NCBI RefSeq assembly: GCF_900890425.1
Contig: NZ_CAAHFG010000004.1
Span: 974,330-1,038,329 of the forward strand
Direction of reading: 5' to 3'
DNA: 64,000 bases
Source: Pontiella desulfatans
GTDB lineage: Bacteria > Verrucomicrobiota > Kiritimatiellia > Kiritimatiellales > Pontiellaceae
A program made the position numbers and the translations under genes. This document shows, piece after piece, positions 1-64,000 of the stretch (positions are counted from its first letter, which is position 1; each line of letters begins with the position of its first letter). The notes beneath the pieces were generated by a model that saw nothing but the letters and a program-made list of their open reading frames with translations, was not told where the DNA came from and made no database searches.

Positions 1-64
1 GACGGTATGAATATGGTTTCAATCCGCTATTAATATTTTTCTTTGTGAGCAGAAAGGGCGTCTG

Positions 65-1861
65 ATGAAAAAGGATTTATCTCTGGTTTGGATCGTTGTG
101 GCCATGCTGGCGCCACTGGCGGCCAGCGCGTTGCAGGTGGTGGAAATCAAGCCGGGCGAGGGCGACATGACGCCCGTCGTTCGCGAGGCGATTGAACAAG
201 CGACCGATGCGGAAGTGAAGCTGGTGTTTGCGAAAGGGAAATATTTTTTCCGGCCAGACCATACCAAACAAAAATATTGCACCATCACCAACCACGACAA
301 CGGGCTCAAGAACATCGCTTTCCTGTTCGATGGCTTCAAGTCGGTGGAGATTGAGGGCCATGGTTCCGAGTTTATTTTCCATGGGCAGATGTTGCCGTTC
401 CTCTTCGAAAACTGCGGGAAGGTGACCGCGAAGAACATGGTGATCGATTGGGATATCCCGTTCTGCTTCCAGGGCGAGGTTGTGGCGGTTAACGAGGCCG
501 AGGGCTGGCGCGATATCAAACCGGCCACCCAGGGGTTCAACTGGTCGGTGAAAAACGGCCATCTGGTCTATCCGGACATCGATGGCTTTTCCTATGCGTC
601 CGTTGGCAGCACGCTGGCGTTCGACCCGGAGACCAAGGAGGTCTCCCATGGCGCGTGGGACTTCACCAGCCAGCCGACCGAGGTTGAAGAACGCGGGGAC
701 GGCATCCTGCGTTTCCACGAAAAGCTGAAGCATTGGCCCAAGGTTGGGCAGATCCTCAACTCCAAGGGGAAGATGAACCGCTATGCCCCGGCGTTCCATG
801 GCAAGTCCTCCAGCAACCTGACGTTCGATGGCATCGTGATCCACCATTGCCTAGGCATGGGCTTCCTGCTCGAGCGCTGCGACACCGCCACCCTTTCCAA
901 CGGCGGCATCCATGTGCGCGAAGGCTCCGACCGCGTCGTGTCCATCATTGCCGATGGAACCCATTTCGCGAATTGCAAAGGCGACATCCTGGTTGAAAAC
1001 ATGCGCTTCAAGGGCATGCTCGACGATAGCACCAACGTGCACGGAACCTATGTTGCGGTCGATGGCGTCCTCGACGAAAAGACCGTCCGCATTCAGCTCA
1101 TGCACTTCCAGCAGCTCGGCTTCGAGTTTGCGGGGGTGGGCGACGAAATCTGGTTCATCCACCAGCCCAACCCAACCCGCGGCGCCGTGAACACGGTCGA
1201 AGGCGTGAAGGTCGTCAACGACCGCTTCATCGAGTTGACCTTCAAGAACCCGGTTCCGGAAAACCTGGTGAAAGGCGATGTGCTCGAAAACAAAACCTGG
1301 AACCCGAAGTTCACCATGCGGGGCAACAGCTTCGAAAAGCACCGCGCCCGCAATGTCGTCATCAAGACGCCCTTGCCGATCGTGATCGAAGACAACGACT
1401 TTTCCTCCCACATGTCGGCTGTGTTCCTGCGCGGCGAAACCTTCTACTGGTTCGAGTCCGGCAACGTCGAGGACGTGCTCATCGCGAACAACCGTTTCAA
1501 GGATTGCGCATCGAGCGGCATGGAGCACGCGGTCGTGCTCGTCACGCCCAGGCTTGGGAAAACCTTCGATGCCACCGTCCCGTTCGATAAAAACATCCGC
1601 GTCATCAACAATACCATCGAGACGTTCGATAACCGCATCCTATGGGCCGACCGGGTGGATGGCCTGCTCTTCAAGGACAACACCATCAAGCAGACCCGCT
1701 CCTACGATCCCCAGTGGAAGGATGCCCACCTGTTCGACTTCACCCATTGCCGGAACGTCCGGTTGATCGGCAACACCTACATCGGTGACCACCATAAAAC
1801 CGTGCTCGCCGACGAGGCCTCGAAAAAAACGCTGAAGATCAAAGGCAACAAGGGATTTTAG
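65..1861 (+). CDS. secreted GH110-type alpha-1,3-galactosidase
   Basis: The 598-residue product starts with a Sec signal peptide (MKKDLSLVWIVVAMLAPLAA, cleaved near residue 22). The rest is rich in the short beta repeats of a right-handed beta-helix. The segment around residues 318-328 (MLDDSTNVHG, with a paired Asp at 320-321) and the early block HGQMLPFLFENCGK resemble GH110 exo-alpha-1,3-galactosidases, which release galactose from alpha-1,3-linked galactosides, including those of red-algal galactans. An AAAGGG ribosome site stands 8 bases before the ATG. The next gene, a sulfatase on the same strand, begins 77 bases downstream, so the two could act together on sulfated galactan ends. The family call rests on recalled motif similarity; another parallel beta-helix hydrolase is the main alternative. 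Confidence 0.75.
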   Translation: MKKDLSLVWIVVAMLAPLAASALQVVEIKPGEGDMTPVVREAIEQATDAEVKLVFAKGKYFFRPDHTKQKYCTITNHDNGLKNIAFLFDGFKSVEIEGHGSEFIFHGQMLPFLFENCGKVTAKNMVIDWDIPFCFQGEVVAVNEAEGWRDIKPATQGFNWSVKNGHLVYPDIDGFSYASVGSTLAFDPETKEVSHGAWDFTSQPTEVEERGDGILRFHEKLKHWPKVGQILNSKGKMNRYAPAFHGKSSSNLTFDGIVIHHCLGMGFLLERCDTATLSNGGIHVREGSDRVVSIIADGTHFANCKGDILVENMRFKGMLDDSTNVHGTYVAVDGVLDEKTVRIQLMHFQQLGFEFAGVGDEIWFIHQPNPTRGAVNTVEGVKVVNDRFIELTFKNPVPENLVKGDVLENKTWNPKFTMRGNSFEKHRARNVVIKTPLPIVIEDNDFSSHMSAVFLRGETFYWFESGNVEDVLIANNRFKDCASSGMEHAVVLVTPRLGKTFDATVPFDKNIRVINNTIETFDNRILWADRVDGLLFKDNTIKQTRSYDPQWKDAHLFDFTHCRNVRLIGNTYIGDHHKTVLADEASKKTLKIKGNKGF

Positions 1862-1938
1862 TGGTTTAAACCGCTAAGAAGCGAGGGTATCTTTTCCATT
1901 GCGTTTTCGCGATCATTCAACGGAATCAGGAGAAAGGG

Positions 1939-3507
1939 ATGAGCATGCAAAAGATCAGCATATTAACCATGGCGGCCGCGCTGGCGGCGCTCACGGTGGT
2001 GGCGGAAAAACCGAACATTGTTTTTATCTATGGCGACGACATTGGCTATGGCGATTTCAGTTGCTATGGCGGGGAAGTGGATACCGCCAACATCGATACG
2101 TTGGCCGAAGAGGGCGTCCGTTTTACGGGCGGCTATTGCACGGCGGCCACCTGCACGCCGTCGCGCTACTCGCTGCTCACCGGCGAATATGCCTTCCGCA
2201 ACACGGCCGCCAAGATTTTGCCGGGCAACGCGCCGCTGATCATCGATCCCGCCCGCCCGACCATCGCCGCCTTCCTGCGCGACCATGGCTATGCAACGGC
2301 GCTCTCCGGCAAGTGGCACCTGGGGTTGGGATCGGCGGCCGAGCCGCTCGATTGGAATGGCCAGATCACGCCGGGCCCCAAGGAAGTCGGATTCGACTAT
2401 TCCTTCCACATGGCGGCCACCGCCGACCGCGTCCCTTCGGTCTACATCAAGAACGGCCGCGTGGTAAACCTCGATGCCACCGACCCGATCCAGGTGAACT
2501 ACCAGGAAATGGTCGGCAACGATCCCACCGGGATTTCCCATCCGCATCTGCTCAAGTTGCAGGCCGACGAGCAGCATGGCAAAACCATCGTCAACGGCGT
2601 CAGCCGCATCGGCTACATGACCGGCGGCCATGCCGCCCGCTTCCGCGATGAAGACATGGCCGACACCTACCTCAACAAAGCCGTCGATTTCATCAAGGCC
2701 AATCAGGACTCGCCCTTCTTCCTCTACTTTGCGCCGAACGAAAACCATGTTCCGCGCGTGGTGCACGAGCGCTTCCAAGGCTCCACCAGCCTTGGCCCGC
2801 GCGGCGACGCCCTGGCCGTGTTCGACTGGTGCGTCGGCCGCCTGGTTCAAACGCTCAAGGAAACCGGCCAGTATGAAAACACCCTGATCGTCATCACGTC
2901 CGACAACGGCCCGGTGCTGTTCGATGGCTATTGGGAAGCGGGCATCGAGCGCCAGGGAACGCACGATGCCTCCGGCCCGTGGCGCGGCGGAAAATACAGC
3001 CGCTGGGAAGGCGGAACGCGCGTGCCGTTCATCGTCACCTGGCCCGGCAGGTCCAGGCCGGGGATTTCCGATGCCATCGTCAGCCAGGTCGATCTCTATG
3101 CCTCCGTGGCCGGGTTGGTCGGCAAACCGATGCCGGAGAACGCCGGGCAGGATGGCCAAAACCTGCTCGCCACGTTCCTGGGAGAAACGCTGGACGGGCG
3201 CGAGTATGTTATTCAGGAAGCCTTGACCCAGCTCGCCGTGCGCAAAGGCAACTGGAAATATGTTCCGCCGGGCAGCGTTACCGAACGCCTGGGCATCATG
3301 ACCTGGAAAACGGGCAGCGGTTGGAAGGAGACCCCCGTTCCGGAGCCCGGTCTGCTCTTCCACCTCTCGGAGGATCCGGCCGAGGAGCGCAACCTTGCTG
3401 CCCTCTATCCGAACCGCATCAAGGAAATGCAGGACATCATCATGCAAGTCGCCCCGGAAAAAGCCGTGGGTGAAAAAGGGCTGAACAAAAAACAACTCGG
3501 TTTCTAG
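1939..3507 (+). CDS. secreted S1-family (formylglycine) sulfatase
   Basis: The 522-residue protein has a signal peptide (residues 1-22), then the alkaline-phosphatase-like sulfatase core opening with PNIVFIYGDD (metal-ligand Asp33/Asp34). The formylglycine motif is CTPSR with Cys72, the residue that must be oxidised to formylglycine. A later SDNGP motif supplies further metal ligands. Family members hydrolyse sulfate esters, here presumably on galactan oligosaccharides in the periplasm or outside. AGGAGA lies 5 bases before the first ATG and 11 before a second in-frame ATG at 1945, so either could be used. Sulfate position and substrate cannot be read from the sequence. No maturation enzyme is encoded in this window. 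Confidence 0.93.
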   Translation: MSMQKISILTMAAALAALTVVAEKPNIVFIYGDDIGYGDFSCYGGEVDTANIDTLAEEGVRFTGGYCTAATCTPSRYSLLTGEYAFRNTAAKILPGNAPLIIDPARPTIAAFLRDHGYATALSGKWHLGLGSAAEPLDWNGQITPGPKEVGFDYSFHMAATADRVPSVYIKNGRVVNLDATDPIQVNYQEMVGNDPTGISHPHLLKLQADEQHGKTIVNGVSRIGYMTGGHAARFRDEDMADTYLNKAVDFIKANQDSPFFLYFAPNENHVPRVVHERFQGSTSLGPRGDALAVFDWCVGRLVQTLKETGQYENTLIVITSDNGPVLFDGYWEAGIERQGTHDASGPWRGGKYSRWEGGTRVPFIVTWPGRSRPGISDAIVSQVDLYASVAGLVGKPMPENAGQDGQNLLATFLGETLDGREYVIQEALTQLAVRKGNWKYVPPGSVTERLGIMTWKTGSGWKETPVPEPGLLFHLSEDPAEERNLAALYPNRIKEMQDIIMQVAPEKAVGEKGLNKKQLGF

Positions 3508-3521
3508 CGCGGGGCGGAATG

Positions 3522-3730
3522 ATACCAAATTAAACTGATTTGAATTTTTTACCACAGAGTTCACTGAGACGCAGAGGGTGGCAGATATATTGGATGCTCT
3601 GTGCCTCTGAGTTCTCTGTGGTAAAAAAAATCTGAGTCTTCGGTGTTCATCAGTGGTTCTAAACAATTTGGTTGCGGCTATGCCGCGCTAGGCCCTCCGT
3701 GGTAAAAAACGAATCAGTTTAATTTGGTAT
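3522..3730. repeat. compound inverted-repeat element with CACAGAG heptads
   Basis: Perfect 19-bp terminal inverted repeats (ATACCAAATTAAACTGATT at 3522-3540 and its complement at 3712-3730) enclose a second palindrome, TTTTTTACCACAGAG near 3545 pairing with CTCTGTGGTAAAAAA near 3614. The right end touches the stop codon of the convergent symporter gene. The inner sequence has the ACCACAGAG...CACAGAG character seen as dispersed repeats in many PVC genomes. The same 19-bp right end recurs at 9588-9606. No coding capacity was found; it may also act as a bidirectional terminator because A/T runs flank the stem. Confidence 0.85.
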
Positions 3731-5394
3731 TACTCGTGCGAGGTTTTTCCGCGGCGCTCTTCAAGCTCGTCGCGTATTTCTCCCATGCGCGTGGAGTTGA
3801 GCGGATACTTAAGCAGAATGAAGAAGCAGATGATCAAGGCAACGACCTGCGGAAGCGTATACAAAACGCGCAAACGCTCCATTGCGCCGGAATCGTTTTT
3901 CTTCATGATCGTGATCTGCTCAAGGTTCTTCTTATAATCATCGTAAGAGACCCCTTCGACCTTTTCCTTGGCACCAAACGTCAGGATTTGGCCGCCGATA
4001 TCCTTCACAACGCTCCACGTACTCGTGTAGGTCTTTTCAACCGGAACGTACTTTTCCTCTTCTGGCAATGCATTCCACTCCGAGTCAGCCTGCTGCCCAA
4101 TGGCGGCCATCGCGGCGTCATCAAGATGTGAATCGAATTTGATTACGCCATCGAGCATCACGCCGGAAAGTGCGAGCGCCAGTGTGATCGCGATTTTGTT
4201 CACGTAGTTGGTGATTGCGGCAATCATGCCTTCGTTGCGCGTGCCGGTCTTGTATTCGTCGTAGTCGCAGACGTCGGCGCGCAGGGACATCACCAATACC
4301 CAGAAACCAACTTCGCCGATCGAGATGAAAGGCTTGAAGACCAAGGTGAGCCACGGGCGCCCCGGGAGCGTGGTGAAATAGGTTCCGGCAAACCCGATCA
4401 TCAGGATGAGTACACAACTGATCAGCAGTTTGTGTTTATCGATCCGGTCGGCCAGCTGCTTGATGGCGAAGGCCGCACCCACCGCGATGACGATGCGGAA
4501 TGTGCCATCAATCGCACTCAAGGTTGATCCCTGAAGCGTGTCCCCGCCAAAGATGTAATAGGTGTTCACGAAGTAGGCGAGGTTCATGGACAGCATGATC
4601 GAGAAGAGATAGAAGCAGATTGTTCCGATAACAATCAGGAGCGGCTTGTTCTTCAACATCGATTTGCAGGTATCGATGAAGGAAACCTTATGTTCCTCCA
4701 CTTCCTTCTCCGCAATCTCTTTAAATCGTTCACGGCAGAAAAGAGCCGGGAACATACCCGCAACAATAATCACGCCGGCAATGAACCAGCTGACCCTGCG
4801 CACCCCTTCGACCTCCCCCGCTATATGGGGTAGCGTCGCCAACGCCATCGCAATCGGCATCATCCAGTAGAGAAACAGGGTGTAGACCTGCTGGACGTAG
4901 GTACGTACAACAAAGATACTCGTTCTTTCGCGATAATCCGGCGTCAGTTCGGCTCCAAGCGCCTCGTATGGAACGGAAAAAATGGAATAAAGCGTGTAGA
5001 AAACAAGAACCGTAATAAAGAGCCATGCGTGGATGGCCGTAGTCGACCAGGTTTCCGGCACCATCCAGATCACCGGGAAAAACAGACCCATCGTCAGTGA
5101 GCCAACCAGGATAAACGGACGACGACGCCCCCACTTGGATCGGCAGCCGTCTGACAGGCGACCGGCCGCCGGATCGGTGAACGCATCCCACAGACGGGCC
5201 ACGGCAATGGCCGCACCAACGATCGATGCTTTAATGCCCGCGTTCAGGAAGTCCGTAAAGAAGGCCATCAGGAACGCGGATATACTGACGGTTGCAAAGT
5301 GGTCGGACGCCAATCCGAGGCCATATGAAATTTTTTCGAATAGAGGAACTTTGTCTTCCGCACTCGTTTTGCGATCGCTCGTATTTTCTGACAT
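3730..5394 (-). CDS. GPH-family (MelB-like) sugar:cation symporter
   Basis: The 554-residue integral membrane protein has about 12 predicted helices. It opens with KISYGLGLASD and carries the GPH signature around VARLWDAFTDPAAGRLSD followed by SKWGRRRPF. Such symporters import glycosides with Na+ or H+, and in algal-polysaccharide loci they carry the oligosaccharides released outside. An unusually long hydrophilic insert sits before the last helices (roughly residues 425-510). AGAGGA lies 7 bases before the start. A near-palindromic LacI-type operator lies 130 bp upstream. No SusC/D pair accompanies it, so it is the obvious uptake route here. The substrate is inferred from context. Confidence 0.9.
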   Translation of the reverse strand: MSENTSDRKTSAEDKVPLFEKISYGLGLASDHFATVSISAFLMAFFTDFLNAGIKASIVGAAIAVARLWDAFTDPAAGRLSDGCRSKWGRRRPFILVGSLTMGLFFPVIWMVPETWSTTAIHAWLFITVLVFYTLYSIFSVPYEALGAELTPDYRERTSIFVVRTYVQQVYTLFLYWMMPIAMALATLPHIAGEVEGVRRVSWFIAGVIIVAGMFPALFCRERFKEIAEKEVEEHKVSFIDTCKSMLKNKPLLIVIGTICFYLFSIMLSMNLAYFVNTYYIFGGDTLQGSTLSAIDGTFRIVIAVGAAFAIKQLADRIDKHKLLISCVLILMIGFAGTYFTTLPGRPWLTLVFKPFISIGEVGFWVLVMSLRADVCDYDEYKTGTRNEGMIAAITNYVNKIAITLALALSGVMLDGVIKFDSHLDDAAMAAIGQQADSEWNALPEEEKYVPVEKTYTSTWSVVKDIGGQILTFGAKEKVEGVSYDDYKKNLEQITIMKKNDSGAMERLRVLYTLPQVVALIICFFILLKYPLNSTRMGEIRDELEERRGKTSHE

Positions 5395-5523
5395 ATCTCT
5401 TCCTCTGCTGATTAAAATTCGGCCTCTTGCCGGCCCTCTGCTAGTTCATGTCCGTGAATCCAGTCTACCGTCTCCATGCTAAGCGCTTTAATGTCTGGCA
5501 TCCGGCGGCACAAGTCAAATACA

Positions 5524-5541
5524 AATGTTTACGGTAACATT
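5524..5541. promoter_or_regulatory. LacI-type operator candidate upstream of symporter
   Basis: AATGTTTACGGTAACATT has 6-bp inverted arms (AATGTT/AACATT) around a six-base centre containing CG. It lies in the intergenic space before the symporter start. The same arm and spacing pattern recurs at 12927-12944, 17303-17320 and 36668-36685, which supports a shared regulator. The LacI-family protein at 17329 is the only such regulator visible here. Confidence 0.65.
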
Positions 5542-5584
5542 CGGATGGCCGGAATGTTGGACGGCCGACGGAAGCCGGGCACCC

Positions 5585-7225
5585 CTATTTAAGCAACTCG
5601 CCCCACTTTTCGTGGTTCCAGCGCACGGGCGGCGCGAAATTTGGGGTGTGTTTGAAATACTCCGCCTTCATCGCCTGAACCAATTCCGGCATCTGATCCT
5701 TCAGGTCCGTGGTTTCGGCGGGATCGGCCGTGATGTTGAACAGCTCCAGCTTTGCGGGGGCGCCGTCGGGCTGCTCGGAATAGACGCCGGGTTCGATGGT
5801 TCCGGTGAAGCGCAGCGCGTGGTCGCCCTGAACGAGCGCCCAGCCGCCGGGCGCCTTGTTGCGTTCGTCGTTTTTGCCCAGCAGGGAACGGTGGCGGTTG
5901 AAGCCCCAGGCATAGGCGTGGATGCCCGCCCAAACCAGATTGTCATGGACTGCGGCTTTGCTTTTTCCGGAGAGCAGGCCGAGCAAGCTTTTGGCGTCGA
6001 TGTGCTCCGGAGCCTTGAGTCCGGCGGCCTCGATGAAGGTGGGCAGGATATCCATGCTGGAAGCAAGGGGCTTCATTTCGCCCTGCGGCGGGATGCCCTT
6101 CGGCCAGTGGAAGAGCAGGGGGACGCGGATGCCGCCTTGGCGGAACATGCCTTTGTGCCCGGAAAAGGGGGCGTTGCCCGGCAGCACGTTGGCGCCGCCC
6201 GACATGGCGCCGTTGTCCGACGTGAAGGCGATCAGGGTGTTTTCGAGCTGTCCGGTTTTTTCGAGGTGGTCGAGGATGCGCTGGATGTTTTGGTCGACCG
6301 CGTTGAGGTGGGAATAGAAGTTCGAAAGGTTGTAGGAGGGCGATTTGAAATTGTTCCAGTAGCGGTTGGGGGCGTTGGGTTCGAGGTAGTCGTGTACGGC
6401 GTGGTAATGGAGTTGGACATAGAACGGCTTTTTGCCTTTGACCTGTTTTGAGATGAAGCCGAGCGCCTTGTCGGTGAAGACTTCGGTGTTGTAGCCGGCT
6501 TGCCGCCCGGCGTGCTTGAAGTTTTCCCAAACCAGTGTCGAGTCGTAGAACTGGCTCGCCCAGTTGTTGTAGCCATAATAATAGTCGAAGCCGTTGTTGA
6601 GCGGGTTTTGTTCCGGCACCACGGAGCCATAGTAGCCCGCGTCCCACGCCTCGTTGTAGAGCTCGGGATGTTTCTTGCCGAGCTGCCCCCACCAGAGGGT
6701 TTCCTCGATGCCATGTTTCGCGAGAACATTCTGGATTACCTGCTGGTCGCGCTGGCCAACATGCCACTTGCCGATGTGCGCCGTGGCGTAGCCCGCGTCG
6801 TGCAGTTTATGGGCTAGGTGCTCGCCGGGTTTAATGCCGCCGCTCTCCACATCCATGTTGGTATAAACGCCCGCGTCCGGCGGAATCTTCCCGGTCGCCA
6901 CCGCCAGGCGCGATGGGGCGCAGAGGCTGCTGGCCGCGAACGCGCGGGTGAAGTAGGCGCCGTTCTTCGCCAGTCGGCTGAGGGTCGGCATGGCCTTTTT
7001 TGAAAGTTCGAGTGCCTGCTCCGGCGTGTATTCCTGGGTTTGCGCAACCCGCTCCTTGAAGTAGGGCTCGAACTGGTCAACCGTCAGGTTTTCGTTGTGC
7101 CACTGGCAATGCCCGTAGCCCAGATCATCGACCATGATGAACAGTAGGTTGGGGCGGTTGGCGGCAAGGGCTGAGAGGGAAGCCGAAGCCACGATCATGG
7201 AAAGCAAAACTCTAATCTTCATCAT
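5585..7225 (-). CDS. secreted S1-family sulfatase
   Basis: This 546-residue protein has a signal peptide (about residues 1-21), then RPNLLFIMVDDLGYG with metal ligands Asp33/Asp34. The formylglycine motif is CAPSR with Cys102, and SDNGAMSGG follows near residue 330. About 50 residues (QFEPYFKERV...) are inserted between the metal Asp pair and the formylglycine motif, which pushes Cys102 some 30 residues further in than in the other sulfatases here. AAGGA precedes tandem ATG codons at 7225 and 7222. It lies upstream of the symporter on the same strand, with 190 bp and the operator between, so it probably has its own transcript. Substrate is unknown beyond galactan context. Confidence 0.93.
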   Translation of the reverse strand: MMKIRVLLSMIVASASLSALAANRPNLLFIMVDDLGYGHCQWHNENLTVDQFEPYFKERVAQTQEYTPEQALELSKKAMPTLSRLAKNGAYFTRAFAASSLCAPSRLAVATGKIPPDAGVYTNMDVESGGIKPGEHLAHKLHDAGYATAHIGKWHVGQRDQQVIQNVLAKHGIEETLWWGQLGKKHPELYNEAWDAGYYGSVVPEQNPLNNGFDYYYGYNNWASQFYDSTLVWENFKHAGRQAGYNTEVFTDKALGFISKQVKGKKPFYVQLHYHAVHDYLEPNAPNRYWNNFKSPSYNLSNFYSHLNAVDQNIQRILDHLEKTGQLENTLIAFTSDNGAMSGGANVLPGNAPFSGHKGMFRQGGIRVPLLFHWPKGIPPQGEMKPLASSMDILPTFIEAAGLKAPEHIDAKSLLGLLSGKSKAAVHDNLVWAGIHAYAWGFNRHRSLLGKNDERNKAPGGWALVQGDHALRFTGTIEPGVYSEQPDGAPAKLELFNITADPAETTDLKDQMPELVQAMKAEYFKHTPNFAPPVRWNHEKWGELLK

Positions 7226-7304
7226 CAGTCCTTTTTAACGTGGCCTGAAACGTTAGAGCCTGGATGCCGTGGGGTCAAACTATACAAAAGGCCAGGGCCT
7301 TTCC

Positions 7305-8330
7305 TCAATCCAGCCCAACGAGGTCGATGTTTTTGCGTAGGCGCATGAGGGCATCTATCCATCGCTGCGGCATGCGGCCGCGCTGGTCGGGCGGGCAGTT
7401 GAGCAGGAAGTTGGCGCCGCGCCCGGTGGTGGCCATGTACATGCCCAGCAGATCCTTGTCGGAGCGGACGGCATCGTTCTCTTCATAGAACCATTCGCGG
7501 CCGATGGTATCGTTGGTTTCGCCCGGGATGTAGCAGTTCTTGCCGAGGATTTCCTTCCATTGGAAATAGTCCTGCTTCGCGTGGCCGTTGTAGGCATTTG
7601 GGATGTTGCGTTCCAACGTCATGATGTCCGAAGGCCAGGCAAACGTTTGGTCAAATGTTGTGCCGTTCTGGCAGGAATGGTTGTAGGCGAAAAAGAGTTC
7701 CGGCTTGCGCTGGGTGATGCGTTCGTAGAGTTCGGTACGCTTGTCGAGCGGCAGCACCTTGGGCATGTCGACCCAGAAATAATCCGGATCATAGGTATCG
7801 ATCAGCTCATCGCACTGGTTCCACATGAACTCGCGGTAGCCGTCGTTGGTGGTGGTTACGCCGAGGCCATATTGGTTCCAGTCGCGGGTGATCGGCATGC
7901 CGAACAGGTTGGTGTTGTCCCATGCGCAATAGTAAAAGCCGACCTTGATACCCTTGTTGCGGCAGGCCGTAACATATTCGCCGACCACGTCGGTGGTGAC
8001 CTTACTGTTCTTCACCGAGTAGTCGCCATAGGCACTCGGCCAGAGGGCGTGGCCGGCCACATGCTTGGTGGTCAGCACGGCATACTGCATCCCCGCATCG
8101 CGCGCCACCGAAATCCACTCGTCCACGTTGAGGTCGGTCGGGGCATACGTTTCGATCGGTTCGCACGCACTCAGCTCGAGGCCATCGAAGGTCGACATGC
8201 CCCAGTGGATGAACATGCCATATTTCCACTGCTCGAACTCCTGCAGCTTTTCAATGCCCAAGCGTTGTTCGCCGGCACCCTTGTCTTCAACCAACTTGAT
8301 ATTGTTTTGATCGGGGATCGGGTCTGCCAT
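7305..8330 (-). CDS. cytoplasmic GH29 alpha-L-fucosidase/alpha-L-galactosidase
   Basis: The 341-residue enzyme opens with [10 protein letters not shown] and has no signal peptide. GH29 hallmarks are FIHWG (40-44), VLTTKH (85-90), and [10 protein letters not shown] with the likely nucleophile Asp188. A longer reading frame extends to 8423, but a GGAGG ribosome site 7 bases before the ATG at 8330 fixes this start. Most GH29 enzymes remove alpha-L-fucose. In porphyran loci, GH29 members can remove alpha-L-galactose or its desulfated form, which would suit the GH86/GH16/sulfatase company here. Intracellular location implies action on imported oligosaccharides. Confidence 0.85.
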
Positions 8331-8472
8331 GGTTTTGCCTCCAAATGCCGATAAGAGTGGAGGAGTGGGAGATGGGGGGCAAGGGGGAAGGGTTGCAACT
8401 TTATGCGTTTTATAACGATTCAATGGGCAGGGAAACTGTGCAACGGTTCTTTTTCCAGCGCATCTTGGGAGA

Positions 8473-8512
8473 CCAAACTATTTTGCATATGCTCATGAAT
8501 GTTGTAGTTTGG
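8473..8512. promoter_or_regulatory. inverted repeat before the PIN module
   Basis: CCAAACTA (8473-8480) and TAGTTTGG (8505-8512) are perfect 8-bp inverted arms, with a nested GCATATGC palindrome at 8485-8492. The site ends 23 bases before the PIN-domain start. Type II toxin-antitoxin operons are commonly autoregulated at such palindromes. The function is inferred. Confidence 0.35.
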
Positions 8513-8535
8513 CGGTAGTGAATTGGAGACGGGTA

Positions 8536-9013
8536 ATGGATGCCGAATATATAGAAACCTCGGTGGTAAGCTATTATGTTGCGCGGGCTAGCAGGGACGT
8601 TGTGGTCGCCGGGCATCAACAGGCCACGGTTGAGTTTTGGCGAAGGCTTGGTGCTGATTTTGAACCCTACGTTTCGGCTTTGGTTATTCAAGAAGCCGGC
8701 AAAGGAGATGCGGAGCTGGCGCAAAAACGACTCGATGCAGTTTCCGCTTTTCCGATAATTGAAACAACGCCGGAGGCAGAGGAAATTGCCGGAAAAATTC
8801 ATTCAAGGCAAAGGTATTCCCGAAGCATACCCGGAAGATGCCTTGCACATTGCCGTCGCGGCCTTGGCAGGCATCGAGTTTCTCGCCACATGGAACTTTA
8901 GCCACATCAACAATCCGTTTACACGAATGCTGATCCGTCAACTTGTCGAGAACCACGGCTATGCATGTCCGGAATTGGTGTCGCCCGACGAATTGACAGG
9001 AGGGGAACAATGA
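8536..9013 (+). pseudogene. PIN-domain (VapC-like) toxin, frameshifted
   Basis: The reading frame begins MDAEYIETSVVSYYVARASR, a typical PIN start with the first catalytic Asp replaced by the DAEYIETSV form. It continues to about residue 87. The frame is then lost at an A5 run (8793-8797): removing one A joins EIAGK to FIQGKGIPEAYPEDALHIA, and the match then runs to the stop at 9013 with the late acidic motif DALHIA and TWNFSHI intact. The normal product would be an Mg-dependent RNase toxin. The stop overlaps the ATG of the next gene by 4 bases (ATGA). Either the toxin is inactivated or the extra A is a base-call error. Confidence 0.75.
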
Positions 9014-9222
9014 AAGATCCCATCGTTGAAGAAGTACGCAAGCACCGTATGGAGCATACAAACCGTTTCGATGGCGACCTGCACCGCATATGCGAGGATC
9101 TTCGCAAAACTGAAAAGGGGCTGTCCGACAGGGTCGTCAAGCGTTCGCCCAGAAAACTAACTGATCACGCACCGCTCTTCCGTGTTGCCGAGGAACCTTC
9201 GGAATACAGGGTGGAGGATTAG
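9010..9222 (+). CDS. putative antitoxin partner of the PIN toxin
   Basis: This 70-residue protein begins KDPIVEEVRKHRMEHTNRFD, has a central DLHRICEDLRK helix, and ends RVAEEPSEYRVED. It starts in a 4-base overlap with the PIN gene, the usual coupling of toxin-antitoxin pairs, with AGGAGGGG just upstream. A clearly homologous second copy lies at 9738-9953. Short proteins of this DPIVEE...HRIC type commonly follow PIN genes in bacteria. I do not know of a named DNA-binding fold for them, so the antitoxin role is inferred from position. Confidence 0.65.
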   Translation: MKDPIVEEVRKHRMEHTNRFDGDLHRICEDLRKTEKGLSDRVVKRSPRKLTDHAPLFRVAEEPSEYRVED

Positions 9223-9341
9223 TTTTGGAGTGCGCAGGGTTGTCTTGCGCGTAGCTTAGACTCGCTCCGCGTGACTGCGCTTTTAATCCGGCGGCTTTGC
9301 GGAAGTGTTTTAAAGCTCCGTCGAGCCGGAGCACTCCAAAA
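9223..9341. repeat. 119-bp inverted-repeat unit with TTTTGGAGTGC ends
   Basis: TTTTGGAGTGC (9223-9233) and GCACTCCAAAA (9331-9341) are perfect 11-bp terminal inverted repeats around a non-coding, GC-rich core with further small stems. The unit starts right after the antitoxin stop. The remainder of the space up to 9516 shows no gene or recognisable signal. Confidence 0.7.
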
Positions 9342-9516
9342 TTTTAAACAGCTCTTCCTTGTTCTTGCGCGTTGCGTTGCGGGCGGATACCCTTTCCCCC
9401 TGTTTGCATTTGTTGGTTTGCCGTAGGTTGGGCTCCGCCTCGACCCTCTGCGGAACGGGACAAAGCTGGAACTTTATCCTGCGGAATGTCTGATAGGAAC
9501 TTAGCTTGAATGGTCT

Positions 9517-9606
9517 CACCTCAGAGGACACGGAGGCACAGAGAAATATAGCAATCCCGCTCCTCTGTGCCCTGTGGTAAAAAAACGAATCAGTTTAATT
9601 TGGTAT
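9517..9606. repeat. partial copy of the CACAGAG/19-bp-end repeat
   Basis: CACCTCAGAGGACACGGAGG at the left is followed by CCTCTGTGCCCTGTGGTAAA and the exact 19-bp end AATCAGTTTAATTTGGTAT (9588-9606) found at the right end of the 3522-3730 element. The left 19-bp end is missing, so this looks like a truncated copy sitting just upstream of the second toxin-antitoxin remnant. Confidence 0.8.
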
Positions 9607-9662
9607 GACAACCATTGACCAAGTACGAATAACCACCTCGGAACGAGGCGCGGGAGATTGGG

Positions 9663-9741
9663 ATGAAGCAATCGGTATATATTGAATCGTCGGTCATCAG
9701 CTACTTGGTCGCCCGAAGAACTGGGAGGGAAATTCCAATGA
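9663..9741 (+). pseudogene. PIN toxin stub left by an internal deletion
   Basis: The first 18 codons (MKQSVYIESSVISYLVAR) match the start of the PIN toxin at 8536. From TCGCCCG at 9709-9715 the DNA instead matches the extreme 3' end of that toxin gene (TCGCCCG at 8981-8987, SPDEL). In the toxin's own terminal frame it reads PEELGGKFQ and stops at 9739-9741, overlapping the antitoxin ATG exactly as in the first copy. About 380 bp of toxin are absent. The deletion shifted the frame, so the stub now reads straight through into the antitoxin, giving a 96-residue chimeric reading frame to 9953. Confidence 0.75.
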
Positions 9742-9953
9742 TTGATGATCCCATTGTTGAAGAAATCCGCCGCTATCGAAAAGAACACGCCGCGAAATAT
9801 GGAAACGACATCCATCGGATTTGCGAAGCGCTTCGCGAAAAGGAGCGGACATCCGGGCGCACCTACGTTAACCGCGGGCCGCGCCTCCTCAAGGATCGGG
9901 ATGCGCTGCCCCGCGTCGCGGAAGAACCGCCGGAATACGGGACGGAGAATTAA
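9738..9953 (+). CDS. second putative antitoxin, toxin-less copy
   Basis: This 71-residue protein (MIDDPIVEEIRRYRKEHAAK, then DIHRICEALREKE, ending RVAEEPPEYGTEN) is a close homologue of the protein at 9010-9222. The ATG at 9738 overlaps the stop of the toxin stub. A longer frame from 9663 would add a 25-residue N-terminal extension made of the toxin start plus an out-of-frame piece. GGGAGGGAAATTCC provides a ribosome site for the shorter form. With no functional toxin beside it, it may be an orphan antitoxin. Confidence 0.6.
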   Translation: MIDDPIVEEIRRYRKEHAAKYGNDIHRICEALREKERTSGRTYVNRGPRLLKDRDALPRVAEEPPEYGTEN

Positions 9954-9997
9954 ATTTAGAGGGCGACGCTCCGTCGGCGCTTTCCCATCCGCAAAGA

Positions 9998-10089
9998 GCG
10001 GTGACGCCGTCACCGCAGTCCAGGGCGGCTCCGCCGCAAAACGTGGCGCGGACTTTCCAGTCTGCGTCAGGCAGGCAGGAAAGCCTGCC
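9998..10089. repeat. short perfect hairpins between convergent genes
   Basis: GCGGTGAC-GCC-GTCACCGC (9998-10016) and the GGCAGGAAAGCCTGCC stem (10074-10089) lie between the orphan antitoxin and the GH16 stop. The second has a degenerate relative at 16544-16567. There is no T-run, so they look more like dispersed repeats than classical terminators. Confidence 0.55.
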
Positions 10090-10098
10090 CCACATTTG

Positions 10099-11160
10099 CT
10101 ACTCCGACTGAAGCACTTGTGCAATCAGGTCGCGGTCTTCCTTGGAGAGGAGCTTGGTCAGTACCTTGATCTGGTTGCCGTTTTTCTTTTCCAACTCGAC
10201 ATAGTTGAACTTGGCGCGGACCAGCTTGGCCGTGGTGGAGCTTTCGCCGTTCGCGGATTTCCATTCGCGGAAGTCGGTGCGGAGCTTGGCGAGCCGCCAC
10301 TCCGGGAGGGAGCCGTCGGATGGGACGAGCGTGTAGGCGCGGATCCAGTCGATCAGCGTGGTGTTGCGCGAAGGATCGTTCACCTCTTCCGGCGTGGGCG
10401 GCGTTTCCCAGTCGTAGGTTTCGGTTACCATGTTGATATGCATCGGGTGCTCGAAGGGGTGGGGGATGAGCGAGGTGTCGAACTCCACCTCGCCGACGAA
10501 TTCGTTGTTGAGATAGAAGCGGACGCGGTTGGCATCGACCCACCAGGCGCCGTAGACGTTGAAGTCCTCGTATGATTTTCCGGGTAACGCTGCCTTGTTG
10601 CCCTTTGCCCGGCTTTCACGGTTGTGCCAGACATGGGTGTTGGAATTCATGTGGGTGGCAAAGCGTGGATTCTTTTTTGAGCCGCCGACGGTTTCGAGGA
10701 TGTCCAGCTCCTGCGAGACATTGCCGATGCCTTCATAGTGGTGGCCGCGGTTGCTCATCCAAAAGGTGGACGACATCGAAATGTTCGAGGCCTTCAGACG
10801 GCATTCATAGTAGCCGTAGAATGCGCCGATCTTCCTGGAAACGACCGCCGCGCCACCGATGGTGAATTCCTGGCCGCGTTCGGAGATCGGTTCGTCGAGC
10901 ATGCCGTTGGTCTGGCGCAGGTATCCACCGCCGACGGAAACATTTTCAGGCATGAAGCGGGCGGGGGGCCTGCCGCGCCAGCGCGGATGGTGGTCGTGCC
11001 ACTTTTCGGAATCGAGCGCGTTTCCGTCAAACTCGTCGGTATAATCCTGGTTAACCTCCCACCGGAACCCTTCCGGCGCAGGCGGCGGTTCGCCCCATGC
11101 GGTTAGGGCAAAGGTTCCGAGGATTGGGATTTTCCAGAGACTGGAAAGCGATTTATTCAT
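10099..11160 (-). CDS. secreted GH16 endo-galactanase (agarase/porphyranase type)
   Basis: The 353-residue enzyme has a signal peptide (MNKSLSSLWKIPILGTFALT). The GH16 jelly-roll fold carries its active-site strand at ELDILE, giving nucleophile Glu151, helper Asp153 and acid/base Glu156. DEFDGNALDSEKW near residue 42 and the substrate-facing GYYECRLKAS block are typical. GH16 members cleave internal beta linkages in agar, porphyran, kappa-carrageenan or beta-glucans; the sulfatase/GH86 neighbourhood favours red-algal galactan. The start is set at 11158-11160, inside an 8-base overlap with the upstream gene, which suggests translational coupling; no separate ribosome site is evident. A C-terminal basic segment (residues 300-350) lies outside the catalytic fold. 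Confidence 0.88.
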   Translation of the reverse strand: MNKSLSSLWKIPILGTFALTAWGEPPPAPEGFRWEVNQDYTDEFDGNALDSEKWHDHHPRWRGRPPARFMPENVSVGGGYLRQTNGMLDEPISERGQEFTIGGAAVVSRKIGAFYGYYECRLKASNISMSSTFWMSNRGHHYEGIGNVSQELDILETVGGSKKNPRFATHMNSNTHVWHNRESRAKGNKAALPGKSYEDFNVYGAWWVDANRVRFYLNNEFVGEVEFDTSLIPHPFEHPMHINMVTETYDWETPPTPEEVNDPSRNTTLIDWIRAYTLVPSDGSLPEWRLAKLRTDFREWKSANGESSTTAKLVRAKFNYVELEKKNGNQIKVLTKLLSKEDRDLIAQVLQSE

Positions 11161-11686
11161 TGTTGACGGTCTCAAAGTTGTTTGCTTTGAAACGCTCCGC
11201 CGACTCGTTTGTTGGACACGAGACGATGCCGATGTTTTTCGGGCCCTTGAAACCGAAGGTGACGCGCTCGTAGGAAACCTGGTGCTTTCGATAAAACGCT
11301 TCGATCGCCTCGACCAGCTCATTGCGCCCGAGTTTTTCATCCGACCAAAAGTTGCAGCACGGAAGAATGAGCGCCGGCCGGATCAAGGCCGACTCCGCCA
11401 CCGGGCGGGTCGCTTCGTCGGCATGAAGGCCGATCACCAGGTCATAATAATCCGCCATGGCCGAAACATATTCCGCTTCACGGTTGGGCACGCCCTTCAT
11501 GGTCCAACCGCGCGGATCGATCACTTCGGAGTCATAGTTGTACTGCTTGCGCAGCACGCGGCTGAGCATGCCCTGGCCGCCCGCGACGTCGGCAATATAT
11601 TGAATGCCCGTCCCGAAACAGCCGTGTACATATTCGGCCAGCACATCAAACCGCGCCGGATCGCCATGGAATTTTTTCCTGCCCAT
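11153..11686 (-). CDS. putative class I SAM-dependent methyltransferase
   Basis: The 177-residue soluble protein contains IADVAGGQGMLSRVLRK (residues 31-47), which fits the glycine-rich SAM-binding motif I. IDPRGW follows at the second beta strand, and YDLVIGLHADEATRPV and LILPCCNFW come further on, an order seen in small Rossmann methyltransferases. The target is unknown. Its stop overlaps the GH16 start by 8 bases, so the two genes are probably co-translated, an unexpected pairing of a cytoplasmic methyltransferase with a secreted hydrolase. No strong ribosome site was seen before the ATG. Confidence 0.6.
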   Translation of the reverse strand: MGRKKFHGDPARFDVLAEYVHGCFGTGIQYIADVAGGQGMLSRVLRKQYNYDSEVIDPRGWTMKGVPNREAEYVSAMADYYDLVIGLHADEATRPVAESALIRPALILPCCNFWSDEKLGRNELVEAIEAFYRKHQVSYERVTFGFKGPKNIGIVSCPTNESAERFKANNFETVNNE

Positions 11687-11698
11687 GAAATGTGTATT

Positions 11699-11768
11699 AC
11701 CACAAAGGCACTGAGAGCACGAAGGGTCACCAAGTTCTAATTCTTCGTGTTCTTCGTGCCTTTGTGGT
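11699..11768. repeat. 70-bp palindromic repeat (ACCACAAAGGCAC ends)
   Basis: ACCACAAAGGCAC (11699-11711) pairs perfectly with GTGCCTTTGTGGT (11756-11768), and inner CACGAAG/CTTCGTG stems extend the pairing. It sits between the start of the methyltransferase gene and the stop of the GH43-like gene. In composition it belongs with the CACAGAG-type elements at 3522 and 9517. Confidence 0.8.
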
Positions 11769-11772
11769 TAAT

Positions 11773-12909
11773 TTAATCCACCTTGAGGACGGCGCCGGAG
11801 GAGGTGTTGTATTTCCCGCCGACCATGGCGAAGAAGACATAGTCCGGCTTGCCGTCCTTCATCAGCACCTGGGTGCGCTCGAAGCGGCCTTCGCGTTCGA
11901 GGCCGTTGGGCGGCTCGGGCAGATATTTGCGTCCGGCGTAGAACGCCACGGAGGGCATGCCCCAGTGGATGCCGTCGTCGGACTCGAACATCAGGCCGTA
12001 TTCGTGGTTCCAGTAGCCCATGTCGCGCATGATCATCTTGAACTTGCCGTCTTCGATCCAGATGTAGGCATCTTCGGACTGCGCATTTTCGCCGAGGTGG
12101 CTGAGGTCGATGATCGGGCCGTCGCCGACTTTTTCCCACGGGCCTTCGAGGCTGGTGGCCTTGGCAAGGCCATATTGGCGGTTGGTGTGGCGACCGACGT
12201 CGGACGTTGCAACGCGCAGCCCGCCCGCGAGGTCTTTTTCCCAGTCGGTGGCGCGCCAGGATTTATAGTAGAGCCACAGCTCGCCGTTCGGGTGCTGAAC
12301 GAAGGCCGGGTTGGTGGTGCAGACCGAGTTCCACGCGTCCGGATCCTTGTCCGGCTCGATGAGCGGCTTGTCGGAACGTTTCCACGGGCCGCTGAGCGAG
12401 TCGGAAGTGGCCATGCCAACGCGCTTGGTATAGACGGTGCCGTCCTGGGTGCCCATGTAGAAGAGCACATATTTTTCGCCCACCTTGTGGATGGTCGGGT
12501 TGTGGCAGGTCATCGCGTCCCACCAGTCGCCGCCGCGCCCGGTTACGGCCACATCGACGGTTTCGAACGGGCCTTCGGGGGTGTCGGCCACCGCGTGGGC
12601 AATCTCGCAGCAGGTGATCCAACCCTGGTGGTGCGCCTCGTTTTTCCAGCGCGAGTAGAAGACGTGGACTTTTCCGTCGTCGCCCCAAATGGGGGAGCAA
12701 CCCCAGACATTGTAGTCCGGATCTTCCAAAATGCGCCCGACGGGCTTCAGTCTTTTCTCGAAATCCGAGGAAATCGGCTCGGTTAGGTTCATTTTCATGG
12801 CAGTCTCTCCATTAGCTTTATGATGACCTTTGTCATCGTTTGAAATCGTGCTACACGATGTTAACACACACATTATGCTCAAAAAAGTTATCGACACGGG
12901 CCGGATCAT
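11773..12909 (-). CDS. lipoprotein GH43-like five-bladed propeller glycosidase
   Basis: The 378-residue protein begins with a lipoprotein signal (LSIMCVLTSC, lipobox LTSC, Cys19). It continues with propeller repeats characteristic of the GH43/GH32-like superfamily: VWGCSPIWGDDGKVHVFYSR, then MTCHNPTIHKVGEKYVLFYM, NPAFVQHPNGELWLYYKSW and EDAYIWIEDGKFKMIMRDM. The Asp/Glu near blade starts would be catalytic, but exact residues are not assigned. A GGAGG site 9 bases before the ATG supports the start. A cytoplasmic paralogue lies at 15438-16454. Its divergent promoter with the GH94 gene contains a LacI-type operator. Substrate is probably an anhydro- or sulfated-galactose oligosaccharide, by context only. 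Confidence 0.75.
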   Translation of the reverse strand: MIRPVSITFLSIMCVLTSCSTISNDDKGHHKANGETAMKMNLTEPISSDFEKRLKPVGRILEDPDYNVWGCSPIWGDDGKVHVFYSRWKNEAHHQGWITCCEIAHAVADTPEGPFETVDVAVTGRGGDWWDAMTCHNPTIHKVGEKYVLFYMGTQDGTVYTKRVGMATSDSLSGPWKRSDKPLIEPDKDPDAWNSVCTTNPAFVQHPNGELWLYYKSWRATDWEKDLAGGLRVATSDVGRHTNRQYGLAKATSLEGPWEKVGDGPIIDLSHLGENAQSEDAYIWIEDGKFKMIMRDMGYWNHEYGLMFESDDGIHWGMPSVAFYAGRKYLPEPPNGLEREGRFERTQVLMKDGKPDYVFFAMVGGKYNTSSGAVLKVD

Positions 12910-12926
12910 GGGGCATAACCTCCAAA

Positions 12927-12944
12927 GATGTTTACTGTAACATC
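12927..12944. promoter_or_regulatory. LacI-type operator candidate in divergent promoter
   Basis: GATGTTTACTGTAACATC has perfect 6-bp arms (GATGTT/AACATC) six bases apart. It lies 17 bases upstream of the GH43-like lipoprotein start and 64 bases upstream of the GH94 start, well placed to control both divergent transcripts. Confidence 0.7.
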
Positions 12945-13008
12945 CGCGTATATGGGCATAGCCACCGCTCGTTGTCCAGCGAATTTATGAAGGATATTGG
13001 GAAAGTTT

Positions 13009-15435
13009 ATGAACGATAACAACACCTACCGTTTCGATGACGAAAAGCGATCCATCGAGATTTTCCGCAGCGATCTGCCGACGCCGTGGATCAACTATCT
13101 CTCCAACGGGCGCCTGCACGCGTTCGTGTCGCAGGCGGGCGGCGGCTTTGCCTGGTGGAAGAGCCCGATCACCTACCGCATGATGCACTACCGCTACCAA
13201 AACGTGCCGATGGACGGCCCCGGATTCTACACCTATGTCCGCGAAAAGGACGGCACCACCTGGTCGCCGACCTTCCGTCCGTGCGAGACGCCGCTCGACG
13301 ACTGGAAGGCCGAGCACCATCCGGGTTGGTCGCAGTTCACAGGCACCAAAAACGGCGTGACCGCCAAGCTCAAGCTGTTCTGTGCGATGGATACCGACGC
13401 CATCTGCTACGACCTCGAAATCATCAACAACTCGAATGAGGAAAAGGAACTCGATCTGTTTGCCTACGCCGACCTGGCGCAGCTTGAATGGACGACCGAC
13501 CTGTTCTACGGCTACTACATCCAAAGCCAGGTCACCACCTTCTACGACGAAGAGCTCGATGCCATCATCTATCGTTACCAGCACACCCCGCAACCGTTCG
13601 TCGAGGACGTGCCGCTGATCTGGATGGCGGCCGACCGCAAGATGGATTCGTGGTCGGGCGACCGCGACAAATTCCTCGGCCCGTACCGCTATGAACAAAA
13701 CCCCATCGGCGTCGAGCGCGGCGACTGCGGCAACGACACCATCGAGTGCGGCCACCCCTGCGCGGCGGGGCAGGTGAAGCTGACGCTCAAGCCGGGCGAG
13801 TCCGACCGCGTGGTTTTCACCCTCGGCGTTGCGCCGGGCGGGCTGATCAAGCACAAGGAGACGCTGGCGAACATCAAAACCGATCTCGAAACCTTCCGCA
13901 GCCACGATGCCATCGATGGCCAGTTCGCCAAGCTCACCGCATGGTGGGACAACCATTTGAACAAGTTCGACTGCTCCATTCCGAACAAGGATATCGAGCG
14001 GCAGATTAAAACGTGGAGCCCGATCCAGACCGTGCACAACGGCCGCTACTCGCGCTCCACCTCCTGGCATGCGCCGGGCTACCGCGGCTTCGGCTATCGC
14101 GACACCGCCACCGACATGGTCGGTGTCGCCTACCGCGATCCCAAGTGGGCGACCGACATGTGCCTCTACCTGCTTTCGCAGCAGTTCGAGGACGGCCACG
14201 CGCTGCACACCTGCTATCCGGAAGACGGCCCCGCGATGTCGCGCGGCGCGTCCAAGCATGCCGACGACCATCTCTGGATGCCGATGGTGGTCTACGCCAT
14301 CCTGGCCGAGACGGGCGACTATTCGCTGCTCGACCAGGAGGTGCCATGGCTCTCGCCGGAAGACAATTGGACGACGTTCGGCTCCGACTCCGTCTGGACG
14401 CACCTGATGCGCGGCGTCGACTTCACCGAAAACAACCTTGGCGAAAAAGGCTTCCCACTCACCTTCGATGGCGATTGGAACGATATCATCCTGCGCTTTT
14501 CCCGCGCCGGAAAGGGCGAGTCGATCTTCTGCGGCCAGCAGTATGTCATCATCCTGCGCCAGCTGCTCGAAATCGGTGCGGCGGCGGGCAAGCCGCAGGC
14601 CGACCTCGACCGCCTGCGGCATTGCCTCGATAAGATGGTCCTCAATCTCGAAACCCATGCGTGGGACGGCGAATACTGGCGCCGCGGCTTCACCGACGAA
14701 GGCGACATTGTCGGAACGAAGGAAGCCGAATACGGCAAAATTTTCATCAACCCGCAGTCGTGGTCGGTCTGGGCGGGCGTCGGTACCGACGCACAGAACA
14801 ACAGCGGCATGGACAACGCCATCAAGTATACCGCCACCGACTTCGGCCTGCGCCTGGTCTATCCGGGCTTCAAGACCTATCCGCACGATCCCGACCCGTT
14901 CACGGGCTACAACCCGGGCTGCGCGGAAAACGGCGCGGTCTTCTGCCAGGCGAACGGCTGGGTGATTATTGCGTTGTCGAAACTCGGCCGTTCGGAAGAC
15001 GCCTGGAAAATCTTCGGCGACATGGTGCCGCATACGGCGCTCACGAAGATTGGGCTGGAGCGCTACGAAGCCGAGCCCTATGCCTATGCCTCCAACATTA
15101 TCGGCCCGGAAAACAAGCGCCACGGCTGGGCGAATGTTACGCAGGTGACGGGGACCGCCGCCTGGATGGATCTGGTCGGCACGCAGTATCTGCTGGGCGT
15201 GCGCCCAACCCTCAACGGCCTCGAAATCGATCCGTGCATCCCGGCCGACTGGAAGGAATACAGCGTTACCCGCGAATACCGGGGCGCAACGTATAAAATT
15301 TCCGTGTCGAACCCTGATGGAGTCGTGAAAGGCATAAAAGAGATTAAAGTTAATGGACAAATCATTAAAGGGCAGGTTATTGACCCTACAGCCGTTTCGG
15401 GGGAAGCGGCCGTTGAAGTCGTGATGGGAGCATAG
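13009..15435 (+). CDS. GH94-family glycoside phosphorylase
   Basis: The 808-residue cytoplasmic protein has the GH94 layout: an N-terminal beta-sandwich (about 1-270), then the helical barrel with SRSTSWHAPGYRGFGYRDT, HADDHLWMPM near 416, and DGDWND at 487-492 followed by GKGESIFCGQQY. The Asp of GDW is the expected general acid. GH94 enzymes use phosphate to split beta-linked disaccharides or dextrins into a sugar 1-phosphate and a shortened chain, saving ATP. Known members act mostly on gluco-configured substrates; placement inside a galactan locus under the shared operator is therefore notable. The ATG at 13009 is preferred over an in-frame TTG at 12997. The next gene starts 2 bases after the stop. 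Confidence 0.88.
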   Translation: MNDNNTYRFDDEKRSIEIFRSDLPTPWINYLSNGRLHAFVSQAGGGFAWWKSPITYRMMHYRYQNVPMDGPGFYTYVREKDGTTWSPTFRPCETPLDDWKAEHHPGWSQFTGTKNGVTAKLKLFCAMDTDAICYDLEIINNSNEEKELDLFAYADLAQLEWTTDLFYGYYIQSQVTTFYDEELDAIIYRYQHTPQPFVEDVPLIWMAADRKMDSWSGDRDKFLGPYRYEQNPIGVERGDCGNDTIECGHPCAAGQVKLTLKPGESDRVVFTLGVAPGGLIKHKETLANIKTDLETFRSHDAIDGQFAKLTAWWDNHLNKFDCSIPNKDIERQIKTWSPIQTVHNGRYSRSTSWHAPGYRGFGYRDTATDMVGVAYRDPKWATDMCLYLLSQQFEDGHALHTCYPEDGPAMSRGASKHADDHLWMPMVVYAILAETGDYSLLDQEVPWLSPEDNWTTFGSDSVWTHLMRGVDFTENNLGEKGFPLTFDGDWNDIILRFSRAGKGESIFCGQQYVIILRQLLEIGAAAGKPQADLDRLRHCLDKMVLNLETHAWDGEYWRRGFTDEGDIVGTKEAEYGKIFINPQSWSVWAGVGTDAQNNSGMDNAIKYTATDFGLRLVYPGFKTYPHDPDPFTGYNPGCAENGAVFCQANGWVIIALSKLGRSEDAWKIFGDMVPHTALTKIGLERYEAEPYAYASNIIGPENKRHGWANVTQVTGTAAWMDLVGTQYLLGVRPTLNGLEIDPCIPADWKEYSVTREYRGATYKISVSNPDGVVKGIKEIKVNGQIIKGQVIDPTAVSGEAAVEVVMGA

Positions 15436-15437
15436 CA

Positions 15438-16454
15438 ATGGACGCGTTGATGGAAGAAACCAGGGAAGAGGTCGTTTCGGACTTCTGTGAAAGTTTAACG
15501 GGCGTTGGCCGCATCTTGGAAGATCCGGACTACAACGTCTGGGGCTGCTCCCCGATCTATGGCCCGGATGGCAAGGTGCATGTCTTTTATTCGCGCTGGC
15601 TCAACGAGGCCGACCACGAGGGGTGGCTCACCTGTTGCGAAATCGCCCATGCGGTGGCCGACGATCCGGCCGGCCCCTACGAAACCGTCGATGTGGCCGT
15701 GAAGGGCCGCGGCGACGACTGGTGGGATGCCATGACCTGCCACAACCCGACCATCCACAAGGTGGGCGAAAAGTATGTGCTTTTCTACATGGGCACGTCC
15801 GACGGCACCGTCTACACCAAGCGCGTCGGCATGGCCACCTCGGATTCGCTCTATGGCCCGTGGGAACGCTCGCCCGGGCCAATCATCCAGACCGACCCCG
15901 ATCCCAAGGCCTGGAACTCCATGTGCACCTCCAACCCCGCCTTTGTGAAGGTGTCCGACGACGAGTTGCGGCTCTATTACAAAAGCTGGAGTATCGCCGA
16001 CTGGGAATACGATCTGGAGCATGGCGACGGCATCCGCACCAACCGGCAGTATGGCATGACCATCGCCAAGTCGCTCGACAGCCCTTGGGTCAAGCAGTGC
16101 GAGGGGGGCCCCATCATCGATTTGCGCTATATCGGAAAAAACGCCCAGTGCGAAGATGCCTACATCTGGATCGAGGACGGCTTGTTCAAGATGATCCTGC
16201 GCGACATGGGCTACTGGAACCACGAATACGGCCTCTATTTCGAATCCGAGGACGGCATCCATTGGGGCGATCCGCAGATTTCCTTCTGGAATTCGCACCG
16301 CTATTTCGACGAGCCCCCCAACGGCCTCGACCGCGAGGGCCGCTTCGAGCGCCCGCAGCTGCTCCTGCGCAACGGCAAGCCCGAATATCTCTTCTGCGCC
16401 TTCCGTGGAGGGAAATACAACACCTCCTCCGGAGCGGTGCTGAAGGTCGGTTGA
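15438..16454 (+). CDS. cytoplasmic GH43-like propeller glycosidase
   Basis: The 338-residue protein is a close paralogue of the lipoprotein at 11773-12909 (ILEDPDYNVWGCSPIYGPDG and MTCHNPTIHKVGEKYVLFYM are nearly identical), but it has no signal sequence. It is therefore expected in the cytoplasm. It follows the GH94 gene with only 2 bases between, with GGGAG 7 bases before the ATG. A two-step pathway is plausible, in which this enzyme trims a terminal residue and the phosphorylase processes the remainder, or the reverse. The family assignment is to the GH43-like clan; a more specific family was not recognised. Confidence 0.75.
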   Translation: MDALMEETREEVVSDFCESLTGVGRILEDPDYNVWGCSPIYGPDGKVHVFYSRWLNEADHEGWLTCCEIAHAVADDPAGPYETVDVAVKGRGDDWWDAMTCHNPTIHKVGEKYVLFYMGTSDGTVYTKRVGMATSDSLYGPWERSPGPIIQTDPDPKAWNSMCTSNPAFVKVSDDELRLYYKSWSIADWEYDLEHGDGIRTNRQYGMTIAKSLDSPWVKQCEGGPIIDLRYIGKNAQCEDAYIWIEDGLFKMILRDMGYWNHEYGLYFESEDGIHWGDPQISFWNSHRYFDEPPNGLDREGRFERPQLLLRNGKPEYLFCAFRGGKYNTSSGAVLKVG

Positions 16455-16543
16455 GGCTCCAGCTTCGACCCTCTCCGACGCTGGGCGGAACTGGGTTTCC
16501 CCATCTTTACGGATCAACGTTTACCCGATTTGCCCGCCTGCGC

Positions 16544-16567
16544 GGGGCAGGCTGGAAAGCCCGCCCC
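16544..16567. repeat. short dispersed hairpin repeat
   Basis: GGGGC-AGGCT pairs with AGCC-CGCCCC across GGAA. The sequence resembles the hairpin at 10074-10089, including the following CCCCACA. It sits in the 184-bp gap between the GH43-like gene and hicB, which holds no other recognised feature. Confidence 0.5.
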
Positions 16568-16638
16568 ACAGAACCATTGCCATTCCACGGTGCAGATTGA
16601 AGCTTGAAAACAGAACTTTTTGAAGCATACTTCGTTGC

Positions 16639-16851
16639 ATGAAAATTCTGGTTAAAGAAGACGGCGAAGGGTATATGGCGCGAGTACGCGGTTCGGATAA
16701 TTTGTTCGCGTACGGTTTTACCAAGGAAGAAGCATTGGATGAGCTTTCGGGCGTCATTGACATGACCATGGATTACCACCTTGAGCAGGTGGACATCGAA
16801 CGGCGCGCACGGCAGGAACTGATGGAAAACCGCGCAGCCTATGCCCTATAA
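16639..16851 (+). CDS. hicB: HicB-family antitoxin
   Basis: The 70-residue protein (MKILVKEDGEGYMARVRGSD, then GFTKEEALDELSGVIDM) has the degraded RNase-H-like fold of HicB antitoxins, which neutralise the HicA mRNA interferase and often repress their own operon. The next frame overlaps it by 11 bases and encodes a HicA-type protein, the classical arrangement although here antitoxin first. No strong ribosome site was seen. The C-terminal DNA-binding domain found in longer HicBs is absent. Confidence 0.7.
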   Translation: MKILVKEDGEGYMARVRGSDNLFAYGFTKEEALDELSGVIDMTMDYHLEQVDIERRARQELMENRAAYAL

Positions 16852-17051
16852 ATACAAAGAGATCGAAAAACGGCTCCGCAAAGCTGGGTTATAAGGTTGT
16901 CCGGCAAAAAGGATCCCACGTTCTCTTCTCGAACGGAATCATCACATTCCCTGTTCCAAACCATTCCGGTAAAGATATATCACCGGGGGTGGAGCGGCAG
17001 CTCCTGAAGCTGCTGCAAATGACCAAAGACGATTTCCTCAAGCTGAAATGA
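16841..17051 (+). pseudogene. hicA: HicA-family toxin, frameshifted
   Basis: The frame starts MPYKYKEIEKRLRKAG and then meets a premature TAA at 16892. Removing one G from GGG (16886-16888) restores GYKVVRQKGSHVLFSNG and the HicA pattern through VPNHSGKDISPGVERQLLKL to the stop at 17051. The catalytic His of the GSH motif is present. The intact form would be a small double-stranded-RNA-binding-fold mRNA interferase of about 70 residues. Either the toxin is genuinely dead or the extra G is a base-call error. Confidence 0.75.
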
Positions 17052-17302
17052 AAACCTTTGGCGCATCCAGCCTGTTTCGGGTTGCCAGATGGGTGGCGGG
17101 CACTGCTGGCGGCAGCGCTAGCTCTACTGCCCGCACCGCGCCGGATGAGGGCATCCGGCCTACAGCTGATGGCGGAGCGGTGTCGCCCGCTGGTTGCCAC
17201 AGCTCCAAGACGGCAGCACCAACGTGTTTACAGGAATGTTAAATTCTCACGATTATTCAATCCTGTGCAAACTAATCCCCGTTTAATCATTGTGTTTGCT
17301 GA

Positions 17303-17320
17303 AATGTTCGTGGTAACAAT
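17303..17320. promoter_or_regulatory. LacI-type operator candidate directly before lacI
   Basis: AATGTTCGTGGTAACAAT has arms AATGTT/AACAAT (one mismatch) with the same six-base spacing as the other sites. It ends 8 bases before the ATG of the LacI-family gene, where a ribosome site would normally be; none is visible. Binding here would give tight autoregulation. The 250 bp upstream (17052-17302) are GC-rich and contain no recognisable gene. Confidence 0.6.
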
Positions 17321-17328
17321 CCGCCACT

Positions 17329-18348
17329 ATGAAAAAGCAGATAACCATTCGTGATATTGCCGAGAAGACCGGGTTCTCGTTCCAGACCGTGAGCCGGGTG
17401 CTGAACGGCAAGGCGCATCTCCACAAGGCGGCCACCGTCCGCAAGATCGAGAAGGTGGCCAGCGAGATGGGCTACGTTCAAAACCTCTTCGCCAAAGGGA
17501 TGCAGAGCGGCAAGACCTATTCGGTGGGCCTGATCATCGATCCGTTCGTCGATAGCTTCACCGAGGAAATCTTCCGCGGGGCGCACGACGAACTGATGAA
17601 ACGCAATTTCCTGCCGATCCTGCTGATGCACAACCAGGATGGCCAGGACGAACAGCTGGTGCAGCGCCTGGCCGAACGGCGCGTCGAGGGCTTGATCATC
17701 CGCCCCTATGTGGAGCGCATGGACGAGGTTTCCGCCGCCGTCGAGCAGCACCAGATGCCGGTGGTTTCGGTGGACTATGCCCTCACCAGTGAAAAGAAAT
17801 TCGACTTTGTCGGCACGGCCGACGAACACGGCGGGCAGCTGGCCGCCGAGCATCTGCTGGAGCTGGGCCATCGGCGCATGGCCTGCCTGTTCACCGACAC
17901 CGAGAGCCTTCAACTGCGCAAGCGTGGCTTTGAATATGCCGTCTCCCGGGTCGAGGGTACGGCCATGGTCGGGCTCGAAGGCTGGAACTTCTCCGACGAT
18001 GAGCCCAACCAGCGCAAAATCATGGAGCTGCTTCAGCGCGCCGATGCGCCGACGGCGATTTTTGCGGGCGGCGACTACATGCTGCCCAGCATCTACAAGG
18101 CGGTGCATGCCTTGGGCATCACCATTCCGGACGATGTTTCCGTGGTCGGGTTCGGCGACGAGGAGTTTTCAGAATACCTGATTCCGCCCGCAACGACGCT
18201 GCACCAGGACGCCTACGAAATCGGCGTGCAGGCGGCGCAGCTCGTTATCGACCGCATAGAAAACAAGGACCGCCAGGTGCCCGTGCGCCAGTTGCGCTTC
18301 GAGCCGCATCTGCTGACGCGCGAGTCCACCGCTCGTCCAAAAGACTAG
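17329..18348 (+). CDS. LacI-family transcriptional regulator
   Basis: The 339-residue protein has the LacI helix-turn-helix at residues 6-25 (TIRDIAEKTGFSFQTVSRVL), the hinge region KVASEMGYVQN, and a periplasmic-binding-protein-like effector domain (VGLIIDPFVDSF; VDYALTSEKKFD; GHRRMACLFTD; PTAIFAGGDYM; VVGFGDEEFSEYLIPPATT). It would repress catabolic genes until a sugar ligand binds. Four near-palindromic sites in the window share the geometry expected for such a dimer, one immediately before this gene. The ligand is unknown. The transcript likely ends at the terminator at 18363-18393. Confidence 0.93.
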   Translation: MKKQITIRDIAEKTGFSFQTVSRVLNGKAHLHKAATVRKIEKVASEMGYVQNLFAKGMQSGKTYSVGLIIDPFVDSFTEEIFRGAHDELMKRNFLPILLMHNQDGQDEQLVQRLAERRVEGLIIRPYVERMDEVSAAVEQHQMPVVSVDYALTSEKKFDFVGTADEHGGQLAAEHLLELGHRRMACLFTDTESLQLRKRGFEYAVSRVEGTAMVGLEGWNFSDDEPNQRKIMELLQRADAPTAIFAGGDYMLPSIYKAVHALGITIPDDVSVVGFGDEEFSEYLIPPATTLHQDAYEIGVQAAQLVIDRIENKDRQVPVRQLRFEPHLLTRESTARPKD

Positions 18349-18362
18349 TTTCATGGTTTGCC

Positions 18363-18393
18363 CAACGGGTGTTTCATGCACCCGTTGTTTTTT
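18363..18393 (+). terminator. intrinsic terminator after lacI
   Basis: CAACGGGTG (18363-18371) pairs perfectly with CACCCGTTG (18379-18387) over a 7-base loop, followed by six T (18388-18393). The ribosome site of the GH86 gene begins only 4 bases later, so the stem could also act as a 5' attenuator or stabiliser of a GH86 read-through message. Confidence 0.85.
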
Positions 18394-18406
18394 GAAAGGA
18401 AATGTT

Positions 18407-20770
18407 ATGGTTCTCAAAGGTATATATGGTCCCGCCGCTACTATCCTCTTGCTGTTCCTCGCGCATGGCGCATTGGCGGCGGAGTTCGACCCGAACCAAC
18501 TCGGTGTGGCCGGACGCGAGGCCTATGCAAAGCACCAGCGCTTGTTCAACGAGGTGGTGCCGAAGCACAAGGTGCAAACCAAGGTGCAGGTCAATTCCGG
18601 ATTGGATGCACTCACGCATGTCACGTTTTATGAAAAGTCCACACCGATCAACGGCAGGATCGAGGTGCCGATCCCGTTCGAGCTCAACGAGCACATTTTC
18701 GATTTCAAGCAGGTCGAGATTCTCGGCTCCGGACTCAAGGGGGTAACCAAGGTGCTGGTGGAAAGCACGGGGGCGGGCAACCCGGTGCTCGGCATTACGG
18801 CGCAGCGCGAAAAGTCGATCCAGATCAAGGTGACCTCTTTCATGTGCGCGCTCAACGTGCCGCTCAAACTCATCATCGAAGGGCAGGGCACCGTCGAGAA
18901 GATCGAGTTTGTCCACCGCGAAGGCATCGCCATGGCGTTCGATGCTTCGATCTACCGCGAACCCGGACTCGATAAGCCGATCAAGCAGGTGAAGGTGTCG
19001 GTCGATGCCACCAAACTGCGCTCCATCGAAGGCATCTGCGAGGTGAAGCGCGAGCGCTTCTTCCGCTACTATGCCGATCCGAACGGCGACCGATCCGGCA
19101 AGGAGTCCTATTTCCGTGGCAAGGGCTTTCTGCCGGGGCGCCAGATTGTGGAAATAGGCCCCGCCTTCGAAGATCGCTACGGCGCAGCCAACGCGATGGC
19201 AACGCTGAAGGAAGATCCCAAGCGCCCCGGCTCCGGATATGCCGATCCGGCCTTCTTCGAACGCGACGAGTTCTGGCGCTTCGAGGGGGTTGATCCGAAC
19301 CTTGAATTCGTGATGTGTTTCGACTCCTGGCCGCGCTTCACGCACCCGACCAATTTCCCGGGCGTGCCCAACCAGCGCGGAACGCCTGCCATCGATAAGT
19401 TCGATGCCGCCGCCGATATGAGCGTGCGCTATCTCCAGGCGGTGAACCGCGACAGCGGCCGCACTGCCAGATGGTGGGAAGTGAAGAACGAATCGGATGT
19501 GAAGTCGGAATGGATCTACCACCACGAAGAGGGCTACGACGGTTGGAAGCTGCTGGCCGATTTCCACAACACCATGGCCGACGCCATTCATAAGGATGTC
19601 CCGCAGGTTGAAGTGGGCGGCCCGGTTTCCGCCTGGTTCATTCCCTATGCGGGCGACTTTGCCGTCTGGAAAAACCAGGCGCGCTTCATGGACCTCACCC
19701 GCGACCACCTCGATTTCTACTCGCACCATTTCTACGAAATCGGCGCGATGGACTCGCTCGAGCGCGTGCGGCGCGAGGGGCACAGCTATGTGCAGGGCGG
19801 TCTCGAGTGCACGATCGACATGCTCTGCGCGCATATGGACACCACCGGAAACCGCAAGCCGTTGGTCTGCTCCGAATACGGCTCGCTCAGTTTCGTGCGC
19901 GACGAACGCGGCTTCTGGATGCACATCAAAAACATCAATTCGCTGATGCTCAAGTTCATGGATCGGCCGAGCGATTTCGAGATCACTGTTCCGTTCATGC
20001 TGACCTTCATGCACTGGGCGCCCGACTCGCTCGAAACCTTCATCCATCAAACGCCGGACGGCGAGTTCGTGAAGACCAAGAACACCTACATCATCGACAT
20101 GTGGACGGGGTTCAAGGGCAAGCGAATTCCCGTTTCCGACACCGAGCACAAGGTGCGCACCCACGCCGTCATCGATGGCGACCTCATCCGCCTGGCCGTC
20201 AACAACCATTCCGGGCAGCGCGCCGAGTTGGATATCGAAGCCCTTTTGCCAAAGGGGGCGAAGGTGGAGTCGGTCAAACGCCGCATGGCGCTCTTTGAAA
20301 AGGGCGAGGTGAAGTTTGTCTACGACGATCTACAACGCCTCGACTCGATCCCGCTGGGCGTCGATGTGACCGCGATTCTTGAAATCAAGCTGGATCGGAA
20401 TCTCACACCTGCGCAGGTGTGGAATGAAAGAATCCACTACGCCACGTCAACGGCCGTGAAGGTCGATGGTTCCGCGGAACTCGAGATTCCGGTCGATGTG
20501 GAAAAGGCGAAGGCGGCAACGTTGCGCGTCGGCCTGTTCCGCAAGGGCGGATTCAGCCAGCCGCTGACGCTGATGCTCAACGGTGTCGGGCAGGAGGTTG
20601 ACCTGACCGCCAGCGAGGGAACGCCCAACCTGTTCGACTACGTTGAAGTCCCCGTCGATCCGAAGACGCTGAAGGCCGGAAACAAGCTGGTCGTCAAAAC
20701 CGACGAGCCCGGCACCACCGTCACCGCCGCCCGCATCACGACCGTTACGGAAGGGCGACTTGGGCGCTAG
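18407..20770 (+). CDS. secreted GH86 beta-agarase/porphyranase
   Basis: The 787-residue enzyme has a signal peptide (IYGPAATILLLFLAHGALAA), an N-terminal beta domain (about 30-230), and a TIM barrel containing WWEVKNESDV (acid/base Glu362) and VCSEYGSL (nucleophile Glu490). Beta-sandwich segments follow to the end. This is the GH86 pattern of endo-acting agarases and porphyranases, retaining enzymes that cut beta-1,4 links in agar-type chains. AGGA lies 6 bases before the ATG at 18407; a longer upstream frame overlaps the terminator and is rejected. Agar versus porphyran specificity cannot be decided from sequence alone. Confidence 0.85.
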   Translation: MVLKGIYGPAATILLLFLAHGALAAEFDPNQLGVAGREAYAKHQRLFNEVVPKHKVQTKVQVNSGLDALTHVTFYEKSTPINGRIEVPIPFELNEHIFDFKQVEILGSGLKGVTKVLVESTGAGNPVLGITAQREKSIQIKVTSFMCALNVPLKLIIEGQGTVEKIEFVHREGIAMAFDASIYREPGLDKPIKQVKVSVDATKLRSIEGICEVKRERFFRYYADPNGDRSGKESYFRGKGFLPGRQIVEIGPAFEDRYGAANAMATLKEDPKRPGSGYADPAFFERDEFWRFEGVDPNLEFVMCFDSWPRFTHPTNFPGVPNQRGTPAIDKFDAAADMSVRYLQAVNRDSGRTARWWEVKNESDVKSEWIYHHEEGYDGWKLLADFHNTMADAIHKDVPQVEVGGPVSAWFIPYAGDFAVWKNQARFMDLTRDHLDFYSHHFYEIGAMDSLERVRREGHSYVQGGLECTIDMLCAHMDTTGNRKPLVCSEYGSLSFVRDERGFWMHIKNINSLMLKFMDRPSDFEITVPFMLTFMHWAPDSLETFIHQTPDGEFVKTKNTYIIDMWTGFKGKRIPVSDTEHKVRTHAVIDGDLIRLAVNNHSGQRAELDIEALLPKGAKVESVKRRMALFEKGEVKFVYDDLQRLDSIPLGVDVTAILEIKLDRNLTPAQVWNERIHYATSTAVKVDGSAELEIPVDVEKAKAATLRVGLFRKGGFSQPLTLMLNGVGQEVDLTASEGTPNLFDYVEVPVDPKTLKAGNKLVVKTDEPGTTVTAARITTVTEGRLGR

Positions 20771-20797
20771 CCTTTGAAAGGGAGCCGCAGCATGGGT

Positions 20798-20980
20798 GTG
20801 CTGAAAGCACAATACAATTTAGCCTTGGGCAACGCCCAAGGAGATAAGGTGGTTTGGATTATTTGTCCTGTAGGGACAACACAAACGCCGAATTGTATTG
20901 CCCCTGCAGGGCAAGTGATTGTTGGTGGCGGTAGGTCATGGGGCTTTGCCCCATGCTAAATTGTGTCGTGCCGTTGGCAC
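20798..20980. repeat. string of six perfect hairpins
   Basis: Six short perfect stems follow each other: GTGCT-GAA-AGCAC (20798-20810), CCTTGGGC-AAC-GCCCAAGG (20823-20841), TTGTCC/GGACAA (20863-20879), TTGCCC/GGGCAA (20898-20914), CATGGGGC-TTT-GCCCCATG (20937-20955) and GTGCC-GTT-GGCAC (20968-20980). ACAATACAATT, in inverted orientation near 20890, and CAATTTAGC/GCTAAATTG add longer pairing. It fills the gap between the GH86 gene and the sulfatase and has no coding potential. It resembles mosaic palindromic repeats common in PVC and Bacteroidetes genomes. Confidence 0.7.
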
Positions 20981-21000
20981 ATTGCTAGAGGATAAAGTGT

Positions 21001-22963
<1,963 letters not shown>

Positions 22964-23087
22964 GGTTCATGTCCCGAATGGCACTTACCATTTGAATTGA
23001 CGTAACGCCCGCTATCCCCGCGGGCTATCCCCTATCCCGGGTGACCCCTTTCTCATCGAAAGTCAGTTTTCGCGTTAACGGAGAACC

Positions 23088-23705
23088 TCAGATGGCTGGT
23101 TGGCAATATTTATATTCTGACAGCATTTTGTAGATGCGGAGTTCGTGATTTTCTGGAAGCCGATTCTTCCAAACACATTTTATAATTCCATTTGGCATGC
23201 GCCCTGTTGATTTTTGAAATGTCTTACATTTATTGTTCAGGAAGTCCTCGCCGATCTTTAATTCCTCTCCGGTTCCTAGGCCGAAATAAGTATCTAATTT
23301 ATTTTTTCCATTGCTCAAATATGCAGTCATTTCACCATCTGTTAGATAGATGAAAAAGCGGAGTGCTGGTAAGCGGGTTTGAAATTCAAGTAAGCGACAC
23401 ATATCGTTGAAATGCTTACCTGCTTTTTGCGGACGGGGAGCGTTCTTTCCTCCCGGGTTTGCTCGGTCATACTTGAACTCAATTACAACTTCCTTTTCTT
23501 CGTAGTTTGGGATGTATGTATCGACTCGGGCATTTTGTCTGTGGTTATGAGGGAATTCCATAACAATATCATAAGGCTGAAGCGATGTGTTTTTGAGTAA
23601 TGAAGCGAAGAATGAATAACGAACTGAATCTTCTGTGGTAAACACATGATTGCTTAATCGCTGAGTCAAATAATTGTCGAATGAGCTGTAAATTGCTTCG
23701 TTCAT
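23088..23705 (-). CDS. PD-(D/E)XK nuclease-like protein
   Basis: The 205-residue protein starts MNEAIYSSFDNYLTQRLSNH and contains Asp62 in NARVDTYIPNYEE followed by IEFKYDR (Glu76-x-Lys78), the spacing of PD-(D/E)XK catalytic sites. FNDMCRLLEF and the C-terminal GIIKCVWKNRLPENHELRIY are not from a family I can name. It may be a restriction or repair-type endonuclease. A longer frame to 23819 exists, but the added residues look non-coding. Base composition is markedly more AT-rich than the flanking hydrolases, suggesting recent acquisition. No methyltransferase neighbour was found. Confidence 0.55.
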   Translation of the reverse strand: MNEAIYSSFDNYLTQRLSNHVFTTEDSVRYSFFASLLKNTSLQPYDIVMEFPHNHRQNARVDTYIPNYEEKEVVIEFKYDRANPGGKNAPRPQKAGKHFNDMCRLLEFQTRLPALRFFIYLTDGEMTAYLSNGKNKLDTYFGLGTGEELKIGEDFLNNKCKTFQKSTGRMPNGIIKCVWKNRLPENHELRIYKMLSEYKYCQPAI

Positions 23706-23970
23706 ATTTATGTGATGCCAGACGTTTGGTGTGACCCTCGCTGCGCTAAACGTTGACCGAATCAAAATGCGTTGGTCAGCGTATGATCCATGCCCTGGGT
23801 ACGCCTGGCATGAACACAAACTGACGGGGTTGAAGTCCCCTGCGCGTAGCCCGGCTGTTCGCTGCTCCCTTCATGGGGAAAGACGGTAGCCGAAGCGCTG
23901 GACGAAATCAACTGCGGGCTCGCGAGGGATCGCCACGCTAGTCCCAAAACAAGAAAAAAGCTACAATGTA
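23706..23970. other. structured non-coding segment, possible intron fragment
   Basis: This 265-bp stretch has no supported reading frame but many short complementary segments: CATGCCCTGG/GCCTGGCATG around 23788-23814, ACGGGG/CCCCT around 23823-23842, and purine-rich GGGGAAAGACGGTAGCCGAAG at 23875-23895. The texture recalls the 5' domain of a group II intron, but no reverse transcriptase or domain V was found. The identification is a guess. Confidence 0.2.
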
Positions 23971-23991
23971 CGGGTGACCCCTATCCCCGCC

Positions 23992-24909
23992 CTAATCTGT
24001 CATCTGGTGAATTTGAAGTAGTATGTTTCCGGTCTGCGCTGCGTGTTTGCGTTTTCTCAAAAGTAGGCTAACGAAATCAATTCGTTCCTCAACCACAGCC
24101 ATTAGATCAGCTCCGGTCATGAGGATTATTACAGGGCGTCCAGTGGAATGGGCGCGTACACCATCTTCCGAAAATCCGTTGATTGATAGGAAAAGGCCAA
24201 GTGTATTATCCAGTTTACGATTTACTTTACCGGCAAAGGAGTCGAGGTCGCTGATTGCACAGGGATCTTGTTGCCATTTGGCCTCAAATAAATAATCAGT
24301 ACCTTCCATTGAGAATGCACCATCAATCTGTTCTCCGATATTTCTAAATGATGCCCTCGGGTCGAGATCAAATAAGTTAAATAAATCGTACATAACTCGC
24401 TCGAGTTCAAACCCCCGTTGCTGGGGAGTACACGTAGATACGAGAGACATATACCGAGATTTTATTTCATCGAGTTTTTCCCGAACTGCTGTGCTATGGC
24501 GGAGCCTTTCTGCTTCTTTCGCACGGCGCTCTTTAATCTTTCTTGCTTCATCAGTAGCTTCGTCATGAACCTCTACTATACGCTGTAGTTCTGCTACCGC
24601 CACACGAGCTTTTTCTGCCTTTGCTTTGCCATCTTCTAGCTGTTCGAGATGGCGAAACGAGGTCATTTTGGCGACCTCGTGGAACAAGCGGCGAATGTCA
24701 CCTAAATATTTTTCTTGGTCTTGGCAAAGAAGGTCAACTACGTCCGACACTATCTGTCGTTTGTAGCCTTCCCAATCCGCTTGGGAGACTGCGCTTCGAT
24801 CTGTAATGGTGTTCTGTAGGAAACTACGGAGATCCGCCTTATACCAATAGATTAAACATAGTGCTTCCTTAAGAGCCTGCACTGCTGTTGCTGAAACCAT
24901 TTTTGTCAT
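23992..24909 (-). CDS. restriction-endonuclease-like protein with coiled coil
   Basis: The 305-residue protein has an N-terminal helical part, a charged coiled coil (about residues 84-150, rich in KAEKAR, EARKIKERRAKEAERL), and a C-terminal nuclease-like domain with FELERVMYDLFNLFDLDP, Asp196 in EQIDGAF, and LFEAKW giving Glu209-x-Lys211. This matches the Mrr/PD-(D/E)XK restriction fold. Such stand-alone proteins are often type IV-like defence nucleases. The start at 24909 is chosen because the longer frame to 25131 has no coding character; a second ATG at 24900 is possible. It lies just outside the 12-bp direct repeat. Confidence 0.6.
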   Translation of the reverse strand: MTKMVSATAVQALKEALCLIYWYKADLRSFLQNTITDRSAVSQADWEGYKRQIVSDVVDLLCQDQEKYLGDIRRLFHEVAKMTSFRHLEQLEDGKAKAEKARVAVAELQRIVEVHDEATDEARKIKERRAKEAERLRHSTAVREKLDEIKSRYMSLVSTCTPQQRGFELERVMYDLFNLFDLDPRASFRNIGEQIDGAFSMEGTDYLFEAKWQQDPCAISDLDSFAGKVNRKLDNTLGLFLSINGFSEDGVRAHSTGRPVIILMTGADLMAVVEERIDFVSLLLRKRKHAAQTGNILLQIHQMTD

Positions 24910-25134
24910 AGTTTTTATTTCCGTCGAACGATTAGGCAGAAACAGCATCTGCCCATCTATTCCCTTAAAGGTGTCGTTTGCTATGAGATAGGCAGAATGC
25001 CTGAATAAGGATTGTGTGAAAAGTATCATTCCGGAAAATGAGGTGGTGCTCTCGCTTCGCGCGGCATATCCGCCGTGCGAAGTACTTTCCGTGGTTGCTC
25101 TCTCGTGCAGATGCAACGAAGCTGGAAGCATCGT

Positions 25135-27018
25135 CTACGATCCATTCTCCAGCAGTTGCCGTCCCTTATCTGTGAGTCGGTATTTTTGTTTGCTGCTGCG
25201 GGGTTTGTCGGGGATGGTCATTTCCACGAGTCCATCCGTAAGTAGCGGATTCAGCACTTGGTTCCTGAACTTGGTGCGGTCGGTGCGCCCGGAAATTTCC
25301 ATGAGCGCGCCAATCGCGTTTTCTTCCCTGCATTTAACGAGGATATCGACTTGATCCCGACTTAGTCCCGACTTAGTCCCGACATAGTCCCCACTTGGTT
25401 TCGACTTGGTGCCTTTTCCGGTTACTTGGGGGGTGACTTGTGCCTCGACTTGGTGCCGACTTGGTGCAGACTTGGTGCCTTTCCCGGCGACTTCCCCGGT
25501 GACTTCCCCGGTGATTTCGGGCGATTCGTTTTCGAGGAGGGTTAGGCCTTTGGCGGTGAGGCGGTATTTTTGCTGTCGGCTCCGGGGTGTTTCGGGGATG
25601 GTGTATTCCATTAGTTCCAAGGCTCTTAGGTGCGGAATAATGGCGCGTAGGTTGCCGCTGAGGGTCTTGTGCCCGAGCACGGTGGCAATGTCGCGCGAGG
25701 AGAGCGGCTGCATCCGACAGGCCTGCAAAATGCGCAATGCGACTTGTGCCTCCACTTGTGCCTGACTTGTGCCTAACTTGTGCCTAACTTGTGCCTCTTC
25801 TTGTGCCTCCACTTGTGCCGACTTGGGGGGTGGCGCCTCTTTTTCCGCCGTCAGCGGGAGGGTCAGCTCGAAGCCGTGGGCGGTTTCCTTGAAGATAGGT
25901 TTTGCGCCGTTGGTGTAGAGGGGCAGGTATTTATTGATGTTGGTGACGCCGGAGCCGAGCTGGTCGAACCGTCCGAGCTGGATCATGAATTTGCAGATGG
26001 TCGGGTTCTTTGAAAACGGGCGCAGGTTTTGCGGGGTGATTTCGCCGAAGTGGTGCTGGGTGCAGGGATTGTCGAGGATGACTTTGTCGCGGTAGATCAT
26101 CAGCCGCGCGGGCGCGCCGCCCGTGTATTCGCGGTGGGAGATAATGTTGGAAAGGGCTTCGCGGAAGATTTTGTCGCGCAGGCTGATCCGCATGTCGCCT
26201 TCGAGGTGAAAGGGATCGTTGAGGTGCTTTTCCACGAATTCCATCATCTGGTCGTAGGCGTCGATCAGGTTGGTGTAGATGAGGACGCGGTCGTCGTAGC
26301 GGTCGACATTGTCGCGACGGAGCAGGCAGTCGAACTTGTAGGCCGGGGCGGCCTGCTGAATGGCCTGGTCGGTGCCGAACATCAGGATGGCGGCGAGGGT
26401 CAGGTGGTGTTGACCTGTCTCTTCGGTTTGTGTGTAGAAGCCGCCGATGCGGAGCATCTCTTCGTCGCTGAGGCCGATCCAAGGGTGCTTCGAGTTGTAG
26501 GAGCGCATCAGGCGCCGGGCACGGTCGAACAGTTCCGGGCGCAGGTCGTCCATCGTGGCAAAGGGCAGGGTGCGCTGTTCGGTAAAGAGGCCCAGCTTGC
26601 GGTTGATCAGTCCGGCGAGCTGGTGCGTGCCCTGCACGCGGTAGTCGCCGTCTTCGCTGCGCAAAATAATGTTGCCCCCGGTTTTGTGGAGCTGCGAGCT
26701 GAGCGGTACCTGCACGGCAATGATGGTTTTTTCGTCGATCTCGAAGGTCTGCGGGAAAAGCAACCAGGGCGGATCGACCTTCTGGGGATTGTTGGAGAGA
26801 TTGGCGAGGTCGGCTTTCATCCTTTCCGCCGCAGCGGGATCGACGCCTTTAATTGCGCCATCGTCGGCCACCCCGAGAAAGATCGTGCCGCCATCGGTGT
26901 TGAGGAATGCGCATACGGTTTCAAACAGGTTGCGCGGCAGGTGTTCGCGCGCCTCCTTGAATTCGCGGTGCAGCCCTTCGCCCTCCGACAGGTCGTCTAA
27001 AACTTGGTTTAGGTTCAT
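25135..27018 (-). CDS. AlbA_2/HATPase_c_4 regulator-like protein
   Basis: The 627-residue protein resembles the group often annotated as RecG-related transcriptional regulators. An AlbA_2 (Schlafen-like) domain covers about residues 10-135 (EGLHREFKEA, NTDGGTIFLGVADDG). A HATPase-like domain follows (about 270-370, REALSNIISHREYTGG; LGSGVTNINKYLP). Winged-helix segments sit at the C-terminus. Between them are low-complexity linkers (QVEAQ, GTKS, TGEV) encoded by 11-bp tandem repeats. It has no helicase motifs. Role unknown, possibly regulation or phage response. The start at 27018 replaces an implausible extension to 27201. Confidence 0.75.
   Translation of the reverse strand: MNLNQVLDDLSEGEGLHREFKEAREHLPRNLFETVCAFLNTDGGTIFLGVADDGAIKGVDPAAAERMKADLANLSNNPQKVDPPWLLFPQTFEIDEKTIIAVQVPLSSQLHKTGGNIILRSEDGDYRVQGTHQLAGLINRKLGLFTEQRTLPFATMDDLRPELFDRARRLMRSYNSKHPWIGLSDEEMLRIGGFYTQTEETGQHHLTLAAILMFGTDQAIQQAAPAYKFDCLLRRDNVDRYDDRVLIYTNLIDAYDQMMEFVEKHLNDPFHLEGDMRISLRDKIFREALSNIISHREYTGGAPARLMIYRDKVILDNPCTQHHFGEITPQNLRPFSKNPTICKFMIQLGRFDQLGSGVTNINKYLPLYTNGAKPIFKETAHGFELTLPLTAEKEAPPPKSAQVEAQEEAQVRHKLGTSQAQVEAQVALRILQACRMQPLSSRDIATVLGHKTLSGNLRAIIPHLRALELMEYTIPETPRSRQQKYRLTAKGLTLLENESPEITGEVTGEVAGKGTKSAPSRHQVEAQVTPQVTGKGTKSKPSGDYVGTKSGLSRDQVDILVKCREENAIGALMEISGRTDRTKFRNQVLNPLLTDGLVEMTIPDKPRSSKQKYRLTDKGRQLLENGS
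25347..25478. repeat. 11-bp tandem repeats (CGACTTGGTGC type) in coding DNA
   Basis: Six head-to-tail 11-bp units at 25347-25412 (CGACTTGATCC, CGACTTAGTCC twice, then diverging to CGACTTGGTGC), and three more at 25446-25478, lie inside the AlbA_2/HATPase gene. Since 11 is not a multiple of 3, successive units are read in rotating frames. Confidence 0.8.
25742..25819. repeat. ACTTGTGCCT tandem repeats in coding DNA
   Basis: Seven copies of an 11-13-bp unit based on ACTTGTGCCT run head to tail. On the coding strand GGCACAAGT is read as AQV, HKL and GTS in turn, producing the linker QVRHKLGTSQAQVEAQV. Loss or gain of one 11-bp unit would shift the downstream frame. Confidence 0.85.
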
Positions 27019-27150
27019 TCCCCGTTGCCTTCCCTGTGCTTCAAGTTTGTTGCGTCGTATTCGACCGTGAAACCATACCTGCCGGGCGCGGGGGAAACAA
27101 AATAAAACACGCGGAATGGGGCCGTGTTTCCTTTGCTCGGGAATAATACA

Positions 27151-27165
27151 TTTGGCCAGTTGACA
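27151..27165 (+). promoter_or_regulatory. shared promoter-region 15-mer
   Basis: TTTGGCCAGTTGACA lies 57 bases before the GH86 lipoprotein start and is repeated exactly at 48198-48212 before the VWA-like gene. Its end is a consensus -35 hexamer (TTGACA). No convincing -10 follows at 17 bases. Confidence 0.4.
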
Positions 27166-27221
27166 GTTTGGGGCTTCCTCTGCGATTGTTTGCGTTCTCA
27201 TTCTAAAAGGAAGGCAGAAGT

Positions 27222-29162
27222 ATGAAGATCGGGAATGTAATAGGTTTGATGGTATTGGGTTCGGTTTTGACGGGCTGCGTGCCTGAACAGGAGCAACGGG
27301 CCATCGATTGGTCGAAGCCGCACATTGTGGTGGAGGCGGAGACGACGCGCGCCATTGGTGGCGTTTCGGAGGTGGATCGCAAGCGCTATTTTTGTGTGAG
27401 CGACAACGGTACCGGTTTCGACAAGCGCATGACGCCGGAGGTTTACGACTATCTGGTGAATGAGCTAGGCATTTCGTTCGGGCGCAGCCTGGGGCCGGTG
27501 CAGTGGGTTGCCAAGCAGCTTAAGGAAGATCCGACGCGGCCGGGGTATGCGGATGTGACGGGGCTCAAGACCCAGAAACTTCCGGAGCCGGGCGAGCAGT
27601 TCGTGAAGGATTTCGGCCCCAATCTCGATGTGGCGTCGCACGGCAACCACAACGCCTACCCGGCCTACATGGGCAAGCATATGCAGGAGGGCGCGGAATA
27701 CCACGGCACGCCGGAGTGGATTCCGGAAAACATCGATGCCGCCGCCGAGCTGGCCGCCGCCGTGATGAAATACAACTATACCGACTTCGACCGTCCCAAA
27801 TATTTCGAGCCGCTCAACGAGCCGCACTGGAAATATTTCGTGGACCAGCACATGGCGGACTGGCATCTGGCGGTGCAGGAGAAGGTGCATGCCCTGACGC
27901 CCGAGGTGAAGGTGGGCGGCATGTGCCAGTCGGTTTCCTATTTCTTCCGCGACAACTACCAGAATTTCAATGGCTTCAAGGGCTTCATCCAAAACACGCA
28001 GGGCCGGATGGATTTTTATTCGTTCCATTCCTACGACTACCTGCGCTGGCGCGACGGCGAGTTCAAGGGGCGCATCCAATCCGGCATTGCGCTCGAAGGT
28101 TCGCTCGACCTGATGCAGAACTACACCGTCAATGAATTCGGCAAGGAAGTGGATGTGGTGGTCAGCGAGCAGGGGGGATATGCCCACCACGAGCCGAAAG
28201 GCATGTATGACGGCGAGTTCCTCGCTGCGGGCATCATGGCCTCGAACTATCCGAACGCCGATGCCACGTCGTGGGACTATGAGATGAAGAAGCGTTCCAT
28301 CGTCTGCTTCGGCCATGTGAGCAGTATCCTGGCAAACACCATGGCGTTCATCGACCATCCGCACACAGTGCAGAAGTCGGTGCCGTTCCTGCTGCCCAAC
28401 ACCTGGAGCTGGGACACGAAATACTACGCCAATCTCTACGTGCCGAAACACTATACCGATGAATCGGAGTGGGTTGGAACCCACATGCTCGACTTCTACA
28501 AGTTTTTCCGCGGCGTCGATGGCCGCCGGGTGAAGTGTATCTCCAGCGACCCCGATTTGCAGACGCGCGCATTCGTGGATGGATCGAAGCTGTATCTGGC
28601 GGTCAACAACCAGAGCTGGCGTCCGGAAGCGGTTTCGCTCCATGGCATCGATGCGAAGCAGGTCGAGATCCGCCGCTTCGGACGCAATACCGACTTCACC
28701 GCCTACTACACCGAGGAAACCATCGCCACACCCGAAACACTGGAGCTGCCCGGGCGCGAGTCGGTCATGATTGTGGCCGACCTCGGCAAACCGATCGCGG
28801 AACAGGCGAAAGTGAACGAAATCATGTGCTATGGCGACAAGGTGATCGTCCCGATGAAGAAGGCCGAGTTCACGGTCAAGGTGCCCGTTGAAAAGCAGAT
28901 CGACTATGCCGTGTTGCGCGTCGGCCTGACCCGCAAGACCGAGTCGAACAAGGAGGCGGTCATCACGCTCAACGGCAAACCGCTCGCCGTTCCGCTTGAA
29001 GACTGCGCCGACCGTCTGGCCGACGGCGAATACGGCGTCACGAAACTGGTGAATCTGAACGTGGCCGATCTGCAGGCTGAAAACATCGTCAAGGTTTCGT
29101 TCCCCGACGGCGACGAAGGAATGGTCGGCACCGTCGTCATCCGCGCCGCCGTGGTGGAATAA
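27222..29162 (+). CDS. lipoprotein GH86-type beta-agarase/porphyranase
   Basis: The 646-residue protein has a lipoprotein signal with lipobox LTGC (Cys19). The barrel contains [10 protein letters not shown] (acid/base Glu200) and [11 protein letters not shown] (nucleophile Glu316), and C-terminal beta-sandwich segments follow (about 440-646). It lacks the extra N-terminal domain of the GH86 at 18407 and opens instead with [20 protein letters not shown]. Membrane anchoring suggests trimming of medium-length chains at the cell surface. AAGGAAGG precedes the ATG. The family call is good; the precise substrate is open. Confidence 0.8.
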
Positions 29163-29167
29163 ATACA

Positions 29168-29233
29168 TGACCGCGAAGACGCCACGACTATAAGGTTTTC
29201 GATTCCACGCATCGTTGCGGCTTCGCGGTCATC
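29168..29233. repeat. 66-bp palindromic repeat (ATGACCGCGAAG ends)
   Basis: ATGACCGCGAAG (29168-29179) and CTTCGCGGTCAT (29222-29233) are perfect 12-bp inverted ends, five bases after the GH86 stop. The type of element and its position at a gene end match 3522, 9517 and 11699, though the sequence differs. Confidence 0.75.
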
Positions 29234-29320
29234 TAAATCAATGGGGTTAGGCCGAAAGGCTAGGTTGTTGGTCGGGGATGTTGCTGTACTGTTCCATTCT
29301 GATTTAAACGGAGTAGGACC

Positions 29321-31060
29321 ATGAACAGGATTTTTTCTTTGTGTTTCATTTTGTCGTTGGCGGTCGGCGCGGTTGCCGAGCGGCCCAATGTGGTGTTTAT
29401 CTTGATCGACGACCTGAGCCACTACGGCATCACCGCCTACGGTGCGAATAGGATCAGCTCGACCGAGGGCTTCTTTAAGAACGTGGAGTTCGAGACGCCG
29501 CGCATCGACAGCCTGGCCGAGGAGGGCATGCTGTGCACGCACGCCTATGCCTATCCGCTCTGCGAGCCGACGCGCATTGCGCTGATGAGCGGCATGAACA
29601 ATATCCGCAACTACCACCAGTGCAAATCGCAGCATGCGTCCGACATCACCTTCGGCGATCTGTTCCAGCGCGAGGGCTACGAAACCTGCATCGTTGGAAA
29701 ATGGAAACAGACCCGCGGTACAAAAGCGATCCATGGCAAAGACTACATTTCCGAGTTCGGCTGGGACGAGTTCTGCTGCTTCGATGTCGTCACCGAAGGC
29801 TACCGCATGATCGATCCCGACATTGTTGAAAATGGAAAGATGATGAACTACAAGGGCGTCGATCCCGTAACCGGCCGTCGCTATTACGGCCCCGACATCT
29901 TCAACCGCTATGCGCTCGATTTTCTCGACCGCAGCAAGGACAAGCCCTTCTTCCTCTACTATTCCATGGTGCTGATGCACGACGAGCACACGCCGACGCC
30001 CGATACGCGCCCGAAGGAAATCTTCGATGACCACGATATTTCCAAGCCCAGCGATTATGGCTTCATGAAAGGCGACGACCGGCGCTATTTCCCCGACATG
30101 CTCGCCTACACCGACAAGATGGTCGGTCAGGTGCTCGACCGGTTGAAAAAGCTTGGCTTGGAGAAAAATACGCTTGTCGTTGTGATGGGCGACAACGGCA
30201 CCAAGGAATGCTTTTCGCATACGCTGCCCGACGGCACCGTTTTCCTTGGCGATAAAGGCAGCAACAAAGAGGGCGGACTGCACGTGCCGCTGCTGCTTAA
30301 AGCTCCCGGAAAAATTCCGCCGCAACAAACGTATGGCGGCATGGTCAACCTCACCGACATTCTGCCGACGCTTTGCGACGCCGCCGGCATCGAGCCGCCC
30401 AACAAGGATGCGCTCGATGGCATCAGCTTTTGGCCGCAGGCCACCGGCCAGGCCGGCGGTGAGCACCGCAAGTTTATCTACACCTGGTATAACGGAAACA
30501 ACAAATCGTCCGATCCCGACAACGTGCTCGAATATGCCTTCACCAAGGAGTTCAAGCGCTACGCCCCGAGCTCCCTCTATCCCGAAGGTCGCTTCTTCGA
30601 CCTGCGCACCGACCTGTTTGAAACGGCGGGTGCTAAAAAGATCAAGGTGCCGAAGGTTTGGAACAAGTGGCACCATAGCGGCCTTGAGCTCAACAAGCTG
30701 ACGGCCGAGCAGAAGCGCGCCTACGACGGCCTCGGGAAAATCCTCGAACAGAAAGCCTACGTTCCCGTCCAACGATTGGAAGTGGTTAAAGGCGAGGTTC
30801 CGCTACGTACCGGAAAGTCGGTCGAGCTCGATTGCCGCGTCTTCCCGGCCGAAGCCACCCGGCGCGGCGTCGTCTGGCAATCAAGCGATCCCACCATTGC
30901 AACCATCGACAAATTCGGAGTCGTGACCGGCCATCGCAAAGGCACCGTCGAAATCACCGCCTATTCGTGGGACGACGCCATCCCGCTCGCCGACCGCAAA
31001 AGCGCCGAATACAAAACCGGCGGAATCAGCGACACGATCAAGATTCCGGTTGGGCGATAG
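29321..31060 (+). CDS. secreted S1 sulfatase with Big2-like C-terminal domain
   Basis: The 579-residue protein has a signal peptide, then [11 protein letters not shown] (Asp30/Asp31) and the formylglycine motif CEPTR (Cys81). Thr replaces the usual Ser of CxPSR, a variant still compatible with the minimal maturation motif. MGDNGTKE supplies later metal ligands. Residues from about 485 form a bacterial Ig-like (Big2) domain: [16 protein letters not shown], then [20 protein letters not shown] and [10 protein letters not shown]. Such domains commonly mediate surface attachment or carbohydrate contact. GGAG lies 8 bases before the ATG. Substrate not predictable. Confidence 0.9.
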
Positions 31061-31119
31061 TAGCTCGCATATCCGATGCGAGTTTTGTGCGCACGGGGAA
31101 CGCGGATCGGATATCCACG

Positions 31120-32541
31120 CTACTTGGCATCGCGCGCCTTTTTGGCTTCGGGGGGAATGGCGTCTTTGTGGAAGGCTTTGCGCTTTTGGTTGTATTGGAA
31201 GAATTCCCAGAACTGGTAGGGAATGTTGGGTTCGTCCCATTCGTCCCACATGGCCTTGAGCGTGGCGGCGGATTCCGGGCTTTGGTTGAGGATGTTGTTT
31301 TGCTCGGCGGGATCGGTGTTGAGGTCGAACAGTTCGGCGGGCTGGTCCCATTTGTTTTTTACATATTTTTTGCCATTGTGCAGCACCGACCAGAGGGTGT
31401 GGTTGTAGCCGCGCCAAAAGAGCGCCTTGTGCGGCTGCCCGGTTTTTTCCTGCTTGAGGAACGGCATGAGGTTGACGCCTTCCATCTCCGGCGCGGCGGT
31501 TTCGCCTCCGCCGAGTTCGACGATGGTGCGGGAAATATCGAGCGAGATGACGGGTTCGGGATAGCTGGTGCCGGGTTGGATGGCTGCCGGCCAGTTGGCG
31601 AGCATCGGGACGCGCAGGCCGCCTTCGTAGAAATCGCCTTTGCCGCCGCGCCACGGGCCGTTGCTGGAGCCGTTGCCGCCGTGCGGCTTGTCCGGTGCGG
31701 CGAGCGGTCCGCCGTTGTCGGAGAGGAAAAAGACGAGGGTGTTTTCGCGGACGCCCTGTTGTTCCAAGGTCTGGACAACGCGACCGATGCCTTGGTCCAT
31801 CACATCGACCATGGCGGCATAGACGCGGCGTTTGGGGTCGGCGATGTGCGCATATTTTTCAATGGCTTCTTCCGGCGCCTGCAATGGGGCGTGCGGTGCG
31901 TTGTAGGAGAGGAAGAGGAAGAACGGCTGTTCCTTGCTGCGCTCGATGAAGCCGACGGCTTCGTCGGTCAACGTGTCGGTTAAATAGCCCTCGAACACGG
32001 CAGGCATGTTGTTGCGCTCGAGCGGCAGGAGGTAGTGCTGTTCGCCGGCCTCGATGGTGTCGATGCGAAAATAGTCGTGCCCTCCTTCGCGGAAGCCGTA
32101 GAAAAAGTCGAAGCCGCGGCGGTTGGGATGGAAGGGCGCGGCGGAGCCGAGGTGCCATTTGCCGATGATGCCGGTGGTGTAGCCCGCTGTTTTTAGGCGG
32201 GTGGAGACGAGCCGTTCGGTTTCGGCAATGCCCATCTGCATGTTGGTGGGGTCGTAGGCCGGATTGGTTTCGAAACCGAAGCGGTGCTGGTAGCGGCCGG
32301 ACATGATGCCGGCGCGCGACGGCCCGCAGAAGGGGTGGGTCACATAGCCCTGCTCAAAGACCGCGCCCGTTGCTGCAAGGCGGTCGAGGTTGGGCGTCCG
32401 GATGTCGGTGCTGCCGGTGAAGCCGGTATCGGCATGCCCCATGTCGTCGGCCATGATCAGTACGATGTTGGGGCGTTGTTTCGCGGCGTGCGGTGCGTGA
32501 AGTGCGGCGATCAATGCGAGGAGCGAAAGTAGTTGTTTCAT
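31120..32541 (-). CDS. secreted S1 sulfatase (possibly S1_19-like)
   Basis: The 473-residue protein has a signal peptide (MKQLLSLLALIAALHAPHAA), RPNIVLIMADD (Asp32/Asp33) and CGPSR (Cys72) in PFCGPSRAGIMSGRYQHRFG. The run MSGRYQHRFGFE is reminiscent of S1_19 enzymes, a group that includes carrageenan sulfatases; that subfamily assignment is from memory. LSDNGGPLAAPDKPHGGNGS is the second metal-site region. A further ATG at 32565 is possible, but the one at 32541 gives a better signal peptide and has AGGGA at 9 bases. It converges on the Big2-tailed sulfatase. Confidence 0.92.
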   Translation of the reverse strand: MKQLLSLLALIAALHAPHAAKQRPNIVLIMADDMGHADTGFTGSTDIRTPNLDRLAATGAVFEQGYVTHPFCGPSRAGIMSGRYQHRFGFETNPAYDPTNMQMGIAETERLVSTRLKTAGYTTGIIGKWHLGSAAPFHPNRRGFDFFYGFREGGHDYFRIDTIEAGEQHYLLPLERNNMPAVFEGYLTDTLTDEAVGFIERSKEQPFFLFLSYNAPHAPLQAPEEAIEKYAHIADPKRRVYAAMVDVMDQGIGRVVQTLEQQGVRENTLVFFLSDNGGPLAAPDKPHGGNGSSNGPWRGGKGDFYEGGLRVPMLANWPAAIQPGTSYPEPVISLDISRTIVELGGGETAAPEMEGVNLMPFLKQEKTGQPHKALFWRGYNHTLWSVLHNGKKYVKNKWDQPAELFDLNTDPAEQNNILNQSPESAATLKAMWDEWDEPNIPYQFWEFFQYNQKRKAFHKDAIPPEAKKARDAK

Positions 32542-32621
32542 GGCGGGTTCCCTTTGGTTATTCAAAACAATAGGCGAGGGCGGTTTCCGCTACAACTGGC
32601 TTTTAGTCTAGGTGGTGGAGG

Positions 32622-32660
32622 CAAAAAGAAACGCGGCCTTTTCGAGGAAAAGAGCCGCGT
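32622..32660 (-). terminator. intrinsic terminator of the Nramp-type gene
   Basis: On the minus strand ACGCGGCTCTTTTC pairs with GAAAAGGCCGCGT (one bulge), followed by TTCTTTTT. A second stem, GCGGCAC/GTGCCGC at 32679-32697, lies between it and the stop codon. Confidence 0.8.
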
Positions 32661-32708
32661 CCTGCAGTGGCCTGGAAAGCGGCACAGGACGTGCCGCACT
32701 CCGGCTTA

Positions 32709-34151
32709 TTATTTCGCCTTTTCGGTTTTCGTCATGTTCCTGATCTTGTCGATGACGCCGCCCTTGATTTTGATGCCCGCGCCGACGAGCGAGAGCACCA
32801 CCGCCACCAGCAGCACCGCGTTGACCGCGATGCGCTTCCAGCCCTTGCCGACGGCGTCGCCGAGGTAGGAGCGCTTGTTGTTGAGGATGAAGAAGCTAAC
32901 GTAGGCGATCGGCAGCATCGTGAAGGCGAGGGCCGAGGCGATGACCGGCAGCCAGATCGGGCTCTTGATCATGACGCCCAGGATGCCGATGGCCGGAACC
33001 AGGGTGAACATGCGGTAGCGCTTGGGGGTGTATTCGAGCCCGAACATTTCGCAGACCGTGAAGCCGCAGCAGACCATGTGCGCACTGATGGCGCCGCAGG
33101 CCATGCCGATGAAGCCGAGGTCGAAGACGATGCGGCCGATAGGGCCGCCGAGCACCACGGCCAGGCTCTGCGCGGCGTCGATCGGCTTGAAGTTGGCGGT
33201 GGTTACGCCTTCGCCCAGATTGCCGTGCACGGTGGCCGCCATGCCGATGATAATGAGCGAGGTCAGGATGACGTAGGGCACGAAGAGCGACATGACGAGG
33301 TCGAAGCGCGCCAGCCCCTTGTGGTGCTTGCCCCAGCCCTTGGCGAGGATGGAGTAGGGGTAGAGGAAGGTCATGTTGATGCCGACCGCCGCGCCGATGG
33401 CACCGAGGACGGTGGTGAGCGAGCCTTTGCCTTCCGGCAGGCTGATTTTAAAGAAGCCCTTGAGGACGGCACCCCAGTCGACCTGCAGTTTCACGGCCTG
33501 CACCACCACCACGATCAGGAAGGCGGCCATCACGCCGCGGATCGTCCAGCTCAGGAAGGACTCGTAGAACTTGATGCCCTTCGACTTGCCGCCATAGTTC
33601 CAGGTCAGCGCAATGTTGATACCGAGGATCAGGAAGCCACCGGCAAAACGGACGACAGTTTCAACGGTTTGCGAGTCGCCGCTGTTTTCAATGCCGGCCA
33701 CATTGGCCATATCCCAGAAGGCGCCGCCGAGCAGGGCGTATTGCCCAAAGTGCCAGATCACCGTCGAGACGACGGTGGCCAGCGCCCAGAAAAAGGCGAT
33801 GGAGGGATGCAGCTCGCGTTTGACCACCTGGTAGCCGCGCTCGCCCTTGGTGAGGGTGATGTTGGAGAGGGCGGCCATCATGAAGACGCCGAGGAACATC
33901 GCGATCGGCTGCACCCACAGCAGTTGGTAGCCGAAGAATGCGCCCGCCACCACCGAGGCGGCGGCGGAGCCCGCGCCGAGCGTCATGGCGCTCTGCATCC
34001 AGGCCGGGCCCGTCATCTTGAAGTAGCCCCTGATCTTTTTCCCGAAGGGTTGTTGTTCCAGATCGAGAAGATGTTCCTCTTCCGCGCGGATCTTTTCGGG
34101 ATCCCACTTGCTGGCCATTGGAAGTCCGCTGCTTTTCTGTTCTTCGCTCAT
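32709..34151 (-). CDS. Nramp-family divalent metal transporter
   Basis: The 480-residue membrane protein has about 11-12 helices and the conserved first-helix region GPAWMQSAMTLGAGSAAASV, where Nramp proteins normally bear a metal-coordinating DPGN. Here the ASP/ASN positions are replaced (TLGAGSAAAS), so it belongs to the divergent Nramp-related branch whose substrate is less certain. Canonical members move Mn2+ or Fe2+ with protons. ATG at 34151 is chosen over an upstream in-frame codon because AAGGGGA precedes it. It is transcribed away from the secreted-protein run and is probably a single-gene unit. Confidence 0.8.
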   Translation of the reverse strand: MSEEQKSSGLPMASKWDPEKIRAEEEHLLDLEQQPFGKKIRGYFKMTGPAWMQSAMTLGAGSAAASVVAGAFFGYQLLWVQPIAMFLGVFMMAALSNITLTKGERGYQVVKRELHPSIAFFWALATVVSTVIWHFGQYALLGGAFWDMANVAGIENSGDSQTVETVVRFAGGFLILGINIALTWNYGGKSKGIKFYESFLSWTIRGVMAAFLIVVVVQAVKLQVDWGAVLKGFFKISLPEGKGSLTTVLGAIGAAVGINMTFLYPYSILAKGWGKHHKGLARFDLVMSLFVPYVILTSLIIIGMAATVHGNLGEGVTTANFKPIDAAQSLAVVLGGPIGRIVFDLGFIGMACGAISAHMVCCGFTVCEMFGLEYTPKRYRMFTLVPAIGILGVMIKSPIWLPVIASALAFTMLPIAYVSFFILNNKRSYLGDAVGKGWKRIAVNAVLLVAVVLSLVGAGIKIKGGVIDKIRNMTKTEKAK

Positions 34152-34366
34152 CGTGTCCCCTTGTCTGCCTGGTTGCGCTCTATCAACAGCGTCCACCGGC
34201 GAATTAGTTAATAAAGGTTACATATATGCCATCTGCCGGGGCGCAGGTCAAGTGCGCAAGGGGGGATGTTGAGGAAAACTGCGGGGCAATGGAATCTGTA
34301 AAATGTGCAAAACAGGGGTTTTGTGAAATATAATCCATTTGTGCAGGAAGACCGGCGCCCCTATAA

Positions 34367-34381
34367 TGTTTACGTTCGCAA
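34367..34381 (+). promoter_or_regulatory. 15-mer shared by two secreted-protein promoters
   Basis: TGTTTACGTTCGCAA here is identical to 36693-36707. Both lie 80-100 bp before paralogous secreted-protein genes. The AATGTT at its left edge overlaps the half-site of the LacI-type operators. The rest of the 319-bp intergenic space shows no gene. Confidence 0.5.
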
Positions 34382-34470
34382 CAAAGGCCTGGCATCGACC
34401 GTGGTGGTCGAGATGCGAGAGAGGCATTCATGGTGAGAGGTCTTTGCGCGAGGCATCGTGGAGAAGGAAC

Positions 34471-36390
34471 ATGAAAAAATCAGCATTGGCATTGGCACTG
34501 GCATTCGGCGCATCGATGGGACATGCGGCGGTGGTTTTCGAGGATGACTTTTCTTCCTATGCGGAAGGGCAAACGATTAACGGCGTGAACTGGAATCCGA
34601 AATGGGATGGCAACAACGACCTCACGCAGCAGGACTTGATGACGGCCACGAACGGGTATGTGAAGTTCGACACGTCGATTGCCAAGCGCAACTATTTTTG
34701 CCCGAGCAAGCATGGGTTTAGTGTGGCGAGCAACAAGTATGCGGTGATCGGTTCGGACTTCCGCTATTTCCACGAACCGGGCGGCAACATTACCGAGCCG
34801 CCGAACAAGGCCAACCAAGGGGCGTTCGGGTTGCTGATCAGCACAACGCCAACCTGGTGGGACGGCGTGAACAAGTCGTTCCAGATGTGCAACCGCGGTT
34901 CGCACATGGGCAACAAGGTTCCGGTTGATCCTTGGCAGGAGGGATGGCAATCGCACTTGACCACGTTTGGCGTCGATACCACGGCCGGGGGCTTCAGCGA
35001 TTGGTTCCGCATTGAATGGACGGTTGTTCAGGGAGAGATCAACTATGAGGCGACGGCCAAGCTGTTCAAGGCCAATGGCGACGGCATCTATACGGCCACG
35101 ACGGTGGATCTGGGCATCACGAACGGGGCAACCCTCTATGCAGGTTTTTCGCCGGGCTGGAACGATATCAACACGAACATTGCCCAAATCAGCAAGTTCA
35201 GCGAAGTCGATATGGATAACTTCAAGGTCGAGGTGGTCACCATACCGAATACACGAACCATCTTTTCCGACGATTTCGAGAGCGGCAGCTACGTGACCTA
35301 TCCCCTGGTCGCCGATTGGCGGAATCCCGCTCCATGGAGCAAGGCGCTCAACAACCCGTCGGCCTACGAGGTCACGAACGGGGTCATGAAAACCAAGTTT
35401 GGCTACCGGGGCATTGTGGCGGGCGGCAGTCCGGTGGTGGCCGCTCCCGGCGAAACGATCCGCATTGCGTACGATGTCACCATCGATCTCGGCTCCACGT
35501 TCAATACGTACCAGTTGGGCGACTATATGTTTTCACCGGAAGGCGGTGCCTATTTCACCAACTATGTGAATCCGATTCTGAGTTATGACCATGCCCTGAA
35601 TTCCAGCGGGCTTGCGCGCCGGGTTGAATTCAATGCCTGGACGGATGAAGGGAGTTTCCCGAATGGGCGCGTGGTCGTCAACTTGAACGGGGGGAGCCCG
35701 GAATACTATCTGGCCGAAGATCTCGGTTTGGCGCCGGGAACGGGCGCCGACTTTGTCTCCGATCCATTGCGGATGGCCTATGAATACACCAAAAGACCAA
35801 CGGTTGGGCTGTGGGAATGCGTAACGCTCATCTCGAACATGCACTCGGCCGCCATGCTGACCACCACCCAGTTGATCTCCCGGGTGGATACCTGGAACGT
35901 GGAGGAGTTTTTCTTTTCCATTCAGAACCCCGAGCTGCCGAGCGGTGGCGGATGGGAAATCGATAATCTGGTGGTGCAGGTGTCGTCGGGGCCGGACATC
36001 ATCCTCGTAGGGTTCGAGGCCTGGGCCGAGGGCTATGGCCTGCTGGGCGGGGCCGACGACGACCAGGATGGCGACGGCCTCAGCAACCTCTATGAGTATG
36101 GACTCAATGGCGACCCGACCAATGCCGCCAACCTCGGAACCTTGCCGCAAATGACCTATGGCGCCGACCATAGCGTCAGCTATACCCATCCGTTGCTGCT
36201 CGATTCAAAGGCCGGCATTTCCTATGTGGCCGAATGGCGGGACAACCTGAGCTTTGGCGATTGGTCGAGCGTGTGGCTGTTCGATTCCAACTATCCAGCC
36301 GCCGACGAGGAGTACAACGAGCGGTTGCTGAAGCTCGATGGCCTGGGCAAGGACCGTCTCTTCATGCGCTTCAGGATCACCCAGCCCTGA
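34471..36390 (+). CDS. large secreted protein with novel N-terminal module
   Basis: The 639-residue protein has a signal peptide (MKKSALALALAFGASMGHAA). Then comes a module of about 230 residues (FEDDFSSYAEGQTINGVNWN; NYFCPSKHGFSV; QGAFGLLIS; MCNRGSHMG; LYAGFSPGWND) shared with the proteins at 36786 and 42275. A second beta-rich region (about 265-515, IFSDDFESGSYVTYPLVADW) follows. The tail contains a Ca-binding repeat (DDDQDGDGLSNLYEYG) and a final segment with YVAEWRDNLSFGDW. No catalytic family was recognised. The beta-sandwich character suggests polysaccharide binding or an unclassified lyase/hydrolase. GGAG precedes the ATG by 8 bases. Confidence 0.8.
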   Translation: MKKSALALALAFGASMGHAAVVFEDDFSSYAEGQTINGVNWNPKWDGNNDLTQQDLMTATNGYVKFDTSIAKRNYFCPSKHGFSVASNKYAVIGSDFRYFHEPGGNITEPPNKANQGAFGLLISTTPTWWDGVNKSFQMCNRGSHMGNKVPVDPWQEGWQSHLTTFGVDTTAGGFSDWFRIEWTVVQGEINYEATAKLFKANGDGIYTATTVDLGITNGATLYAGFSPGWNDINTNIAQISKFSEVDMDNFKVEVVTIPNTRTIFSDDFESGSYVTYPLVADWRNPAPWSKALNNPSAYEVTNGVMKTKFGYRGIVAGGSPVVAAPGETIRIAYDVTIDLGSTFNTYQLGDYMFSPEGGAYFTNYVNPILSYDHALNSSGLARRVEFNAWTDEGSFPNGRVVVNLNGGSPEYYLAEDLGLAPGTGADFVSDPLRMAYEYTKRPTVGLWECVTLISNMHSAAMLTTTQLISRVDTWNVEEFFFSIQNPELPSGGGWEIDNLVVQVSSGPDIILVGFEAWAEGYGLLGGADDDQDGDGLSNLYEYGLNGDPTNAANLGTLPQMTYGADHSVSYTHPLLLDSKAGISYVAEWRDNLSFGDWSSVWLFDSNYPAADEEYNERLLKLDGLGKDRLFMRFRITQP

Positions 36391-36667
36391 TTCGGGCCGG
36401 ATGAGGTTTTCGCAAGACGTTTAATGTTCAGGCGCTGGATTTCCATAAATGAACATCCGAATACCTGTTTGGGTCAAAAGAGTTGATTGTGGGCGAAAAG
36501 GGCCCTGAATGTTAGTGATGACATGGAATTGGCGCTCATTTGCGTGTAATTACACCTTTTGGATAGGTGGAGGGCGCGTTTCCTGAAACAGCAAAGAAAC
36601 GCTCTATTGTTTAAGCAAAACGGTTGACCCGATGGTATTGGACAAAAAAAACATGAAAAAACGTTTG
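36391..36667. other. intergenic region, nothing recognised
   Basis: This stretch opens the 395-bp gap before the next gene. It is AT-richer than its neighbours, with runs of A near 36642-36660 and TTGACC at 36624, but no clear -10 and no reading frame. The operator-like sites begin right after it. Confidence 0.5.
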
Positions 36668-36707
36668 CATGTTAAGGTAAACATTACTACGTTGTTTACG
36701 TTCGCAA
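36668..36707. promoter_or_regulatory. LacI-type operator plus shared 15-mer
   Basis: CATGTTAAGGTAAACATT (36668-36685) repeats the ATGTT-six bases-AACAT geometry. Seven bases on is TGTTTACGTTCGCAA (36693-36707), the exact 15-mer of 34367-34381. Together they mark the control region about 80-120 bp before the gene at 36786. Confidence 0.6.
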
Positions 36708-36785
36708 ATAGGCCGTGTCCTGTCCCGGTAGGCCAGGGCGCATTTCAATGTCCAGCAAGGGCGGCTCAATTGAGGAGAACATGAG

Positions 36786-39185
36786 ATGAAAAAAGCAGCT
36801 ATATTACTGTCACTTGCCTTGGTTGCAGGGACTGTCGGCGCTCAAGTCATTTTTGAAGATGACTTCAGTTCGTATAGTGGTTCCATTAATGGGGCCAACT
36901 GGAATCCCAAGTGGGCCGCTGGTACTGATCAGCAAAACCTGCTGATGGCGTATGATGGCATCTTGGAGTTTGATACGACCATTGCGCAGAGAAACTACCA
37001 TTGCCCCAGCAAGACGGGATTCACGGTCGGAACCAATGACGTCTACATTATTACGGACGCCCGCTATGTGTATGAAGGCGGGGGTAATATAACGGCCAAT
37101 TTGAACAAGGGCGCGTTCGGCCTTTATTTTTCGCAAACGGATCTTTGGTACAGTGGTCCCGATAAAAGTTCTCCGATGTGCAACCGGGGCGCTGCGGTGG
37201 GTCACAATCGGATCGATGGTAGTGGTGTTGATGGATGGAACACTCACTCGAGCTTAGGTGTCAACACAGCCAATAACGAAACCAGCAACTGGTTCAAGGT
37301 AGTCAGCCGCCTGGTTTCTTCGAATTCCACGATCTGGGTTCAGGCCTTGGTTTACGATGTGGATGATACCTATCTGGAATCCCCGGTTTCCACCGGGGTG
37401 ATCTCGGATTCCGGAGTGGCTGACGGAACAACGATCTATGCTGGTTATTCACCTGGATACAACAACGTAGGGAACACCAACATTGCTTCATTCAGCAAGT
37501 TTACCGCAGTCCACTACGACAACTTCTACGTCGGCAGCAAGCCGGAGTTTGGAACGCCGGCGCCGTTCTCGGTTGACAACCTGCAGCTGCGCGGGGGCGC
37601 GGCCAAGATGGTCTTTGGCGGCACGACCACTAAAGGCGCCATCACCAACCACCCGGACTTTACGTTGAGTGCAACGTACTATGCACCGGCCATCGGCGAG
37701 CCGCTGGATATTCCTTTGCGCTGGGACGGATTCGACCTCGATGGCGATGGAACCAACGACTATGTCGACTTTACCCTCCGGGCGGTCGGAGCGGTTGAGA
37801 AAGCCGGGCTACTTGGAAATGGATTTGGTGATGGCTACACATTCAATGCCACCAACGAAGCGGTGACCTTTACGGTTACGGATATTACCCTCAGCGATGG
37901 AACCCGCGGATCCGTCACCTTTGATGGCTTCACCGGCGGTGCGACGATGGGCGCAGACTGGGGAGATAAGACCTATGAGTTCTATGCGGACATCAACGGC
38001 CTAACGGTTGGTGGGCAGGAAACCAATAACAGTGTAAAGACATGGCATACCGGGCACGATGTTTTCACCAACGAAACCATGGTCGTCGACAATATCGTGT
38101 TGTATTCCAATGAGTATACCGGAAGCCTCTGGGTGCGTGAGTTCGACCTCGATTTCACCTGGAGTGGATACGAGCCTCCCGAACCGCCGAAGACGCTGAC
38201 CATTAACGACCTGTATACGCGTCCGGATACGAACCAGTTTGTTTATGGCGGTTCCTATGAGGGTGTCATTGAGTTGCAGCCGGATGCCCCGGTCATGCAG
38301 GGAGCACAATACGCCAACCCGATTGAGATCCCGATCCGCTGGAGCAATCTCAACCTGGACGGCGAGGGAGGAACCGACGACTGGATCGACTTCACCCTTC
38401 GGGCAGTTCCGGCCGCTGAAGCCTCTGCCGTCTGGCAAAATGCCGGATTCGGGGATGGTTGGAACATTAATACGAATGGTGAGGGTCTCACCTTTACGGT
38501 AGCGGATGTTTCTGTTGGTTCGAATACTGCGGGTTCCGTTAAGTTCGACGGCTTCACTTCGGCAGCAGTCTTGGTTTCCGACTACTCTGATCCGAAGAGC
38601 TGGGATGTGAGCATCGATATCAATGGGATCACCATCAGCTCGGTGGTAACGAATCAGGGCGGTAGCGGAAACACGACCATGAAGGTTGCTGAAAATGCCT
38701 TCACTAACCAAACGCTGCTCGTCGATAATCCTGTCATTCCCGACCCCTCGGATGAGTTCTATGGGGAGATTGTTGTACGCCACCTGGACATGATGTTCAC
38801 CTGGACTTCGGAGGAAGCGCCGGCTGGCGGTTACGACCTGTTTGCCTGGGAGTATGAACTGAGCGGTGTCAAGACCGACGACAAGGACGGCGATGGCCTG
38901 AACGATTGGGGCGAATATGTCTTCGGTGGCCACCCGGATGGCGGCGAGCCCGTTTGGGGAATGCAGCCGGTGCTCGATCCGGCAACCGGTGACTACACCT
39001 TCTATCTGGTTGGCGACAACTCCGTTGTTGCGCATGTGGTAACCACGGATAATCTGATTCATGGCACATGGACCACGAACCATACCGAAACCGTGATCCT
39101 TACGGATGGGGTTGTGGTTCCGTACACCGATGATACCCTGGGCACATCCGCCACGAAAAAGTTCATCAAGCTGCTGGTTGAATAA
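36786..39185 (+). CDS. large secreted protein: shared module plus duplicated domain
   Basis: The 799-residue protein has a signal peptide (about 1-19) and the shared N-terminal module (FEDDFSSYSGSINGANWNPK; NYHCPSKTGFTVG; KGAFGLYFS; MCNRGAAVG; IYAGYSPGYN). Two homologous domains of about 200 residues follow (258-455 and 470-675); each has IPLRW/IPIRW, DYVDFTLRAV/DWIDFTLRAV, GFGDG, TFTV and GSVTFDGFT/GSVKFDGFT. A Ca-binding block (DDKDGDGLNDWGEYVFGGHP) and a terminal strand region ending KKFIKLLVE complete it. The enzyme family was not recognised. GAGGAG lies 7 bases before the ATG, and a hairpin with T-run separates it from the next gene. Confidence 0.8.
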   Translation: MKKAAILLSLALVAGTVGAQVIFEDDFSSYSGSINGANWNPKWAAGTDQQNLLMAYDGILEFDTTIAQRNYHCPSKTGFTVGTNDVYIITDARYVYEGGGNITANLNKGAFGLYFSQTDLWYSGPDKSSPMCNRGAAVGHNRIDGSGVDGWNTHSSLGVNTANNETSNWFKVVSRLVSSNSTIWVQALVYDVDDTYLESPVSTGVISDSGVADGTTIYAGYSPGYNNVGNTNIASFSKFTAVHYDNFYVGSKPEFGTPAPFSVDNLQLRGGAAKMVFGGTTTKGAITNHPDFTLSATYYAPAIGEPLDIPLRWDGFDLDGDGTNDYVDFTLRAVGAVEKAGLLGNGFGDGYTFNATNEAVTFTVTDITLSDGTRGSVTFDGFTGGATMGADWGDKTYEFYADINGLTVGGQETNNSVKTWHTGHDVFTNETMVVDNIVLYSNEYTGSLWVREFDLDFTWSGYEPPEPPKTLTINDLYTRPDTNQFVYGGSYEGVIELQPDAPVMQGAQYANPIEIPIRWSNLNLDGEGGTDDWIDFTLRAVPAAEASAVWQNAGFGDGWNINTNGEGLTFTVADVSVGSNTAGSVKFDGFTSAAVLVSDYSDPKSWDVSIDINGITISSVVTNQGGSGNTTMKVAENAFTNQTLLVDNPVIPDPSDEFYGEIVVRHLDMMFTWTSEEAPAGGYDLFAWEYELSGVKTDDKDGDGLNDWGEYVFGGHPDGGEPVWGMQPVLDPATGDYTFYLVGDNSVVAHVVTTDNLIHGTWTTNHTETVILTDGVVVPYTDDTLGTSATKKFIKLLVE

Positions 39186-39219
39186 AGCGCGGCTCCTTGT
39201 GAACTAAGCAACTGGAAAG

Positions 39220-39243
39220 CCCCGCCTCCGTGCGGGGTTTTTC
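39220..39243 (+). terminator. intrinsic terminator inside the secreted-protein run
   Basis: CCCCGC (39220-39225) pairs with GCGGGG (39232-39237) over a 6-base loop, followed by five to six T. The next gene starts 19 bases later, so this probably reduces rather than abolishes downstream transcription unless that gene has its own promoter. Confidence 0.75.
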
Positions 39244-39261
39244 AACATCTGGAGAAAATCG

Positions 39262-42219
39262 ATGTCCAACGAGGGAATGAATAGAATGAAAAAGAAAAGC
39301 GTGCTTCCCATCCTAATCCTCGTTGCAGCACCCGTGTTTTCCGCGCAGGTGCTGGACATTGCGTTTTCTTCTGCGGAAGGGTTTGTGGACGATGCTCCCA
39401 TCGACGGCATCCAGGGATTCAACGCACAGAATCCGTGGGTCGCCGGCGATGTTGCAGGAATCGGCCATGCCACCTTGCCGGGCGGCTGGTCGCGCGCGCG
39501 CAACTATGCCGGTTTTACCTTGGAGGTCGGGGCGGCAGTGGTGATCGAAACCACCTTCCGCCTTTCGACAACCAACGGTTGGCCGAATACCGATGTCTAT
39601 TACGTCGGCTTTGCCGAGGAGACGGTTCACTCCGGATTGGCAACACCTTCCATCGGCTCGAAGATCCATTCCAACGGCGATGGCAGTTTTTGGGTCGGCA
39701 GTTCGGATGCCGGTCAACAGGTCGCCGTTCCCGCCGCCTATTCCAACGACTGGATCAAGTTTACGCAGACCATCACGCGCTCCGCGGTCTCGAACGAATT
39801 CATCGGAACGGTTGCGGCCACCAACCTGACGGCGGGGATCGACTTGGGAACCACCTCCGCATCCTGGGCGCAATCGACTGCCGACGGTTCGTGGGGCGGG
39901 GCCATGAATCCCAGCTTCCGCGGCATCCACAGCGGCAGCGTGCGAATGGAGATCGACCACTGGACGGTCTCGACCCTCGATGCCCCGACTCTGCCGCAAA
40001 CGGTGGTGGTGAATGTGGATGCCACCCGTACGCGCTCCATCGGCGGCATAAATTCGCTCGACCGCGAAACCTGGTTCGGCGTCTACCACGAAGCCGGGTA
40101 CGGAACGCGTGAGCTGGATGGAAAAACCATCGACGAGTGGATTCTTGAAGAGGGCCGCATGCTACCCTCGCGCGGTACCGTGAGTTATGATTCGTATTGG
40201 GAACCCGGCGGCTATGTCGATTATACCGAAGACCCGAACCGGCCCGGCTACATCAATCCGATCGAACTGACTAACAACATTGGCCCGGTGAGCCGCTACG
40301 TTACGGCCAAGGCGTTGGATCCAAACCATAAAACCATTTTTTCAGGTTCTGGCCACGGGCGCTATCCCGATTTCATGTGCTGGGATCCGGCCGATACGCA
40401 TGGCATCAACACCGTCTCGAACCACGCCGCCCACGGCGAGGCGGTGGTGACCGCCCACTGGCGCATCCAGGATGCCGGTGGTCTGATGCCGCACTGGTAC
40501 GAGGTGATGAACGAGAGTTCCATCCAGAACAACTTTGGTTGGTTCTGGGATTCCGATGCGTGGGACAAACTGGCCGAATTCCACGTCGGGGTGGCCGACG
40601 CCATGCACGCTTCATCGTTTTCAAACACGGTCAAAGTGTCCGGGCCGACCGATGCCTATCCGTTCCGCGACGGCAGCAGCGGCGATTTTTCCTCGTGGGA
40701 AAACGGCAATAAAAAATTCATCTATCTCACCGAAGACAAGATGGATGCGTATGGCATCCATACCTATGAGCAGATGAATGGCGGAACCGCCTACGACGAC
40801 TATCTCGAACGCTTCGAAATCTGGCATCTCGGTCGCCTGCCATCGTTCCTCGACCTGTGGGAAAACGAACAGGTCAACACCTGGGGCGACACCAAGCCGT
40901 TTGTCTTTTCCGAATACGGCCTGCTCAACAACATTGCCGGCGACACCAACGCCTTCTACCAGATCCGCAGCTGCAACGGCATCTTGCTTTCGTTGCTCGA
41001 CCGCCCCGACGTCGTCGATAAGATGAGCGCCTTCCTGATGTCGTGGGCGCCCTACAGCTGGGATCAAAAACGCGTATTCTTCGCGTCGGACGACAATGGG
41101 ACGAACATCTATAAAACCAGCTATTTTGAATACCTGCGCTTCTGGCGCGACCTCGACGGCGACTATCTGTTCTCAAACGCCGACTCGCCCCACCTGGTGC
41201 AGCATGCGTTTCTCGATGGCGGCACCAACCTGTTTGTCGTGTTGCAGAACAACTATAAAGACGCCTATGCAATCGACCTGCGGGCCGCGTTGCCCGCCGG
41301 GGCTTCAATGGTCTCCGCGCAAATGCAGCGGCTCTACCATGCCAACAACGATGTCGCGCGCGATCCATTTACCCCGGTCGCCGACCTTGGAAACGTGCTG
41401 CTGGGCGCCGATGAAACGGCCATGTTCAAGCTGGAGCTCTCCGGCATGCCGCTCCTGCCGGTGTGGGATGAATCGAACCACTATGGCGACCGCACGCTGG
41501 TGCCGATGCAGGCCGGCGTGGGCGAGGCCTACGCGATCGACCTGCCGCCGGGCACCACCCATAGCGCCGGCTGGCTCAACCTCGGCCTCTATGCGTTCGA
41601 GGGCTTCAGCAACGGCCTCCAGCAGGTTTCCGTTAATGGAACCGCGTTGGGCAACCTACCCGACCTTTCCTACACCGCCGGCGCGCCGCGCCACTGGGCC
41701 AAGGTTTCGCTCCGTATTCCCGAAGGCGTTTTGCAAGAGGGCTCGAACAGCGTAACGGTCGTGCCCGCCGACGGGGAGCCCTTGATGAAGATTACCTCCG
41801 TCCGTCTGACGTCCGAGCAGGCGTCCGATGCGGTGTTCAATGCCGATCGCGATCTCGACGGCATGTCCGATGCATGGGAAATCGAATACGGTTTCGATCC
41901 CTCCGACTTTGCCGACGGCGCGCTCGATTCCGATGGCGATGGATTCGACAACAGCGCGGAATATGTTTGCGGAACCGATCCGCACGACGACCAGGATTTC
42001 ATCTCCACCATCGGGTTGCCGGAGACCGGTGCCGGATTCAAGGTTTCGTTCGATTCGAAGTCGAACCGCCTCTATGCCGTGGAAGCCACCGAAGATCTGC
42101 AATCGGTTTGGATCGACTTCACCAACGGCATTCCGGGAACGGGCGGCCCGATTGAAATCATCGACGCGGATGGAACAACCAACCGCTTCTACCGCATTAA
42201 AGTGCAGCTTGATCATTAG
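39262..42219 (+). CDS. secreted multidomain GH86 beta-agarase/porphyranase
   Basis: The 985-residue protein has a signal peptide (KKKSVLPILILVAAPVFS) and an N-terminal beta-sandwich (about 30-245, LDIAFSSAEGFVDDAPIDGI). The GH86 barrel contains WYEVMNESSI (acid/base Glu418) and FVFSEYGLLNN (nucleophile Glu551). Beta domains follow, then Ca-binding repeats (DRDLDGMSDAWEIEYG; DSDGDGFDNSAEYV) and a C-terminal domain ending TNRFYRIKVQLDH. ATG 39262 has GGAG at 7 bases; ATG 39286 has GAGGGA at 9 bases and is an equal alternative. The C-terminal domain is homologous to that of the next gene product. Confidence 0.85.
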   Translation: MSNEGMNRMKKKSVLPILILVAAPVFSAQVLDIAFSSAEGFVDDAPIDGIQGFNAQNPWVAGDVAGIGHATLPGGWSRARNYAGFTLEVGAAVVIETTFRLSTTNGWPNTDVYYVGFAEETVHSGLATPSIGSKIHSNGDGSFWVGSSDAGQQVAVPAAYSNDWIKFTQTITRSAVSNEFIGTVAATNLTAGIDLGTTSASWAQSTADGSWGGAMNPSFRGIHSGSVRMEIDHWTVSTLDAPTLPQTVVVNVDATRTRSIGGINSLDRETWFGVYHEAGYGTRELDGKTIDEWILEEGRMLPSRGTVSYDSYWEPGGYVDYTEDPNRPGYINPIELTNNIGPVSRYVTAKALDPNHKTIFSGSGHGRYPDFMCWDPADTHGINTVSNHAAHGEAVVTAHWRIQDAGGLMPHWYEVMNESSIQNNFGWFWDSDAWDKLAEFHVGVADAMHASSFSNTVKVSGPTDAYPFRDGSSGDFSSWENGNKKFIYLTEDKMDAYGIHTYEQMNGGTAYDDYLERFEIWHLGRLPSFLDLWENEQVNTWGDTKPFVFSEYGLLNNIAGDTNAFYQIRSCNGILLSLLDRPDVVDKMSAFLMSWAPYSWDQKRVFFASDDNGTNIYKTSYFEYLRFWRDLDGDYLFSNADSPHLVQHAFLDGGTNLFVVLQNNYKDAYAIDLRAALPAGASMVSAQMQRLYHANNDVARDPFTPVADLGNVLLGADETAMFKLELSGMPLLPVWDESNHYGDRTLVPMQAGVGEAYAIDLPPGTTHSAGWLNLGLYAFEGFSNGLQQVSVNGTALGNLPDLSYTAGAPRHWAKVSLRIPEGVLQEGSNSVTVVPADGEPLMKITSVRLTSEQASDAVFNADRDLDGMSDAWEIEYGFDPSDFADGALDSDGDGFDNSAEYVCGTDPHDDQDFISTIGLPETGAGFKVSFDSKSNRLYAVEATEDLQSVWIDFTNGIPGTGGPIEIIDADGTTNRFYRIKVQLDH

Positions 42220-42225
42220 CGTGTT

Positions 42226-42245
42226 ACCTCAGTGCGCTCTGAGGT
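42226..42245 (+). other. intercistronic hairpin
   Basis: ACCTCAG (42226-42232) and CTGAGGT (42239-42245) form a 7-bp stem in the 55-base gap before the GH16 gene. There is no T-run, so a message-stability or processing role is more likely than termination. Confidence 0.45.
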
Positions 42246-42274
42246 GAAAACGATTTGAAGAGAGCATCGAAAAT

Positions 42275-45186
42275 ATGAAGAAACCAGTTTGGTTGCAGGT
42301 TGCGGTGTTGAGTCTCTTTGGTTTGCAGGCGCAGGCGGCGGTGGTTGTTTCGGACAACTTTTCCTCGTATGCCGATGGCGTAACGCTATCGGGTTCCTGG
42401 GATCCCAAGGTCGATGCCGGTTCGGGGCAACAGGATCTACTGACCGGCCATAACGGCGAGTATGCCGTGCTCAGCGGCCAGGCGAAATCCAACTACCATG
42501 CCCCGCAGCAAACGGGCTTCGCGGTGGGCACGGGGCAACATGCGGTTGTCAGCTCCGACTTCAGGTATGTCTATGCCGGCGGCGGCGACACGACGAACCA
42601 CCTGAACAAGAATGTGTTCGGCCTGCTGGTTTCAACCTCGCCGGATTGGAATGTTGGAACGGATAACGGATTCTATGTGGCCCAGCGCGGCGGCGCCCTC
42701 GGTAGCCGGCTTCCGGATGCCCCTTGGATCGAGGGCTGGGTTCCGCACGGCTCGCTGGGGATCAACACGGCCCATGCGGATACCAGCAACTGGTTCTCGA
42801 TCGAGTGGACGATCCGCGATGCCGGCGGATCGCTCCATGGGCAGGCCACCCTGACGGACGGTGCATCCGTCCATTATGTTTCCAGCGAAGTCGATCTTGG
42901 CCTGGCCACCGGAACGGAGCTTTTTGCGGGGTATTCCACGGGCTGGAACGGCACCGGGCTCGATATTGAAACCTTCGGAAGGATCTCCGAGGTGCACATG
43001 GATAATTTCGAGGTGACGCTGTCGGGAAGCGCCTATCCGTTCACGGATCCCGGTAACGCCGGCGGATGGATTCCCTATGAACCGATGACCGACGAGTTCG
43101 ATGGCCCGGCGCTCGACCCGCGGAAGTGGGAGCCGGTTGGTTGGATCGGCCGCGATCCCGTGTATCATGAATTCGACAATGTTGCGCTTTCCGGCGGCAG
43201 CGCCATCCTGACCACGGACTTGCGCGATGTGCCCTATACAAACGGCAACGGGGAGGTCTATCTATACGATGCCGGATATTTCCAGAGCACGACCTCCCGC
43301 CGCTACGGCTATTTCGAGATCCGTTGCCGCGCCCTCGATTTCCCGATCATGACCACCTGGTGGCTCACCGGCGGCAGCAGCTCGTTCACCCGCGAGATCG
43401 ACATGCTCGAATGCCCGTCCGGGCGCGCGGGCTATGAGGACTATTACAGCTGCAATTTCCACATCTGGAAAACGCCGACGCCGGAAGGCGTTGACGATAA
43501 CGGAGGCTCTTCCATTGCCGATCCCGAGCATTACACCTTGCCGTTCGATATGGTGGACGACTTCCACGTCTACGGCTTCGAGTGGGACAAGGATGAATGC
43601 AAGGTCTACATCGACGGCGCGCTCTACCGGACCCGCGACACCGGAAGCTTTACCGTGGGGCAACGGCTCATGGTTGGGAATGAATTCAACGACTGGTTGA
43701 GCAAGGTGGAGGAGATCAACACCAATCTCCATAAGCTTGGCAACTCGTACGACATCGACTATGTCCGCGCATGGATCAAACCCGAAACCGACACCACGTG
43801 GTATGTGGATGCGGCGAATGGCGACGATGCCAATAGCGGCCTAAGCTGGGGCGCGGCCAAGCAGTCGATTCCTGCCGCCATCGACGAAGCCTACGACGGC
43901 GATTCAATCTGGGTTGCCGGGGGACGCTATCCCGAATACCTGACATTCTACGGCATGCACAACTTGAAGGTTTACGGCGGCTTTGTTCCCGGCGACACCT
44001 TGCTCGAAGAGCGCAACCCGGCAGCAAACCCCGCCCTCATTGAATCGCCGCAGGATGGCTATTCAACGGTCAGCATCAAAGGCACCATCGGATTCCGGCT
44101 GGACGGATTCACGGTTGTGGGCACAACGGCGAGCTACGAACATGGCATCGATATCCTGGGCGTCTGTTCCAACGTTGTGGTCGCCAACTGTCGCATGGTG
44201 GGGCACAACCCGGCCAACGGCGGCGGCAGCGGTGCCTACGTGGATGGGGTCGATGGCCAGGGCCTTGCCCATGTGCGGTTTGAAAACTGCGAGTTTTCCG
44301 GCAACCGGTCTTTCGGCGATCATGCCGGAGGTGCGGCGTTCGGTGCGCGCGACGGAGCGGTGGTGGAGATCGTTGATTCGCAGATCATCCACAACGAAAC
44401 CTCCGGCGATGGTGGTTTCCTTACCATGCAATGGGATGCTGATAACACAACCGTCCGCATGACCAACTGCCTCGTTGCTTTCAATACCAACAAGGCGAAC
44501 CGGGGCGTGATCCGCCACAATTGTGGAACGGTTCAGGTGGTGGATTGCACCTTTGCCGAAAACAGCGATGACGCTGTTGAGTCCGATCAATGGGGTTCGC
44601 CTTCCACCACCATTGCAAACAGCATTCTGATGGAAAGCGGCGGCGAAGGATTCTGGGTCAACCACGCAAACTTTTCCCTGCAGGACAATCTGTTCTTCAG
44701 CAATCCCGGTGGGCACGTAAACTATGGTGGAGACAAAAACACCGAAGCCGCCATCAATGCCTTGGCGCAGGCCGCCGGCAACCGCGTGGCCGATCCGAAC
44801 GATGTTTTGGCGCAAGGATCCGACAGCGATTCCGACCTGCTTCCGGATTGGTGGGAGCTCGCCAACGGCATGCTCCTGACCGGCAACGACTCCGGGGTGG
44901 ATCATGACGGCGATGGACACACCGCCGGCCAGGAGTTCGTTGCCGGAACCGATCCCCATGCCCCGGGAAGCTACTTCGCGGTCGGCGGTCTTGCCGCCAC
45001 GGGCTCTAGCCTAAAGATGTATTTCGAATCGTCCAGCAATCGGGTCTACTCCGTGGAGTCGACAGAGGATCTGTTGGCGGGTTGGACCGAGCTGACCAAC
45101 GGGATTCCGGGTACGGGAAGCCGGGTTGAATTTGTGGATGCGAACGGAACCTCCAATCGGTTCTATCGCGTGAAAGTGGATTTGGA

Positions 45187-45190
<4 letters not shown>
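42275..45190 (+). CDS. secreted GH16 plus beta-helix multidomain protein
   Basis: The 971-residue protein has a signal peptide (residues 1-21) and the shared N-terminal module (20-250; [19 protein letters not shown]). A GH16 domain (about 265-505) has REIDMLE as active strand (Glu374, Asp376, Glu379). A right-handed beta-helix (about 510-830; [38 protein letters not shown]) follows, then Ca-binding repeats ([28 protein letters not shown]) and the C-terminal domain ending [12 protein letters not shown]. Endo-cleavage of galactan plus a second binding or cleaving helix is plausible. Its stop overlaps the next ATG by 4 bases, so the sulfatase is co-translated. Confidence 0.85.
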
Positions 45191-46998
<1,808 letters not shown>

Positions 46999-47022
46999 TG
47001 GGGTGGTTGCCGGAATGCGGGC

Positions 47023-47054
47023 AAAAAAAAGCCCCCGCTTCAAGCGAGGGCTTT
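47023..47054. terminator. bidirectional intrinsic terminator
   Basis: AAAGCCCCCGCTT pairs imperfectly with AAGCGAGGGCTTT, with an A8 run on the left (T-run for the minus strand) and CTTTGTCGTT on the right. It separates the convergent sulfatase and PEP-CTERM genes. Confidence 0.8.
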
Positions 47055-47078
47055 GTCGTTTCCCATTGAATGGAAAAG

Positions 47079-47894
47079 CTAGATCATGAACCGGCGGCGG
47101 ATGAGCATGATCCCGCTACCAAACGCCACCACCAGGCCGAGCGTCGCCGGTTCCGGAATGGAGGAGGTCAGCGTTGCTTCGTCCACCTCCATCTTGGTCA
47201 GATCCGCCGCCGTCGTGAACTGGTATTCCGTACCCATGTTGAGATACCAAATGCTTTTGTCGGCAAGGCTCGGCAGGGTTTGCCCAAGTGAATCATCCGT
47301 CCAGATTACGGAGTCGGTACTGTCGTAGTAGTTGAGCAGGATATCGTATCCACTGGCGGCTTTGGTAATCTTCAATTCACAGGAGAACCAATCGCTCGTT
47401 GCGTTGGTTGGGCTGCCAAGGCCAATCTCCGAGATGTTGTTCCAACCTCCAAACTCCCATGTTCCGTCGGTGGCGTCGATGGCGGATTTCGGGGAGGAAA
47501 TGGCGGATCCCCAAATCTGTCCGGGGACGGCATCGTTGTCCCTGCGTGTCCACATGGCTTTGGCATTATTCCCGCTTGTCCCCGATGTATCGCCCACAAT
47601 GGCGAGCCGGGTCGAGTATTGGTTTGCGTCGGACAATCCGTTCGTGCCAACGGCGATCCTCTGTTTGATCTTTGCCGATACCCAGTCGCCTTCGGCCTGC
47701 GGGGCGGCAACGCCGGTCTGCATGGTCATGAACTGGGTTGCCTGGGTTGTTTCCGCAACTCCCGCACTGGTAGACCAGTTGGCGTTTGCAGACCATCCGG
47801 ACAGGTTGTCCATGGTGTCCGTCACGGTCACCATTTCCGCAAGAGCCGTCGTCGCCGCGATCGCGCCAATGGCCATGGTAAGGTGCTTTTTCAT
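47079..47894 (-). CDS. PEP-CTERM-sorted secreted protein
   Basis: The 271-residue protein has a signal peptide (MKKHLTMAIGAIAATTALA) and a beta-rich body. Its C-terminal sorting signal is IPEPATLGLVVAFGSGIMLI followed by RRRFMI: PEP motif, hydrophobic span, basic end. PEP-CTERM proteins are processed by an exosortase and tied to extracellular polymer. No exosortase is visible in the window. The body (DNLSGWSANANWSTSAGVAE; EFGGWNNISEIGLGSPTN) is of unknown function. AAGGAG lies 9 bases before the ATG. Confidence 0.9.
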   Translation of the reverse strand: MKKHLTMAIGAIAATTALAEMVTVTDTMDNLSGWSANANWSTSAGVAETTQATQFMTMQTGVAAPQAEGDWVSAKIKQRIAVGTNGLSDANQYSTRLAIVGDTSGTSGNNAKAMWTRRDNDAVPGQIWGSAISSPKSAIDATDGTWEFGGWNNISEIGLGSPTNATSDWFSCELKITKAASGYDILLNYYDSTDSVIWTDDSLGQTLPSLADKSIWYLNMGTEYQFTTAADLTKMEVDEATLTSSIPEPATLGLVVAFGSGIMLIRRRFMI

Positions 47895-48267
47895 AGCTGT
47901 TTTCTCCTTTTGTTGATTTGAACGCTACATGAGAACATAAACAATGTTGCTTGTCAAAGTGATTGTGGGTGTTTACTACATGATTAATGGCAACGTTTAC
48001 ATCCTCATTGGAGGTCGGATTATGTCCTGGTTGTGGATGTCCGGTGGCATTTTTCCTGAGTCCGGTAACGCGTTGTTGTCTTGAAAAAGGGAGTCGTGTG
48101 AATGCGGGATAATGCGAGGCTGTGAAGATGGTATTTTTTACAGGGGTGTTGGGAAAGCCCTTCGGAACGGAACCAGGCAAGCAGTACGTGTGGAACTTTT
48201 GGCCAGTTGACAAATGTGGGCTGACGGATTAGACCAAAGCGGTGCTACGGTAAATGCGAGGAAAACA
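47895..48267. promoter_or_regulatory. divergent promoter region with two candidate sites
   Basis: The 373-bp gap separates the PEP-CTERM gene (minus) from the VWA-like gene (plus). TGGCAACGTTTACA at 47988-48001 has an AACGTT centre like a LacI-family operator. TTTGGCCAGTTGACA at 48198-48212 repeats the 15-mer at 27151-27165 and contains a -35-like TTGACA, with TAGACC 17 bases later as a weak -10. No gene was found in it. Confidence 0.4.
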
Positions 48268-49617
48268 ATGAGTGTCAAGAAACGGTTTTTTGCGAACCAT
48301 GCAAAATCAAGCGCAGCGATCATTAGTCTGGCGATCCATGCCATATTGATCCTGATTGCGTTCACGTTCGTGGCGGTCACGGTGATCACGAAGGAGGATC
48401 CGGTCTTCGAAACCAAGCAGGTCAAGCGCCCCAAAATGCCGATGCGGAAGCTGCAGGTTCCGGTCAACGTAAAGAAAAAGCAGATCCAGAAACCCAAGTT
48501 GCGCAAGCGCATCGTGGTGCAGCCCAAGGTCAACCAAAACATGCCCGACATCAGGATGCCGGAAATCTCGGGCGTCAAGGGCGGCATGGGCGGCGGGATT
48601 GCCGGGGGCATCGGAGGCGGTGGCGGGGTGGGCTTCACCATGCCCGAGATCGAGGTGTTCGGCATCAAGGGCAAGGGCGAGAAGGTGTTCATCATCCTCG
48701 ATTCCTCCACCGAAATGATGTGGGACGAAATGGGGGGCATCCCCGCCTACACAATCATTAAGGAGGAGCTGGTGAAAATCATCGGCGGACTCCCCCCGAC
48801 CGCGCTGTTCAATGTGATTGTCTACGACCAAAACCGCACCTTCATGCTGTTCCCGCAGATGGTGGCGGCCAGCTCCCATAATGTCGGCAAGGTCGATTCC
48901 TGGCTCAAGCCGTTGAACTCGGTGAAGCCCGGAATGGGGGTGGACGAGTTCGGTGTTTCCACGCTGGGGGAAGGCGGGGCGCAGAATTCGGAGGATTTGC
49001 TGGTCGGCAAGTTCGAGCGCCAGGAATCGTGGTACCGTCCCTCCATGCTGGCCATGAAGCAGCAGGCCGATGCCGTGTTCGTGCTGACCTACTGGTGGGG
49101 GCACCAGCGAATCGAAACCGGCAACAACAAGATTGAGCAGTGGAAGAAAACCACACCGGGTAAAAAATGGATCGAGTGCCATGAAGAGGCGAAGCGGTTG
49201 CTCGATGAAGACAACAAGCAGCGCCTGGCCCGCGGCGAAGCCCCCCGCGCGATCAACCGCAACAATGCGTGGGACATGAACCGGGCCTATTTCCCGGATA
49301 TCGAGCGGCCTCCGCAACCCGACTTCTACTACCACAAGCCTCAGGAGTATGCGCAGGCCATGTTGGAGATTCGGGAGCGGAACAAGCCCAACGATATCCA
49401 ATCGAAGAGCGGATTGAGCCGCAAGTCGACCAGCGCCAAGGTGGACTTTTCCTTCAACGTGGTGCGGTTTGCCAAGAAAGATGCCGAGTGGAACGAATAT
49501 TGGGATGGCCGCACGGAGGATAACTTCAAGAAGCTGACCGGCCTGCTGAAGGGCAACTATAAATCCATTGCCGGCCTCGAGGCCATCCAGAGCTCGGTCT
49601 CCGGAGGAGGGAATTGA
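48268..49617 (+). CDS. membrane-anchored VWA-like protein with TonB-like N-terminus
   Basis: The 449-residue protein has one transmembrane helix (about residues 17-40) followed by a Lys/Pro-rich periplasmic stretch (RPKMPMRKLQVPVNVKKKQI) and a Gly-rich hinge (about 104-122). These are features of TonB and related energy-coupling proteins. A VWA-like domain begins EKVFIILDSSTEMM, with a MIDAS-type Asp145-x-Ser. The distal 200 residues are charged and unassigned. GAGGA lies 6 bases before the ATG, and the longer frame from 48214 is rejected. Its stop overlaps the TTG start of the next gene. Function not known. Confidence 0.65.
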   Translation: MSVKKRFFANHAKSSAAIISLAIHAILILIAFTFVAVTVITKEDPVFETKQVKRPKMPMRKLQVPVNVKKKQIQKPKLRKRIVVQPKVNQNMPDIRMPEISGVKGGMGGGIAGGIGGGGGVGFTMPEIEVFGIKGKGEKVFIILDSSTEMMWDEMGGIPAYTIIKEELVKIIGGLPPTALFNVIVYDQNRTFMLFPQMVAASSHNVGKVDSWLKPLNSVKPGMGVDEFGVSTLGEGGAQNSEDLLVGKFERQESWYRPSMLAMKQQADAVFVLTYWWGHQRIETGNNKIEQWKKTTPGKKWIECHEEAKRLLDEDNKQRLARGEAPRAINRNNAWDMNRAYFPDIERPPQPDFYYHKPQEYAQAMLEIRERNKPNDIQSKSGLSRKSTSAKVDFSFNVVRFAKKDAEWNEYWDGRTEDNFKKLTGLLKGNYKSIAGLEAIQSSVSGGGN

Positions 49618-50159
49618 GGCTGCATCTCGAGGCCGCCACGCCCGCCGAGGTGAAGGCCGGTGGGGCGGGGTGGACGATTGCCGCCGGTTATGCCGATACG
49701 CCGTTTGGCAACTGCCTGCTCGCCGAAAGCCCGCGCGGCATCTGCCATCTGTCGTTTGAGGAGCCCGGGGCTTGGAGCAGTCTGGCAACCCACTGGCCCA
49801 ATGCCGGATTTGCGCGTGATGACGATGGCGCCACGGAATGGTGCAAGCGAATTTTCATGGAGGGGCGGAGGCCCCTCCCGCTCTTCGTGAAGGGCACCCC
49901 CTTCCAGCTGACGGTCTGGCAGGCGCTCCTGCAAATCCCCGAGGGCCAGCTGATCAGCTATGGCCGGCTGGCGGAGCGGATTGGCAACCCAAAGGCCTCG
50001 CGCGCCGTGGGTGCCGCCGTCGGGCAAAATCCGATCGGATTCCTGATCCCCTGCCACCGCGTCATCCGCGAAACCGGCGCCATCGGCGGCTACCGCTGGG
50101 GCACCGACCGCAAGCGCGCCATCCAGGCCTGGGAGCGCGCGCGCGTGCCCGCATGCTGA
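49614..50159 (+). CDS. ogt: methylated-DNA--protein-cysteine methyltransferase
   Basis: The 181-residue protein carries the suicide-enzyme active site PCHRV (acceptor Cys147) within IGFLIPCHRVIRETGAIGGY, preceded by FQLTVWQALLQIPEGQLISYG and the helix RAVGAAVGQNP. It transfers alkyl groups from O6-alkylguanine to its own cysteine, repairing DNA. The start is TTG at 49614, inside a TTGA overlap with the upstream stop and right after a strong GGAGGAGGGAA ribosome site. A non-ATG start with coupling may keep expression low. Residues 1-80 are the variable N-terminal domain. Confidence 0.93.
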   Translation: MRLHLEAATPAEVKAGGAGWTIAAGYADTPFGNCLLAESPRGICHLSFEEPGAWSSLATHWPNAGFARDDDGATEWCKRIFMEGRRPLPLFVKGTPFQLTVWQALLQIPEGQLISYGRLAERIGNPKASRAVGAAVGQNPIGFLIPCHRVIRETGAIGGYRWGTDRKRAIQAWERARVPAC

Positions 50160-50252
50160 TGGCGTAAATGTGCACATCTTCTGCGCGGGTGTCGGTAGGC
50201 GGTGCGGGCCGCCTCGCGTAAGTTCGATCGTCTATTCAATCAGGAGAGTGTC

Positions 50253-53243
50253 ATGAAACAGGTTTTGGCTTTGGTTTTATTCGTGCTGTTGTCGGCAATG
50301 GTTCAGGCTTCGCAGGATGTCCGCGGGCATTGGCGGTTGGACGACGGCAGGGGAATGCAGATTGCGGATTCATCGGGCAATGGAAATATTGGATTTGCGA
50401 AGAACGTAAAATGGGAACGGGGCGTCAGCAACTCCGGCCTCTTGTTCCAGGGGGAGGGCTTCGTCAACTGCGGGAACGACCCGAGCCTGAACCCGGTCGA
50501 TGGGCTGATGGTGGAGGCTTGGATCAAGCCTTGGAACCTCCCCTACGAAAACCATCCGACCATCGTGAACAAGGAAGGCGCCTACGCGTTCCGCTTTGCG
50601 CCGGGCGGTCGGCTTTCGATGCTGCTGAGCCTGGATGGCGAACCCGTGGAGCTGACCTCGAAAAAATCCGAGTGGCAAAACGGGGTCTGGCAGCATGTCG
50701 CCGCCACGTTCGATGGTTCAACCATCGCCCTCTATGTGAACGGGGAAAAAGATTCCGAGAAGAGCCTCGGCGGAAAAAGGAAGATCGATCGGAGCACCTC
50801 CTACTGCTTCATCGGATCGGTGAATGGCAAAACGCCTTCGCCGGGGCGCATGGACGAGGTTCGGGTTGCCGGTCGCGCATTCTCGGAGGAGGAGGTCATG
50901 CAATCCTACAAGGCCGGCGCATTCGATATGGAGCGGGAGGCAACCAACTTCAGCGCGTTCTTCCAGAAAGAAAACCGGCGGGAACCCAAGGCCGTTGTGC
51001 CCGGGTTCATCTGGGTCGATGCGGAGGATTTCGACGACTATGGCGGCTGGTGGATGGATACGCAGTTTGTGCCGCAGATGGGGTCGCCCTACCTGATTGC
51101 CGCAGGCATCGGTAAGCCGGTGGCCGATGCCCGGACGACGCTCACCATTCCCCAGGCCGGCCCGTGGCGCCTGTGGGTGCGGAGCCGCAACTGGCTGAAG
51201 AGCCATTCGCCGGGTCGGTTCCAGGTCAGCATCAATGGCACGCCCTCGGAGAAAACCTTCGGCATGGCCGACAGTGAGCAATGGGTTTGGCAGCTTGGCG
51301 GAACCTTTGAATTGGAGGAGGGGGAGGCCAGGCTGGCGGTCGGCGACCTCACCGGATGGTATGGCCGGATCGATGCATTGATCCTGACCCGGGATCTTCA
51401 ATATACGCCCCCGATGGAGCTCAAGGCCTATAAGGCCGAAGTGGCGCGCCTGACGGGCACCGATACCTCCGCCGAGATGATGGGCGACTATGAGGTGATC
51501 GTGGTCGGCGCCGGCGTGGCCGGCATCAATGCGGCCATTGCTTCGGCGCGCACCGGGGCGAAGACCGCACTCATCCAGGACCGCCCGATGATCGGTGGCA
51601 ACAACAGCCTTGAGCTGGGCGTGGTGGTCTCGGGGCCTGCCCAGCATAACCATCCCCATTCGCGGGAGGGCGGGCTCAACGAAGAAATCGGCCGGGAGCG
51701 CGCCTATCACTATCACGGCAAGTGGAGCCGGGGCGCCGAAAGCGTCGTGGCCAATGAACCCAACCTGGCCGTGTTCCTCAATACGCATGTGAACGAAGTC
51801 GAGATGGAGGGCAACCGCATTGCCGCGGTGAAGGCGTTCGACATGGTCGATGGCCGGCGCACCCGCTATGCCGCGAAGCAATTCATCGACTGCACGGGCG
51901 ATGGTTGGCTCGGGTATTATGCCGGTGCCGAATACCGCATCGGGCGCGAGGCGCGCGACGAGTTCGACGAAAGCCATGCGCCCGAAAAGGCCGACAACAT
52001 TACGATGAGCGGCTGCCTGATGACCGGCCATACCCTCTCATACAACACGAAGAAAATGGATTCGCCGCAACCCTTCAACGGCCCGGAATGGCTTTGGGAC
52101 CTGACGCCGAACACGGAGTATCTCGAAGCGCGCAATATGTACGAGGGCAGCCACACCTATGGCCGCTGGTGGCATGAAAACCGCGGCGAGGTCGATGACT
52201 TGTGGGATCCGGAAAACGCGCGCGACCAGCTCATTATCCTGAACCTCAGCTACTTCAACTGGATCAAGAACCACTCCAGCCTAAAGGACGACGCCGCAAA
52301 CTATGCGCTCACCATCATCCCGATCGGCAACGCCAAGCGCGAAACCCGCCGCCTCATGGGCGACCATGTCCTGTCGCAGAACGAAGTGCTCTCCGCCAAG
52401 CCGTTCGCCGACCGCGTTGCCGCCGGGGGGTGGTCGCTCGATATCCACAACCCCGAAGGTATCTTTTCCAAGGACGGGCCGTTCGACTTCAACACCCATT
52501 CCCCCATGAACCACATCCCCTTCCGGATCCTCTATTCGAAGAACATTGAAAACCTGCTGTTTGCCGGTCGCAATGTTTCGACCACCCACGTGGCGCTGGG
52601 CACGGTGCGCGTGCAGGGAACCACCGGCGTGATGGGCCAGGCGGCCGGAACCGCGGCGGCCATGTGCGTCGATCGGGGCGTCGATCCGCGCGGACTTTAT
52701 CAAAAGCACATCGGCGAGCTGCAGCAACAGCTGCTCAAGGACGACCAGTATATCATCGGCATGAAAAACGAGGATGCCGCCGACCTGGCGTTGAAGGCCA
52801 CCCTCACCGCGTCCAGCGCAGAGCCAAAGTGCGGGCCTGAAAATGTCATCAGCGGCGTCACCCGCATCGTGGATGAACAGATGAACTTATGGAAGTCCGA
52901 CCCCTCCGCCGCCATGCCCCAGTGGATCGAGTTGGATCTCGCGGAAATGCAAACGCTGAACGCGGTCTACCTCACGTTCGATACCGATTTCAGCGACAAG
53001 CGCCACGCCTCCTGGGAACACAAGGACGACGAGCGGTTTGTTCCGGAGTGCGTCCGCGACTACCGGGTGCAGGTCTGGTCCGGTTCCGGTTGGAAGACCG
53101 TTGCCGACGTGTCGGACAACTACCAGCGCCGCCGCATCCATCGCTTCGATCCCGTCAAGACCTCCAAGCTACGCGTCGTCGTCGATCAAACCAACGGCGA
53201 CCCATCCGCCCGCATCTTCGAGATCCGCCTCTACAATGAATGA
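50253..53243 (+). CDS. secreted LamG / FAD-oxidoreductase / discoidin-like fusion
   Basis: The 996-residue protein has a signal peptide ([20 protein letters not shown]). A LamG-like lectin domain (about 22-225; [52 protein letters not shown]) is followed by a beta region (245-395). An FAD-dependent oxidoreductase (about 412-820) has the Rossmann GAGVAG at 419-424, [10 protein letters not shown], and late [22 protein letters not shown]-terminal F5/8 (discoidin)-like domain covers about 850-996. FAD enzymes are normally cytoplasmic or Tat-exported; this one appears Sec-exported and flanked by sugar-binding domains, suggesting oxidation of a polysaccharide-bound substrate. GGAGA lies 7 bases before the ATG. 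Confidence 0.8.
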
Positions 53244-53305
53244 CGGGCCGCAGTGGTGTAATCCAAAGTGACGATCGTGCATTTGGATGTCACCCTGGAC
53301 GGATG

Positions 53306-53333
53306 AAGGGCGGCCTGCTGGGCCGCCCTTTTT
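53306..53333 (+). terminator. intrinsic terminator after the FAD fusion gene
   Basis: AAGGGCGGCC (53306-53315) pairs perfectly with GGCCGCCCTT (53321-53330) over a 5-base loop, ending in five T. Confidence 0.92.
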
Positions 53334-53443
53334 GCCGTCCGCGCGAGTTGCAACGGTTTTTCAGGATGGTGTTTGTGCTTGATCATTCTTGTGTTCTTGC
53401 TATTCAAGATGGGTTGATGTGTTGAGAACGAAGGGGGATTGCC

Positions 53444-54430
53444 ATGGGTAAGCGCTGCTTTGTCATAAGTCCGATTGGTATGGAAAATACGACGGTCCGG
53501 GAGCATGCCGACAACGTGTTTGATTTGATCATTGCGCCAGCCGCCGAGGAGTGTGGGGTCGTGGTTTCGCGTAGCGACCAAATGCCCGATCCGGGGCATA
53601 TCATGGATCAAATGTTCCGTTCGATTAGCAAGGCCGACTTTTGCATCGCCATTTTAACGGGGCATAATCCCAACGTGTTCTATGAGCTGGCGCTTTGCCA
53701 TGCCGCCTGCAAACCCGTCATTGTCCTAATGGAAAAGGGGAACGAGCTTCCATTTGATGTCCGCGATCTCCGTTGTGTGTTCTACGACTTTGGCTTGAAG
53801 GCAACCTTCAACCGCACCTATGCCAAGGAGCTTCAGCGGCAGATCGAGGCACTCCGCAGTTCGAATTGGGAGAGCTCCGGACTTTTTGCGCGATTTGTCG
53901 AAGAGCTAAACGGTCGGGTTTCCGTGGAAAAGGATGGGCCGGTGGAAGCCGATATGCTGAAGCGTATTTTGCTCGAAGCCACATCCCATGTCGATCTGAT
54001 GGGGGTGAGTCTGGAGCAGTGGCGCGATGTGGGCGGAGGGGAACGGCTCGTGGCGAAGGCGAAGGAAGGGTGCAAGGTGCGTATCATGCACATGGACCCG
54101 GCGCATATCGCCTTGCCGGAATTGGTCGAGCAGGCATCGCCCGACCGGGGGTTGGAAGAGACCACGGTATCGATCTCCATGATGGCGAACCTGTTTGATA
54201 AAATCGGCCGCGAGCACGAAAACATCGAGGTTCGTCCAATCCACAGCGGAGTGCCCAGCGTCAACCTGCTTCGTACCGACAAGGCGGCCTTGGCCGTTAC
54301 CTTCCTGCACGCAACGCCGCCCAGGCAAAGCCCCATGTGGCGCGAGGCCCCGTCCGGTTCCCGATTGTATCAGGCCCTGACGGAAGAGTTTCAAGCCATG
54401 TGGGAACGAAATCAAAAACCAAAGGGCTAA
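53444..54430 (+). CDS. TIR/deoxyribosyltransferase-like protein with C-terminal effector region
   Basis: The 328-residue cytoplasmic protein starts with a Rossmann-like domain (about 1-140): CFVISPIG (5-12), SRSDQMPDPGHIMDQM, ADFCIAILTGHNPNVFYELA with Glu81 after NPNVFY. This layout is shared by nucleoside 2-deoxyribosyltransferases and a TIR-like group found in bacterial immune effectors, where the Glu is catalytic. Residues 165-328 (DMLKRILLEATSHVDLMGVS; KAKEGCKVRIMHMDP; LLRTDKAALAVTFLH) resemble PLD/DUF5919-type modules attached to similar sensors. It stands alone, convergent with and overlapping the next gene by 4 bases. AGGGGGA precedes the ATG. A defence role is inferred. Confidence 0.6.
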   Translation: MGKRCFVISPIGMENTTVREHADNVFDLIIAPAAEECGVVVSRSDQMPDPGHIMDQMFRSISKADFCIAILTGHNPNVFYELALCHAACKPVIVLMEKGNELPFDVRDLRCVFYDFGLKATFNRTYAKELQRQIEALRSSNWESSGLFARFVEELNGRVSVEKDGPVEADMLKRILLEATSHVDLMGVSLEQWRDVGGGERLVAKAKEGCKVRIMHMDPAHIALPELVEQASPDRGLEETTVSISMMANLFDKIGREHENIEVRPIHSGVPSVNLLRTDKAALAVTFLHATPPRQSPMWREAPSGSRLYQALTEEFQAMWERNQKPKG

Positions 54431-55344
54431 TCGGCTTGAAGTCCATCGGCAAAGGCTCCGATGGCGTCAATGACCTTGGGGAGGGATGGGCAATCCGGGG
54501 TGGTCAGGTCGTGGCCTCCGGGAACTTCGACATAGGTGGCCTGCATGCGCTTGGCCAGTCGGCGGCTCCGTTTGGGTATCGATTTTTCATCCGCATCCCC
54601 CTGGATGATCAGCGTTGGGGGATGTGCGGTGTTCCATTGCTTTCCGTAGGCCGAGCGAACCATGGCGCGCAGCTCCGCGACCATTTTCATCGAAACCTTG
54701 AATTCGCGTAGATCGTCGTGAAGCGATTCGTCCGCGACGGTTTCCGGCGGGAAGACTTTGCCGAGATCTTTTAGGAACTCGGGATCGCTGAAGTCCTTGT
54801 TCTTGAAGGGCGCCCAGGTCTCGGGCATTAACGGGCCGAAGAGCCACCAGACCATCCGGTCGAGTGTGCTTTCAATCCACTGGTATGGAACAATCAGCAC
54901 GAATCCGTCGAGATCCTGGGGATTCAGGCTGCTGCAGGAAACCGCACAGCCCATCGAAAGGGCCACAACCAAAACCTGGTCATGTTCTGCCGCCAATTCC
55001 GCGTGCGCGTTGCGTACTTCGTTCTGCCAATCCGTTGTGGTTCGCTTATACATGTTTTCCGAATCCGAGCCGCAACCGGGGAGCAATACCGTCTTCACCG
55101 TCCAGCCTTTGGCATGGAGTGCATCGGAGATGGATTTCATTTTGTAGGGCGTGCCCGGAACACCATGAACCAGTAGGGCGGCAGCGCTTCCTCCCGGCCG
55201 TGTGCAGGGTTTGTATTGTTCTCCGGAAGACGCGGCGGCGATGTGGGCCAGCACACGCTCCGTCGCCCCCGGACGAGCAGGTTGGCTGCTTCGGCAACCC
55301 GCAAGAAAGAGAATGAGTCCCGCCACAAGAAAACGCAATTGCAT
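54427..55344 (-). CDS. lipoprotein alpha/beta hydrolase
   Basis: The 305-residue protein has a lipoprotein signal (lipobox LAGC, Cys17). The alpha/beta-hydrolase fold shows the oxyanion region LLVHGVPGTPYK, nucleophile elbow ALSMGC (Ser130, with Ala for the usual first Gly), acid in IIQGDADEKS and histidine in PGGHDLTTPD. It resembles carboxylesterases or monoacylglycerol lipases; in this setting it might remove acyl groups from polysaccharide or act on lipids. AGGGGG lies 6 bases before the ATG. The substrate is unknown. Confidence 0.8.
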   Translation of the reverse strand: MQLRFLVAGLILFLAGCRSSQPARPGATERVLAHIAAASSGEQYKPCTRPGGSAAALLVHGVPGTPYKMKSISDALHAKGWTVKTVLLPGCGSDSENMYKRTTTDWQNEVRNAHAELAAEHDQVLVVALSMGCAVSCSSLNPQDLDGFVLIVPYQWIESTLDRMVWWLFGPLMPETWAPFKNKDFSDPEFLKDLGKVFPPETVADESLHDDLREFKVSMKMVAELRAMVRSAYGKQWNTAHPPTLIIQGDADEKSIPKRSRRLAKRMQATYVEVPGGHDLTTPDCPSLPKVIDAIGAFADGLQAD

Positions 55345-55420
55345 GTTTCGCCCCCTGACTGAATGGAATGACGAAGGACTTTTACAATTTTTTCCTGGTT
55401 CGTCGAGTGCGTACTAACCG

Positions 55421-56800
55421 CTAGTTCATGCTGGCCGGCAGGTGCTTGCGCAGCTCTTGGATCACGTTTTGGTATTCCGGATTCGTGGCGAGGTTGGTCC
55501 ACTCGTTGGGATCGTTGTCGTGGTCGTAGAGTTCGTCGCCGTTTTTCTTGCTGATGTAGCGCCAGCGCTCGGTGCGTAGGCTATGGCCGGAACTCGAACT
55601 CGTGATGGCGGGGTGGTCCCATTCAACGTCCGGATTCTTCAGCACCGGGACAAAGCTGCGGCCATGGAGATCATTCTTCTTCGGCAGGCCGGCGAGGTCG
55701 ATGAGGGTGGGGTAGAGATCGATCAGGTTGACCGGGCGGATGCTGCGCCCCGGTTCCAGCCCGGGCACCTTGACGATGAACGGCATGCGCGCGGTCTCTT
55801 CCCAGAGGGTGGATTTTTTGTAGCGCAGCTTTTCGCCGACATGCCAGCCGTGGTCGCTCCACAGCACCACGATGGTGTTGTCCTTGTAGGGGCTCTTTTC
55901 CAGCGCATCGAGGATCACGCCGACGCAGTCGTCGGCATAGGCAATGTTGGCCAGGTAGGCCCAGACGATCTCCTCGCGCAGGCCCTTTTCAACCGCTTCC
56001 CCATATTCGCTGGCGGCGCCGCCCTTGATGTCGGAATAGTCGTCGGGGTTGATGGGCGGCAGCTTGATCGAGTCGAGGTCGAAGCGGGCATAGTATTCGG
56101 CCGGCACCGTCCACGGCAGGTGCGGGCGGAAGATGCCGCAGGCCAGGAAAAACGGTTTCGGGGTTTCGTGTTCGGCGGAGTCGGTCAGCCATTGGGCGGC
56201 CCACATGGCGTTCTGGTAGTCCTGCGTCAGCTCCTTCGGGGTAGGGGTGGACTTCCAGGCAATCCGCGGCTTCTGTACGAAAGAGAGCCCGTTGTCGATC
56301 TTGATGTCCTGGTAGGGCGTCATGTCGGTCAGCTGTTCCTTGGGCACCGTGAGCGGGTCCTTCTTTTGGTCGCTCAGGATATCCCAGCTCTGCGGGTCCA
56401 GGCCGGCGTGGTGGAAAATCTTGCCGCGGGCCAGCGAGGTGTAGCCGTTATTGCTGAAATAGCGCGGGATCATCACGGCATCCATCAGCACGGGATTTTC
56501 GCGCATCACCTGGCCGTTGCTGTAGAGGCCGGAGGCGTAGGGCGGAATGCCGCTCATCAACGCCGATCGCGATGGGTTGCAGGCGACCGACGAACAGCTT
56601 GCGTTTTCGAACACCATGCCCTGCGCCGCCAACCGATCCATGTTGGGCGTTTGGGTCTGCGGGTGCCCGCCGAGAAAGCCGACCCAGTCGTTCAGGTCGT
56701 CGATCGCAATCATCAACACGTTCATGGGCCGTCCGTCCGCCTGGACGAGCAGGGCGGTCATTAAGGAAATTCCCAGTAAGGTTCGAGCGCGGTGTTTCAT
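55421..56800 (-). CDS. secreted S1 sulfatase, iduronate-2-sulfatase-like
   Basis: The 459-residue protein has a signal peptide (about 1-21), then RPMNVLMIAIDDLNDWVGFL (Asp34/Asp35) and CNPSR (Cys74) in SSVACNPSRSALMSGIPP. WSDHGWHVGEK is the second metal site. This combination (IDDLNDW, CNPSR, SDHGWH) is characteristic of the iduronate-2-sulfatase-like S1 branch. An upstream continuation of the frame to 57460 lies antisense to the GT2 gene and is not coding. AGAGGA lies 6 bases before the ATG at 56800. No galactan hydrolase is adjacent, so its substrate may differ from the cluster further left. Confidence 0.92.
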   Translation of the reverse strand: MKHRARTLLGISLMTALLVQADGRPMNVLMIAIDDLNDWVGFLGGHPQTQTPNMDRLAAQGMVFENASCSSVACNPSRSALMSGIPPYASGLYSNGQVMRENPVLMDAVMIPRYFSNNGYTSLARGKIFHHAGLDPQSWDILSDQKKDPLTVPKEQLTDMTPYQDIKIDNGLSFVQKPRIAWKSTPTPKELTQDYQNAMWAAQWLTDSAEHETPKPFFLACGIFRPHLPWTVPAEYYARFDLDSIKLPPINPDDYSDIKGGAASEYGEAVEKGLREEIVWAYLANIAYADDCVGVILDALEKSPYKDNTIVVLWSDHGWHVGEKLRYKKSTLWEETARMPFIVKVPGLEPGRSIRPVNLIDLYPTLIDLAGLPKKNDLHGRSFVPVLKNPDVEWDHPAITSSSSGHSLRTERWRYISKKNGDELYDHDNDPNEWTNLATNPEYQNVIQELRKHLPASMN

Positions 56801-56943
56801 GTTTTTCCTCTCGGTTGAATGGCGTGGCCGACCCGTTTGGGTGGGCGTGCGGGAAAAAATAACACAGTTGCCCGGCGGGGAAATATGCGATCCCGCATTG
56901 TTGATGCGCGATTGCGCCGCAAAGGAATAGACGATCGAGGGAA

Positions 56944-58236
56944 TCAGGTGTTGGCGGCGGACTCGTTGCCGGCCTTTTTCATCATGAACCATTTCATCGG
57001 AAGCCCGAGCGATGCCGTAATGAGGCCGCGGCCGACAAAGAACATGCAGATGACGCCGATGGTCAGCGAAGAAAGGATCAAGCGTCCCAGGCTCCGGAGG
57101 CCGAAGCCATTGATGAAGCCCGCGGCGATGGAGGAGATCAGCATGCCGCAGGTCAGCAGCAGGTTGACGGCGGTGTCGTAGACCAAATGGCCAACGGTGT
57201 AGGAGGAGCTTTGCGCTGCGGCGGGATCGATGCCGAAGAAGCCGGCCACCAGGTTCAGGGTTCCGAGGATCATGGTGAGCAGCAGCAGGGTAATCATCAC
57301 ATAGCCACTGCCGAACAGGAATGCGGCAAACTTGGTGCGCTTCTGGATGGTGCGCGACAGGAACAGTTTTTTCCCGTGCGCCATGAACGCGCGCATGACG
57401 CCGTAGGCCCAGCGCATCTGCTGCTTGAACAGGTCGCCCGGGGTGTAGGGCACTTCGCAACGGATGCGCAGGTCGGAGACATAGGCAATGCGCTTGCCGG
57501 ATGTAATCACGCGCAGGGAATAGTCCACGTCTTCGGTAAGGGCGCCCATGGTCCAGCCGCCCTGTTCAATCAGATAGCTCTTCTTCACCAACTCGCCGGA
57601 GCCGCAGAAAACGCATTGGTTGGTGGCGGCCTTAAGGAAGGGCAGGATCACCGAGTGGATAATGTTCACGATGCCGGTTCCCATCAGTGTGCTGTGGTTG
57701 TCGTGCACGTTGATGATCCGCCAGGCCGCCTGCGCGCCGGCGAGCGTTGGATCCTTGATGACCGGAACCACCAGGCGCTTGAGGAAATCCTTCTTCGGCA
57801 GGAAGTCGGAATCGAGGATCAATAAATAGTCGCCCTTCGCCTTCGGCAGCATCACGTTCAGGTTGCCGGGCTTGAAGCCAACATTGTCGCCGCGGCGGCT
57901 GATTTCGATGCGCGGGTTGGCGGCGGCGAATTCGTCGATCTTTGCCGAGAGCTCCGGTTGGTTGCTGTCGTCGCCGATCATGATCTGAAGCTTGTCGGCG
58001 GGATAGTCGAACTCCAGGCAGCGGGCGGCGCAGTTAAGGGCGGCCAGCTCGTTGTAGGTCGGGATCTGCACGGTGACGCTCGGGTAGAGCGATTCGTCGG
58101 CAATGGTTTCGGGCTTTTCACGCAGACGGGAAAGGGCCAGCGCAAAGGCGGTTACGATGAAGTAGCCCAATGAAAGAACGAAGGCCCCCATCAGCGCGAT
58201 TTCAAAAAATGTCTTTACTACACTATGAAAACCCAT
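56944..58236 (-). CDS. processive GT2 family membrane glycosyltransferase
   Basis: The 430-residue protein has an N-terminal helix (12-35), then a cellulose-synthase-type GT2 domain: VTVQIPTYNE, IGDDSN (Asp89/Asp90), LDSD (142-144), TEDVDYS (Glu235/Asp236) and QQMRW (272-276, the QxxRW product-binding motif). Four C-terminal helices probably form the polymer channel. It should make a beta-linked polysaccharide from a nucleotide sugar and extrude it. No PilZ domain or partner subunit is adjacent. The leader has GGGGGG close to the ATG and a possible TATAAA -10 on the minus strand near 58290. Confidence 0.88.
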   Translation of the reverse strand: MGFHSVVKTFFEIALMGAFVLSLGYFIVTAFALALSRLREKPETIADESLYPSVTVQIPTYNELAALNCAARCLEFDYPADKLQIMIGDDSNQPELSAKIDEFAAANPRIEISRRGDNVGFKPGNLNVMLPKAKGDYLLILDSDFLPKKDFLKRLVVPVIKDPTLAGAQAAWRIINVHDNHSTLMGTGIVNIIHSVILPFLKAATNQCVFCGSGELVKKSYLIEQGGWTMGALTEDVDYSLRVITSGKRIAYVSDLRIRCEVPYTPGDLFKQQMRWAYGVMRAFMAHGKKLFLSRTIQKRTKFAAFLFGSGYVMITLLLLTMILGTLNLVAGFFGIDPAAAQSSSYTVGHLVYDTAVNLLLTCGMLISSIAAGFINGFGLRSLGRLILSSLTIGVICMFFVGRGLITASLGLPMKWFMMKKAGNESAANT

Positions 58237-58582
58237 GATTTCCCCCCAGGTTTTTGCAAATCACGGTTGCTCCGTGTATTGACGGCGTTGTTTATAGGGA
58301 AATTATCCCGAACGCAACCCCCGCGGCCGATTTTTTGTGGCACCGATCCCATTTAAAACATGGTTTTCTGCGCCCCAAAGCCTGCCCTTTGGTATCTGGG
58401 GATGCGCTTTCACCTGCGTAGGATGACGGCACAGTGTTCATTCAATGCCCTGAAGATCTATCATATTTTGTTTGCAGGTTTTGTAAGTGACATCAGGGCA
58501 AGGCATAACAAGGTTGAGGGGAGGTGGTACACCTTGTGCATTAGGGGATGGTAGGCATTAAGCCATTGGGAAGGAGCGGGTC
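58237..58582. other. divergent promoter region, no gene seen
   Basis: This 346-bp gap lies between the GT2 gene and the secreted-protein operon. It contains TATAAA on the minus strand near 58290 and AT-rich stretches, but no supported reading frame or strong repeat. The AAGGAG ribosome site of the next gene lies at its right edge. Confidence 0.45.
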
Positions 58583-59752
58583 ATGAAAAAGCTAGGATTG
58601 ATTTTGGGTTTGGCGGCCATATGCATTGCGTCGGTTGCCGAGGAGAAGGAAGGCTATTTTCTTCCGTGGGATCAAAAGGGAAGTTTGATCTGGCGCGGGG
58701 CGGTCGAGGGCAACGACGGCACGTGGTACGATATTCGTATTGTTCCGGGCTACACCCCTCCGGGGCGTTATGGCTGGAAATACATGAAGATGGGCGGGCG
58801 CAACCTGCGCGAATATGTCGAGGCCGAAAAATACCAGAAAATCGGGGAGCAGAGCGGCGAGGTGCTCGAGTGGTCGTACGACGACTGCCTCTCCGATTTC
58901 ACGTTCAAGGGGGCCGGGAAGGCCTGGAAAAAAAATTATGGCCGGGCCGCCAAGCGAACGGAAAAACGGGTGTTCGGGTGGTGGCTCTCCTATCCCTGGG
59001 CCACGGTGCAAAGCTGCGTCGATAACGTATTTCGCATTCCCACCGGATTGATTGGAACCACCGCCGGCACGGGATGGAGCTTGGTGGTGATCCCCGCCTA
59101 CCATGCCGTCGATTCCGGCACCAAGGCGGTTTGGAACGGCGGTGTGAGAGGAGCCGTTGTCCCGGTGTCGGGCTGGGCGTGGAACACGCTGGCCTCGCCG
59201 CCACTTTCGCTGGTCGGCCAAATGCCGTCGCACGAGCGGGTGGATGGATTCTGGGTGCGCGAGGTTGAGAAGGGGTTGGAACCCGGCCGGGAACCCGACC
59301 AACAAGCCAAGGTGGCCGTGGCCGAATGGGGCGTGTTGCTGCATGGGGAATTCATGGGCTTCGAAACCCGGCGCAATGAAATCAACCGGGAACAGAGTCG
59401 GCGGTTAAAAGAGATTGAGGCCGAAAAAAGACGCGTGCGCGAGGAAATGGCCCGCCGGAAGGCGGCGGTTACGCTGGAGGAGGAAAAGCGTGTCGAGTCG
59501 TTGTTGGCCGAGGAAAACCGGAACGATCTGGTTGGCCGTGTGCAGGATGGGAACTGGACAAAGAACAGCATCCGCTACTATCGCGACGATATCCGCAACC
59601 AGCTTCAAAAGCTGGGCATGTCCAAGACGCAACAGGATGCCGTCATCCGGATACTGCAAGAGCATCCGCCGGCCTCCATCGATTGGCGCGCATACCAAAA
59701 AACCGATCCGTTGCTGGAAACCATCGACGTGATCAAGAAGGTGGGGCAATGA
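58583..59752 (+). CDS. secreted protein with C-terminal coiled coil, function unknown
   Basis: The 389-residue protein has a signal peptide (MKKLGLILGLAAICIASVA), a Trp/Tyr-rich body (KGSLIWRGAVEGNDGTWYDI; GWWLSYPWATVQSCVD) with a Gly/Val-rich, weakly hydrophobic middle (residues 150-215), and a charged helical segment (about 265-320, NREQSRRLKEIEAEKRRVRE) likely to form a coiled coil. I do not recognise the family. Its stop overlaps the next ATG by 4 bases, so it is translated together with a membrane protein and may be that protein's periplasmic partner. AAGGAG lies 7 bases upstream. Confidence 0.75.
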   Translation: MKKLGLILGLAAICIASVAEEKEGYFLPWDQKGSLIWRGAVEGNDGTWYDIRIVPGYTPPGRYGWKYMKMGGRNLREYVEAEKYQKIGEQSGEVLEWSYDDCLSDFTFKGAGKAWKKNYGRAAKRTEKRVFGWWLSYPWATVQSCVDNVFRIPTGLIGTTAGTGWSLVVIPAYHAVDSGTKAVWNGGVRGAVVPVSGWAWNTLASPPLSLVGQMPSHERVDGFWVREVEKGLEPGREPDQQAKVAVAEWGVLLHGEFMGFETRRNEINREQSRRLKEIEAEKRRVREEMARRKAAVTLEEEKRVESLLAEENRNDLVGRVQDGNWTKNSIRYYRDDIRNQLQKLGMSKTQQDAVIRILQEHPPASIDWRAYQKTDPLLETIDVIKKVGQ

Positions 59753-60414
59753 ACTACACAGGATTAACAAAAATCGCGCTCCGCACATTCCTCGGTTTCC
59801 TGGGGCTTACGGCGGCCATTGCCATCGTATCGGTGCTGGGCGGAAAATTCGGCGAGCTTCAGGCGAAGTTCATCGGGTCGACCTTCACCATATCGCTCGC
59901 GAGCATCTGCTCAATGTCTTGCGCCGCATTCATCGCCCGGAAAACCCGAACGGCCATCGGCCTATCCGGTATTGGCTTGGCGGTGGTTAGCGCAATCCTT
60001 GTGATTGCGGGCATCTGGCCGGAGATCAACAGTGAGGGCTACTGGAAAACGACCGCTTCGTGCGGAATCGCTACCCTTGCCTGCGCCCATGGATTTCTTC
60101 TCGTCATTCCAGAGCTGGGGGAGCGGAAAAAATGGTTCCAGCAGGTTTCATTTGCATCCGTTGTGGTGCTGGCCTTGCTGGTTGTTGTGGCGATGTGGGG
60201 CGATATCGGCGAAGAGGTTTATTACCGGTTCATGGCCGCCGTGGCCATCGTGGTTGGGCTCGAAACCGTTTCGTTGCCGATCCTGATGAAGCTGAACAAG
60301 GCTGGCGGGCCGAGACGGCAGCTCATGCTCAAGGAGCTAGAAGACGGTATTTATATCGACCCGGCCGGAAGGAAATACCACGTGAAGGAACTTGACCCGG
60401 AGCCATGCGCTTGA
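59749..60414 (+). CDS. multi-helix membrane protein, function unknown
   Basis: The 221-residue protein has about six predicted membrane segments (for example LRTFLGFLGLTAAIAIVSVL, GLAVVSAILVIAGIW, SFASVVVLALLVVVAMW) and a short soluble tail (KELEDGIYIDPAGRKYHVKE). It is coupled by ATGA to the secreted protein before it and lies 23 bases before the CdsA-like gene. No family was recognised. Confidence 0.7.
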   Translation: MNYTGLTKIALRTFLGFLGLTAAIAIVSVLGGKFGELQAKFIGSTFTISLASICSMSCAAFIARKTRTAIGLSGIGLAVVSAILVIAGIWPEINSEGYWKTTASCGIATLACAHGFLLVIPELGERKKWFQQVSFASVVVLALLVVVAMWGDIGEEVYYRFMAAVAIVVGLETVSLPILMKLNKAGGPRRQLMLKELEDGIYIDPAGRKYHVKELDPEPCA

Positions 60415-60437
60415 ACAATACGAGGTAGGAGAAGCAG

Positions 60438-61289
60438 ATGCTGGATCATAGTCCATCCATATGCGCTTTGGTTATCCTGATTGTGGTCACCATTGTCCAG
60501 GTGGCGTCTTTCTTGAGCAAAGGACGCTTTCGCGCACCTACGGCCACCCGGCCCCTGTTGGCTCTTTTCCTGGCGATCACCGTGGCGGAATGGGTTTCTT
60601 ACAGCGTTGCATTGTGGCTGCTTGCGCTCATCAGTTTTTGCGCCTTGCGCGAATACCTGTCGCTGGTGGATATCCGGCTCGAAGACCGTTGGGGCATACT
60701 CGTTTCATATCTCTCGATTCCATTCATGTTCTATCTTATTCATATCGAATGGTACGGATTCTTCATTATCGCCATACCGGTCTACGCTTTCTTGCTCATC
60801 CCGTTTTTCGTCGCTCTCGGCGGTCGGTCGAAAGGGATTGTGTTTTCAGTGGGCATGCTGGATTTCGGCCTGTTCTTCTTTGTTTTCTGCGTGGGGCATA
60901 TCGCTTATCTGCTTTTCTATTCAGCGCGGATGACATCGCTCATGATCGTGGGGGTCAGCGCCGCTGCCCTGATTCATAAACACCTGAAAATTGGGTCGCC
61001 CAGAATGAGGCTGCTATTGCAAGTGGCCGTTGTTTGCCCGCTGTATATCGGCTTGGCTTCCTGGACGGCGATTCCGCTGGTCCACTCAGTCATGCTGGGC
61101 ATCCTCATTCCGGTTTCGGTTTGCATGGGGCGGTATACGCTCCACGCGGTTGAGCAGGATCTTGGCATCCGTGCGGATCGGCTGCAGCAGGGAAGGGGTC
61201 GCACCATTAATGGGCTCAAGTCCTATCTCTACACCGCCCCGATCGTCTTCCATTACCTGCGATGGTTCCTCAAATGGGGCGACCTCTAA
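60438..61289 (+). CDS. CdsA-like membrane protein
   Basis: The 283-residue membrane protein has about eight helices and FCALREYLSLVDIR near residue 68, a segment characteristic of phosphatidate cytidylyltransferases (REY region). The conserved C-terminal catalytic signature of CdsA, normally containing paired Asp, is replaced by QGRGRTINGLKSYLYTAPIV, so the activity is doubtful. If functional it would make or bind CDP-diacylglycerol. AGGAG lies 6 bases upstream. Its stop overlaps the acyltransferase-kinase ATG (TAATG), and a lipid role fits these neighbours. Confidence 0.55.
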   Translation: MLDHSPSICALVILIVVTIVQVASFLSKGRFRAPTATRPLLALFLAITVAEWVSYSVALWLLALISFCALREYLSLVDIRLEDRWGILVSYLSIPFMFYLIHIEWYGFFIIAIPVYAFLLIPFFVALGGRSKGIVFSVGMLDFGLFFFVFCVGHIAYLLFYSARMTSLMIVGVSAAALIHKHLKIGSPRMRLLLQVAVVCPLYIGLASWTAIPLVHSVMLGILIPVSVCMGRYTLHAVEQDLGIRADRLQQGRGRTINGLKSYLYTAPIVFHYLRWFLKWGDL

Positions 61290-62692
61290 TGAATGCGCTG
61301 AGGACAGTGTTGCACTTGATCCTCATCCGCCCACTGCTCCGCCTGCTGTTTGGCGTCAACGTGGTGGGGCGCGAAAACCTCGATGGACTCGACCGCTTCA
61401 TCCTCGCCGCCAACCACAACAGCCACCTCGATATTTTCCTGCTCTACTCGGCCTTGCCGTTGTGCAAGATCACCCGTACCCACCCGGTCGCCGCACGAGA
61501 CTATTTTTCCAACCCGCCCTGGCTTTTCAAGATGGTGCAGTTCCTCCTCCAGCCCGTCTGGGTCGACCGCGAAGAAAGCGGCCTTGCCGCCATCAAGGAA
61601 ATCCAGCGCCGGCTCGACGACGGCCGCAGCATCATCATCTTCCCCGAAGGCACCCGCGGCGCCGCTGGCGAGCTACAGGAATTCCGCGGCGGGGTTGGCC
61701 TCATTGCCGGACATAACCCGGATGTCCCCGTTGTGCCTGTCTACCTCGAAGGGCCGGAGCGCGCATTCCCCAAGGCGATGGCGTTCCCCCTTCCGCTCTG
61801 GAACCATATCACCATCGGCCCGCCCCAGCGGCTCCAAGGCAAGAGCCGCGACATCTCCGCCCGGTTGCACGACCATCTCGAAGCCCTCGCCGAAGAGGAG
61901 CGCGCCTACCGCCAGCGCCGCATGCCCGAACCGCACAATCCATTTGTCGTGGCAGTCATCGGAGTCGACGGCTCCGGCAAGAGCACCCTGTCGCGCCGCC
62001 TGGCCGGGTGCTCCGCTGGCAACAGCTGCTTCATCGGCGACACGCTCGAACTGTTCAACGCCGGCGAGCCGAGCGAAGCCCAGCCGCTGGTCGCCAACGA
62101 AGTGCGCAAGTGGGTGGGGCGGCAGGCCAAGAGCGCCAAGAACCTGAAGCACTACAAGATTCCAAAACTTGCAGAGCTGTTGCTGCGCGACCGCCTGCTC
62201 TCCGACGTGCACCGCTGGTATCGCCCCGACCAGGTCTTCATGGACGGCTCGCCACTGCTCAACATGGCCGGCTGGGCCATCCTCTACCACGAAGACGCCT
62301 TCAATGAAGAGGTGTGTTCAACAGCCATGGACATCCTCACCGGAAAACACGTCTGCGGAAAGCGCGATCCCATCTTCAAGCAGTTCCCGGAACTGTTGAC
62401 GTTGCGCAAACTCAACCTCACCCATCTGCACCTGCCGGATGCGGTCATCTTTCTCGATGTCGATCCAGCGGTCTGTGTGGAGCGCATCACCTCCCGCGGC
62501 GAAGAGGTGCAGGCGCATGAAAACATCGAGAAGCTAAGCAAGCTCAGAAAAGCCTACGCCCTCGTCTGCGACGTCGTGCAGCAAACCCGCCCCGTCGGCC
62601 GCCTGACCGGCGACAAAACCCAGGATCAGCTCACCGAAGAAGCAACCGCATTTATCAAAACGGCAATACAGCAGAAAGTAGAAGCAAAATGA
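61289..62692 (+). CDS. PlsC-type acyltransferase fused to a P-loop kinase
   Basis: The 467-residue protein joins two domains. The first (about 1-210) is a 1-acylglycerol-3-phosphate acyltransferase with NHNSHLD (42-48) and IIIFPEGTRG (115-124). The second (about 218-467) is a nucleoside/nucleotide-kinase-like P-loop domain with GVDGSGKST (225-233), MDGSPLLNMAGW and VIFLDVDPAVCVERI, resembling thymidylate kinases. This pairing in one chain is uncommon. The kinase half may phosphorylate a lipid or nucleotide linked to the acyl transfer, or have a regulatory role. It starts within the TAATG overlap. Confidence 0.85.
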   Translation: MNALRTVLHLILIRPLLRLLFGVNVVGRENLDGLDRFILAANHNSHLDIFLLYSALPLCKITRTHPVAARDYFSNPPWLFKMVQFLLQPVWVDREESGLAAIKEIQRRLDDGRSIIIFPEGTRGAAGELQEFRGGVGLIAGHNPDVPVVPVYLEGPERAFPKAMAFPLPLWNHITIGPPQRLQGKSRDISARLHDHLEALAEEERAYRQRRMPEPHNPFVVAVIGVDGSGKSTLSRRLAGCSAGNSCFIGDTLELFNAGEPSEAQPLVANEVRKWVGRQAKSAKNLKHYKIPKLAELLLRDRLLSDVHRWYRPDQVFMDGSPLLNMAGWAILYHEDAFNEEVCSTAMDILTGKHVCGKRDPIFKQFPELLTLRKLNLTHLHLPDAVIFLDVDPAVCVERITSRGEEVQAHENIEKLSKLRKAYALVCDVVQQTRPVGRLTGDKTQDQLTEEATAFIKTAIQQKVEAK

Positions 62693-62696
62693 TTAT

Positions 62697-62747
62697 ATGC
62701 AAAATGAGGAACGCTCAACACCCGTTGTCGAAGCCAACATTTTGCAT
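62697..62747. repeat. inverted repeat in the gap before the DAGK-like gene
   Basis: ATGCAAAATG (62697-62706) and CATTTTGCAT (62738-62747) are perfect 10-bp arms 31 bases apart. The sequence could be an operator or a weak stem for message processing; no T-run follows. Confidence 0.5.
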
Positions 62748-62788
62748 CAAATTGTTTTGTTATAAGAAACCGGTATAGAGGGAATGTT

Positions 62789-63784
62789 ATGAAACGGATT
62801 GATGTGATTGCCACAACGATCTCCGGCTCGATTGCCGACTGGAAAAAGGTCGAGCGGATAGTTCCGCTGTTTGCGGAGCATGGCTATTCCGATGTCCGGT
62901 TGCACTCGGTCGACAGCCATGCCGCCGCGCGCGCCGCCGCCTGCGCGGCGTTGAAAGAGGGCGGGCGGATTCCCATCTCCGCCGGTGGTTCCGGCACCTT
63001 CCGCGCCGTGCTTGAGGGTTGCATCGATTCCGGCGTCGGGCTGGCCGACGTCCGCCTCGGTTTCCTGCGCAAGGGCTCCGCCGACCTCATCGGCAAGGTG
63101 CTCGACATGCCCGACGAGATTGAACGCGCGATCCAGGTCTTTGCGAAATCCATCACCGCAGACCGGCATCTCCCCGCCGACATCCTCCGCGCCAGCAGTC
63201 CGGCGGGCAACGAAGTGCCGCGCCACTTTATCGGCTACGGCGGAGCGGAACTCTTCGGGCGGATTCCCTACTATACCGAGAACCGCTACACCAAATATTA
63301 CAAGGGCATCCTCAGCCAGTTTTTCGGCGACCTCGGCCCCTTCATGACCGGCGTGGCGCTTGCGCTAATGGAGCGGCTCATCAAAGCACCCTTCCGCAGA
63401 AAGACGCGCTGGCAAATCATGGCCGACGGCCGGCTCGCCGCGGAAGACGCCTTCCAGTCCATCATCCTTGTCAACGGATACCTCGGCCCCGACCTGCCGT
63501 ATTCCGACCAGCCGCTCGGTTCCGGCGAATTCTATTGCTTCGGTCTGCGCAACCTCGGCGCCTCCAAACTGCTACCCCAGATCAAGCACGCCCGCGACGG
63601 CTCCATCACCGACGATCCCGAACGCTGGGGCCTCGTACCCATTGTCGCAAAAGACAATCTCGAATTCATCCCCGACCACGGCAAGCCATTTCCCATCAAC
63701 GTCGATGGCGGCACCTTCATCGCCAAGGAATCCATGCTTTTCGAACGCGTCGGGCAAATCCCGCTCATCGCAAACGCTCGCTAA
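62789..63784 (+). CDS. diacylglycerol/lipid kinase family protein
   Basis: The 331-residue soluble protein has the DAGK catalytic-domain layout. An N-terminal Rossmann-like half begins RIDVIATTISGSIADWKKVE, with ISAGGSGTFRAVLEGC at 63-78 in place of the usual GGDGT. A C-terminal beta half contains FGDLGPFMTGVALALMERL and INVDGGTF. Such enzymes phosphorylate diacylglycerol, sphingosine-like or related lipids with ATP. Ser replaces the Asp of GGDGT, so catalysis may be altered. The PlsC fusion and CdsA-like gene upstream make a phospholipid function plausible. GAGGGA lies 6 bases before the ATG. Confidence 0.75.
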   Translation: MKRIDVIATTISGSIADWKKVERIVPLFAEHGYSDVRLHSVDSHAAARAAACAALKEGGRIPISAGGSGTFRAVLEGCIDSGVGLADVRLGFLRKGSADLIGKVLDMPDEIERAIQVFAKSITADRHLPADILRASSPAGNEVPRHFIGYGGAELFGRIPYYTENRYTKYYKGILSQFFGDLGPFMTGVALALMERLIKAPFRRKTRWQIMADGRLAAEDAFQSIILVNGYLGPDLPYSDQPLGSGEFYCFGLRNLGASKLLPQIKHARDGSITDDPERWGLVPIVAKDNLEFIPDHGKPFPINVDGGTFIAKESMLFERVGQIPLIANAR

Positions 63785-63809
63785 TGGTGTTGGGCCGATC
63801 CGCCGCCCG

Positions 63810-63860
63810 CCCGGTGGGGCACCGGGCCTACAACGCGGCTGTAGGCTGGGTCACTGACCC
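63810..63860. repeat. three adjacent perfect hairpins
   Basis: CCCGGTG-GGG-CACCGGG (63810-63826), GCCTACA/TGTAGGC (63826-63846) and GGGTC-ACT-GACCC (63848-63860) follow one another after the DAGK-like stop. They resemble the hairpin string at 20798-20980. Confidence 0.65.
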
Positions 63861-63932
63861 GGCGCGCGGCGGCAAAGCGTTATGGTGCTGAACGGCAGAC
63901 GCCACCCTCCCTGTTTTCTCTTCTTTTTGGGG

Positions 63933-64000
63933 ATGCTTCATCAAGATCGTCACGGGAGCACCGCCATGGTTCCAGGCCGTCGGCCCGAATCCAGTCATGT
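63933..64000 (+). CDS. possible 5' end of a transposase-like gene (partial)
   Basis: An open frame MLHQDRHGSTAMVPGRRPES, continuing SHV, runs off the window. The hairpins just upstream and the PGRRPESSHV texture recall the start of REP-associated Y1 transposases. The fragment is too short for a firm call and the true start may be the second ATG at 63966. Confidence 0.25.
   Translation, partial: MLHQDRHGSTAMVPGRRPESSH

Follow-up and report, generated by a model that had tools for sequence, protein, structure and literature searches.

The galactan locus and its module proteins

By its gene content, the window (the whole stretch of 64,000 nucleotides of Pontiella desulfatans DNA analysed here) is recognisable as a red-algal galactan locus. 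It contains three GH86 genes (18353, 27222 and 39262) and further encodes a GH16 enzyme, a GH110-like protein, GH29, GH43 and GH94 enzymes, an MFS sugar transporter, a LacI regulator and several sulfatases. According to excerpts of the description of P. desulfatans F1, a strain with a genome of 8.6 Mbp, kappa-carrageenan supports growth, whereas agar does not (PMC7356697). P. agarivorans NLcol2 degrades agar and a carrageenan (PMC10880615). One sulfatase of the window appears to be spread over two overlapping frames (21001-21879 and 21659-22963, +) that cover profile positions 2-118 and then 209-300; this gene is probably frameshifted or reflects an assembly error. The locus also includes an AlbA_2/Schlafen-type regulator or defence-like protein (25138-27201, −). 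In another protein of the window, exported by its looks (50202-53243, +), an FAD-dependent oxidoreductase is joined to Laminin_G_3 and F5/8 type C domains.

Three proteins, encoded at 34471, 36786 and 42275, start with a signal peptide that is followed by a module of about 235 residues. The first is read from an ATG at 34471 inside the open reading frame 34339-36390 and counts 639 aa from that ATG, while the frames 36786-39185 and 42275-45190 encode 799 and 971 aa, respectively. The region comprises the following features:

34528..35253, +: module copy 1, N-terminus of the 639-aa protein (profile match 395.6 bits; five-copy alignment; AlphaFold2 model from 34522-35253)
35251..35982, +: second beta domain of the 639-aa protein, with DDF...IDNLVV ends (phmmer matches itself only; no Pfam family)
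35989..36387, +: shared C-terminal domain of the 639-aa protein (profile match)
36840..37556, +: module copy 2, N-terminus of the 799-aa protein (profile match 369.5 bits; 64% identical to the copy at 17972-18703 of the related locus L038)
37554-38192 and 38193-38825, +: tandem duplicated domain of the 799-aa protein (41% identity between repeats)
38826..39182, +: shared C-terminal domain of the 799-aa protein (profile match)
39262..42219, +: GH86 beta-agarase/porphyranase-type enzyme between the module proteins (PDB 8h97 beta-agarase, E 1e-18; 5ta1, 8e-12)
41842..42216, +: shared C-terminal domain of the GH86 protein (profile match)
42338..43030, +: module copy 3, N-terminus of the 971-aa GH16 protein (profile match 362.6 bits; orthologues in L038 and L042)
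43031..43795, +: GH16 catalytic domain with intact EIDMLE (Pfam GH16, 6.6e-11; PDB 8ep4, 5.3e-37; 3juu porphyranase B, 4.8e-21)
43796..44821, +: right-handed beta-helix region of the GH16 protein (Pfam Beta_helix, 5.6e-08, residues 661-813)
44825..45187, +: shared C-terminal domain of the GH16 protein (profile match)
45187..46998, +: sulfatase adjoining the module-GH16 gene, kept in four genomes (Pfam Sulfatase, 1.6e-33)
47079..47894, −: single-domain secreted protein with a PEP-CTERM-like end, distant module relative (profile E 1e-7; hhalign)

When the genome (8,658,305 bases, six contigs) was queried with module 1, the other four copies were retrieved at E 1e-46 to 1e-60. Three of the five full copies thus lie in the window and two elsewhere. 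All five align end to end, with 42-46% identity to the first module and 38 invariant columns; judged from this alignment, the likeness is homology, beyond chance. The initial annotation had proposed homologous N-terminal modules of about 230 residues in the three proteins, and the full-length alignment bears this out. Its list of shared motifs was mostly right, but copy 3 diverges further than the replaced Cys motif: [16 protein letters not shown] and VAQRG stand for the Cys motif, KGAFGL and MCNRG, and FAGYSTGWN is found at the YAGxSPGWN position. The distant relative encoded at 47079-47894 was linked to the module by hhalign (probability 95.7%, E 9.4e-09 over 82 columns) and has copies of 64-65% identity in L038 and L042; neither this relative nor the C-terminal domain shared by the four neighbouring proteins figured in the initial annotation.

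In the phylogenetic tree, copy 2 paired with the L038 copy at 17972, and copy 3 grouped with the modules fused to GH16 in L038 and L042, both with full support. The modules of the GH16 orthologues share 64-69% identity, whereas copies 2 and 3 are only about 42-45% identical to each other or to copy 1. Because copies 2 and 3 pair with copies of other species at full support, these two are old paralogues. They also resemble copies of other species more closely (64-68%), which led us to reject a recent tandem duplication of all three.

As noted initially, the remaining domains of the three proteins differ: a second beta domain, a tandem duplicate, or GH16 plus a right-handed beta helix. For the second domain of the 34471 protein, phmmer found no relative in the fetched loci. 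The duplicated domain of the 36786 protein likewise belongs to no Pfam family, and its two-row fold prediction, with a pLDDT of only 41, was not used. This domain recurs three times in a protein of a distantly related genome (L052 1701-4130), less than 20 kb from module-bearing genes. No catalytic domain was recognised by Pfam in the proteins at 34471 and 36786, which may be pure binding proteins.

The GH86 at 39262 scored 20.4 bits against Porphyrn_cat_1, under the cut-off of 27, and keeps both candidate catalytic Glu residues, in WYEVMNESS and FSEYG. Its own N-terminal domain (39322-39996, +) differs from the module, belongs to an unlisted family and is also conserved on the GH86 enzymes encoded in L042 and L049. 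The window GH16 is closest to BpGH16C (8ep4) of the Bacteroides plebeius porphyran PUL. Excerpts of a report on this system describe BpGH16C as an endo-6-O-methyl-beta-porphyranase, link its Gly132 to acceptance of 6-O-methyl-galactose, and have GH16, GH86 and S1 sulfatase working together; no module of the present kind appears in these excerpts (PMC12316285). In the alignment, the window GH16 differs from BpGH16C in having Thr at the Gly132 position, as in ordinary porphyranases, and we therefore predict a porphyran/agaran-type substrate without 6-O-methyl. L038, L042 and L049 carry the adjoining sulfatase too, at 80-81% identity and again next to this GH16 gene.

Sequence family and fold of the module

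The initial annotation had recognised no family, which held at the sequence level but not at that of the fold. Among the 24 members scanned, none matched any family, CBM or DUF included, over the curated cut-offs of Pfam 2025 (best E 0.024, one member) or NCBIfam 20.0 (best E 0.26, one member). A PHROGs search of the module matched no family, a PDB sequence search with the module and the 24-row profile gave no match, and IMG/VR and plasmid searches found none; by unlisted we mean unlisted in Pfam, NCBIfam and PHROGs. The module is sparse. With the 24-row alignment profile it was found in 7 of 388 Verrucomicrobiota/Kiritimatiellota genomes and in 7 of the 28 genomes of the genus. A profile search of genome contigs gave no match with the own-genome module alignment and three loci with the stand-alone module type; these three supplied sequences for the fold alignment. 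The nearest named relatives found were Pontiellaceae bacterium B12227, an Opitutales MAG and Roseibacillus persicicus.

To assess the fold, the first module (34522-35253) was modelled with AlphaFold2 from only six sequences, three from the window and three from related loci. The model (pLDDT 75, pTM 0.80; weak loops at 92-98 and 129-144) predicts a concanavalin A-like jelly roll, an antiparallel beta-sandwich, over the whole domain. Foldseek returned 134 PDB chains at E ≤ 0.001, with GH16 glucanase, alginate lyases and legume lectins on top and the GH16 laminarinase 3dgt as best match (E 4.6e-07). The best VIA-align rows (Z 12.7-13.9, rmsd 3.2-4.3 over 172-205 residues) include the ERGIC-53 lectin, GH43 C-terminal domains, the galactocerebrosidase lectin domain and legume lectins. 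The module thus shares its jelly roll, over its whole length, with L-type lectins and further binding domains of concanavalin A-like fold (ERGIC-53 CRD among them), but identity is 6-13% and no sequence-level match was found.

GH16 enzymes such as laminarinase 3dgt and the porphyranases fall into the same fold superfamily but possess the motif ExDxxE. Across the 24 rows of the module family, ExDxxE or ExDxE was absent, apart from a single row with an incidental match at residue 7, and GH16-like catalysis by the module was rejected for lack of ExDxxE. Of the PL7 motifs RxE[LVI], Q[IV]H and YxKxG, QIH and YxKxG were absent in 24/24 rows; RxE occurred in five of the 24, at scattered positions. 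In hhalign profile comparisons, neither the neighbouring GH16 nor the second domain of the 34471 protein matched the module significantly, and the domain that opens the 39262 GH86 showed only a weak similarity (E 1e-3, probability 22%). Laminin_G_3 (PF13385) is, like the module, an accessory domain of the concanavalin A-like superfamily and is present at 50202-53243, but no Pfam match to it was seen in the 24 modules, and hhalign with the 50202-53243 domain was not significant. CBM96 is an alginate-binding module (PMC9971899; Pfam PF24517). It decorates the same kinds of multi-domain enzymes as the module, and the two adjoin in several proteins; nevertheless, CBM96 is a separate Pfam family without a match to the module and is found in 17/28 genomes of the genus as opposed to 7/28 for the module.

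Architectures and co-occurrence with galactanases

The module, itself without a GH16 or PL7 motif, is a discrete domain appended to carbohydrate-active enzymes (GH16; CBM96-bearing enzymes). The order module, GH16, beta helix and C-terminal domain is found in the window, in L038 and L042 and, as a frame-split copy, in L049, placing the module N-terminal to GH16 in four species. In L049, from the relative G384, the module-GH16 gene is broken within the module by a frame change (8762-9115 and 9103-10767, +). In other architectures the module is joined to the second beta domain (34471) or to the duplicated domain (36786), each followed by the C-terminal domain, and L038 holds a recombined version with a 36786-type module and a 34471-type middle. 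A protein of about 2150 aa with DUF5060, PKD, CBM96 and the module is encoded in the own genome, with orthologues in three relatives (called by length, module position and tree), and L050 encodes a pectate-lyase-fold enzyme with CBM96 and the module. Single-domain modules with a PEP-CTERM-like end were detected in L006, L043, L048 and L049. They show PEPATLGL...RRRF ends and score 12-20 bits against PF07589, just under the cut-off of 20.7. In other families, distant versions are carried by DUF1800 or TSP3 proteins.

With p-values that ignore kinship (related genomes and orthologous loci were counted as independent), kappa-carrageenase over the cut-off was present in 7/7 module carriers of the genus and 1/21 others (p 7e-6), GH86 in 6/7 and 2/21 (p 5e-4), and CBM96, less selectively, in 7/7 and 10/21 (p 0.016); in the phylum sample, GH86 was present in six of the seven module genomes and in 8/381 others (p 5e-9). 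The sole kappa-carrageenase match over the cut-off in the own genome (C1:1743619-1744431, −) has two in-frame stop codons. Five of the 16 module loci lie less than 5 kb from a GH86, where 0.37 were expected, but because three of the five are one cluster in three species, the independent loci number two or three. The association with galactanases is real but not exclusive. The tie to galactans proposed at the outset thus stands in locus context and genus co-occurrence but not as an exclusive one, given the DUF5060, pectate-lyase-fold and DUF1800 carriers. Carriers without a nearby galactanase are the DUF5060 protein of about 2150 aa (four species), the CBM96 enzymes of L050 and L051, and the DUF1800 protein of L053.

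Proposed function of the module and the shared C-terminal domain

Homology, fold, the lack of recognised catalytic motifs, architectures, neighbourhood and co-occurrence of the module are observed, by sequence or model. The explanation that we favour, and consider probable, is that the module acts as a non-catalytic carbohydrate-binding module, belongs to an unlisted family of concanavalin A-like (L-type lectin/LamG-type) fold and serves the red-algal galactan locus. We infer sugar binding, its specificity and its surface attachment, and the target would presumably be sulfated agaran or carrageenan. Placed N-terminally or internally in an exported enzyme, the module would keep that enzyme on its gel-forming substrate, while a single-domain module with a PEP-CTERM end would be a cell-surface polymer-binding protein. 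The module-GH16 enzyme and GH86 would cut sulfated agaran (porphyran-like) or a related galactan, and the adjoining sulfatase would desulfate their products. A broader version can be put forward only tentatively: the module might found a new CBM family for sulfated red-algal galactans (porphyran/carrageenan), used on enzymes and as exosortase-exported, surface-displayed binders, and might be a PVC counterpart of Bacteroidota surface glycan-binding proteins. The sequence family is real and unlisted, has a familiar fold, probably does a familiar job and merits a Pfam entry.

Concanavalin A-like domains can also act as spacers or protein-protein modules. It is conceivable, if rather unlikely, that the module lacks ligand specificity and serves as a structural spacer or domain-presentation unit of concanavalin A-like fold, spread by domain shuffling in a large exoproteome. 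Such domains are common here, as indicated by unrelated-looking domains with similar DDF/DN ends in the same proteins (the second domain of 34471, the N-terminus of 39262). The presence of the module on enzymes of various families and the L038 joining of a 36786-type module to a 34471-type middle are also consistent with shuffling. However, the single-domain secreted copies have nothing to hold apart, the conserved W, D, R and N residues go beyond a spacer's needs, and the genus distribution tracks galactanases more closely than general CBM96 content.

We give little credence to the idea that the module binds the cell's own exopolysaccharide, a sulfated glycosaminoglycan-like polymer, and anchors exported enzymes and PEP-CTERM proteins in the matrix. 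Pontiella does produce sulfated glycosaminoglycan-like exopolymers, according to excerpts of its description (PMC7356697), PEP-CTERM sorting has been linked to exopolysaccharide (PMC1569441), and the exported enzymes bearing the module are functionally diverse. Yet a general matrix anchor should be more widespread than the 7/28 genus genomes, which are the galactanase carriers, and the C-terminal domain with its at least 150 copies is a better candidate for such a role.

Very improbable, finally, is the idea that the module itself cuts galactans, as a concanavalin A-like superfamily hydrolase or lyase whose active site would be new: GH16, PL7 and PL14 enzymes rank among the top structural matches, acidic and basic residues are conserved (D79, R81, R125 and E140 in the numbering of 34522-35253) and the 34471 and 36786 proteins have no other recognised catalytic domain, but the family lacks ExDxxE and PL7 motifs, one copy stands before an intact GH16 catalytic domain, and E140 is found in just 18/24 rows, within a low-confidence loop of the model. 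The role proposed initially was polymer-binding or hydrolytic; binding is now favoured, whereas hydrolysis is disfavoured because GH16 ExDxxE and PL7-type motifs are absent and single-domain copies exist.

Kiritimatiellota such as Pontiella are extremely rich in sulfatases and glycoside hydrolases and break down seaweed polymers in anoxic sediment (PMC7356697, PMC10880615). Little work has addressed how these bacteria hold gel-forming polymers. With a named, profile-ready binding family, 'hypothetical' proteins could be annotated, probes for porphyran or carrageenan would become available, and enzyme targeting in this group could be tested.

The domain of about 120 aa that closes all three module proteins and the GH86 between them is a more surprising by-product than the module and may matter more. 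It opens with a TSP3-like DxDGDGL start, continues with a beta part and has an end like [12 protein letters not shown]; Pfam matches its TSP3-like start only. The genome holds at least 150 copies, mostly at the very C-terminus. Of the 35 profile matches in the fetched proteins, 23 stop no more than 30 residues short of the C-terminus, and many of the others consist of the TSP3-like part alone. That many exported proteins end in one and the same domain points to a system for sorting or attachment that has yet to be described, with this domain possibly as its sorting or attachment part in these bacteria.
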